Origin: a virus
DNA length: 32,242 nucleotides
Reading direction: 5' to 3' (one strand)
IMG/VR virus record: IMGVR_UViG_3300030099_004985
Location: 1-32,242 of that record
The notes beneath the pieces were generated by a model that did not search any database, was not told the origin of the DNA, and saw nothing but the letters and a program-made list of their open reading frames with translations. Position numbers and translations under genes: made by a program. The first letter of the stretch is position 1; each line of letters starts with the position of its first letter. Shown here piece by piece: positions 1-32,242 of the stretch.

Positions 1-1260
1 GACAGGTTTCAAGAGTTGGGTAAACATCCCGTCTCCGAAGTTAGACTCAATCCTGATCAGGTTGACTTCTTGGTTCTTAGCGACCATCGCTAGACGCTTG
101 AGCGTATCCTCAGAGTAACCTCCAGGGAAACCTCCCGCATCTGTGACGAACAAGAACCCGTTGAGCATCTTGACGACCGCATAGGAGGTCTCGTCAGCAC
201 CCCGTCCAGACGGGTCAATCGCCATCACTGAGCCCGTGTAGGGAGCCCAGGATCCGTCACCCAGCGTCACAGGGCCGTAGAAGCGATCTCCGGGCATTCC
301 GACGTTGGGCAGGTCCTGGATCATGTTCTCAGCCGAAGAGGCCCACACGGGCTTCTGGGGGCCTTCACGGGGATTCAGGGACATGATGACCAAGTCAGCC
401 AGCTTGAGCGGGTATCGGTCGATATCATTCAGGCTCGGGTCCAGCATGAACTGGAGGGAGAACCCTGTTCGACCGTAAGACGCCTCACGCTCCAGCAGAT
501 CCTCTGCGTCAAACCTTTTGGGGTCTGTAGGCTGGGCTACTAGCTCTTCGTCATCCAGGACTTCCCTAGCGATCTTCGGAGCTAGTTGATCTCCATATCG
601 AGGCAACTGAGTCTTCTTAGGATACCGGGCAGGCCAGATCCGTGTCTTAAACCCACGCTCTGGGAGAGCCGCGTAGATGGACCCTTCTGTCTGGGGCGTC
701 CCCAAGAACAGGATGGATCCGTCCGGCTTGAGCACCGCGTCGAACTCCTTGATCGCCTCAGACAGCTTGTCGCGCATCGTCTGGGTCTGGGAGTTGTTCA
801 TGGACTCCACGTCATCTGCGATGATCAGGTCTGCACGGGCACCCGTGATCTGCGACGTAATGCCCTTGGACACCACAGAGGGAGCGTGGGAGGCCGGGGC
901 AGGACCAACATCAAAGGCAACCTTACTGTTGCGCTGGTTCTCCGTAGGAATCAAGTGCCTCAGTAAAGGCATATCTGTGACTAGACGGAGGGTAAAGGTG
1001 CTGAAGTCGTCTGCCCGCTGCTTCGACGCAGACACCACTAGGATGTTCTTTGTCGGGTCTAGCAGCAGTTGGTGAACTACGAACGCTGAGGTAATCCAAG
1101 ACTTCCCGACACCACGAAATGCCTGCACCACCCTACGCTTTGGGCCGTGCTGGATGTATTCAGCGATGTCGTATTGGATGGGAGTAGGGTCTGGGAGGTT
1201 GAGGTGGCTCCAGACCAGATACAGGAAGTTCCTGAAGTCCCTCAGTTGTTCGTCTACCAT
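1..1260 (-). CDS. terL: Terminase large subunit, T7 gp19-like (C-terminus cut by window edge)
   Basis: This is the motor ATPase and nuclease that packages DNA into the prohead. I translated it by hand: 420 codons from an ATG at 1260 run open to base 1, so the C-terminus lies outside the window. T7 gp19 has 586 residues. It begins MVDEQLRDFRNFLY. An ATPase P-loop AFRGVGKSW lies near residue 55, matching the T7-type AFRGIGKS motif. A Walker B-like DLIIADDVES lies near residue 150, and LFLGTPQTEGS near 200 matches the coupling region. IDPSGRGADETSYAVV near residue 355 looks like the first acidic motif of the RNase H-like nuclease. The gene overlaps the end of the preceding basic-protein gene by 7 bp. 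The region is GC-rich, about 60% in the line I counted (661-720). The family assignment is secure. Confidence 0.95.
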   Translation of the reverse strand, partial: MVDEQLRDFRNFLYLVWSHLNLPDPTPIQYDIAEYIQHGPKRRVVQAFRGVGKSWITSAFVVHQLLLDPTKNILVVSASKQRADDFSTFTLRLVTDMPLLRHLIPTENQRNSKVAFDVGPAPASHAPSVVSKGITSQITGARADLIIADDVESMNNSQTQTMRDKLSEAIKEFDAVLKPDGSILFLGTPQTEGSIYAALPERGFKTRIWPARYPKKTQLPRYGDQLAPKIAREVLDDEELVAQPTDPKRFDAEDLLEREASYGRTGFSLQFMLDPSLNDIDRYPLKLADLVIMSLNPREGPQKPVWASSAENMIQDLPNVGMPGDRFYGPVTLGDGSWAPYTGSVMAIDPSGRGADETSYAVVKMLNGFLFVTDAGGFPGGYSEDTLKRLAMVAKNQEVNLIRIESNFGDGMFTQLLKPV

Positions 1261-1568
1261 TTCACGCGATTAGCCCAGTATGCCGCAGACATCTTACCCT
1301 TAGCGATGTTGCGACGGTGCCGTGCCTTGAAGCTGGCCCGCTTCTTACGCATCTTATCGCCTTCACCCTTTTTCGGCTTGCCCGCAGTCTTGGCCCCTTG
1401 CTCGCCGAAGCGGATCGTCTTGACCTTGCTGCCTTCCTTGGCAACGACGATGTGGGACTTCTTGGGGTGGTTAGGGGTTCGCTTGGGCTTGTTGTAACCA
1501 GACACGCCAGCCCTAGCGAGTCGGGGATCCTTCTTGCGGATCGAAAGCTTCTTGCGGGACTTAGCCAT
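1254..1568 (-). CDS. Small basic protein, DUF6321-like
   Basis: A 104-residue, strongly basic protein between small and large terminase. It contains SGYNKPKRTPNHPKKSH followed by VVAKEG-KVKTIRFGEQG, a signature I recall from DUF6321 proteins of many tailed phages, and a K/R-rich C-terminal half ending MSAAYWANRVKW. Its function is not known. Position and charge suggest nucleic-acid binding or a role near packaging, but that is inference. I chose the ATG at 1568 because AAGG lies about seven bases upstream. A TTG six bases further upstream is possible. It overlaps the small terminase gene by 8 bp and the large terminase by 7 bp. Confidence 0.82.
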   Translation of the reverse strand: MAKSRKKLSIRKKDPRLARAGVSGYNKPKRTPNHPKKSHIVVAKEGSKVKTIRFGEQGAKTAGKPKKGEGDKMRKKRASFKARHRRNIAKGKMSAAYWANRVKW

Positions 1569-1779
1569 CAGCAACCTTTTTCATGTCTACGTTAAAGGGA
1601 AGAGTCTTAGCAAGATCTGCCAAAGGCTCGCTTTGGTCAAGACCAGCGTCGATACCATTGTCCTTGAGGAACCCTCGGGCGACGTTCAAATCTGCCGAAG
1701 TCGCATCTCCCGCCATCACGCGGCGGAGAAGTTCTTCGGCTACAGCCGAGTGGAGATCGCTTAGTGTTTTGTCGTCCAT
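1561..1779 (-). CDS. terS: Terminase small subunit (DNA maturase A), T7 gp18-like
   Basis: A 72-residue protein, mostly helical by eye, with the pattern LHSAVAEELLRRVMAGDATSADLNVARGFLKDNGI. This is typical of the short DNA-recognition small terminases of T7-like phages (T7 gp18 has 89 residues). It is expected to bind concatemeric DNA and to recruit and stimulate the large terminase. The C-terminal PLADLAKTLPFN stretch is also usual in short cyanophage-type members. It lies two genes upstream of the large terminase, 6 bp after the holin-like gene. The assignment rests on pattern and position; no catalytic residues are expected. Confidence 0.8.
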   Translation of the reverse strand: MDDKTLSDLHSAVAEELLRRVMAGDATSADLNVARGFLKDNGIDAGLDQSEPLADLAKTLPFNVDMKKVADG

Positions 1780-1785
1780 AAAACA

Positions 1786-1989
1786 TTAGTTAAAAAGAAA
1801 CTTACATACGATAGAAGCTCCACTACCAGCAGCAGCGGCGATACCAAGAAGCCAAGACTTCGACTGCTCTAGTTGCCTAATTCGTTTGTCGTGAGCATTT
1901 AGTTTTTCTCCTTGAGCAGCTTGTCCTTGTATCAAAGCATCTACTTTACCTTCTAGCCTTCCTAAGGCCAGCATTAACTCAGAGTCCAT
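1786..1989 (-). CDS. Putative holin (coiled coil plus C-terminal membrane segment)
   Basis: A 67-residue protein with a heptad-like amphipathic helix at about residues 8-43 (LGRLEGKVDALIQGQ ... RIRQLEQSK). One hydrophobic segment follows at about 45-65 (WLLGIAAAAGSGASIVCKFLF). A soluble coil followed by a C-terminal membrane helix is the architecture of XhlA-type holin-like proteins and of several T7-like holins. T7 holin (gp17.5, 67 residues) also sits between fiber and small terminase, which supports the call. It would set lysis time in the inner membrane. The start overlaps the upstream stop in a TAATG junction. No endolysin partner is seen in the window. Confidence 0.62.
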   Translation of the reverse strand: MDSELMLALGRLEGKVDALIQGQAAQGEKLNAHDKRIRQLEQSKSWLLGIAAAAGSGASIVCKFLFN

Positions 1990-2582
1990 TACGTGTCACC
2001 AATGCGTGTAAAAGTAAAGTGAGTCTGGTTAGCACTAGAACTACCCATAAGAGCATTTCCGTCGTTGCTCTGGGCTACGGAAAAACGAACCTTTACAGAC
2101 GAGGTAGAGGTTACGTCTACTAATGCAGAAAGAAAAATGTTTCCGAAGTCTACCGTAGGCAGTCCGCTTTCCAGTCCTTGAGCAGCCGCTGCAAACGTAG
2201 GCGTCTCAAGATCGGCGTTTGTGGAAACGTCGATTGAAACGGTGCAGTTGCCAGTTCCTGCTGTTGCAGCAGCCTGAAACACTGCCTCTACCTTGTAAAT
2301 GCCAGTCTTAGGAAACGTGAAGACGCCGCTAGACTGAGACATCGTGTCGCCGCCTAGCTTAGCAGAGCGATTCAAGTTAGAAGAAATAGGAGCCGCATCG
2401 CCCGTTAAGTTTGACGTAAGGCGCCACTGATCAATGATTGGATTAAAGTATACTGAAGGAATAGCTCCCTGAGCGTTTAGCTGAACTACCTTTCCAGAGT
2501 CAGCAGAATTTAGTGAAGTCCCATCATTAGTAGATGAGGTAGCAACTTCTTTTAAAAGTTCTGTAGTTACCCTAGTAGTCAT
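1989..2582 (-). CDS. Probable fiber-associated protein with C1q/TNF-like jelly-roll
   Basis: A 197-residue protein directly downstream of the tail fiber, coupled to it by TAATG. Residues 1-50 (MTTRVTTELLKEV...GKVVQLNAQGAIPSVYF) look like a short attachment or stalk region. From about residue 50 onward there is alternating beta-strand sequence, with FTFPKTGIYKVEAVFQA and a final SSANQTHFTFTRIGDT. This resembles C1q/TNF-like trimeric heads: a 'G.Y.v...v' strand and an aromatic last strand. I infer a virion appendage, probably a second receptor-binding or fiber-tip protein. No enzymatic motif is visible. The fold call is by eye and would need structure prediction. Confidence 0.6.
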   Translation of the reverse strand: MTTRVTTELLKEVATSSTNDGTSLNSADSGKVVQLNAQGAIPSVYFNPIIDQWRLTSNLTGDAAPISSNLNRSAKLGGDTMSQSSGVFTFPKTGIYKVEAVFQAAATAGTGNCTVSIDVSTNADLETPTFAAAAQGLESGLPTVDFGNIFLSALVDVTSTSSVKVRFSVAQSNDGNALMGSSSANQTHFTFTRIGDT

Positions 2583-4912
2583 TATTCAACCCGTGTAAGT
2601 CTAAGAATTTGATTATTAACAAAGTAGCTTCTGTCGTCCGCGCTAAATGTTTCTGATAAAACGATTCTAAATTTATAATTAGAGTTGTTAATACCACCTT
2701 CGGTGTGTTGGTTATTTTGAGCAGTATCTGTGGCTTCCCTTCCTCCTACTGTAAATACAATTCGTAGCATTCCAGTAGCAACTGAAGCGTCATTAACTGC
2801 CGATATCGTAATACCATCTGTTGCATCTGGAATCGTATTCCAAGTATCTGTTCCATTACCGCTGCCATCAGTGGCTCCACTAGGAGGGCTTGAATTAATA
2901 ATGTGTTGAGCCTGCACAGCAGCTCCGGCCCGATCGTCATCGCTAGTATTCCTGACTCGACAAGAGTAATCTACTAACCAAATACCTTTTGTAATGCTGA
3001 TATAATCTTCAGTTTCGTTAACAGTAAAACCTGAGTTTGGCCTAACAAAATGGTCAGTACCTTGGATTTGGACTAAAACTCTGCTGTTATTTGGAACAGA
3101 TGTGTCAAATGGGTGTAGCAAAAGATGGCCGATAAAAGCATTAGTATTAACGTAGTCGATAACTTGCTTTTTACAGACTGCGTAAGCGTTTCCTACATCC
3201 GGGCTGTCTATAGCAATGTTATTAAATTCTGGAAGAAGCAAAGGAGCCGGATCTTCGTCGCTTCCAGCACTTCCGCCCTGTCCAGACGGAATTTTAAAAC
3301 CTCTTAGAACAACGCCATCACTTTGCCATCTTAGGCCAGGACCGAGTTGAGGTGAATTTCCATCGCCATTAAACCGAATCGATCCAGGCCCACCATTGCC
3401 GTTCTGACCCGTGCCGCCATGACCAATAGTTACGCGACCTAAGTTATCAATCGCAATGGCTCCAGGCTTAGTCGTAGTCCTGATGCCGACATCACCGTCA
3501 TCCGAAACAAGCTCATTAGTACCTGGTATAAGTTCAATGCTGCCAGTTTGCGTAAGCTTATCAGAGCTAATCTCTAGGTGATCGCTTCCTGTAAATCCGA
3601 TCGTCTTGCCGTCAGTAACGGTTACGTTATCCTGCAAGGCTGTCGTGCCTTGAATCGTAGCATTTCCGCTAGCAGTAAAGCCAACAACTGTAGCGTCTCC
3701 TGAAATCTCCAGGGCTCCGCCGTAAGTAACCTTAAAGGCAGTCAAAAGAGACCCGTCAGAGGCCCAGTCGTAGACGCGAACAGCTACATCGCTAGATGCA
3801 GGTGCTTGGCCCTGGACCTCAATGATCCCGTTATTGCTTGAAGTATAGAGCTTTACTCCATGCTTGTCAGGGTTTCCGTTTCCAACTGTATCAATGGCTC
3901 CTACTTGAATCTTAGTAGTAGACATTGAACTGCGTCCCACAGCTTCTGTGTCACCAGGGCCGACAATAACTTGACCTGTAGGATCAACACGGAACAACTC
4001 AGTTGCAGAGGGATCCTGTGCATTGATTACATCGCCTTGCTGGCTGTTTAGAATATCAATACTTACGGCGTGACTAGTTGCGTTTGTTGCCTCACCAGCC
4101 CTGAATGGGGTGCTAAGAATATTGCGGCTTGCCCCAAAGTTCCTGACAGTTACCTTTGTGGATGGATCCAGATTAAGAGCGGCTGTTCCAATTAGTCTAA
4201 GTTCAAACTCTCCTGCGGACTCAGTGACCGTGTAGTCAGTGCCCGGTATTTGCATTACGCCTTGAATCTCAATCAAGAACATCTCGTCTACCGCAGTAGC
4301 AGGCGTTGGGTTGACTAGGTCAAACACCAAGTCATTGCTTACAGTTTGAAAGTCACCAATTGTCAGCGACCATGCCTGCGGCAGTTCTGCTCCGTCAAAC
4401 AATTTAAGACTAGTAACGTGACCTAAAGTTACTGCGTCAAAGTCGTTAATTGCTGTTCCCAGGTTTTTGATCCGACGATTGCCTGCGTTGTAGGTGTTGT
4501 CGGTCTCAATCGGCAGCGCACCTCCACCAGTATCAATAGACTCCTGGACGCTATACAGCAGTTGGTTGGTCTGCGTATTGAGGTCGCTAGCCTTGAGCAC
4601 GGAGCCGTCTGAGAAGACGCGGGCTGCTTCGTCAATGCTAGTTGATCGACCAATGCGGACTTCGTCGGTTGCTGTCAGATCTACCCCGCCTTCTGCTGCT
4701 GTCTTAATGACAACCTCAAGAGATGGAGACGTAGTGACCGTAAATTGAGAAGAAGTAAGATTGGTAATTGCACCGCCCAATCCGGTCACAGTCACGTAGA
4801 TGTCGCTGACAGTTACAAACTGTAATCCAGTAGGGGCAAACGTGCCTGAAATCTGAGTAGCGTTGAGATCTCCGGCAGTCCCGAAGTCAACGTATGAGTA
4901 AGGTGAGGGCAT
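2582..4912 (-). CDS. Tail fiber protein, T7 gp17-like N-terminus
   Basis: A 776-residue fiber (T7 gp17 has 553). Residues 1-125 are the conserved virion-attachment domain: PYSYVDFGTAGDLNATQ, VSDIYVTVTG, DEVRIGRSTSIDEAARVFSDGSVLKASDLNTQ. Residues 140-260 continue with a second beta-rich domain. Residues 290-540 are repetitive Gly/Asp/Thr-rich strands (ISGDATVVGFTASGNATIQGTT; GPGSIRFNGDG), expected to form the trimeric beta-helical shaft. Residues 585-776 look like a jelly-roll head ending NNQILRLTRVE. The distal part probably binds the host surface. The gene starts 2 bp after the gp16-like stop and is coupled to the next gene by TAATG. Confidence 0.9.
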   Translation of the reverse strand: MPSPYSYVDFGTAGDLNATQISGTFAPTGLQFVTVSDIYVTVTGLGGAITNLTSSQFTVTTSPSLEVVIKTAAEGGVDLTATDEVRIGRSTSIDEAARVFSDGSVLKASDLNTQTNQLLYSVQESIDTGGGALPIETDNTYNAGNRRIKNLGTAINDFDAVTLGHVTSLKLFDGAELPQAWSLTIGDFQTVSNDLVFDLVNPTPATAVDEMFLIEIQGVMQIPGTDYTVTESAGEFELRLIGTAALNLDPSTKVTVRNFGASRNILSTPFRAGEATNATSHAVSIDILNSQQGDVINAQDPSATELFRVDPTGQVIVGPGDTEAVGRSSMSTTKIQVGAIDTVGNGNPDKHGVKLYTSSNNGIIEVQGQAPASSDVAVRVYDWASDGSLLTAFKVTYGGALEISGDATVVGFTASGNATIQGTTALQDNVTVTDGKTIGFTGSDHLEISSDKLTQTGSIELIPGTNELVSDDGDVGIRTTTKPGAIAIDNLGRVTIGHGGTGQNGNGGPGSIRFNGDGNSPQLGPGLRWQSDGVVLRGFKIPSGQGGSAGSDEDPAPLLLPEFNNIAIDSPDVGNAYAVCKKQVIDYVNTNAFIGHLLLHPFDTSVPNNSRVLVQIQGTDHFVRPNSGFTVNETEDYISITKGIWLVDYSCRVRNTSDDDRAGAAVQAQHIINSSPPSGATDGSGNGTDTWNTIPDATDGITISAVNDASVATGMLRIVFTVGGREATDTAQNNQHTEGGINNSNYKFRIVLSETFSADDRSYFVNNQILRLTRVE

Positions 4913-4914
4913 AG

Positions 4915-7900
4915 TTATCGGTTAGATTCGGGTAAGTTTCGGGAAATCATTTTTTCAATTACTTGATTTACTAGAGGAATTTTAGTTAGCCAAATTAACG
5001 ACGCAACATCTCGTGCATCTTGTTGCCTAAAATCGTAATCAGCCCTTAACGACTTCGCCATTGCAGAAAGACTGCCAAAGGCTGTGTAAACATTCTTATG
5101 TGCGGTTGACCCGCTAAGAGGATCAATTCCAAGACCCGTAGTTCTCATTGATGCATCAAACACACCTTCACCATCAGCATGGAAAGCGAGAATGTCGGTC
5201 AGCATTGGAATAATAGTAGAATAACCCGATCGAAGAATAGCGGACTTTAGCAGCCTTTCTTCTTGGGTTTTTTCTGTCCAGTAAGCCATAGGATCTTCTT
5301 GACCTAAAGACCTGTAATAAGTAATTGTGACATATCCAAGCATTGCCAGTGCGGCGCTTCCTACTACATTTACAGCCTCCTTCGCATCTCCTCTGGCTAT
5401 GCCCGCTGCTAGCTGCTTACTCTTTGCAGCAACTGTAAATACTCGGAATTGAGTAAAGATCTTAAACAGACCTTCATTCATCCATGCAGGGAGTTCTCCA
5501 GCCGTTTGCCTTTGAATCATACTGTCAGTATGGCGACGCAGGGCTAGGATAAACTTATCAATAATATATTTGTCTTCTACTTTAGAGAAGTCAAAATTAT
5601 TGACCTTGTAAGGACCAAACAGTCCTTGGCTGGTTTGGACATTATCGGTATTTCTAAGAATTTTAGTTAGCCGGTTGATGTCTTCTTCGTTCATGCCCAG
5701 CTCTCCAAATCTAACTTTAGAGTTGTTCCACCAGCTTTTATTTAGAGTTATTTTACCCTTAGGTCCTGACTTATAGGCTGTATCAACAAAGTGCTGGAAC
5801 GAAGCCCTAGCTGCCCACCTTCTCAAGAAGGTGTCCATAGGCATAATGCCTAGAGGATTCAAAGAAGCAAAAAGACGGCCATTGTCTAAGGCTCTTCCTA
5901 ACATTGTTTGAAGGAAGTCATCATCGATAGCCAGATCATCCATGCGGCGCATGAAGTGATCGCCTCTATTTAGATCTCCCCCAATACCAGTAAGGGTTTC
6001 GATAGAAGAGGCAAACTTATTTGCTTTCGTAGTTTTGCCCTTCAGACCCATCGTAAAGATATCTAGAGCTTCTCTAGGAGAAAGCTGATTAAGGGCGGCG
6101 CTAAAACTTGTCCTAAGAAAAATATTGGCAATCTCTGGAATCTGGGCCAGTCCCAGAGTCATTCCCATTGTTCCCATTGAAAGCATGTTTAGGAACGTTC
6201 CGGCCTTTACGACTTCATTCCGATACAGCTTTTGGCCTGTCAGCATTTTAAAGTGAAGCTCTACCTGACCTGCAAAGAACTCTGCATCCTTGACACTGTC
6301 TCCAGCCTGTAGAGAATCTTCATAAACGCGGCTTTTTAAGGCAGACAGGCCATCAATCTCACTGACATCGTCAGTAATAGCAGCGAGCATGTTTCTAGCT
6401 TCTGCTCCTCCAATAATTTGACGAGCATACTGACGATTAATATTTGTCAGGCTGTTGTCTGTTAGATCAGCAAACCTAACAGTTCCAATGCCGTCAAAAT
6501 CCATAGCGAAAGTCTCGTCCAAGCCTAAGCGGTGTTTGCCGTGACTAATGTGAGACTTGTGATCAACATGGGGAATGATGAGTTCTAGAATATCATCCAC
6601 GCCATAGTCTGTCTTTGCGGCTACCCCACCCGCAGCCCGCGACTCTTCCATTTCTTTGGCAAGAGTCTTCTTAAGCCTATTGATACTCTCAATAGTGCTG
6701 TTCCAGTCTCTGTGAGACTGAGGGTTTGATCCATAACTGACGATTCGTTCGGCTGTCTTCTTGGCGTCGCTTCTTGTCAGCTTAAACTTTTTAGACTTGC
6801 TATGGCTTAGGGCTGATTCAGTAAAGAACTCAACAAGTTTCTTTTTGCCTTCTTCCCTGTTTCCCTGCCCAAGTTTTTCGATTGCAATATGAAATTTATT
6901 GCTAGACCACCTTCTAGGAAAGTAGTTAGCAATACTAGCAACGCCGTCAACAAATACGCCTGCTTTTTTAGCGTGATCAAAAAGCTGCTTATAATACTTT
7001 CTAACCGCTTCTGCCGCGTATTTCTCAGCAGCGCCTCCTCCAGAACCGCCTCGAACAACGTGGACTACAAGTTGTTCATCGAGATTCTTACCTTCCTTAG
7101 CAGCTATTTCCGCTGCTTCATCCATCTTTTTTGCTAGAGCAGTTTGGATGATTTCAAAGTTAGCGTCTGCGACTGAACGGGCGCTGGCGGGTCCTCCCCC
7201 ACGGGGACTCGTCATTAAACCTTTTCCTATCTTTCTTACAAAAGGACTTTTGCTTCGTTGCATCCTAAAGAAGGTAGGAGTAAATACCTTGTAGAATCCT
7301 ACTCCAATCTTCTTTAACATTTTAATTGGAAGCATTTCATCTCCCCTGATTGTGACGGGAGGCGCTCCTGTCTCATCAATCAGACGAGCCGCTGTTTCTC
7401 TTCCCCCCTCTCCGTGTCCAAAGATTGTTCTAGGACCGGCGTCTTCAGCTAGTTCTTCTGCATTAACAGAAAGGAAAGGACCTTCAGAAAGCCTTTCTCC
7501 TGTATCGGAAACAATTGCAGACTCAGGCTCTTCCGAAAGAGGCCTTTGATTCAACGAATCGATTTCATCTGGGTTTGTAACCTCAGACTTCTTGATGTTG
7601 GAGTTTGGGAAAGTGTCTGTTTGAGAGTCATCTGGAACAGCCTTGTCAGCCTTGGATACTGATACGGCGGCTGTTCTTTTTCTGTATTCTTCAAGAAGAC
7701 TCTTTTTCTTGTCAATAACTTTTTTAAGAAGTCGGTCCCTAATTTGCCGCTCTTGTTTTTCGGCTGTTTCTTTCTGAAGAGACCTTTCCTGGGCTTTCCG
7801 CAGCCTTTCTCTATTTTTATCTAAAAGATACCTAAGTCGTCTTTTTCTTTTTACTGATTCTGAGTTAAGATATTCTCTACGCTTTTTAAGTTGAGCTAGT

Positions 7901-10413
7901 TTTTCCTTTCTCTGGGCTCCTCTAGACTTTATTTTGTCTAGAACTTCTTTGTCAATTTTCTTACTAATATTAGCAAGCCCAGCGATTGCTGGGTCAATTC
8001 CAGAAGAAACTTTACTAAGAGACATCTTTACAGGACCGATAAAGTCAGCAGGCCCAATAAAGTCAGGATCTCCAGGAGCAACAGCTCGGAAAGCGGCTCT
8101 CTTGCCTCGGGGGTTATTGCGAATAGCCCATAGATTTAGAATAATTTGACCGTTGTTTCTTTGCTTGCTACCGACAGCAAATGGCTTTACTAGCTTTGCC
8201 TCTAATTTGTTGTATTCTGACTCAAAAGCTTTCATCTCCCCCTCGGAGGCTCCTCCTCTTTCCCGCTGAGCTTTCCTAATTTTTTGAAGCTCTTTTTCGT
8301 CAGCTAGAATTTTAGCTTGAATACTCTTGTCTCGTTGCTCCCTGGCAGCTTTGATGCTTTTTTCGAGTTCAATATCTACAGGTCCTACAAAATCAGAATC
8401 GCCAACCTGAGGAGCCTTCCCGCCAGCCCTGTCCTTTCTAGGCAGATTTCTTTGCTTTTGCTGCCTCTCCCTCTTTATTTCAAGAGCCCGCTCTCTAATC
8501 TCTGCAAGTTGCTTATCTTCTTCGGCGAGCCGCCGTAAGTATTTCTTAGGATCTCTATTAAATCTCTTTAGCTCTTCCCCGGCAAACTTTAGATTAAAAT
8601 CAATTTCTTCAATTGCTTCTTCGAGTTTTTGAATTTTATCTTCAAGCATACGGCCATCGCGGCTGCGCTGCCAAAGTCTAAATTCTTCGTTTGTTTCTGT
8701 TGCAAAAAACTTCTTTTCACTAATTAAGAATAAAGAGTTTAGAACTTCTTCATTTTCTAGTTTTAGTCTTTCTCCGTCCTCGACAGCTTTTTCTAGAGAG
8801 TTTCTAAGATTTTGAACATCACTGTCTACCTCTTTGCCTAGGGCTTGATCAATAATCTGATCTCGATTAGATGCGACAGAATCCTTTGCTTCACTGGTCT
8901 TCTTTGGAAGAACCTTTCTCCTGCCGCTCTTCTTGTTCTTGGCGGTCACTAAGCCCGCTTTTTCCATCTTATCAAGAACTTTTTCTGCTTGAGTCCTAGT
9001 TAGATTAAACTTCTTTCTAAGAAAAGCAACACTAGCTTTGTTTGAACTGAGAACAGCTTCTTCAAACAAAGATTGTGATTTAATCGGAGGTCCCACAAAC
9101 TGGGACGGACCCACAAATTCAGGATCTCCTGGACGCGCAGTGGATCTTTTAGTAGGACTAATTAGATCAAGAGGACCTACAAAGTCAGGGTCTACATCTT
9201 GACGAGGAGCAAAAGGAATCTCCGTAAGATCATCGGGATCAATAAGATCATCAGGATCATCAGGAATCTGCCTCCTTGGTCCTACGAAATCAGGATCATC
9301 GACTCGAACGGCATTTAAGTTAGGTCCCTCAAGATTTCTTGGTCCTACAAAATCAGGGTCACTAACTCGGACGACCCCTAAGTTAGGACCCTGAAGCTGA
9401 GGAAAATCCCTAGGAGCAGGGGGTCCTACCTGATTAAGAACAGGATCTGCCTCTAGATCAATGCCAAGCCTTCGTGCTTCTGCCGCCAACTCTCTGGGCG
9501 ACATTCGCAAAACTTCTTCTACGATGTCGTCGTCAGTCAGCTTTTCAATCGACACCTTTGGATTCAAAGCATCGAGAATTTTCTGAGCTTCTTTGTTGCT
9601 CCCTGCTGCTTGCACAGCCTGCCTTACTGCGGTGGTTTCAGAAGCCCTCTTTAGATTCTGGAATACTTGAGGAAAAGCTCCTCCAATAGCCCCTCCAAAT
9701 CCTGCCGCAGTTCCTAGAGAAATGAGCAAGTCTTGAACAGTCATTGTGTTATCATATTGATATCTGACTAGTTCAATAGGGGTGTCCACGGCTGCTACAA
9801 GAGACAAGCCTGAAAGCACTCCCTTTATTCGTCGGTAGCGAATTGCAGAGGAGGCTACAGCCCCTCCAGTTCCTATTCCTCCAGTTAGAGCCGTGACCAG
9901 TCCGGTATAGATAGCAGCCTCTCCTCCAGCCGCAATCAGTACAGCAGCCCCGCCAGCTATGGGGCTATCGTTAAAGATCTCCTTCCTCCTCCGAATAGTG
10001 GTGCGAGCTTCGTCGGTCTCAAACAGGAACTGCTCAAGAGATTGAGATTTACTAGCAATCCTTTCTACTACTTCTTTTGGAAGATCTGAGGCAAAGTAGT
10101 CAAAGTCTTCTTGTTGAAATACATAATCAGTTTTAGCAAAAGAAGGGTCAAACAAATTAGAAAGAGCCTGACCCGTTCCTGTTTCTTCTGCTATTGCATT
10201 ATAAAATTTACTTAGAAACCCTACATCAGCAAGAGGGACTTGATCGTAGTAGTTCCTAAGCTGACGCTGGGTTCTTGCCTGAGGAGTATCCGGGGCTGAG
10301 TAAGGGTTGTTTAAAGTTGTCTTGTAGGCGTCGTATAGAATACGAGCCCTGGCACTCCGAGAATCTTCATAGACTGTTTTTGGATCGTATCCTGAAAAAT
10401 CTAAACTAGTCAT
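4915..10413 (-). CDS. Internal virion protein, gp16-like, giant form with repeated DPDFVGP motif
   Basis: The 1832-residue product occupies the T7 gene 16 position (gp16 has 1318 residues) and is expected in the internal core, ejected to build the DNA-delivery channel. Residues 1-145 are helical and 150-250 contain Gly/Ala-rich hydrophobic segments. Residues 350-442 hold DPDFVGP three times, DPEFVGP and QFVGP. Residues 448-491 resemble the winged-helix FtsK gamma domain. Charged coiled coils span about 540-730 and 820-915, with further motif copies at 672-678 and 782-794. Residues 1040-1832 are the long helical C-terminal region, with a hydrophobic segment near 1685-1700. I do not see the N-terminal transglycosylase domain of T7 gp16. 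TAA to ATG spacing from the gp15-like gene is 2 bp. The base composition is AT-rich relative to the capsid gene. Confidence 0.85.
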   Translation of the reverse strand: MTSLDFSGYDPKTVYEDSRSARARILYDAYKTTLNNPYSAPDTPQARTQRQLRNYYDQVPLADVGFLSKFYNAIAEETGTGQALSNLFDPSFAKTDYVFQQEDFDYFASDLPKEVVERIASKSQSLEQFLFETDEARTTIRRRKEIFNDSPIAGGAAVLIAAGGEAAIYTGLVTALTGGIGTGGAVASSAIRYRRIKGVLSGLSLVAAVDTPIELVRYQYDNTMTVQDLLISLGTAAGFGGAIGGAFPQVFQNLKRASETTAVRQAVQAAGSNKEAQKILDALNPKVSIEKLTDDDIVEEVLRMSPRELAAEARRLGIDLEADPVLNQVGPPAPRDFPQLQGPNLGVVRVSDPDFVGPRNLEGPNLNAVRVDDPDFVGPRRQIPDDPDDLIDPDDLTEIPFAPRQDVDPDFVGPLDLISPTKRSTARPGDPEFVGPSQFVGPPIKSQSLFEEAVLSSNKASVAFLRKKFNLTRTQAEKVLDKMEKAGLVTAKNKKSGRRKVLPKKTSEAKDSVASNRDQIIDQALGKEVDSDVQNLRNSLEKAVEDGERLKLENEEVLNSLFLISEKKFFATETNEEFRLWQRSRDGRMLEDKIQKLEEAIEEIDFNLKFAGEELKRFNRDPKKYLRRLAEEDKQLAEIRERALEIKRERQQKQRNLPRKDRAGGKAPQVGDSDFVGPVDIELEKSIKAAREQRDKSIQAKILADEKELQKIRKAQRERGGASEGEMKAFESEYNKLEAKLVKPFAVGSKQRNNGQIILNLWAIRNNPRGKRAAFRAVAPGDPDFIGPADFIGPVKMSLSKVSSGIDPAIAGLANISKKIDKEVLDKIKSRGAQRKEKLAQLKKRREYLNSESVKRKRRLRYLLDKNRERLRKAQERSLQKETAEKQERQIRDRLLKKVIDKKKSLLEEYRKRTAAVSVSKADKAVPDDSQTDTFPNSNIKKSEVTNPDEIDSLNQRPLSEEPESAIVSDTGERLSEGPFLSVNAEELAEDAGPRTIFGHGEGGRETAARLIDETGAPPVTIRGDEMLPIKMLKKIGVGFYKVFTPTFFRMQRSKSPFVRKIGKGLMTSPRGGGPASARSVADANFEIIQTALAKKMDEAAEIAAKEGKNLDEQLVVHVVRGGSGGGAAEKYAAEAVRKYYKQLFDHAKKAGVFVDGVASIANYFPRRWSSNKFHIAIEKLGQGNREEGKKKLVEFFTESALSHSKSKKFKLTRSDAKKTAERIVSYGSNPQSHRDWNSTIESINRLKKTLAKEMEESRAAGGVAAKTDYGVDDILELIIPHVDHKSHISHGKHRLGLDETFAMDFDGIGTVRFADLTDNSLTNINRQYARQIIGGAEARNMLAAITDDVSEIDGLSALKSRVYEDSLQAGDSVKDAEFFAGQVELHFKMLTGQKLYRNEVVKAGTFLNMLSMGTMGMTLGLAQIPEIANIFLRTSFSAALNQLSPREALDIFTMGLKGKTTKANKFASSIETLTGIGGDLNRGDHFMRRMDDLAIDDDFLQTMLGRALDNGRLFASLNPLGIMPMDTFLRRWAARASFQHFVDTAYKSGPKGKITLNKSWWNNSKVRFGELGMNEEDINRLTKILRNTDNVQTSQGLFGPYKVNNFDFSKVEDKYIIDKFILALRRHTDSMIQRQTAGELPAWMNEGLFKIFTQFRVFTVAAKSKQLAAGIARGDAKEAVNVVGSAALAMLGYVTITYYRSLGQEDPMAYWTEKTQEERLLKSAILRSGYSTIIPMLTDILAFHADGEGVFDASMRTTGLGIDPLSGSTAHKNVYTAFGSLSAMAKSLRADYDFRQQDARDVASLIWLTKIPLVNQVIEKMISRNLPESNR
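9088..9360 (-). repeat. Cluster of DPDFVGP-type coding repeats in the gp16-like gene
   Basis: DPDFVGP occurs at residues 352-358, 373-379 and 408-414, DPEFVGP at 430-436 and QFVGP at 438-442 of the gp16-like protein. More copies lie outside the cluster at 8380-8400 (DSDFVGP) and 8032-8070 (DPDFIGP, ADFIGP). The DNA of the copies is related but not identical (for example GATCCTGATTTCGTAGGACC versus GACCCTGATTTTGTAGGACC), so the amino-acid motif is conserved beyond a fresh DNA duplication. Confidence 0.85.
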
Positions 10414-10415
10414 AA

Positions 10416-13400
10416 TTAGTTATCTTCAGAGTCAGGTTCGTTAGTCTTTACAGGACGGGGTGCCATGGGCTCGGCTAAACGGGCCGGAGAGTCTACCGGT
10501 GCAATCTCTCGGCCCGTAAAAGGCCTCGGGAATAGGATTGCTTTTTCCGCTTCGCCTGGGTAGGGGGTAGCAAGAATCATCATTTCTCTTTTAGAAAACT
10601 CAAGAGCAGAAGAATCAGAAGCGTCAAACGGTGACCTTAATTGAGGAGTATACCCAGACCCCAGCGTGTCTTTAACAAATAAGTAGTAGGCTTTGCCTTT
10701 AGATCCTGGCTTTGGAGCAAAAAAGAAATCTCCATTAGCTGACTCAAGCTTTACTGCCCTAATAATTTTATTGTACAGACTGTCAGCGGCAGCAACATTT
10801 CTCGGCTGTTGCTTATACCACATATCAAGCCTTTTCTGGATCGGTTCTGACTGATACATATAGGTAAAGCCAGCGTCAGCATAATAACCCGACCTAGTCT
10901 GTACAAATTTATTTGCTCTAGTAAGCATTTGAGAAAGCGTCATAGATGTCCGAAAACCTAACTCATCTGCGCTTTTCTCAGGTGCATTCCCGTAAAGACC
11001 CACTTTCAGAGTATTTTCTTTACTAATTCGTTTTAGAACATTAGGATCAGAACCTGCACCAAAACCTCCCTTGGGACCTTTATAAGGTTTGCTATTCCTG
11101 AAAGCACTTCCAATTCTTGAAAGCACGATTCGGGTTTGCGGTATTTGCATTTCAGGATCCTCGCCCGAAATAGTCCTGGGATCTACGTCTTCTTTAAAAG
11201 TTAGTTTTCCTGACCCAACATTAACCGCAGATTCTTTGAGTTTGGATAATGTTTTATTAACAGCCGTTTCAATGTCTGCTGTTGGTCTTACTACCATCAA
11301 AGATTGCACCCTGTCATAAACAAGACGTTTAGCTCTCTCAGGATCAATAAAAGCTTCAAAGGATGAAGACAGAGAATTGATTTCACTCTGTACGTCGCTA
11401 GCGGTTGCTCGGAAAGATTGAACAACACTCTCTGTGCTTAAAGCTCCTTGAGCCATGCGCTGTTGAATATCTGGGATCTGGCTGGCTAGCTGACCTAAAG
11501 GATCGTCTCCGTAATACATAGAATGCAAGGCTTGGAATAGACTGTTATTCTTGCCTAGAATTTTCTGAACAATTACGTCGTTTGTGTTGGCCGTTTTAAG
11601 CTCTTCAACCACCAAAAGAGAAGTCCTTAGATTGGCAATCTGCTTAGGGCTGGCATCAGTTGACTGCATTGAAATGACGTTGTTAAACCAATCAGTCAAG
11701 GGCGCGTCTTCAGATCTAAGATTAGGATTTTGGCCTAAGGTCCTAGCTCTTGCGACGACCGCGATCATATCTTTTCTATCTCTTTCGTTTTCAATCTCAC
11801 CCAGGAATGCATAAGTTGGATGGCCTGGATGTTGAGGGTTAGAGATAGCCAGATTAATGAAGTCCTTTTCTACCTCACTCTGCTTTAGAACAACAGCCGA
11901 TATAGCTTTGTTGTAGAGTGATCTAATATTAAAGGTATATGGTTTTCCTCCTAAATCAACAGACCCGTCAGGATTAGCAGCAGGAAGAGTAATTTCTTCA
12001 CCCTCAACAATTACGGGAAGAGTGCTCGTATTTTCAATTACTGAAGCTAGTTCTCCTACATTGATTTCCGGCGAAGATCCTTTTGTTATAGTTTTAGCAA
12101 GTGCTTCTACAATAGCCCCGTTAGCATAGTTAATTCTATTGTTGAAATCTTCAATTCTATGCTCGTTTTGTGCTCTTTCAGCCTCTTCCTCCTCAGCTTT
12201 CTGGGCTTCTTCTGCCCTTTTTTCCAGGCTATCCTTGATGTTGCCTTCAATAGATTCTTTATTTAATTGATAATAAGTTTTGACTGATGATGTCTCTTGA
12301 AGACTAGACTTAGATTCATTAGGCCCTGTAGTTATTTGACTGAGAACGTCTAGAGTAAACTGAGCTTTTTCGGGGTTGTCCTGAGAATTTCTTTTTGCAA
12401 AGTCTACTAAAGATTTTCCAATAATAAAATTTAGTTCCTCTCCAGGAAGAACCCCTGTTCCAAATTCCTGGTCTAGAAAGTTGGAAATACTTTGAGCAAC
12501 ACTGGTTGCTGTTTCTTTTACTTGATTATCTGCTTCTTCATCAGTACGCGGCCTTACGTCCTGAATAGTCCCTTCTTGACTGAGAGTAATAAACGGAATA
12601 TCTTCAATAGCTTCGATATATCCGCCCTCTAACATCTCGACAACCTCGCTGCCTACGTGTAGCGACTGGCTTTCAGTTGCTTTTTTGCGAGTTAACTTAG
12701 ACCACTCTTTCTTTAATCTAACCCAATCTTTAATCCGTTTTGATTCTGCTGTTGCATATCCCACTCCTGGATCTGGCAGTGATTGAGTATTTTGTAGAAG
12801 CGTGGCAGTCTCAGTTTCGTATCGCTCTCTAAATTTTTCAATATCAAATAAAGAAGGGTTATTCTCTAAATCTTCAGAAAGGTTTTCTAAAGCTTGATCG
12901 TAAAGAGCACCAGCAGTTAGGGAAGCGTTTAACCTAGAAATTGCTTGCTTAGAATGATCTGTACCATCTCCAGAAACTAATGGGGCTAAGTCAGGATAAG
13001 CGGCAGCAGCGTTGTTAATTGCCGCAGTAGTTTTAGCTATACTTGTAGCGCCAGTGACAACATTGGACAGTGTAGTTTCTAGTTCTTTGGCTTGAGCCTC
13101 AGCTTCCCTGGCTTTTCTCTTTAATTCAGCGGCCTTTTCTTTGTCCTCAAGTTCTGCGCGCCTAGCCTCGGCTCTTAAATAATTTGCTTCTTCTCTTTTA
13201 CGTCGAATTTCTGACAGCCTAAACTGTTCTTGCCTGAAAACTGCTTGCTCTTCTTTTTTCTGAGAAATTGCTATATCGGTCAAAGAACTCGACAAGGCTC
13301 CGAAAGACTTTGTCAGATTATCTAAGTCTTGCGTTAGATTTTCAGCAACAGGAGTAGGCTGCACAGGAGCAACGGGTGCAGCAGGCTCCCCTGCCCGCGA

Positions 13401-13493
13401 CGGCTGAATAAAAGTAGAGACAGGAGTAGCAACTACTTGAGTAACCGGAGATTCTGGAACCTGCGGGACAGCAGTCCTTCGTCTTGTAGCCAT
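10416..13493 (-). CDS. Internal virion protein, gp15-like
   Basis: A 1025-residue protein in the T7 gene 15 position (gp15 has 747). With gp14 and gp16 equivalents it should form the internal core and, after ejection, the periplasmic conduit. Residues 1-50 are Pro/Ala/Val-rich and low in complexity. Residues 78-142 form a long charged coiled coil (K/R/E/A heptads), and a second acidic coil lies near residues 410-450. The rest is helical and polar with no enzyme motif I recognise. It starts at an ATG 11 bp after the gp14-like stop. The DNA is clearly AT-rich (about 27-30% GC in the lines 12241 and 12841). The assignment is by order and character, not by conserved motif. Confidence 0.8.
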   Translation of the reverse strand: MATRRRTAVPQVPESPVTQVVATPVSTFIQPSRAGEPAAPVAPVQPTPVAENLTQDLDNLTKSFGALSSSLTDIAISQKKEEQAVFRQEQFRLSEIRRKREEANYLRAEARRAELEDKEKAAELKRKAREAEAQAKELETTLSNVVTGATSIAKTTAAINNAAAAYPDLAPLVSGDGTDHSKQAISRLNASLTAGALYDQALENLSEDLENNPSLFDIEKFRERYETETATLLQNTQSLPDPGVGYATAESKRIKDWVRLKKEWSKLTRKKATESQSLHVGSEVVEMLEGGYIEAIEDIPFITLSQEGTIQDVRPRTDEEADNQVKETATSVAQSISNFLDQEFGTGVLPGEELNFIIGKSLVDFAKRNSQDNPEKAQFTLDVLSQITTGPNESKSSLQETSSVKTYYQLNKESIEGNIKDSLEKRAEEAQKAEEEEAERAQNEHRIEDFNNRINYANGAIVEALAKTITKGSSPEINVGELASVIENTSTLPVIVEGEEITLPAANPDGSVDLGGKPYTFNIRSLYNKAISAVVLKQSEVEKDFINLAISNPQHPGHPTYAFLGEIENERDRKDMIAVVARARTLGQNPNLRSEDAPLTDWFNNVISMQSTDASPKQIANLRTSLLVVEELKTANTNDVIVQKILGKNNSLFQALHSMYYGDDPLGQLASQIPDIQQRMAQGALSTESVVQSFRATASDVQSEINSLSSSFEAFIDPERAKRLVYDRVQSLMVVRPTADIETAVNKTLSKLKESAVNVGSGKLTFKEDVDPRTISGEDPEMQIPQTRIVLSRIGSAFRNSKPYKGPKGGFGAGSDPNVLKRISKENTLKVGLYGNAPEKSADELGFRTSMTLSQMLTRANKFVQTRSGYYADAGFTYMYQSEPIQKRLDMWYKQQPRNVAAADSLYNKIIRAVKLESANGDFFFAPKPGSKGKAYYLFVKDTLGSGYTPQLRSPFDASDSSALEFSKREMMILATPYPGEAEKAILFPRPFTGREIAPVDSPARLAEPMAPRPVKTNEPDSEDN

Positions 13494-13504
13494 TATACCA
13501 AACC

Positions 13505-14179
13505 TCAGTCAGTAGAAGGGGGAGTCATGGAATCTAGAGTTCTTTGAGTAGCGTATCCACTAAGAGCAGTAGAAGTTCCTTGAAGAAGATAAGGGAATGA
13601 ACTGGGCATGGCAGTCGGGGCCAGCGGACTTACAGGGTCAATTGGAGCCATAGGACCTGGCAAAGCTCGGTTTAGTCTTGTTTGAGCTTGGGCATAGTAA
13701 GCGTTCAACTGCCTTTGTCCTTGACGTAGCTCAGATTCTAAATTCTTAAAAATAGTGCTTGTCTGCTGCGCTTCGGCTCTAGCGTATTGCTGCCTTAGAA
13801 GCCTAACAGTATTGCCCGCAGTTTCTCTATAAGATGACAAGGCTCTGACACTGGCCTGGTCTCTGTTTGAAGCATCGTTAATTCTTGCAACTCTATCGAT
13901 AGCCTGATCTCTAAATTGATTGGCCCTTTCAATCATAGTAGAGTATTGGGTATTTAAATCTCTAGACATTCCAACAGCCGTTTGGTTGTAGATGCTTTCT
14001 GCGTGCTCTGCTAGTTTTTCTTGATAATCAACAAGATCGTTGTATCTTTTAGCATTGCTAATAGCAAGTTGTTCTTTATACGCAGCGGAGGACCTTGCTT
14101 GTGTTTTAGCCGACCTGTATGAAGTATGTGCTTGAAGTCCTCCTAATACAGCGGTTGCAGCAGCTACTGGTCCACACAT
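13505..14179 (-). CDS. Internal virion protein, gp14-like
   Basis: A 224-residue protein (T7 gp14 has 196) beginning MCGPVAAATAVLGGLQA, a start I associate with gp14 homologues of T7-like phages. The body is a long polar helix rich in Ala, Gln and Arg (residues about 20-165), and the C-terminus is Pro-rich (residues 170-205). In T7 the equivalent is ejected first and forms the outer-membrane pore. The short hydrophobic N-terminus fits membrane contact, though that is inference. The gene overlaps the preceding GNAT-like gene by 16 bp, and its product is encoded directly before the gp15-like protein. Confidence 0.8.
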   Translation of the reverse strand: MCGPVAAATAVLGGLQAHTSYRSAKTQARSSAAYKEQLAISNAKRYNDLVDYQEKLAEHAESIYNQTAVGMSRDLNTQYSTMIERANQFRDQAIDRVARINDASNRDQASVRALSSYRETAGNTVRLLRQQYARAEAQQTSTIFKNLESELRQGQRQLNAYYAQAQTRLNRALPGPMAPIDPVSPLAPTAMPSSFPYLLQGTSTALSGYATQRTLDSMTPPSTD

Positions 14180-14628
14180 TTAATTAACCTCGCAAATTCA
14201 TAAAAAGGCAGTTGATCAGGACCGTGATTTACTTCGTTAATAAAAGTAAAACCCAGCCATTTAATCCATTTAATATGGACCTTGTTTCTTCCGTCAACAC
14301 GATTACAGACCATGTCGTAAGACTTTGTAAGAGTAGGAAAAAACTTTTTAGACCATCTTAAAAAAGAAATAGGTTTAGAATCAGATATCACATCTGTTCC
14401 AAGAAGCCATATGCTTCCTATGTTTTCTAAAAGCGGAACTACACCAAACATTGCTACAGGAGTTTGGCCGTCCATTCCTGTAAAGCAAGGATTAGACATT
14501 CCGTAGCTGATTGTAAGAGCCTCAAGTGGAGTGCATCGATCTGAAGCCCACACCTCATCTCGGTCAGCTTTACGCATGTTAGAAGCGATGTAGTCAATGT
14601 CATCTTTTTTAGATTCTTTGATCCACAT
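14164..14628 (-). CDS. gp13-like internal protein with GNAT-type fold (DUF2833-like)
   Basis: A 154-residue protein beginning MWIKESKKDDIDYIASNMRKADRDEVWAS. This is the pattern of DUF2833 phage proteins, which have an acetyltransferase-like (GNAT) fold and occupy the T7 gene 13 position. Further matches by eye are the FTGMDGQTPVAMFGVVP strand pair, IGSIWLLGT and the late IKWIKWLGF. In T7, gp13 is needed for virion assembly and is not known as an enzyme. Whether this one acetylates anything cannot be judged, because no clear acetyl-CoA-binding R/Q-x-x-G-x-A loop is visible. It is coupled to the tail tubular B gene by TAATG. Low GC begins at this gene. Confidence 0.7.
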   Translation of the reverse strand: MWIKESKKDDIDYIASNMRKADRDEVWASDRCTPLEALTISYGMSNPCFTGMDGQTPVAMFGVVPLLENIGSIWLLGTDVISDSKPISFLRWSKKFFPTLTKSYDMVCNRVDGRNKVHIKWIKWLGFTFINEVNHGPDQLPFYEFARLIKCVDQ

Positions 14629-17147
14629 TACTGACGTTGACTCCTGTCAGTATATTGAGCCTCAAACTGAAGCGATTGAATGTTGCTAGGGAACGGTGAG
14701 TCGTTCTCAATCTCAATCTTTACTGCATCAGACTCGGCAAATACAGGGAAGCGGAACTTACCGTCAGCCTTGGGCAGTTGACCCAGGAAGCCGCCAGTAG
14801 ACAGGAAGCGCCCGCTGAACGGATACTCGACGGATGTTCCATCGGCGTCCGCTACTTCAGGAGTGATCTTTACTTTGAAGAAGGCAGTATCATCATACAC
14901 GACCGTCATGTAGCGAATTTGATGCCTTCCGGTAGCTACTGTTTCTACAATGCCCGCTTCAGGACGAGAACGTTTAAGAGTAGGCTTAGTAATCTCATAC
15001 CGCATCGTGTAGGGCAGGCCGATGAAGAATGACTCGCTGGCTGTGAAAGCTTCTTTTAGAGTGATTGACGAAGAGCTAGTTGAGTCGATTGTCATCACCT
15101 CGCCGTCAGTTGAGACGACTTGGACGATAGCTTGTTCATCTGTGCTCAGTAGGTAGTCTGAATCCAGAGTAATTGTAGTCCCAGGGGACCCTGGGGTCTT
15201 CTGAACGCGCCGGTCTAGAGACGTGACGTATGTAGACCCTGTGTCCACTTTGCCTGTCTGCAAGTCCATCTTCTCTAGATAGGTCTCCGAGCCTCGCTTG
15301 ATTACCATGTAGAGAGACTGCTGCAAGAACTCGATTTCAAGGATGTTTGCTTCAGGAAAGACTAGACTGAACCAAGCTGATTGGACCCGACCCTGAGGAG
15401 TTCTAAAGAACTTGTATGCATACAACGTTGACCCAGATGCTGCGCGGATAACCATGATGTCGTCATGGCTAGAGACCGTCATCGACTTGATCTGTCCTTC
15501 GATATACTTCGGAACCTGAATCGTAGACTCGGTAGCATCGAAGTTAATGTCTGTCTCGTTAGTCTTGTAGAACTCCCGAACGCCGCTGAATGTTCCTCGA
15601 CTAAACGGGAAGAACAGGGTGTTGCCCGCCAGAGCAGGAGCACAAGTTTCAGACGAGTTAAACGTAGTAGCTCTAGTAACTGTGGCCGTTGTCGGGCTTA
15701 GAATCGGAACTCCCTGCACGATAAACTGCGCTCGCTCAGAGAACACGACGAGTCGGTCGCTGAAGGGCACGGCCCTGTTGAGCCTGTTTACGTCTGTTCC
15801 ACCTACACCTACATCAATCGGAGCAGAGTCCAGTAGCTGAATGACTGTAGTGCGGAAGAAGTTGAAGAACTCACCCGCCTCGCTCAGGGCAACGTCCTCG
15901 CCGCTAATGAAGCACAGCCGACCTTTGAAGTAGGCCATGTCGTTAATCTTTGAATCGACAAACGACGGCAGCGGGTTAGTTAGGTTGGAACCAGTAGTCC
16001 GTTCAGTAAACTTAAGTGTCGGCCAGAGGTCAGGAAGACCGTTATCGCCCCCGGAGCTTGGCGACGGTTCGGTTCCATCAGCTTTCTTGAGTAGGAAGTT
16101 GCCGTTAGCCAGTCGGACCAGGACCTGAGGCATAGTGTCTGGATCAATCGTAGTCCTGATTCCTGGCTCGGCTGTCTCTACCCAAATGCCGCTCCCCATG
16201 CCTACCGTAGATGGTCTGTTTGCTTCAAACTTAACAAAGTAATCATCTACTTCGGACTCAGGTGATCCAGCTACTTTAATAACTTGACCGTTGTATGCAT
16301 TACCGGGAAGATCGCTAAACTCTTGAGCTTCACCTTTGATAAGATTGTGAGCGTTGTCCCCCAGAGAGTCTTCTACCGTAATCTGAAAATCGTTGTTGCT
16401 GTGAATGTAGAGAACGCTGCCGGACTGGATTGCGGTGATGCCGCTAATCCCGTTCAAGCCGCCAGCCACTCCAGCGTATAACGTGTCTTTTACGCTCGTT
16501 GATAGAAGTCCTGTAGCTAACCCCGCAGCAACGTCTTGAGTCCTAGGACCAGTAGGGTCTGGGAAATCATTAGTGTTATCAGGGGACGGGTCAAAAGTGT
16601 GTTCTACCTGAGCCGTGCTAGACCCGATCGTAACCTTGAGCCGAAACCCAGGTCCGCTGTTCCTGATCCACAGCAAAGCCGAAAAAGCATGCGGATTAGC
16701 TCCAGACTCCGCCGCAGTCATCGCAACGGTCTTAGACGTATTTAGCAACCAAGTAATGTCACCCACAGTCATGGCTCTTAGGGTGTCTTGAGGAGCCGAG
16801 TCTGCAAGGTAAGTAGTAGAGCTAGCGTCGTCTACTGTAACTGTCTTGCTAACGCCATCAGCAATGTCGTGGACGCGCAACGATCCGTCAGTCTTTACCG
16901 ACAGGACATACTTTTCATTCTCATCTCTTTGAAGAAAATGGATGAAGGAGTTTTCTAGATCGAGAGACGCACCACCGGCTTGTTTTAGCTGACCTACGTT
17001 CTGAGTGGGGGGCCTCTTGACCAGACCCCCGATGACCAGGGGCAGGGCGTTCTCTTGAGCTTCGCACTGGGTTTCGAGCCGTTGAGAAGCAGGCTGCTGA
17101 GAAACACCACCATTAAGGTTGGGAAAGCTCGTAGAGATCAGGGGCAT
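14628..17147 (-). CDS. Tail tubular protein B (nozzle), T7 gp12-like
   Basis: An 839-residue beta-rich protein (T7 gp12 has 794) beginning MPLISTSFPNLNGGVSQQPASQRLETQCEAQENA. The NGGVSQQP ... QC..QENA pattern near the start is highly characteristic of the tail nozzle proteins of podoviruses. It forms the distal tube below the adaptor ring, where the fibers attach. It lies directly after tail tubular A, coupled by TAATG, and before the gp13-like gene. It is still in the higher-GC part of the map, and composition drops immediately after its stop. Confidence 0.93.
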   Translation of the reverse strand: MPLISTSFPNLNGGVSQQPASQRLETQCEAQENALPLVIGGLVKRPPTQNVGQLKQAGGASLDLENSFIHFLQRDENEKYVLSVKTDGSLRVHDIADGVSKTVTVDDASSTTYLADSAPQDTLRAMTVGDITWLLNTSKTVAMTAAESGANPHAFSALLWIRNSGPGFRLKVTIGSSTAQVEHTFDPSPDNTNDFPDPTGPRTQDVAAGLATGLLSTSVKDTLYAGVAGGLNGISGITAIQSGSVLYIHSNNDFQITVEDSLGDNAHNLIKGEAQEFSDLPGNAYNGQVIKVAGSPESEVDDYFVKFEANRPSTVGMGSGIWVETAEPGIRTTIDPDTMPQVLVRLANGNFLLKKADGTEPSPSSGGDNGLPDLWPTLKFTERTTGSNLTNPLPSFVDSKINDMAYFKGRLCFISGEDVALSEAGEFFNFFRTTVIQLLDSAPIDVGVGGTDVNRLNRAVPFSDRLVVFSERAQFIVQGVPILSPTTATVTRATTFNSSETCAPALAGNTLFFPFSRGTFSGVREFYKTNETDINFDATESTIQVPKYIEGQIKSMTVSSHDDIMVIRAASGSTLYAYKFFRTPQGRVQSAWFSLVFPEANILEIEFLQQSLYMVIKRGSETYLEKMDLQTGKVDTGSTYVTSLDRRVQKTPGSPGTTITLDSDYLLSTDEQAIVQVVSTDGEVMTIDSTSSSSITLKEAFTASESFFIGLPYTMRYEITKPTLKRSRPEAGIVETVATGRHQIRYMTVVYDDTAFFKVKITPEVADADGTSVEYPFSGRFLSTGGFLGQLPKADGKFRFPVFAESDAVKIEIENDSPFPSNIQSLQFEAQYTDRSQRQ

Positions 17148-17761
17148 TAGATGATGTCCGAACGGTTGACGAGGGGCCTAGCTACGATGTTAAAGGTGTC
17201 GTAGTTATCGAAAATAGAATAATCGCCGGTATCCATCTCAAACTCACGGAGAAGGGCACGGGCGCGGATTTCATCCTGCTGCGAGAAGGCGTGGTGTGCT
17301 TGAGAGCCAACCATGCGATCTTGGAAGATCCGAGCGGCACGCACCGTGATGTAGCGCCGCGCAGGTTCTGGGATGTCGTCCCAATTCAAGAGGTAGATCA
17401 CCGTAGCCTTGACAGACTTAGTGAACGTAGAGGTATTGTTAGTTCGGTCAAATAGCTTGCCCCCTCGCTGAACAATGTCGCGATCATCAATCAGCCCGTT
17501 TGTAGTGACTGCCGTGTCCACACGGACGACGTTGTCATCCAGGGTGATCTCGCTGCTAGAGTTAGGGCTTAGCTCAACCTTAAGCTGAGTGTTGAAGTGC
17601 CAGCCATGGGTCTGCACCTCACTGCTTACTTCATCTAGAATGTTCTTGGCGATGGCAGCATCAGCATTCTTCTGCCCTTCCAAGTTGTTGATTGGAGGCT
17701 CACCAACAGCCGACAGCATGGTGTTGACTGCTTGTAGTTCAGTTGTTCTTGCAATAGCCAT
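17147..17761 (-). CDS. Tail tubular protein A (adaptor), T7 gp11-like
   Basis: A 204-residue protein (T7 gp11 has 196). TELQAVNTMLSAVGEPPINNLEG at the N-terminus is the hallmark of the gp11/adaptor family. Further family-like segments are EVQTHGWHFNTQ and RRYITVRAARIFQDRMVGS. It forms the ring that joins the portal to the tail nozzle. It is the first gene after the capsid. A 58 bp gap containing a perfect hairpin separates them, in the same place as the T7 late terminator between genes 10 and 11. The product is followed, through a TAATG overlap, by the nozzle protein. Confidence 0.93.
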   Translation of the reverse strand: MAIARTTELQAVNTMLSAVGEPPINNLEGQKNADAAIAKNILDEVSSEVQTHGWHFNTQLKVELSPNSSSEITLDDNVVRVDTAVTTNGLIDDRDIVQRGGKLFDRTNNTSTFTKSVKATVIYLLNWDDIPEPARRYITVRAARIFQDRMVGSQAHHAFSQQDEIRARALLREFEMDTGDYSIFDNYDTFNIVARPLVNRSDII

Positions 17762-17783
17762 TGATGTTCCTTGGTATGTGGGT

Positions 17784-17810
17784 GGGTGCCCCAGTTAGAC
17801 CGGGGCACCC
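17784..17810 (-). terminator. GC-rich hairpin after the capsid gene (terminator or mRNA-end element)
   Basis: A perfect 9-bp stem, GGGTGCCCC paired with GGGGCACCC, with a 9-nt loop, lies between capsid and tail tubular A. Its position corresponds to the T7 terminator T-phi. There is no U-run after the 3' arm on the transcribed strand (ACCCACATACC follows), so a classical intrinsic terminator is not supported. It may be a pause, a partial terminator for the phage polymerase, or a 3' stabiliser of capsid mRNA. The hairpin is certain as sequence; the function is inferred. Confidence 0.6.
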
Positions 17811-17819
17811 GTAGCTAGA

Positions 17820-18965
17820 TTAGCCACCCTGGGCCGTCTTAAGAGTGTAGCAGCACTCTTCACGAAGGATGCCGTGACCCATCGCGTACTTCGCCATCAT
17901 CATCGTGCCGAGGCGCTCCATGAAGTATTCCGACTCCATGGCGAGATCCATCAACTTGACGGTGCCGACACCTTCAGTCTGGAAGACGACGCCTTCCGTC
18001 CCGGTGAAGTCAGCAGAGTAACCCGCCGTGCCCGCCGAGTTGAACGGGTTGTTGTTGATCGCCGCATCGTCGAACAGCGACCCCGCGAGGTTAGTGTTCG
18101 GGACGTGGTTCGACTTCAGGATACTGATACCCGCGACCGAGACAATGTTGCCTTGGGCCAGCGAGCCGTTACCGTCGTTGCCAAAGTCACGGTTGATGAC
18201 ATCCTTATCCTCGTTGACGAGCTTGTAGTAGTTGGTCGGGTTCAGGACGCAGTAACGGCCCGCTTGGGCTACGTTCTTTTCGTCCATCAGTCGAGCAACC
18301 GTAAACAGGCCCTTAACGATGTTTTCGCCAGTAACAGCCACAGCCGTCGAATTGCCGTCAAGGTCAAGAGTGACATTGTCAGCAACAAGCTCAGATCCGC
18401 TAGCAGCAGCCGCGTTCGCGGTTTGAGCCATCAAGACTTCCGCGCCCAGGTACTTGTTGCCCGCAGACCAAGATCCACCCGATGCAGTGAAGCGATCCGA
18501 AGTAGCCCGCGCACCAGCAATGAACGTGTGCATGATGGCACGGTCAGCGTGGTAAGCCAACTGACGACCGATTTCAGTCGAGTAGATGCTCCGAACCTCG
18601 TAGTGGTTCTTTGCTTCATCGATGTCAGCCAGGAACGCCGAAGCCGTGAGCACACCGTCAATGCTGATCGTCCGCTCTGCGTGCTTAATACGCGACAGGT
18701 AGGCCGGATCAGTGTTGCCCGAATCGTATTCGTTACCGAACAACGACTCACCAGGAGTGTGGTACTTGGCTTCCGCGACGCCAGTGGTCGGAAATTGCGC
18801 TGTCTTACCACTGCTGATCGTCCGCACCCGGTGGAGCGGCATCATGATGTTGTTCTCTTCAAACGTAGTGAGAACTTCACCACTGAAGACCTTCAGGAAC
18901 AGCGCGTCAACGTCACCAGTGAGGTTCGATTGACCAAGCCGTGAGACATTATTGTCAAGAGACAT
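17820..18965 (-). CDS. Major capsid protein, T7 gp10A-like
   Basis: A 381-residue HK97-fold major capsid protein (T7 gp10A has 345). It begins MSLDNNVSRLGQSN; the recognisable sections are DALFLKVFSGEVLTTFEE, RTISSGKTAQFPTTG, GESLFG and the ERTISIDGVLTASAFLADIDEA block near residue 100, followed by the RSIYSTEIGRQLAYHADRAIM helix. It is the most GC-rich and apparently most codon-optimised of the virion genes (57% GC in 18481-18540). It has its own leader of about 170 bp and a clear AGGAG ribosome-binding site. The stop is followed after about 10 nt by a strong hairpin. I see no slippery heptamer for a gp10B-like frameshift product. Confidence 0.95.
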   Translation of the reverse strand: MSLDNNVSRLGQSNLTGDVDALFLKVFSGEVLTTFEENNIMMPLHRVRTISSGKTAQFPTTGVAEAKYHTPGESLFGNEYDSGNTDPAYLSRIKHAERTISIDGVLTASAFLADIDEAKNHYEVRSIYSTEIGRQLAYHADRAIMHTFIAGARATSDRFTASGGSWSAGNKYLGAEVLMAQTANAAAASGSELVADNVTLDLDGNSTAVAVTGENIVKGLFTVARLMDEKNVAQAGRYCVLNPTNYYKLVNEDKDVINRDFGNDGNGSLAQGNIVSVAGISILKSNHVPNTNLAGSLFDDAAINNNPFNSAGTAGYSADFTGTEGVVFQTEGVGTVKLMDLAMESEYFMERLGTMMMAKYAMGHGILREECCYTLKTAQGG

Positions 18966-18974
18966 TCTAAGTAA

Positions 18975-18979
18975 CTCCT
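18975..18979 (-). promoter_or_regulatory. Shine-Dalgarno of the capsid gene
   Basis: AGGAG lies nine bases before the ATG at 18965 and is preceded by A/T-rich sequence. It is one of the few strong, isolated ribosome-binding sites in the late region, where most genes start at overlapping stops. It fits independent high-level translation of capsid. Confidence 0.65.
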
Positions 18980-19108
18980 ATTAAGGATGTTTTGGGATTG
19001 GTTAAAAAGAAAAGGTTTTGATGGCCTAGTCTCGGTAACCAAGAGTTACTCAGTTATCCACCGCAGCGGGCCGAAGTTGTAGTTCCTCGACATCGCCATC
19101 GTCCAGTA

Positions 19109-19124
19109 GGCCCCGTGAGGGGCC
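19109..19124 (-). terminator. GC-rich hairpin upstream of the capsid leader
   Basis: GGCCCC-GTGA-GGGGCC, a perfect 6-bp stem with a tetraloop, starts nine bases after the stop of the lipoprotein-like gene. No U-run follows on the transcribed strand. Together with the hairpin at 17784-17810 it brackets the capsid transcript. It could be a weak terminator, a processing site or an mRNA-stability element. Confidence 0.45.
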
Positions 19125-19133
19125 AGTGGTTCA

Positions 19134-19448
19134 TTAAGCAGGAGTGACCCGGTTCTTCATAGCAGCGCGAGCAACTCGCTCAGCAGCACCAGCAGCAGGG
19201 CCGCGCCAAATACGCACGCCAGCAACTGCAAGAGCCACTTCGATAGCAACTCGGCCAAGCTGATAATACCAGGGTTCTCCCGTATTAGTCGCCAAAGCCT
19301 GTCGTAGAGCTTCAGCTTGTTGAGCCGTAATAGTATCTTTGATTTCCATCTGCTCAATGACTTGCATAGCAAGCTCAACTTGGCCTGAATCAAAGACACC
19401 ACAAGAACAAAACAGAAAGGGTAGAGTAATAAGTAGAAAGTATCGCAT
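19134..19448 (-). CDS. Small membrane protein / putative lipoprotein
   Basis: A 104-residue protein of unknown function. The N-terminus MRYFLLITLPFLFCSCG is a signal-like hydrophobic segment ending in cysteines. C16 preceded by F-C-S is an acceptable but imperfect lipobox. A polar helix follows (residues 22-55). A second apolar segment, VAIEVALAVAGVRIW, lies at about 67-81 before a basic Ala-rich tail. Candidate roles are an envelope protein such as a lysis accessory (spanin-like) or a late membrane protein; neither is shown. It is coupled to the preceding basic-protein gene by TAATG and is the last gene before the capsid leader, an unusual place because T7 has scaffold and capsid adjacent. 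Confidence 0.65.
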   Translation of the reverse strand: MRYFLLITLPFLFCSCGVFDSGQVELAMQVIEQMEIKDTITAQQAEALRQALATNTGEPWYYQLGRVAIEVALAVAGVRIWRGPAAGAAERVARAAMKNRVTPA

Positions 19449-19708
19449 TATTTTTTCTTAATTGCTAGCCGCCTACGTCGCCTGCCGCCTGCTGTGACAG
19501 AGTAGCCAGAGTATCTCTTAGAGCTAGTCTTCTTACTTGCAGCACTGCGCTTTTCGGACTTGCTCATGCGATCTGCTACAGCCTTGGGTCGGCATGCGGG
19601 ATAGGGACGGCTTGAGTCCTTAGCAGACTTGCGACCACAGGCTTTGCCCGTCTTAATGTCTCGCCAGTCTTCCTTGAACCACTTACGCAAACCGCCCTTG
19701 TAAGCCAT
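19448..19708 (-). CDS. Small very basic protein, conserved phage type
   Basis: An 86-residue protein with 29 Lys/Arg. It starts MAYKGGLRKWFKEDWRDI, has a CGRKSAKDSSRPYPACRP segment with two cysteines (24 and 39), and ends in five arginines and three lysines. The KWF..DW.DI / CGR / YP.CRP arrangement recurs, to my recollection, in small proteins of tailed phages from aquatic samples, with no assigned function. Charge suggests binding to DNA, RNA or the acidic scaffold. It overlaps the 54-residue gene upstream (TAATG) and the lipoprotein-like gene downstream (TAATG). Confidence 0.72.
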   Translation of the reverse strand: MAYKGGLRKWFKEDWRDIKTGKACGRKSAKDSSRPYPACRPKAVADRMSKSEKRSAASKKTSSKRYSGYSVTAGGRRRRRLAIKKK

Positions 19709-19872
19709 TACTTTCCTGCCTTCTTCATAGCTACTTTGTGAGCAGCAGAGAAGCTAGAGCCTTTGATCATAAGCCGCTCCATCATCTTCATGTGCTTAGG
19801 ACTGTGATGCTTGGAGTGCTTCTTCATCGTCTGCTGTTGACGGGGAGTTAGTTTGTTTTGTTTCTTTTTCAT
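19708..19872 (-). CDS. Tiny His/Lys-rich basic protein (54 aa)
   Basis: I found this by translating the gap by hand. ATG at 19872 gives 54 codons ending TAA at 19708: MKKKQNKLTPRQQQTMKKHS, then KHHSPKHMKMMERLMIKG, then SSFSAAHKVAMKKAGK. It has 16 Lys/Arg, 5 His, 8 Met and a single acidic residue. Similar 'HH..KHM..M..MM..G.SF..AHK.AMKK' mini-proteins occur, to my recollection, in other T7-like phages from water. The reading frame is supported by ATGA overlap with the upstream gene and TAATG overlap with the downstream gene. Function unknown. Confidence 0.78.
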   Translation of the reverse strand: MKKKQNKLTPRQQQTMKKHSKHHSPKHMKMMERLMIKGSSFSAAHKVAMKKAGK

Positions 19873-20045
19873 CGCCAGCCTCCACCCATAGCCTTGTAAC
19901 GCTTAGCCGCATACCCATTAGCGTAGGCAGACGGGTATACCTTAAACTTGCGCTTGGCCTCAGCCTTTGCCTTTGCCCATAGAGCAGGTTTAGTTGGAGT
20001 AGGCTTCTTTTTGCCTACCTTGAGACTAGAGCGTTTCTTAGCCAT
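19869..20045 (-). CDS. Tiny basic protein (58 aa), YPSAYANGYAAKRYK type
   Basis: I found this by hand translation. ATG at 20045 gives 58 codons ending TGA at 19869. It has 18 Lys/Arg and one acidic residue. The C-terminal half has KPALWAKAKAEAKRKFKVYP and then SAYANGYAAKRYKAMGGGW, a pattern I recognise from small conserved proteins of aquatic phages (W..A...AK.KF.VYPSAYANG.A...YK..GG). It overlaps the scaffold stop (TAATG) and the next gene (ATGA). Function unknown; nucleic-acid or scaffold binding is a guess from charge. Confidence 0.8.
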   Translation of the reverse strand: MAKKRSSLKVGKKKPTPTKPALWAKAKAEAKRKFKVYPSAYANGYAAKRYKAMGGGWR

Positions 20046-20803
20046 TAGAGAATATTAGATACAGAAAGTCGGGTTTCGATCTGCTTACGGTAAGCAGGAT
20101 CCTTGTTGTAACGCGGGTCTTTCATCGCAGCAGTAAGTTCGGCTAGCGACTTGAACCCTCCAGATGCACCCGAAGGTGCGGTGCTTCCCTGAACAAGCGG
20201 CTGAGCACCGCCTCCTTGAGACCCGTAGCGCATAGCAAGACCACGGATGGCGAACATCATGTCGTCATCAGTGCCTTCCATAATAGCTCGGTTAAATGCG
20301 TTTTGCTCGCCTTCGGACAAGTTATCGCCCGCCCATTCAATCATGTCGTTGTAGGCGTCTTCGCCTCCTACTTCGCTGTAGATTGAATTAAACTGAGCGT
20401 CTAGTAGAGCTTGTTGACCGGCGATGTAACCGTCGATCATTTCTCGCGGAATGCCCTGAGCTTCGATAGCCTCAATCGAGTCATCGCTGAGGTCTCCGTT
20501 CTCGGCAAACTCGTCACTGTATCGCGTAAAGTCAAAGACTTCGCCCTCTTCAGGCTGCTCAGCGTCTGCCTCATTCGACCGACTCTGGCGCTGTTGAGTG
20601 AAGTTGGACTGGAGTTCCGAATACGCCTTCGCCAGTTCTTCTGGGGAGTCGAACTTCTCGGGAAGCCATTCAGGACGTTCCTCTTGGAACTCTTCAGGCG
20701 ACTCCTCTTGTGACTGTTCTTGTGCTTCAACTTTTTGGATGTCGTCCTCAGTAAATGCTTGAGACTCTTCCTTAACAATTTCTACTTTTTGATAATCTGA
20801 CAT
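20045..20803 (-). CDS. Capsid assembly scaffold protein, T7 gp9-like
   Basis: A 252-residue acidic protein (T7 gp9 has 307), rich in Glu, Gln and Ser at residues 1-100 (EESQAFTEDDIQKVEAQEQS). RPEWLPEKFDSPEELAKAYSELQ near residue 43 is the conserved N-terminal signature of podoviral scaffolds. The C-terminal part has helical segments, with a Gly/Ala-rich stretch and a final basic region (MKDPRYNKDPAYRKQIETRL) expected to contact the capsid. It lies between portal and capsid as in T7, but four small genes separate it from the capsid. TAATG couples it to the portal gene. Confidence 0.9.
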   Translation of the reverse strand: MSDYQKVEIVKEESQAFTEDDIQKVEAQEQSQEESPEEFQEERPEWLPEKFDSPEELAKAYSELQSNFTQQRQSRSNEADAEQPEEGEVFDFTRYSDEFAENGDLSDDSIEAIEAQGIPREMIDGYIAGQQALLDAQFNSIYSEVGGEDAYNDMIEWAGDNLSEGEQNAFNRAIMEGTDDDMMFAIRGLAMRYGSQGGGAQPLVQGSTAPSGASGGFKSLAELTAAMKDPRYNKDPAYRKQIETRLSVSNIL

Positions 20804-22344
20804 TATTCAGTTTCTGCCTCTTGTTGTGGCTGCATAGCTTGTTGAATAGCCTGCATAGCCTGCGGTCCTGCTTGTTGAGCCAGCATAGATTGCTGCTGTT
20901 GCTGCTCCATTTCAGCAAGTTCCTCCTCGGATCTTACTAGATTTTCAGTATCAATACCTAGAGCAGAAGCTCTACGGTTCATATACTCACGGATATTGAC
21001 AAACCTGCCAATAGCTTCCGGCCCCAATACCTGAGCAATTCCTGTCAAATAGATATCCAGCCTATTTAGGTCGTTTCCTCTGCCCAGTGCTTCGATACCA
21101 GTCACAATAGCTGGAGTAATCTTGTCTCTAGGAATCTTAGGAAGCTCACCCTTTTTCTCCATCCTGTCCATGACCCTATGAACAAGAGGAAGTTGGAACT
21201 CCTGACTCAGAACTGAGTAGATTCCTCCAAGCTGTCTTTCGATTGACTGAGTGACGAGTCGGACTTCTTCGGCGGTAACTCGCTCTGCCTGACGGATTGT
21301 GGACTCGGTAAGAAGGAATGCAAACGAAAGCCGATCCTGGATCTGCTGCATTGCACTAAGAGCCACTTGGAAGTCAGCCCCCTTCTGAGTCTGAAGAACG
21401 CTGATATCTGCCGCGCTGCCTTCTCTAATTGCACCATTTGGGGACTCCGACAGGGTCCGAGCCCTGGTAGTTCCGTTAGGATTGACGAGGAACAAAACTT
21501 TAGCCGACGCTGCGGCCCCTTCTACGATGGACCTTGTCAATCCTTCAAGGCTTTGCAAGTCCCCGTAATACTGCTCCACGTATCCGCGTCCGTAGTCTTC
21601 TCCGTCTACACGGGTCATTCTAAGAGCAATAAAGGGAGAGCGAGACTCCGGGAAGGTCTGCACAGTCTCCTTAATGATTTGCCCCCTAACTTCTTGTTTA
21701 ACTTCTACTTTTCCATCGGGCATGACTTGTTGCTTTGTGAACAAGTCTACTGTATCCTCATACTCAGCTAGATCGGACTCTACATAAGACCTGACGCTTT
21801 CGGGGAGCATTGCCGGTGCTACCGTCTCCTTCATGATAATGCACTGAGCATTACCCATTGGGTCGCGTTTTACGATGTAGCGATCTAGATGAATAACCCG
21901 CATAGAGCCTTCATCAGGCATGTATAGAAGGGCGTTGCCCGTTACGACGAGATGCCGAAGGGCCTCGAAGGTCGCTACGCGGATATTGTTGACTTCAATT
22001 TCCCGTGCAACAGAATGCTCAATTCTTGACAGGGATTTTTCAATCTCCGTGTTTACTTGAGGTCCTAACTGCTCTAACTTCTTTTTCTCTTCCTCGTTCA
22101 GTACGAGGCGGAAAAAAGGGGCGTTAGGGGGGAGCAATGAGAGGAGGAGGGCAGAACTGAGGTTGTTGACCCCCCTAGCGCCCACTGACTGGTAAGGAGT
22201 CGGATACTTACTCGCTGACTGGTTTCCCTCATCAGTTAAGATGGTAGGAATAGTAATTCGAGAACTGTCTCGACCCCTCATTAAGTAAGGAGATCTTTGC
22301 GACTCGCACTTTTGATAAAGAGCGGCTACTTCTCCGGTATTCAT
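20803..22344 (-). CDS. Portal (head-to-tail connector) protein, T7 gp8-like
   Basis: A 513-residue portal (T7 gp8 has 536). It contains the N-terminal region LYQKCESQRSPYLMRGRDSSRITIPTIL, then GARGVNNLSSALLLSLLPPNAPFFRL, typical of gp8, and VTGNALLYMP near residue 135. YGRGYVEQYYGDLQSLEGLTR lies near 268 and AFLLTESTIRQAERVTAEEV near 345. The last 36 residues are Gln-rich and low in complexity (QQQQQSMLAQQAGPQAMQAI), as in many marine T7-like portals. It forms the dodecameric DNA entry channel. It is coupled to the preceding gp7.3-like gene and to the scaffold gene by TAATG overlaps. Confidence 0.95.
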   Translation of the reverse strand: MNTGEVAALYQKCESQRSPYLMRGRDSSRITIPTILTDEGNQSASKYPTPYQSVGARGVNNLSSALLLSLLPPNAPFFRLVLNEEEKKKLEQLGPQVNTEIEKSLSRIEHSVAREIEVNNIRVATFEALRHLVVTGNALLYMPDEGSMRVIHLDRYIVKRDPMGNAQCIIMKETVAPAMLPESVRSYVESDLAEYEDTVDLFTKQQVMPDGKVEVKQEVRGQIIKETVQTFPESRSPFIALRMTRVDGEDYGRGYVEQYYGDLQSLEGLTRSIVEGAAASAKVLFLVNPNGTTRARTLSESPNGAIREGSAADISVLQTQKGADFQVALSAMQQIQDRLSFAFLLTESTIRQAERVTAEEVRLVTQSIERQLGGIYSVLSQEFQLPLVHRVMDRMEKKGELPKIPRDKITPAIVTGIEALGRGNDLNRLDIYLTGIAQVLGPEAIGRFVNIREYMNRRASALGIDTENLVRSEEELAEMEQQQQQSMLAQQAGPQAMQAIQQAMQPQQEAETE

Positions 22345-22601
22345 TAGTAGTTAACCCCTGACCCGCTTGCTGTAGACATGCCGCTGAGGGGGATCGTAAA
22401 CTTACGCTTACCCGTGATTCCCCCAGATGCCTGTCGGCGCTGTCGCGCCTTAGTGGTGGGCCGAGCCTGTTTCTTCTTTTGAGGAGAAGATGCTGGAAGA
22501 ACCGGCGGCGGAGTGAGGATGACGGGCTCGGGAGGAGGAGGGGGTGGCACTGGATCTGGGGGAGGAGGAGGCATCGTAATCTTAGGCGATCGCATGCACA
22601 T
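22344..22601 (-). CDS. Proline-rich protein, probable T7 gp7.3-like tail component
   Basis: An 85-residue protein with poly-proline runs (residues 10-37), a basic linker (KKKQARPTTKARQRR) and a C-terminal end KRKFTIPLSG..STASGSGVNY. The C-terminus resembles that of T7 gp7.3 as I remember it: basic, then a short beta-like segment, then an SGGGINI-type end. Both lie immediately before the portal gene. In T7 this protein is attached to the tail nozzle. The poly-Pro part is typical of aquatic T7-like phages and not of T7 itself. Homology is inferred from a short motif and position. It is TAATG-coupled to the portal. Confidence 0.6.
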   Translation of the reverse strand: MCMRSPKITMPPPPPDPVPPPPPPEPVILTPPPVLPASSPQKKKQARPTTKARQRRQASGGITGKRKFTIPLSGMSTASGSGVNY

Positions 22602-22615
22602 AACAGTCTCCTGCC

Positions 22616-22816
22616 CTAGCTCAGGGCATTTTGATTTTGTTCAATAAAAAGATGATTTAAAAAACGAACTACAGCCCGCTGTCCAGAAACAAACCAAATC
22701 TGCTTGTGATCCCATTCAAGGTCTGCACAAGATTCTGGAAATCTACGGTTTAATTCTTTTAGTAGGTCCTCAGGAATGTGAGGAAATGGAATTTCTTTGT
22801 CTTTGTTTTCAGTCAT
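22616..22816 (-). CDS. Conserved small protein of unknown function
   Basis: A 66-residue protein: IPFPHIPEDLLKELNRRFPE, then CADLEWDHKQIWFVSGQRAV, then VRFLNHLF. The FP.IP..LL..L...FP..C..L......IW..SGQR.VV.FL pattern is one I recognise from a family of small proteins encoded before the portal region in T7-like phages, without known function. It overlaps the preceding gene by ATGA. The DNA is AT-rich (33% GC at 22621-22680), unlike the portal gene. Confidence 0.7.
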   Translation of the reverse strand: MTENKDKEIPFPHIPEDLLKELNRRFPESCADLEWDHKQIWFVSGQRAVVRFLNHLFIEQNQNALS

Positions 22817-23145
22817 TCCGTATAGTCAGCCGTTTTCTCAGTATTGTAAGCGTAAAGCAAGATGCTGTAATTAATTAGATCAGTAACAGTGTCTTTTAAA
22901 GCCTCGTCCGCAACTTCAAACCTTCCATTTTTTGCAAAAGTAATTAACCTGGACATCTTGTCTGTCATTCTGACTAGAAATCCAGTTGTAGTATCTGTAA
23001 TTCCTAGGCTTTCTACTCTAGTAAAGTTTAGAAATGCTTGGTTGTCGTCTTTGCCTCCGCTGTAGTCATGGTTTTTTCTCTTCATCAGACTCCACGCATG
23101 GGCACAAAGACTATCGTGGATTGAAAGCAACTGTTCTCTATTCAT
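22813..23145 (-). CDS. Nmad1/DUF1599-like protein (nucleotide modification associated domain 1)
   Basis: A 110-residue helical protein. The family pattern is visible: ELMKRKNHDYSGG type (SLMKRKNHDYSGGKDD), NFTRVESLGI, then FLVRMTDKMSRLITFAKNGR, then EALKDTVTDLINYSILL. Nmad1/DUF1599 proteins are predicted to work with nucleotide or base modification, and the all-helical fold with charged residues recalls MazG-type nucleotide pyrophosphohydrolases. No other base-modification enzyme is visible in the window. It overlaps the exonuclease gene by 8 bp and the next gene by ATGA. Family call good; the reaction is unknown. Confidence 0.8.
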   Translation of the reverse strand: MNREQLLSIHDSLCAHAWSLMKRKNHDYSGGKDDNQAFLNFTRVESLGITDTTTGFLVRMTDKMSRLITFAKNGRFEVADEALKDTVTDLINYSILLYAYNTEKTADYTE

Positions 23146-23881
23146 CGGGGCTCCAAAGTTTTACTTCTTCTGTAACTGAATCATACTCTCCATGCCTCAA
23201 GATCCTGGCTACCCTCGCTTGAACTAGAGCGTCTGAGCGGGATAGGGATTTTGATTCATACATTTTAACTACTTTATCCCAACTAGGATCTTCTTTAAGG
23301 ATTCTTTCCGCTCTTACGGGTCCGATCCCTGGGCACCCTGGATACCCGTCAACAGGGTCACCAGCCAGAGCCTGCATTAAATGATTGAAGTTTGCTTGTT
23401 CTAAACTAACCTCAACAACTCCGTCCTCGGGATGATTAGGGTTAAAGTGGTGACCTGGGACTGTTTTCAGATCTTTGTCAATAGTTACTACTGTATCAAT
23501 CGACATACGAGACTCGTCAGTAGCCATGATGCCCAGAACGTCGTCTGCTTCTAGCCGAGGAAAGTGAGCGCACTCATATACCTTTAGAACATATTCCCTT
23601 AGTGACGGGAATGTCAACGGCTTTCTCTTTCCTTTTCTGTTTGCCTTGTAAGAAGGAAGAACATCTTTGCGCCAGTTTTTCTTGTCAGATAGCGCAATGA
23701 CAGCTTTATCTACATCTAGTAGTTTGATGAGGTCAGCAACCCAGCAGTCAAACTTTTGACGAGCTTCTTTGAAGTCGCTGTGGAGCGTCCACAGATCGTC
23801 GCCCCAGTCCCACGCCTGTTCGCATGAGGCCGTGACCTCGTATAGGACAACGTCTCCGTCAATCAGAGCAGTCTTCTTCAT
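23138..23881 (-). CDS. 5'-3' exonuclease, T7 gp6-like (FEN/PIN family)
   Basis: A 247-residue exonuclease (T7 gp6 has 300) that would remove primers and degrade host DNA for nucleotides. Metal-binding acids are visible: D8 and D10 (LIDGD), E111, D113 and D114 (RLEADDVLG), and D135 and D137 (TIDKDL). The helical-arch residues are KKNWRKDVLPSYKANRK. The helix-hairpin-helix-like loop GDPVDGYPGCPGIGP lies at about 174-188. I prefer the ATG at 23881 because GGAGGAGG is then eight bases upstream. The ATG at 23887 leaves only two bases. It overlaps the preceding gene by about 23 bp. Confidence 0.92.
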   Translation of the reverse strand: MKKTALIDGDVVLYEVTASCEQAWDWGDDLWTLHSDFKEARQKFDCWVADLIKLLDVDKAVIALSDKKNWRKDVLPSYKANRKGKRKPLTFPSLREYVLKVYECAHFPRLEADDVLGIMATDESRMSIDTVVTIDKDLKTVPGHHFNPNHPEDGVVEVSLEQANFNHLMQALAGDPVDGYPGCPGIGPVRAERILKEDPSWDKVVKMYESKSLSRSDALVQARVARILRHGEYDSVTEEVKLWSPDE

Positions 23882-24080
23882 CAGCATATCCTCCTCCTTT
23901 CATAGCTGTTCTAGCAATCTCTACCAAGCCTACGCATGCGTGGTAAGATCCCGAGTAAGAGATAGTCATGTCCTCAGTCTTCTGAGTCTTCTGAGCAGCC
24001 CCCAAAAAGATCATCTCATCAAAACGCTTCTGAAGCTCTGTAATCATTTCTTCAGTAGCCGTAAAACGTAAGTCGCTCAC
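23859..24080 (-). CDS. Hypothetical protein between homing-endonuclease-like gene and exonuclease
   Basis: A 73-residue protein of unknown function: MSDLRFTATEEMITELQKRF is a helical N-terminus, followed by MTISYSGSYHACVGLVEIAR and an acidic tail (YADEEDCSD). I do not recognise the family. The frame is supported by an ATGA overlap with the upstream gene and because the exonuclease ribosome-binding site lies inside its last codons. It sits among DNA-metabolism genes, which suggests, but does not show, a role there. Confidence 0.65.
   Translation of the reverse strand: MSDLRFTATEEMITELQKRFDEMIFLGAAQKTQKTEDMTISYSGSYHACVGLVEIARTAMKGGGYADEEDCSD
23890..23897 (-). promoter_or_regulatory. Strong Shine-Dalgarno of the exonuclease gene
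   Basis: GGAGGAGG precedes the exonuclease start and is embedded in the last codons of the preceding gene. The spacing favours the ATG at 23881 (eight bases) over the in-frame ATG at 23887 (two bases). Confidence 0.65.
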
Positions 24081-24454
24081 ACAACCCTCTTTAGCTGTTT
24101 AATGCGCCGTTCAACTGATTCTCTCATAGCTGAATTAGGCGGAAAATTAGAGTAGGAAACAGCAAGCTCGGCCTGCCTTTTCTTTTCAACCATATAGTGG
24201 GAGAGCTTGCGTAAGATATTTTTAGCCTTTTTTCCATTTAAATACCACCTAAAAACGGGTCTGCCCATTTTAGTGCGACGCGATTCCACTATACAAGAGC
24301 CCCCAAACAAGTCGAAGAGCTTCTGTATAGTGGAGCGAGATGTAGACTGGACATCAAGACGGACAGAGCCAGAGCTAATCGTGACACAGCCCTCCCCGTC
24401 TATGAGACCGCCTGCCCAAGCTAACTCAGTGAGTCTCTGCCCAATTGAAGCCAA
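24077..24454 (-). CDS. LAGLIDADG-type homing endonuclease-like protein
   Basis: A 125-residue protein with one LAGLIDADG-like motif, LAWAGGLIDGEGCVTI, at about residues 11-26. It is followed by a beta-rich stretch with SVRLDVQSTSRSTIQKLFDLFGGS, VFRWYLNGKKAKNILRKL and a basic helical C-terminus. Single-motif members act as dimers that cut a long DNA site. No flanking intron or intein boundary is seen, so this looks free-standing. I chose the TTG at 24454 because GGAGAG is seven bases upstream; the open frame continues to 24592 but only inside the polymerase gene. It overlaps the polymerase 3' end by 29 bp. Its GC is low (33% at 24181-24240) against the polymerase gene, fitting acquisition. Cleavage activity is inferred. 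Confidence 0.72.
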   Translation of the reverse strand: MASIGQRLTELAWAGGLIDGEGCVTISSGSVRLDVQSTSRSTIQKLFDLFGGSCIVESRRTKMGRPVFRWYLNGKKAKNILRKLSHYMVEKKRQAELAVSYSNFPPNSAMRESVERRIKQLKRVV

Positions 24455-26240
24455 CTCGATACTCTCCGTCGAGGGGGCACCGGAACCCAAGAAGGGATCC
24501 AGCGTGTATGATGGAGTTGACTGCAAGTTTACCGATGTCATCCGCCAAGTCCTCGCGAACCTGTAGCTGTATCTCGTCGTGGATATGAGCAACTTGCATC
24601 ACTTCCTTGGGAGTATAGCCACGGCTTCTTAGGTGATGATGAAGAACGCAGGTTGCTTCCTTCATCGCAATAGCCCCAGCAGATTGGAGGAGCGTGTTTA
24701 ACGCCGAATGCTCTGAACGAATACGAAGCTTTCGACCGTCAATGCCAATTAAGTGGTCGTTATTCTGGAGCTTGTATTTAATCCCGTCAAGAACTTTCTT
24801 TAGAGCGGGCATGCGAGTGAAGAAAGTGTCCTTCATCTGCCTGCCCTGCTCTTTACCTCCGCCTAAGATCTTACCAATCTTGGCATCTCCCGCCCCATAA
24901 CAGAGAGCATATATGAACGTCTTGGCCTGATCACGGGTAGGTAAACCCGCAGCCTCCTGGTTGGTAGTGTGGATATCCCCGTCTAGGATCTCCTTGGTGT
25001 ATGTCCCTCCATCAAACTGGTGAGTGTAGTGCGCTAAGCAGCGTAGCTCCAACTGGCTGGCGTCCACACCGACCAGACGGTATCCTCGGGGAACCGTAAA
25101 CAGGGCTCGGCACCTGTCGCCCCACGGAGCGCCCACACGGGGCACCTGGGCGACGTTCGGGCCACTATGGGTGCATCGACCCGTTACCGCCCCGCAGGGG
25201 TTCACACGGCCATAGATCCGCCCATTCTTCTCCAGACTAATCCACGCAGCCCCTCCGTCAGCCACCTGACCAAGGCGCTTTACTACCGTGAGATACTCTA
25301 CCATTAACTTGGCCTCAGGGTAGTCGAGTTCCTTGAGGACAGCCTCATCAACCTTTGGTTTTCCTGTGTCTGTGAAGACTACTGGATCCCAACCGTGCCG
25401 GTCTTTGAGTCCCTTAGCAATCTGATCTCTAGAACCTGGGTTGAACGGTATATGCTTTTCCTTAGCAGGCCCGGCAATCAGTGCAATCCGAGCAGATGCA
25501 GGAGCGTCCTTCTTTCTCTCAAAACGCTGACCTGTTAGCGGGTTGGTGTAGTAAGCAGGAGTCTTCATCTTAACTACTTCAGCAGGGAACAACGACTCTA
25601 GCTGACGCTTCAGCCTGTCCTTCTCGACCAGCAAGTCAGCGTGCAGTCGATTAGCGGCGTCTACGTTGAAAGCGAACCCGTTTCTCTCTTGTTGAGAGAT
25701 GATTTCCGCGAAGTCGTGCTCCCGAACTACAGGGGATATGGGAGGATCCTCCTTTTCGATCCTCTGCCACAGCGCCTGTGTGACCCTAACGTCCTGCTTG
25801 CAATACTCCGCCATCTCTGGAGTGAACTCATCCCAAGAACCCTCCTCGGCAAAGCTTCCCTTCAGTATCCCTAGGCGAATACCCCACGCTTTGAGACTGT
25901 GCTTGCCTGCTAGCTTAGACGGGAAATCAGGAATACGAGCGTAGTCCTCATCGCCAATGTCGGGCCACAGCATTCGAGCTAAGACCAGAGTGTCCCTGAC
26001 CAAACCCCCAGGACTCCACGACGGATATAGTCGCCGGATCGCACGTAAGTCAAAGCTCTGGATGTTATGTCCGACGATTACGTCAGCTAGACGAAGTCTC
26101 TCCAGAGCCTCCTCTGTAGGCAGTATCTCAGGATCCTGTCCGTTTTCTGAGATAGCAATGCAGTGAATAGTCTTTAGACCGAGCAGGGTCCGAAAGTCTG
26201 AGATCGTGTTCGTCTCAATGTCGAATATAACTGTATTCAT
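24426..26240 (-). CDS. DNA polymerase, family A, T7 gp5-like with 3'-5' exonuclease
   Basis: A 604-residue replicative polymerase (T7 gp5 has 704). The proofreading exonuclease has IFDIET (D7, E9), HNIQSFDL (D64) and EYCKQDV (Y146, D150). Polymerase motif A is LVGVDASQLELR (D393). Motif B is RDQAKTFIYALCYGAG (436-451), with Y and G as in gp5. Motif C is AHIHDEIQ (H554, D555). The last residues, GFNWAETH, match the conserved gp5 end (VGPNWAICH), so the C-terminus is complete despite the gene that overlaps it. The T7 thioredoxin-binding insert is not obvious, in line with the shorter length. It is coupled to primase-helicase by TGATG. Confidence 0.96.
   Translation of the reverse strand: MNTVIFDIETNTISDFRTLLGLKTIHCIAISENGQDPEILPTEEALERLRLADVIVGHNIQSFDLRAIRRLYPSWSPGGLVRDTLVLARMLWPDIGDEDYARIPDFPSKLAGKHSLKAWGIRLGILKGSFAEEGSWDEFTPEMAEYCKQDVRVTQALWQRIEKEDPPISPVVREHDFAEIISQQERNGFAFNVDAANRLHADLLVEKDRLKRQLESLFPAEVVKMKTPAYYTNPLTGQRFERKKDAPASARIALIAGPAKEKHIPFNPGSRDQIAKGLKDRHGWDPVVFTDTGKPKVDEAVLKELDYPEAKLMVEYLTVVKRLGQVADGGAAWISLEKNGRIYGRVNPCGAVTGRCTHSGPNVAQVPRVGAPWGDRCRALFTVPRGYRLVGVDASQLELRCLAHYTHQFDGGTYTKEILDGDIHTTNQEAAGLPTRDQAKTFIYALCYGAGDAKIGKILGGGKEQGRQMKDTFFTRMPALKKVLDGIKYKLQNNDHLIGIDGRKLRIRSEHSALNTLLQSAGAIAMKEATCVLHHHLRSRGYTPKEVMQVAHIHDEIQLQVREDLADDIGKLAVNSIIHAGSLLGFRCPLDGEYRVGFNWAETH
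24462..24467 (-). promoter_or_regulatory. Ribosome-binding site deciding the TTG start of the homing-endonuclease-like gene
   Basis: GGAGAG followed by seven bases and TTG at 24454. It lies inside the last codons of the DNA polymerase gene, so the small gene would be translated by coupling to the polymerase reading frame. Confidence 0.55.
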
Positions 26241-27835
26241 CAGCTAGTGCTCCCTGGAACATCTACAGTCTCTGGAGCGATCCACTCTGACAAACGTCCA
26301 GTTTGAATCTCGTAATCAAGAGTTGTTGCGACTCCAGTATGTCCTGAGTAGCGATTCTTTAGAACACGCATGGACATCAAGTTGCTGGTGCTCTCGTCTT
26401 GCTGGTTTCTTTCACAACCGATCACAGCGTCAGACAACTGGGCGATAGCATGACTGCCCCTAAGCTGGGACAGACTGGTTGTTCCGCCTTCCTCGTGTGA
26501 TCTTCCCTCCGGCCTGCGGAGGTGAGAAACTAGAATCAAGTGAATACCAGTCTCCTCGCACAGAGACCTGAGCTTCGTCATGACGTTGTCAATCATACGT
26601 CGCTCATCACCGTCCTCCAAGGCGCTGACCACAATGCTGAGGTGATCCAACACAACGTAGCGACACTCCATAGCCCTAGCCATGTAGCGAACTCTGCTGA
26701 GTAGATTGGACGGATCGATTGATCCCCAGTGATCGTATAAAACAAGATTGCCGCCGCCTACTGTAGCGTCAAACGCCATCCTCTTAGACTCGTCCGTAAT
26801 CTCTCGCTCTTCCCAGAAGTGTGGAGGCACGTTAAGCTCCAGACCCATGATGTTCTCAGAGGTCTTACGGATACTCTCTTCTAGAGCGATATAGCCAACC
26901 TTCTCACCTTGTTTGATGAGGTAGTAAGCAAGCTCTCTAGTGATGCTGCTCTTACCGATGCCTGTGCCTGCTGTGAGGGTGACAAGCTCACCGCTACGCA
27001 TGCCAAACAGCTTCTTGTTGAGGCCGTCCCACGGATACGGGATTGATCGACGAACATCCTTCTTGATGATCATCTCCCATACTTCTTCTCCAGGAACCAC
27101 ACCATCTGGCCTGTAGCTCTTGGCCCCGTAGATGGCATCTACAAGCTCCCTTACCTCCCCGTTGAGGATGCACTCGTTAGCATCTTTTCTTGGCAGGCTA
27201 GATACAATCTTGACTTTGCCTGGGCTCAACTGTTGAGCAGCCTCGATCGCCGCTGCCCTGCCTTGAGCATCTTGGTCGAAACAGAGGACGACGGTTTCAA
27301 AGGACTCTAGCCACTCAAGATTTCTGGCTACAATTTTGGAGGCCGACTTGGCTCCGTTCGGGATAGATACTACAGGCCACTTGAGGTTGAAGCACTGCGA
27401 GAGGCTCAGCGCGTCGATCTCGCCCTCAGTAATGGTGACCATCTTGCCGCCGTCTCGCCACAGATGTGACCCATACAGACCGGCCTTGTCAGGCTTGCCT
27501 ACCCACCTAAACGTCTTGTCTTGAAACCTTAGCTTCTGAGCTACGACTGAACCCTGCTCGTTACAGTAATTAGCTACCTGAACTGGCCGTCCGTTGTAAG
27601 TCCCTACTCCGTACTTCCACTTCTTACACGTCTCTTCATCCAATCCCCTCTTAGGAAGACTGGAAACATCATACTCAATCAAGTCAGTCACTTCTTTCTC
27701 CTTTTGAACATAGGGCTCGTTCTCGCCCCTTTGGTAATACTCACATCCAAAGCAATAGCCGTGTCCGTCAGAGTATCGAGCTAAGTTATCTTTGCTCCCA
27801 CATCTCGGGCAGGGCTCGTGTCTGAGAAACTCCAT
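26240..27835 (-). CDS. Bifunctional primase-helicase, T7 gp4-like
   Basis: A 531-residue protein (T7 gp4 has 566) that unwinds the fork and makes primers. The zinc ribbon is C9-x2-C12 ... C28-x2-C31 with YSDGHGYCFGC. The TOPRIM domain has ITEGEIDALS (E137) and VVLCFDQDAQG (D187, D189). The helicase has Walker A AGTGIGKSS (289-297), the LEES motif near 320, Walker B YVVLDHLS (D397), HLILVSHLRRPEGR and QLRGSHAIAQLSD near 457-470. All functional regions are present, so both activities are expected. The zinc ribbon starts eight residues after the ATG, which fixes the start. It overlaps the resolvase gene by 50 bp. Confidence 0.96.
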   Translation of the reverse strand: MEFLRHEPCPRCGSKDNLARYSDGHGYCFGCEYYQRGENEPYVQKEKEVTDLIEYDVSSLPKRGLDEETCKKWKYGVGTYNGRPVQVANYCNEQGSVVAQKLRFQDKTFRWVGKPDKAGLYGSHLWRDGGKMVTITEGEIDALSLSQCFNLKWPVVSIPNGAKSASKIVARNLEWLESFETVVLCFDQDAQGRAAAIEAAQQLSPGKVKIVSSLPRKDANECILNGEVRELVDAIYGAKSYRPDGVVPGEEVWEMIIKKDVRRSIPYPWDGLNKKLFGMRSGELVTLTAGTGIGKSSITRELAYYLIKQGEKVGYIALEESIRKTSENIMGLELNVPPHFWEEREITDESKRMAFDATVGGGNLVLYDHWGSIDPSNLLSRVRYMARAMECRYVVLDHLSIVVSALEDGDERRMIDNVMTKLRSLCEETGIHLILVSHLRRPEGRSHEEGGTTSLSQLRGSHAIAQLSDAVIGCERNQQDESTSNLMSMRVLKNRYSGHTGVATTLDYEIQTGRLSEWIAPETVDVPGSTS

Positions 27836-28277
27836 ATACCTCTAAGTAAATACAGGGAGAATCAGCAAACTCCTTCTGCATACGTGCGCCCACTAGCTGA
27901 TCATCGTCTTTCCATACGATGCCATTGAACACATCAAGTGTCTTGAAGTAGTTGTCGATGTCTCCCCTAGGACTTGTCCTCTTACTTGTCTTGGGCTTGA
28001 CTACGCCAAACACGACGTAAGCCTCAAGATCGCCACTCAGAGGGAACTCGACCGGCAGTTCCGTCTGATCCAGTAACACTGCCATCTGTTGTCTAAAGGC
28101 AGTATAGCGCTTTCCATAGTATGGCCCGCCCCACCTCGAAAACCTGGGTCTTGAGGCGGGGACGGGAACTATGTCAATCCACAGCCGCCAGAGGTTGCCC
28201 TCTCGACGGACGCGAATCTCAGAAGTCGAAGGGACCGTCGCCCTCTTCGACCTCTTCCGAGTCTTGTTGCTCGCCAC
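27786..28277 (-). CDS. RusA-family Holliday junction resolvase
   Basis: The 163-residue product has IDIVPVPASRPRFSRWG near its N-terminus and the catalytic RusA pattern RGDIDNYFKTLDVFNGIVWK followed by DDDQLVG. Aspartates 106 and 108 and the 124-126 cluster fit the metal site. RusA cuts four-way junctions. It sits between ssDNA-binding protein and primase-helicase, where T7 has endonuclease I (gp3), so it probably replaces that enzyme in resolving replicating DNA before packaging. The start is uncertain: the GTG at 28277 has a GAAGAGG about a dozen bases upstream, while a TTG at 28349 would add 24 residues. Either start lies inside the preceding gene. Confidence 0.88.
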   Translation of the reverse strand: MASNKTRKRSKRATVPSTSEIRVRREGNLWRLWIDIVPVPASRPRFSRWGGPYYGKRYTAFRQQMAVLLDQTELPVEFPLSGDLEAYVVFGVVKPKTSKRTSPRGDIDNYFKTLDVFNGIVWKDDDQLVGARMQKEFADSPCIYLEVYGVSQTRALPEMWEQR

Positions 28278-28818
28278 TGGTAGTAAAGCCCTCTTCCTTC
28301 GAGAAAGACCACGAATCGAAAGTGTCACTAGTGTTTGAGGAAAGCTCAATCACTTGAACAGCTTTCAGTCGAAGAGATACTCCTGTTCCAGCCATGGCTG
28401 TACTGTAAGGCACAACCTCTGCTCCCACCTTGATCTTCGACCCGTTTCCGATTTGCTCGGACAGTGGCTGTCCTTGGCTGTCGAAAAGTGCAGGACGCTG
28501 CTCCCAACGCTCTCCCCTCGACTGGCCTACAGCCTTCAACTTGAACTTGATCTGATACATGCCGGTGGGCTTGCCGTCTTGATCCTTGTCCTCCTTGATT
28601 GGGAGGTTAGCCTTCTTGTTGGACTTGCTTTGTCCACTGGACATAAACTCCTTGAGAATGTCTGACAACTTAGACTTAATAGTCTCGGTCTCCTGCTTGT
28701 CCAGAATCAGATTGACGCTGTATGAGCCGTCCTTGTCAAACTTAGTATCGGGCTCATTGAGGTGCGGCCAAAGGGCCGTTCCTACGGGGGTCGTAAAACG
28801 AACGTGACGCTTCTTCAT
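28219..28818 (-). CDS. Single-stranded DNA-binding protein, T7 gp2.5-like role (DUF2815-type)
   Basis: A 199-residue protein starting MKKRHVRFTTPVGTALWPHL. The pattern VRF.TP.G...WP.L..PDTKF...G.Y.VNLIL resembles the DUF2815 family of phage ssDNA-binding proteins. The C-terminus is acidic and ends GDGPFDF; a final acid-aromatic tail is what T7 gp2.5 uses to touch polymerase and helicase. T7 gp2.5 has 232 residues. I chose the ATG at 28818, with a GAGAGAGA ribosome-binding stretch directly before it and the RNA polymerase stop 10 bp upstream. The longer open frame to 28965 lies in the polymerase gene and is not needed. Confidence 0.85.
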   Translation of the reverse strand: MKKRHVRFTTPVGTALWPHLNEPDTKFDKDGSYSVNLILDKQETETIKSKLSDILKEFMSSGQSKSNKKANLPIKEDKDQDGKPTGMYQIKFKLKAVGQSRGERWEQRPALFDSQGQPLSEQIGNGSKIKVGAEVVPYSTAMAGTGVSLRLKAVQVIELSSNTSDTFDSWSFSKEEGFTTSGEQQDSEEVEEGDGPFDF

Positions 28819-28828
28819 AGCTCTCTCT

Positions 28829-31225
28829 CTAGTTAAAGTAGTACTTACTTCTAAGCACTTCGGAAATGTTGAGCCGCCCACGGTTGGGCAGGCTCGGCAA
28901 TGATACACCGGAGGGTAATTGGATTGCAAGCTGGTCGGCCAGATTCTGTAGCTGGTCATGCTCATCGAATAGATCGGCAGTTGCTTCCCTTACACTTGCG
29001 TGCATCAACTCGGCTTGAGTAGCCAGAACACCGATCGAATCATGGATTGTCATGACCGACTGTATGCCGTTACTCTCAGCGAGGTTCATGGAGTGCCCTA
29101 GCAGACCCCCTGCGCCGTCGAGGCTGTGGATCCAGTTAGGACAGATGGCGTTGACTGTTTTGCGACTGTTCGTCTGTCCGTTTGGTATACGGAGACGATG
29201 CTGACGCAGTGTCCCACCGACCATAGTTTTGATCGTGTATGGGTTAGTGTTCTCGTAATGCATTTTAACAGGAAACCCTAGTGGAGTCGTCCACCTTGGG
29301 ATGACCTCATTCTGGACGAATAGGGAGGCTGCGGCCCTCAGCCAGTCCATACCAACCTGTGCTGACTGCACTACTTCACCGATGCTTGCCCAGATTAGCT
29401 CAGCCAAGTAATTACACGGCCTGTAAGTCTCGTCCCCAAAAGGGCTTGTGCGACCCGCCTTGACCTGCTCGTAGAACCACTCAGCCGTATACGTACGACA
29501 TGAGAAGAAAGTAGAGCCGTAGCAGAGGGTCATTGTCTGCCTCTTGGTCGTCTTCCGGTCAATGCCGAACGTCAACCACTTGGACCCGTATTCGTTGTTG
29601 TCCTCGAAGAGCTTCTTGCGGACTCGGTCAGCCACCTGTTGGTAGACATCCTGGGGAATGTCATGCGGTGTGACGTTAGTAGCCAGAGCGGCTACAGGGT
29701 CCTTGAGGATCATGGAGTAGATCTGGAGCCCCTGGTTCGTGGCGTCCATGCTGACAGGCAGATTGGTCCTGAATGACTGCCCCTGCTCATGCATCCTGGA
29801 TACCTCCATGCACGCTCTGGCGAAAGCCCAGGGCTCGTCAGCGTCCGTCCACGCCATCTCAGAGAGCGGGTCTTTGCCGATACGACGGACAAGAGACAGG
29901 TTATCCTCTACCCACTTGATCCTTTCAATGTAAGGCTTCTTGTCTAGTCCCCATCTAGATGCAGTATGGGAGTATAGCCACATTCTGCCGCTTTCTGTCA
30001 TCTGCTGACTTTCTTCAAAAGACAGTAGAGACTTGGCCCACTCAGGTCCTTGTGGTTGTAGAAAGTAAGGAACTGGATAAACTCTGCCTCTGAAGTCTAA
30101 AGAGACAGGGAAGTAGATTGACTGATCTTTAAACTTCTCAGCTAAGTTTATAGTCTTCATAACTTGAAGACGCTTAGACTTGAGCCTTTCGTTGTCAAAG
30201 TGAGTGCGTGCAGCAGCTTTACGCCAAGAGCGCCTCGACTCCTGATTTGTGTCAATATCAGAAGGCTTAGGAGGCATGGGCTCGTCCTCGATAGGAGGAA
30301 GCCCGCCTACTGGTAGACTCTTGTCCCAGCAGTGATGCAAAAGTCCTTTTAGCTGACTGTCCACCACATATCCAGTATTCTGGATAATGTTTACAGCATT
30401 GTAGACAAATGGAATATCCATCTGTGCAAGCTCTTCTAGATACTTTGAATCATACGTCTTCACTAAAGGCTTCCTTCTAAATGACTCGGAAGGATACCCT
30501 CCGATGTATGGATTAGTCCACTCCATGGGAGTGACGACTGTAGGGAGCCATACAGGGGAGAGATGCTCATTGTATTCGTGAGCTTGGGAAATCCACTTTG
30601 AGAGTTCTTCTGTTGGGCGGAGGCTTGTGTAGCTCTTGCCCTTAGCGTCTCTACGAGTGTAGATTTCTACGATACCTGTAGACTGACGCATTAGTTCAAT
30701 GCACGTCAGACCCACAGATGCTGCGACTTTACGGTCCCACGAAGGCAAGACGATGTCGTGCCACCTGACTGTCTTGTTGATAAACTTGGACTTAGTCTTC
30801 TGAGACTTTAGTTTATCAAGGCTTCTGTGGATTTGTTGCCACAGCGCAGGGTGATTGCTTTTGAGTTCTCGGAACCTTAGTTCATCCTCTAATAGCCTTC
30901 CTACCATGACTGAAAGACTGGCTATTTTTCTTTCAATACTTATCCCATCTAGCACCGCTTTGCACACAAGTGCCGCGACAACTTTGGGAGGTAGTTGTAT
31001 TAGATACTCATGTGATTTGTGTCTCTTGCCGGGAGACTGCGAGGCTGTGTCGAGCCATCGTGAGAGGGAATCGTGCATAGCACTGATTGCCTCGGAAAGA
31101 AGGTACTGCCCCACTGGAGTTGTGGACTCTAAAGAGGTCTCCCTAGACCTCTTGACCTTGTGTTGGTACCTTTTCTTGCCCAGGTCCAACATTTCAGCAT
31201 CTAGACGACGTTGCTTGTCGTTCAT
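28829..31225 (-). CDS. Single-subunit DNA-directed RNA polymerase, T7 gp1-like
   Basis: A 798-residue phage RNA polymerase (T7 gp1 has 883) that would transcribe middle and late genes. Seen are FPVSLDFRGRVYPVPYFL (374-390), motif A SMDATNQGLQIYSM (D494), motif B RKTTKRQTMTLCYG (K561, Y569, spaced as K631/Y639 in T7) and motif C MTIHDSIGV (H728, D729). Catalytic residues are all present. Motif A reads DATNQGLQI where T7 has DGSCSGIQH. The region corresponding to the T7 specificity loop (about 660-690) differs greatly, so the promoter must differ. The N-terminal part is shorter and more AT-rich than the catalytic half. A strong terminator lies upstream. GGGGGG precedes the ATG. Confidence 0.96.
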   Translation of the reverse strand: MNDKQRRLDAEMLDLGKKRYQHKVKRSRETSLESTTPVGQYLLSEAISAMHDSLSRWLDTASQSPGKRHKSHEYLIQLPPKVVAALVCKAVLDGISIERKIASLSVMVGRLLEDELRFRELKSNHPALWQQIHRSLDKLKSQKTKSKFINKTVRWHDIVLPSWDRKVAASVGLTCIELMRQSTGIVEIYTRRDAKGKSYTSLRPTEELSKWISQAHEYNEHLSPVWLPTVVTPMEWTNPYIGGYPSESFRRKPLVKTYDSKYLEELAQMDIPFVYNAVNIIQNTGYVVDSQLKGLLHHCWDKSLPVGGLPPIEDEPMPPKPSDIDTNQESRRSWRKAAARTHFDNERLKSKRLQVMKTINLAEKFKDQSIYFPVSLDFRGRVYPVPYFLQPQGPEWAKSLLSFEESQQMTESGRMWLYSHTASRWGLDKKPYIERIKWVEDNLSLVRRIGKDPLSEMAWTDADEPWAFARACMEVSRMHEQGQSFRTNLPVSMDATNQGLQIYSMILKDPVAALATNVTPHDIPQDVYQQVADRVRKKLFEDNNEYGSKWLTFGIDRKTTKRQTMTLCYGSTFFSCRTYTAEWFYEQVKAGRTSPFGDETYRPCNYLAELIWASIGEVVQSAQVGMDWLRAAASLFVQNEVIPRWTTPLGFPVKMHYENTNPYTIKTMVGGTLRQHRLRIPNGQTNSRKTVNAICPNWIHSLDGAGGLLGHSMNLAESNGIQSVMTIHDSIGVLATQAELMHASVREATADLFDEHDQLQNLADQLAIQLPSGVSLPSLPNRGRLNISEVLRSKYYFN

Positions 31226-31242
31226 GCCGACCCCCCGTCAAT

Positions 31243-31304
31243 AAAAATGGCCCCCACGCCTGCCAGGGAAGAAGAAAGATGAAGAAGAACCTGACAGGCG
31301 GGGG
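31243..31304 (-). terminator. Strong intrinsic terminator between DUF932-like gene and RNA polymerase gene
   Basis: On the transcribed strand CCCCCGCCTGTCAGG (31304-31290) can pair with CCTGGCAGGCGTGGGGG (31267-31251), giving about 15 pairs with one G-U and one bulge. A 22-nt loop, almost all pyrimidine on the transcript, separates the arms. After the 3' arm comes CCATTTTTAT, which supplies the U-run. This is the best terminator in the window and it would limit host-polymerase readthrough into the RNA polymerase gene. Confidence 0.72.
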
Positions 31305-31323
31305 ACCGGGTATACTAGAGAAT

Positions 31324-32175
31324 CTAGAAGTCAGTAGCCGACTCAACAGTGACGCTTTGAGCGATTTCGTTGAATCTACTGCCCATGATACCGTTCAGTC
31401 TCTCAAAACGCGAGCCCTGGGTCATAATATTCCGCCCACGGTCGTTGCTTGTGAAAGCATTTAGAAGTGACCACGCGCTACGGTCCTTGAACTCGGGGTG
31501 CTCAGGCTCCTCCCAATGCTTCAAGACCTTCATAGTCTGAGCAGCACCGATGACCCCCTCTTTGGCGGCTTCGATGATGACCCACCGAGCGTCAGTGTCC
31601 TCGCACCCGATGTCTTTGAGCGTATGGATACGGGCTGCTTGCTTCTCAGCCTGTTGAAACAGTCCACGGACGGCTGAATCAACGAGATTGTAGATCATCT
31701 CGAAGTGGTCATCACGATCTCTATTGATTCCGACAGTGTGCTTGCGCTTAAACGCATGAGATGCGCCCATCATTTGACCGTTGGAGCAGACGGATACTCT
31801 GTTTCCGAGACCCCCTTGGACGGACTTCGACATGTCGTAACTGTTTACGCCACCGAACTCCCAAGAGGTTCCGGCCACTTCGGGAAGGTTGGGGTGGGCG
31901 ATGCCATACAGGCTTAGGAATCGCCCGAACTCGGGCAGGTCCTTGATTTTTCCGTTATCTCGCGACTTTGCGCGGTAGTGAACGGGCTCGCTATGGACAA
32001 AACCATGGCGGCTGAATGCTTGCTCGATCATCTCCACATACTGGTGCTGCGGGAATGGTCGCCAAGTCTCTGGCCCCTGAACGGGGACTGGCGTACGCTG
32101 TATCGTCTTGATATCAACGATCTCACCCCAGTTGCCTGGGTCAAAAGGAGTCGGTGCTACTGGCTGTAGTGACAT
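31324..32175 (-). CDS. DUF932-like early phage protein
   Basis: The 283-residue product resembles DUF932 proteins. Points of likeness are QYVEMIEQAFSRHGFVHSEP near the N-terminus, the GG-NSYDMSKSVQGGLGNRVSVCSNGQM block near residues 108-135 (compare 'N..DKS.....G..V.VC.N'), a VIIEAAKEGVIG helix and RSAWSLLNAFT near residue 235. The biochemical function of these proteins is not settled. As the gene before RNA polymerase it would be made early from host transcription. The start has GGAG seven bases upstream (CTTGGAGAATCCAA then ATG). A terminator follows 20 bp after the stop. Confidence 0.75.
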   Translation of the reverse strand: MSLQPVAPTPFDPGNWGEIVDIKTIQRTPVPVQGPETWRPFPQHQYVEMIEQAFSRHGFVHSEPVHYRAKSRDNGKIKDLPEFGRFLSLYGIAHPNLPEVAGTSWEFGGVNSYDMSKSVQGGLGNRVSVCSNGQMMGASHAFKRKHTVGINRDRDDHFEMIYNLVDSAVRGLFQQAEKQAARIHTLKDIGCEDTDARWVIIEAAKEGVIGAAQTMKVLKHWEEPEHPEFKDRSAWSLLNAFTSNDRGRNIMTQGSRFERLNGIMGSRFNEIAQSVTVESATDF

Positions 32176-32242
32176 TTGGATTCTCCAAGTTAGAGGTAAA
32201 CGCGCGTGATCTAGGAGGGTATACGCGCCCCACCCTCAAGAC
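32176..32242 (-). promoter_or_regulatory. Leader of the DUF932-like gene with overlapping inverted repeats
   Basis: Upstream sequence reaching the window edge. Two inverted repeats overlap: GCGCGT at 32202-32207 with ACGCGC at 32223-32228, and GAGGGT at 32215-32220 with ACCCTC at 32232-32237. They could not form together in one RNA. Candidate roles are a terminator or processing site for the gene to the right, or a regulatory leader. I cannot call a promoter: no good -35/-10 pair is visible. Confidence 0.3.

Follow-up and report, generated by a model that had tools for sequence, protein, structure and literature searches.

The 1832-aa gp16-type protein encoded in the window (the whole 32,242-nt stretch analyzed here, positions 1–32,242 of IMG/VR record IMGVR_UViG_3300030099_004985) contains eight copies of the peptide F[VI]GP, six of them in a DP[DE]F[VI]GP-like form. 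Its repetition, the preservation of the peptide between duplicated units, predicted disorder, order-specific enrichment in viral proteomes, and many unrelated carriers favor the reading that ejected and tail-lumen proteins use it as a short linear docking motif, present in multivalent form in this gp16; we give this reading about an even chance. No published description of the motif was found. All copies fall within the minus-strand ORF at 4915–10413, from window position 9360 down to 8032, where an earlier note on this DNA had reported them. The relevant features are as follows.

2582–4912: ORF with a T7 fibre N-domain
4915–10413, minus strand: the motif carrier, a 1832-aa internal virion (ejection) protein of the gp16 type (phrog_342 and homologues)
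8032–8070, minus strand: motif copies 7 and 8, DPDFIGP-ADFIGP, residues 782–794 (starting at 782 and 789), a double FIGPADFIGP
8380–8400, minus strand: motif copy 6, DSDFVGP, residues 672–678, in a short linker flanked by charged helical blocks
8908–9060, minus strand: FtsK-gamma-like winged helix, residues 452–502, directly after the first five copies
9079–9429, minus strand: Pro/Asp-rich disordered linker, residues 329–445, with the first five copies
9088–9102, minus strand: motif copy 5, QFVGP, residues 438–442, forming the overlapping double FVGPSQFVGP
9106–9126, minus strand: motif copy 4, DPEFVGP, residues 430–436
9172–9192, minus strand: motif copy 3, DPDFVGP, residues 408–414
9277–9297, minus strand: motif copy 2, DPDFVGP, residues 373–379, paired with copy 1 in a tandem duplication of 63 nt
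9340–9360, minus strand: motif copy 1, DPDFVGP, residues 352–358
9646–9963, minus strand: Gly/Ala-rich hydrophobic helical region, residues 151–256, putative counterpart of T7 gp16 TMH I, judged from its position and pattern
10416–13493, minus strand: gp15-position internal virion protein between gp14 and gp16, no motif
13505–14179, minus strand: gp14 homologue (Pfam T7_gp14, E=4e-15), no motif

The phrog_342 profile (“internal virion protein with endolysin domain”) matches residues 931–1824 of the carrier (E=7e-64); podophages of Rhizobium, Pseudomonas, and Bordetella have homologues, as do 25 IMG/VR loci. The ORF follows gp14 and gp15 and precedes the tail fibre, which is the T7-type gp16 position. 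Likeness to T7 gp16 and phrog_342 comprises the profile of the C-terminal half, the gene order nozzle-gp14-gp15-gp16-fibre, and a Gly-rich hydrophobic N-terminal region; the window's protein differs from T7 gp16 in a long extra middle that holds the eight DPDFVGP-type motifs, coiled-coil-like blocks, and the FtsK-gamma-like domain. The protein is probably injected into the bacterial host. No SLT (transglycosylase) domain was identified at its N-terminus by Pfam, and the gp15-position protein has no Pfam or PHROG match; SLT is not universal, as a review places the lysozyme activity of K1E/K1-5 on a gp15-like protein.

The repetition far exceeds what composition produces. In 20,000 shuffles of the whole protein, F[VI]GP occurred on average 0.034 times and at most twice, against eight observed; shuffling residues 321–450 alone gave a mean of 0.016 copies against five. 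Elsewhere in the six frames of the window there is one further FVGP, in a non-gene frame that runs into a stop. Successive motif phenylalanines are separated by 21, 35, 22, 6, 236, 110, and 6 residues, so there is no strict period or fixed spacing. The earlier note had taken codon differences between copies as a sign of selection on the peptide; the differences are real (two to five synonymous differences per pair of 7-mer copies), but copies 1 and 2 belong to a 63-nt tandem duplication (80% identity over 59 nt), and not all copies are therefore of independent origin.

The duplication, the absence of fixed spacing, and the composition of the linker (20% Pro and 16% Asp across residues 331–445) lend some weight to a tentative alternative, which we judge somewhat unlikely: that the motif is a favored low-complexity linker in which Pro, Gly, and Asp interrupt helices and, around one hydrophobic residue, hold segments in an extended state that can be unthreaded, arising by local duplication and convergence with no specific partner. 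Proline-rich linkers of large proteins do favor such words, which counts against docking. A spacer of this kind does not readily account for the duplicated units themselves, between which the motif is kept at seven of seven residues while the flanks diverge.

The same linker is an insertion relative to homologues. Structure prediction of residues 1–520, of low confidence overall (mean pLDDT 46) and informative solely for the linker's lack of structure, gave it almost no secondary structure at a pLDDT of about 27–35. The earlier description of a short linear motif, conserved as a peptide and set in Pro/Asp-rich linkers, is supported. Before the motif cluster, residues 151–256 are 64% AVILMFGW and 17% Gly, form helices in the predicted model, and are conserved in relatives; this Gly/Ala-rich region is probably membrane-inserting. 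After the cluster, the winged helix scores 31.9 bits against PF09397 (gathering score 30.6) and matches FtsK gamma in the PDB (E=3e-4), and in a Foldseek search of the PDB with a single-sequence model the first 12 matches were all FtsK gamma (best E 0.009). Fold and sequence profile are thus common to both, although here the domain belongs to an ejection protein that lacks the FtsK motor. The FtsK recognition-helix residues GYNRAAR, which we take to be the KOPS-contacting residues, align with TRTQAEK; recognition of KOPS should not be assumed. An FtsK-gamma-like winged helix in this ejection protein is previously unreported. FtsK_gamma is the sole Pfam match above cut-off, and the several enzymatic effector domains of a large polyvalent protein were not found by Pfam; FtsK wHTH domains are reported to be rare in polyvalent proteins (PMC5512222).

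An IMG/VR search with the single gp16 protein returned no relatives; relatives of the locus were gathered via the nozzle protein and a gp16 alignment. The motif repeats are absent from gp16 in all 25 loci found in this way. The repeats are lineage-specific, as a spacer might be, and their absence indicates that they are dispensable in that family, a point against docking. One relative carries another short repeat, DLQVPG, in the same linker (L079), which also suits a spacer. Two others (L087 and L082) have one motif copy at the C-terminus of gp14 and none in gp16; because gp14 itself bears the motif in these two relatives, it looks less likely as the motif's partner. The earlier note had held that absence from all gp16 homologues would count against the motif, and the absence of the repeats from the 25 loci comes close to this; other phrog_342 gp16 proteins, however, carry a single copy at the matching linker. 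Among them is the gp16 of the cultured E. coli phage Ptacy1537 (phrog_342 E=1e-230), which reads GRVDGNPDFVGPQRPKP at residue 400, where the segment positionally equivalent to T7 TMH I ends. Residues 151–256 of the window's protein give a weak, in-register profile match, over 29 columns, to the same region of Ptacy1537-type gp16. Ptacy1537 and six Klebsiella phages (Melnykvirinae) have a phrog_342 gp16 with one NPDFVGP in the linker after Gly-rich helices; the copy was read directly in Ptacy1537 and K59PH2, and over that stretch the remaining five phages are at least 90% identical. Relatives of Ptacy1537 have a degenerate P[DE][FY] element at this spot. Gp16 of the Ptacy1537 type differs from that of the window in having one copy only and an SLT domain; an FtsK-gamma-like domain was not found in Ptacy1537 gp16 by Pfam.

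Beyond gp16, GDP[DN]F[VI]GP identified 36 stretches in IMG/VR, as compared with four for the reversed peptide, the one permuted control run over the whole collection; 42 of 45 forward matches fall within the longest local ORF. Within 392 ORFs of related podophages, F[VI]GP is the commonest of its 24 permutations (eight copies against a mean of about two, one of the eight coming from the motif-picked Ptacy1537-type clade included in the set). Residue order therefore counts, contrary to what an unspecific spacer predicts. Arrays of the form DPxF[VI]GP...F[VI]GP occur in six viral stretches, versus two, one of them low-complexity, in a 257-Gb bacterial and archaeal collection. Other proteins with arrays carry seven to eight copies (L014/L022), ten (L069), three (L145), or two (L125), and share the double form GDPxFIGPxxFIGP and a QGP(N/T/G) spacer; the recurrence of this double in L069, an unrelated protein, likewise argues against a low-complexity origin. 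Though outside the search patterns, the flanks are enriched in Pro at −5 and −7 and in Lys/Arg at −6, and a further Pro enrichment lies three residues beyond the motif Pro; the extended consensus is P-[KR]-P-G-D-P-[DN]-F-[VI]-G-P-[VL]-x-P.

Many carriers match no PHROG family. Those with a PHROG function are mostly internal virion proteins (L012, L145) or tape measure proteins (L057, L142, L134, L056, L047), with one tail-tube cap (L050). In the pattern search proposed earlier, the motif occurs chiefly in large virion proteins that are internal or belong to the tail lumen; restriction to gp16-type proteins did not hold, as tape measure proteins, gp14 tails, the tail-tube cap, and others also bear it. 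Some carriers read from their sequence as not tail-lumenal: a sheath-like protein (L154), a collagen-like fibre (L136), short prophage lipoproteins (L049/L053), and a bacterial membrane protein (L167). Some of these may be chance matches. The idea that L049 and L053 are quorum peptides is argued against by their place between prophage tail and holin genes. Searches of phage and plasmid records with the repeat segments (tblastn) returned nothing or weak matches, of which one, Ptacy1537, was informative; a plasmid match was to malonyl-CoA decarboxylase and uninformative. A PDB search with the motif peptide gave chance matches only. A hydropathy scan did not support placement of the motif directly after a transmembrane segment as a general rule, and we propose it only for gp16-type proteins read or aligned individually.

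Under the docking reading, the motif would be a peptide placed in disordered linkers of proteins that are housed in the tail lumen of the phage or delivered into the cell. In this gp16, most of the eight copies directly follow a putative inner-membrane-inserting region and precede a winged helix of DNA-binding type. While unthreading and refolding in the envelope, gp16 would expose the copies, which could bind one partner with avidity and so fix the protein at the membrane or help it to refold there. We infer both the binding of a partner and the importance of multivalency. Given its position relative to T7 gp16, in which TMH I spans residues 243–410 and a model places gp16-C in the cytoplasm (PMC8954989), the motif region would be cytosolic after ejection. 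Candidate partners are a host prolyl isomerase or chaperone, to us the most interesting, with a virion lumen component as the main alternative. A host partner would be an envelope or cytosolic factor, of which a prolyl isomerase is one example.

By established phage anatomy, tape measure proteins, the tail-tube cap, and gp14 tails lie in the virion lumen or core. Their presence among the carriers accords with a special case of docking that we consider unlikely, in which the motif tethers ejection and tape measure proteins before ejection to a lumen component such as the portal, nozzle, tail tube, or gp15. Few lumen components, however, are common to podoviruses and long-tailed phages, and one relative (L076) lacks the repeats even though its portal and nozzle are 88% and 95% identical to the window's.

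Another special case of docking, improbable in our estimate, is that a periplasmic or cytosolic host prolyl isomerase (cyclophilin or FKBP) binds the [VI]-G-P-[VL]-x-P core and aids the refolding of ejected proteins. CypA binds the HIV-1 capsid HAGPIA loop and the phage-display consensus FGPxLP (PMC2959089); both share with the motif a hydrophobic residue-Gly-Pro core in an exposed loop, and the Pro enriched three residues downstream fits as well. HK97 infection requires FkpA, which appears to support DNA entry, and the T1-like phage LL5 requires the cytosolic cyclophilin PpiB (PMC7229145). The register differs (FVGP rather than FGP), so that the motif, reading F[VI]GP, matches neither strict form, literal FGPxLP included, and the additional conserved Asp-Pro-Asp/Asn-Phe part is unexplained by such binding. 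That the copies are protease sites, at which gp16 is cut up into its domains either in maturation or after entry, is highly improbable: copies do lie between domains, and some packaged large phage proteins, such as P1 DdrB and DarA, are processed (PMC5512222), but no phage protease was recognized among the window genes scanned, and several single copies sit at the very C-terminal end of their proteins (gp14, tail-tube cap), so that cleavage there would free next to nothing.

It has long been asked how ejection and tape measure proteins refold, get across the envelope, and engage the cell. A peptide that recurs across unrelated phage injection machines is a concrete handle on this question, being short enough to synthesize and use as bait and open to mutation in a cultured E. 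coli phage. Should the motif have a host partner, it would mark a genome-entry step shared across phage types. In its broadest and distinctly unlikely form, P[KR]PGDP[DN]F[VI]GP would be common to ejected and tail-lumen proteins of phages with short and with long tails, and during genome entry it would bind a single conserved host factor, located at the envelope or in the cytosol. Small prophage lipoproteins might display this peptide too. If true, injection machines that are otherwise unrelated would depend on the host in the same way.

The gp16-type internal virion protein of the window carries eight copies of a short peptide with the core F[VI]GP, five in residues 352-442, a single copy at 672-678, and two more at 782-794, all where the earlier note had located them. 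By comparison, 20,000 shuffles of the whole protein gave a mean of 0.034 copies and a maximum of two. The earlier note's observation that codons differ between copies also holds, with 2-5 synonymous differences per pair. Copies 1 and 2 were born of a 63-nt tandem duplication, of which 80% identity remains over 59 nt; because DPDFVGP is kept at 7/7 residues in both duplicated units while their flanks have diverged, the sequence points to selection on the peptide. The features of the protein are as follows:

4915-10413, minus strand: gp16-type ORF, encoding 1832 residues
Residues 151-256: Gly/Ala-rich helical region, upstream of the motif linker
Residues 329-445: linker with the first five motif copies (20% Pro, 16% Asp)
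8908-9060, minus strand, residues 452-502: FtsK-gamma-like winged helix, directly downstream of the motif cluster

Pfam matches to a head-tail connector, a nozzle, T7_gp14, and a T7 fibre N-domain mark the window as part of a T7-like podovirus genome. The gp16-type identity reflects a match to phrog_342, the gp16 family with an endolysin domain, over residues 931-1824 (E=7e-64); no SLT transglycosylase domain was found in the protein using Pfam. The N-terminal 300 and C-terminal 850 residues are conserved among relatives, and the middle is hypervariable. A structure model, poor overall (mean pLDDT 46), gives the 329-445 linker near-absent secondary structure and a pLDDT of about 30. The winged helix scores 31.9 bits against Pfam FtsK gamma (cut-off 30.6) and E=3e-4 against a PDB FtsK gamma sequence; Foldseek searches with its single-sequence model returned FtsK gamma as the first 12 matches (best E 0.009). 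The GYNRAAR stretch of FtsK gamma, which we take to be the KOPS-contacting residues, is replaced by TRTQAEK, so that the KOPS-reading residues are not conserved. FtsK wHTH domains have only rarely been reported in phage polyvalent proteins (PMC5512222).

A DNA-pattern search for GDP[DN]F[VI]GP in 2.9 million viral contigs matched 36 stretches, as compared with four for the reversed peptide; for 42 of 45 forward matches, no reading frame at the locus was longer than the one encoding the peptide. DPxF[VI]GP with a further F[VI]GP after it occurred in six viral stretches versus two in a much larger bacterial and archaeal collection: a low-complexity DPDFADPDF ORF, and a protein from a Clostridia MAG (L167:1942-4764) with multiple TM-like segments. 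The latter carries two copies, IPQPGDPDFMGPLPLPRPGDQNFMGP, and may be part of a conjugation channel. Arrays occur in the loci L014/L022 (7-8 copies), L069 (10), L145 (3), and L125 (2), as well as L126, L124/L127, and L074; L069 and the window have in common a double GDPxFIGPxxFIGP, and QGP/EGP spacers are common to the window, L014, L069, and L145. Positions outside the search patterns are enriched too, which yields the extended consensus P-[KR]-P-G-D-P-[DN]-F-[VI]-G-P-[VL]-x-P. A PHROG scan covered 30 carriers, about half of which had no match. All those with an assigned function are either internal virion proteins (L012 and L145), tape measure proteins (L057, L142, L134, L056, L047; weakly L062 and L127), or, in one case (L050), a baseplate tail-tube cap, which bears the motif C-terminally; L063 matches a family without assigned function that also matches L012 and the window gp16. 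A few carriers (L136, collagen-like; L154, sheath-like; both classed on inspection only) seem to have no connection with the tail lumen and may be chance occurrences. Short lipoprotein-like proteins (L049:5246-5473, L053:2172-2372) have PKPGDPDFIGP after the lipobox region; their genes lie between tail and holin/endolysin genes in Gram-positive-type prophages.

Among cultured phages, GRVDGNPDFVGPQRPKP is found at residue 400 in the gp16 of Escherichia phage Ptacy1537 (phrog_342, E=1e-230). This stretch is shared at 90% identity or more by seven records, those of Ptacy1537 and six Klebsiella phages; the motif was read directly in Ptacy1537 and K59PH2. More distant relatives have mostly degenerate P[DE][FY]-type forms in the same column. 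TMH I of T7 gp16 spans residues 243-410, and residues 411 onward have been modelled as cytoplasmic (PMC8954989). Judged by position, the copy in Ptacy1537 would sit at the end of TMH I, adjoining the start of the cytosolic part; we infer this topology, since a profile comparison of the two gp16 groups aligned the TMH I-type region weakly.

We propose that the peptide serves for docking: disordered linkers would expose it in proteins that either undergo ejection or lie along its route. In the window gp16, copies would be displayed beside a membrane-inserting region and a DNA-binding-type domain, and several weak contacts could fix the protein in place or refold it on arrival. The presumed binding partner may be a virion lumen component or a host factor. 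For the latter, a prolyl isomerase has some circumstantial support: HK97 needs FkpA to infect, as LL5 needs PpiB (PMC7229145), and Gly-Pro loops are bound by cyclophilin A (PMC2959089), although the motif does not satisfy the strict cyclophilin consensus. A role as plain spacer is possible, and one as protease site less likely.

Searches of open-access literature for four exact forms of the peptide found no mention, though it may be described elsewhere. Proteins of the gp16 type, disordered linkers, and docking motifs all have precedents; what appears new is the sharing of this motif, its use in multiple copies in the window gp16, and its pairing with an FtsK-gamma-like domain.

The repeats were absent from the gp16 of all relatives found (14 loci via nozzle and 25 via gp16 alignment, including shared contigs and fragments). 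Two gp14 homologues among these relatives carry the motif at their C-termini, ending in SDPNFVGPLPED (L087/L098; L087:12959-13738) and SSFVGPPAP (L082/L112; L082:13565-14305). Because the nearest full relative, L076/L092, is 98%, 95%, and 86% identical to the window in capsid, nozzle, and fibre, but about 36-44% in gp14, gp15, and gp16 (aligned parts only), the ejection cassette (4915-14628) must have been exchanged or have diverged sharply, and the motif is a property of the window's version of the cassette. Between nozzle and gp14 lies a small gene for an acetyltransferase-like protein (14164-14628, minus strand), conserved at 53-56% in the relatives compared (53% in L076/L092), and a putative acetyltransferase is annotated beside the nozzle gene of uncultured phage S42-C7. 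A different short repeat, DLQVPG, occupies the same variable gp16 linker in L079 (gp16 at 17387-22570; two copies, PDDLQVPGG and SQDLQVPGLYE) and L076 (gp16 at 17249-22516; one, QDMQVPGLYE), so lineages other than the window's may use other docking motifs there.
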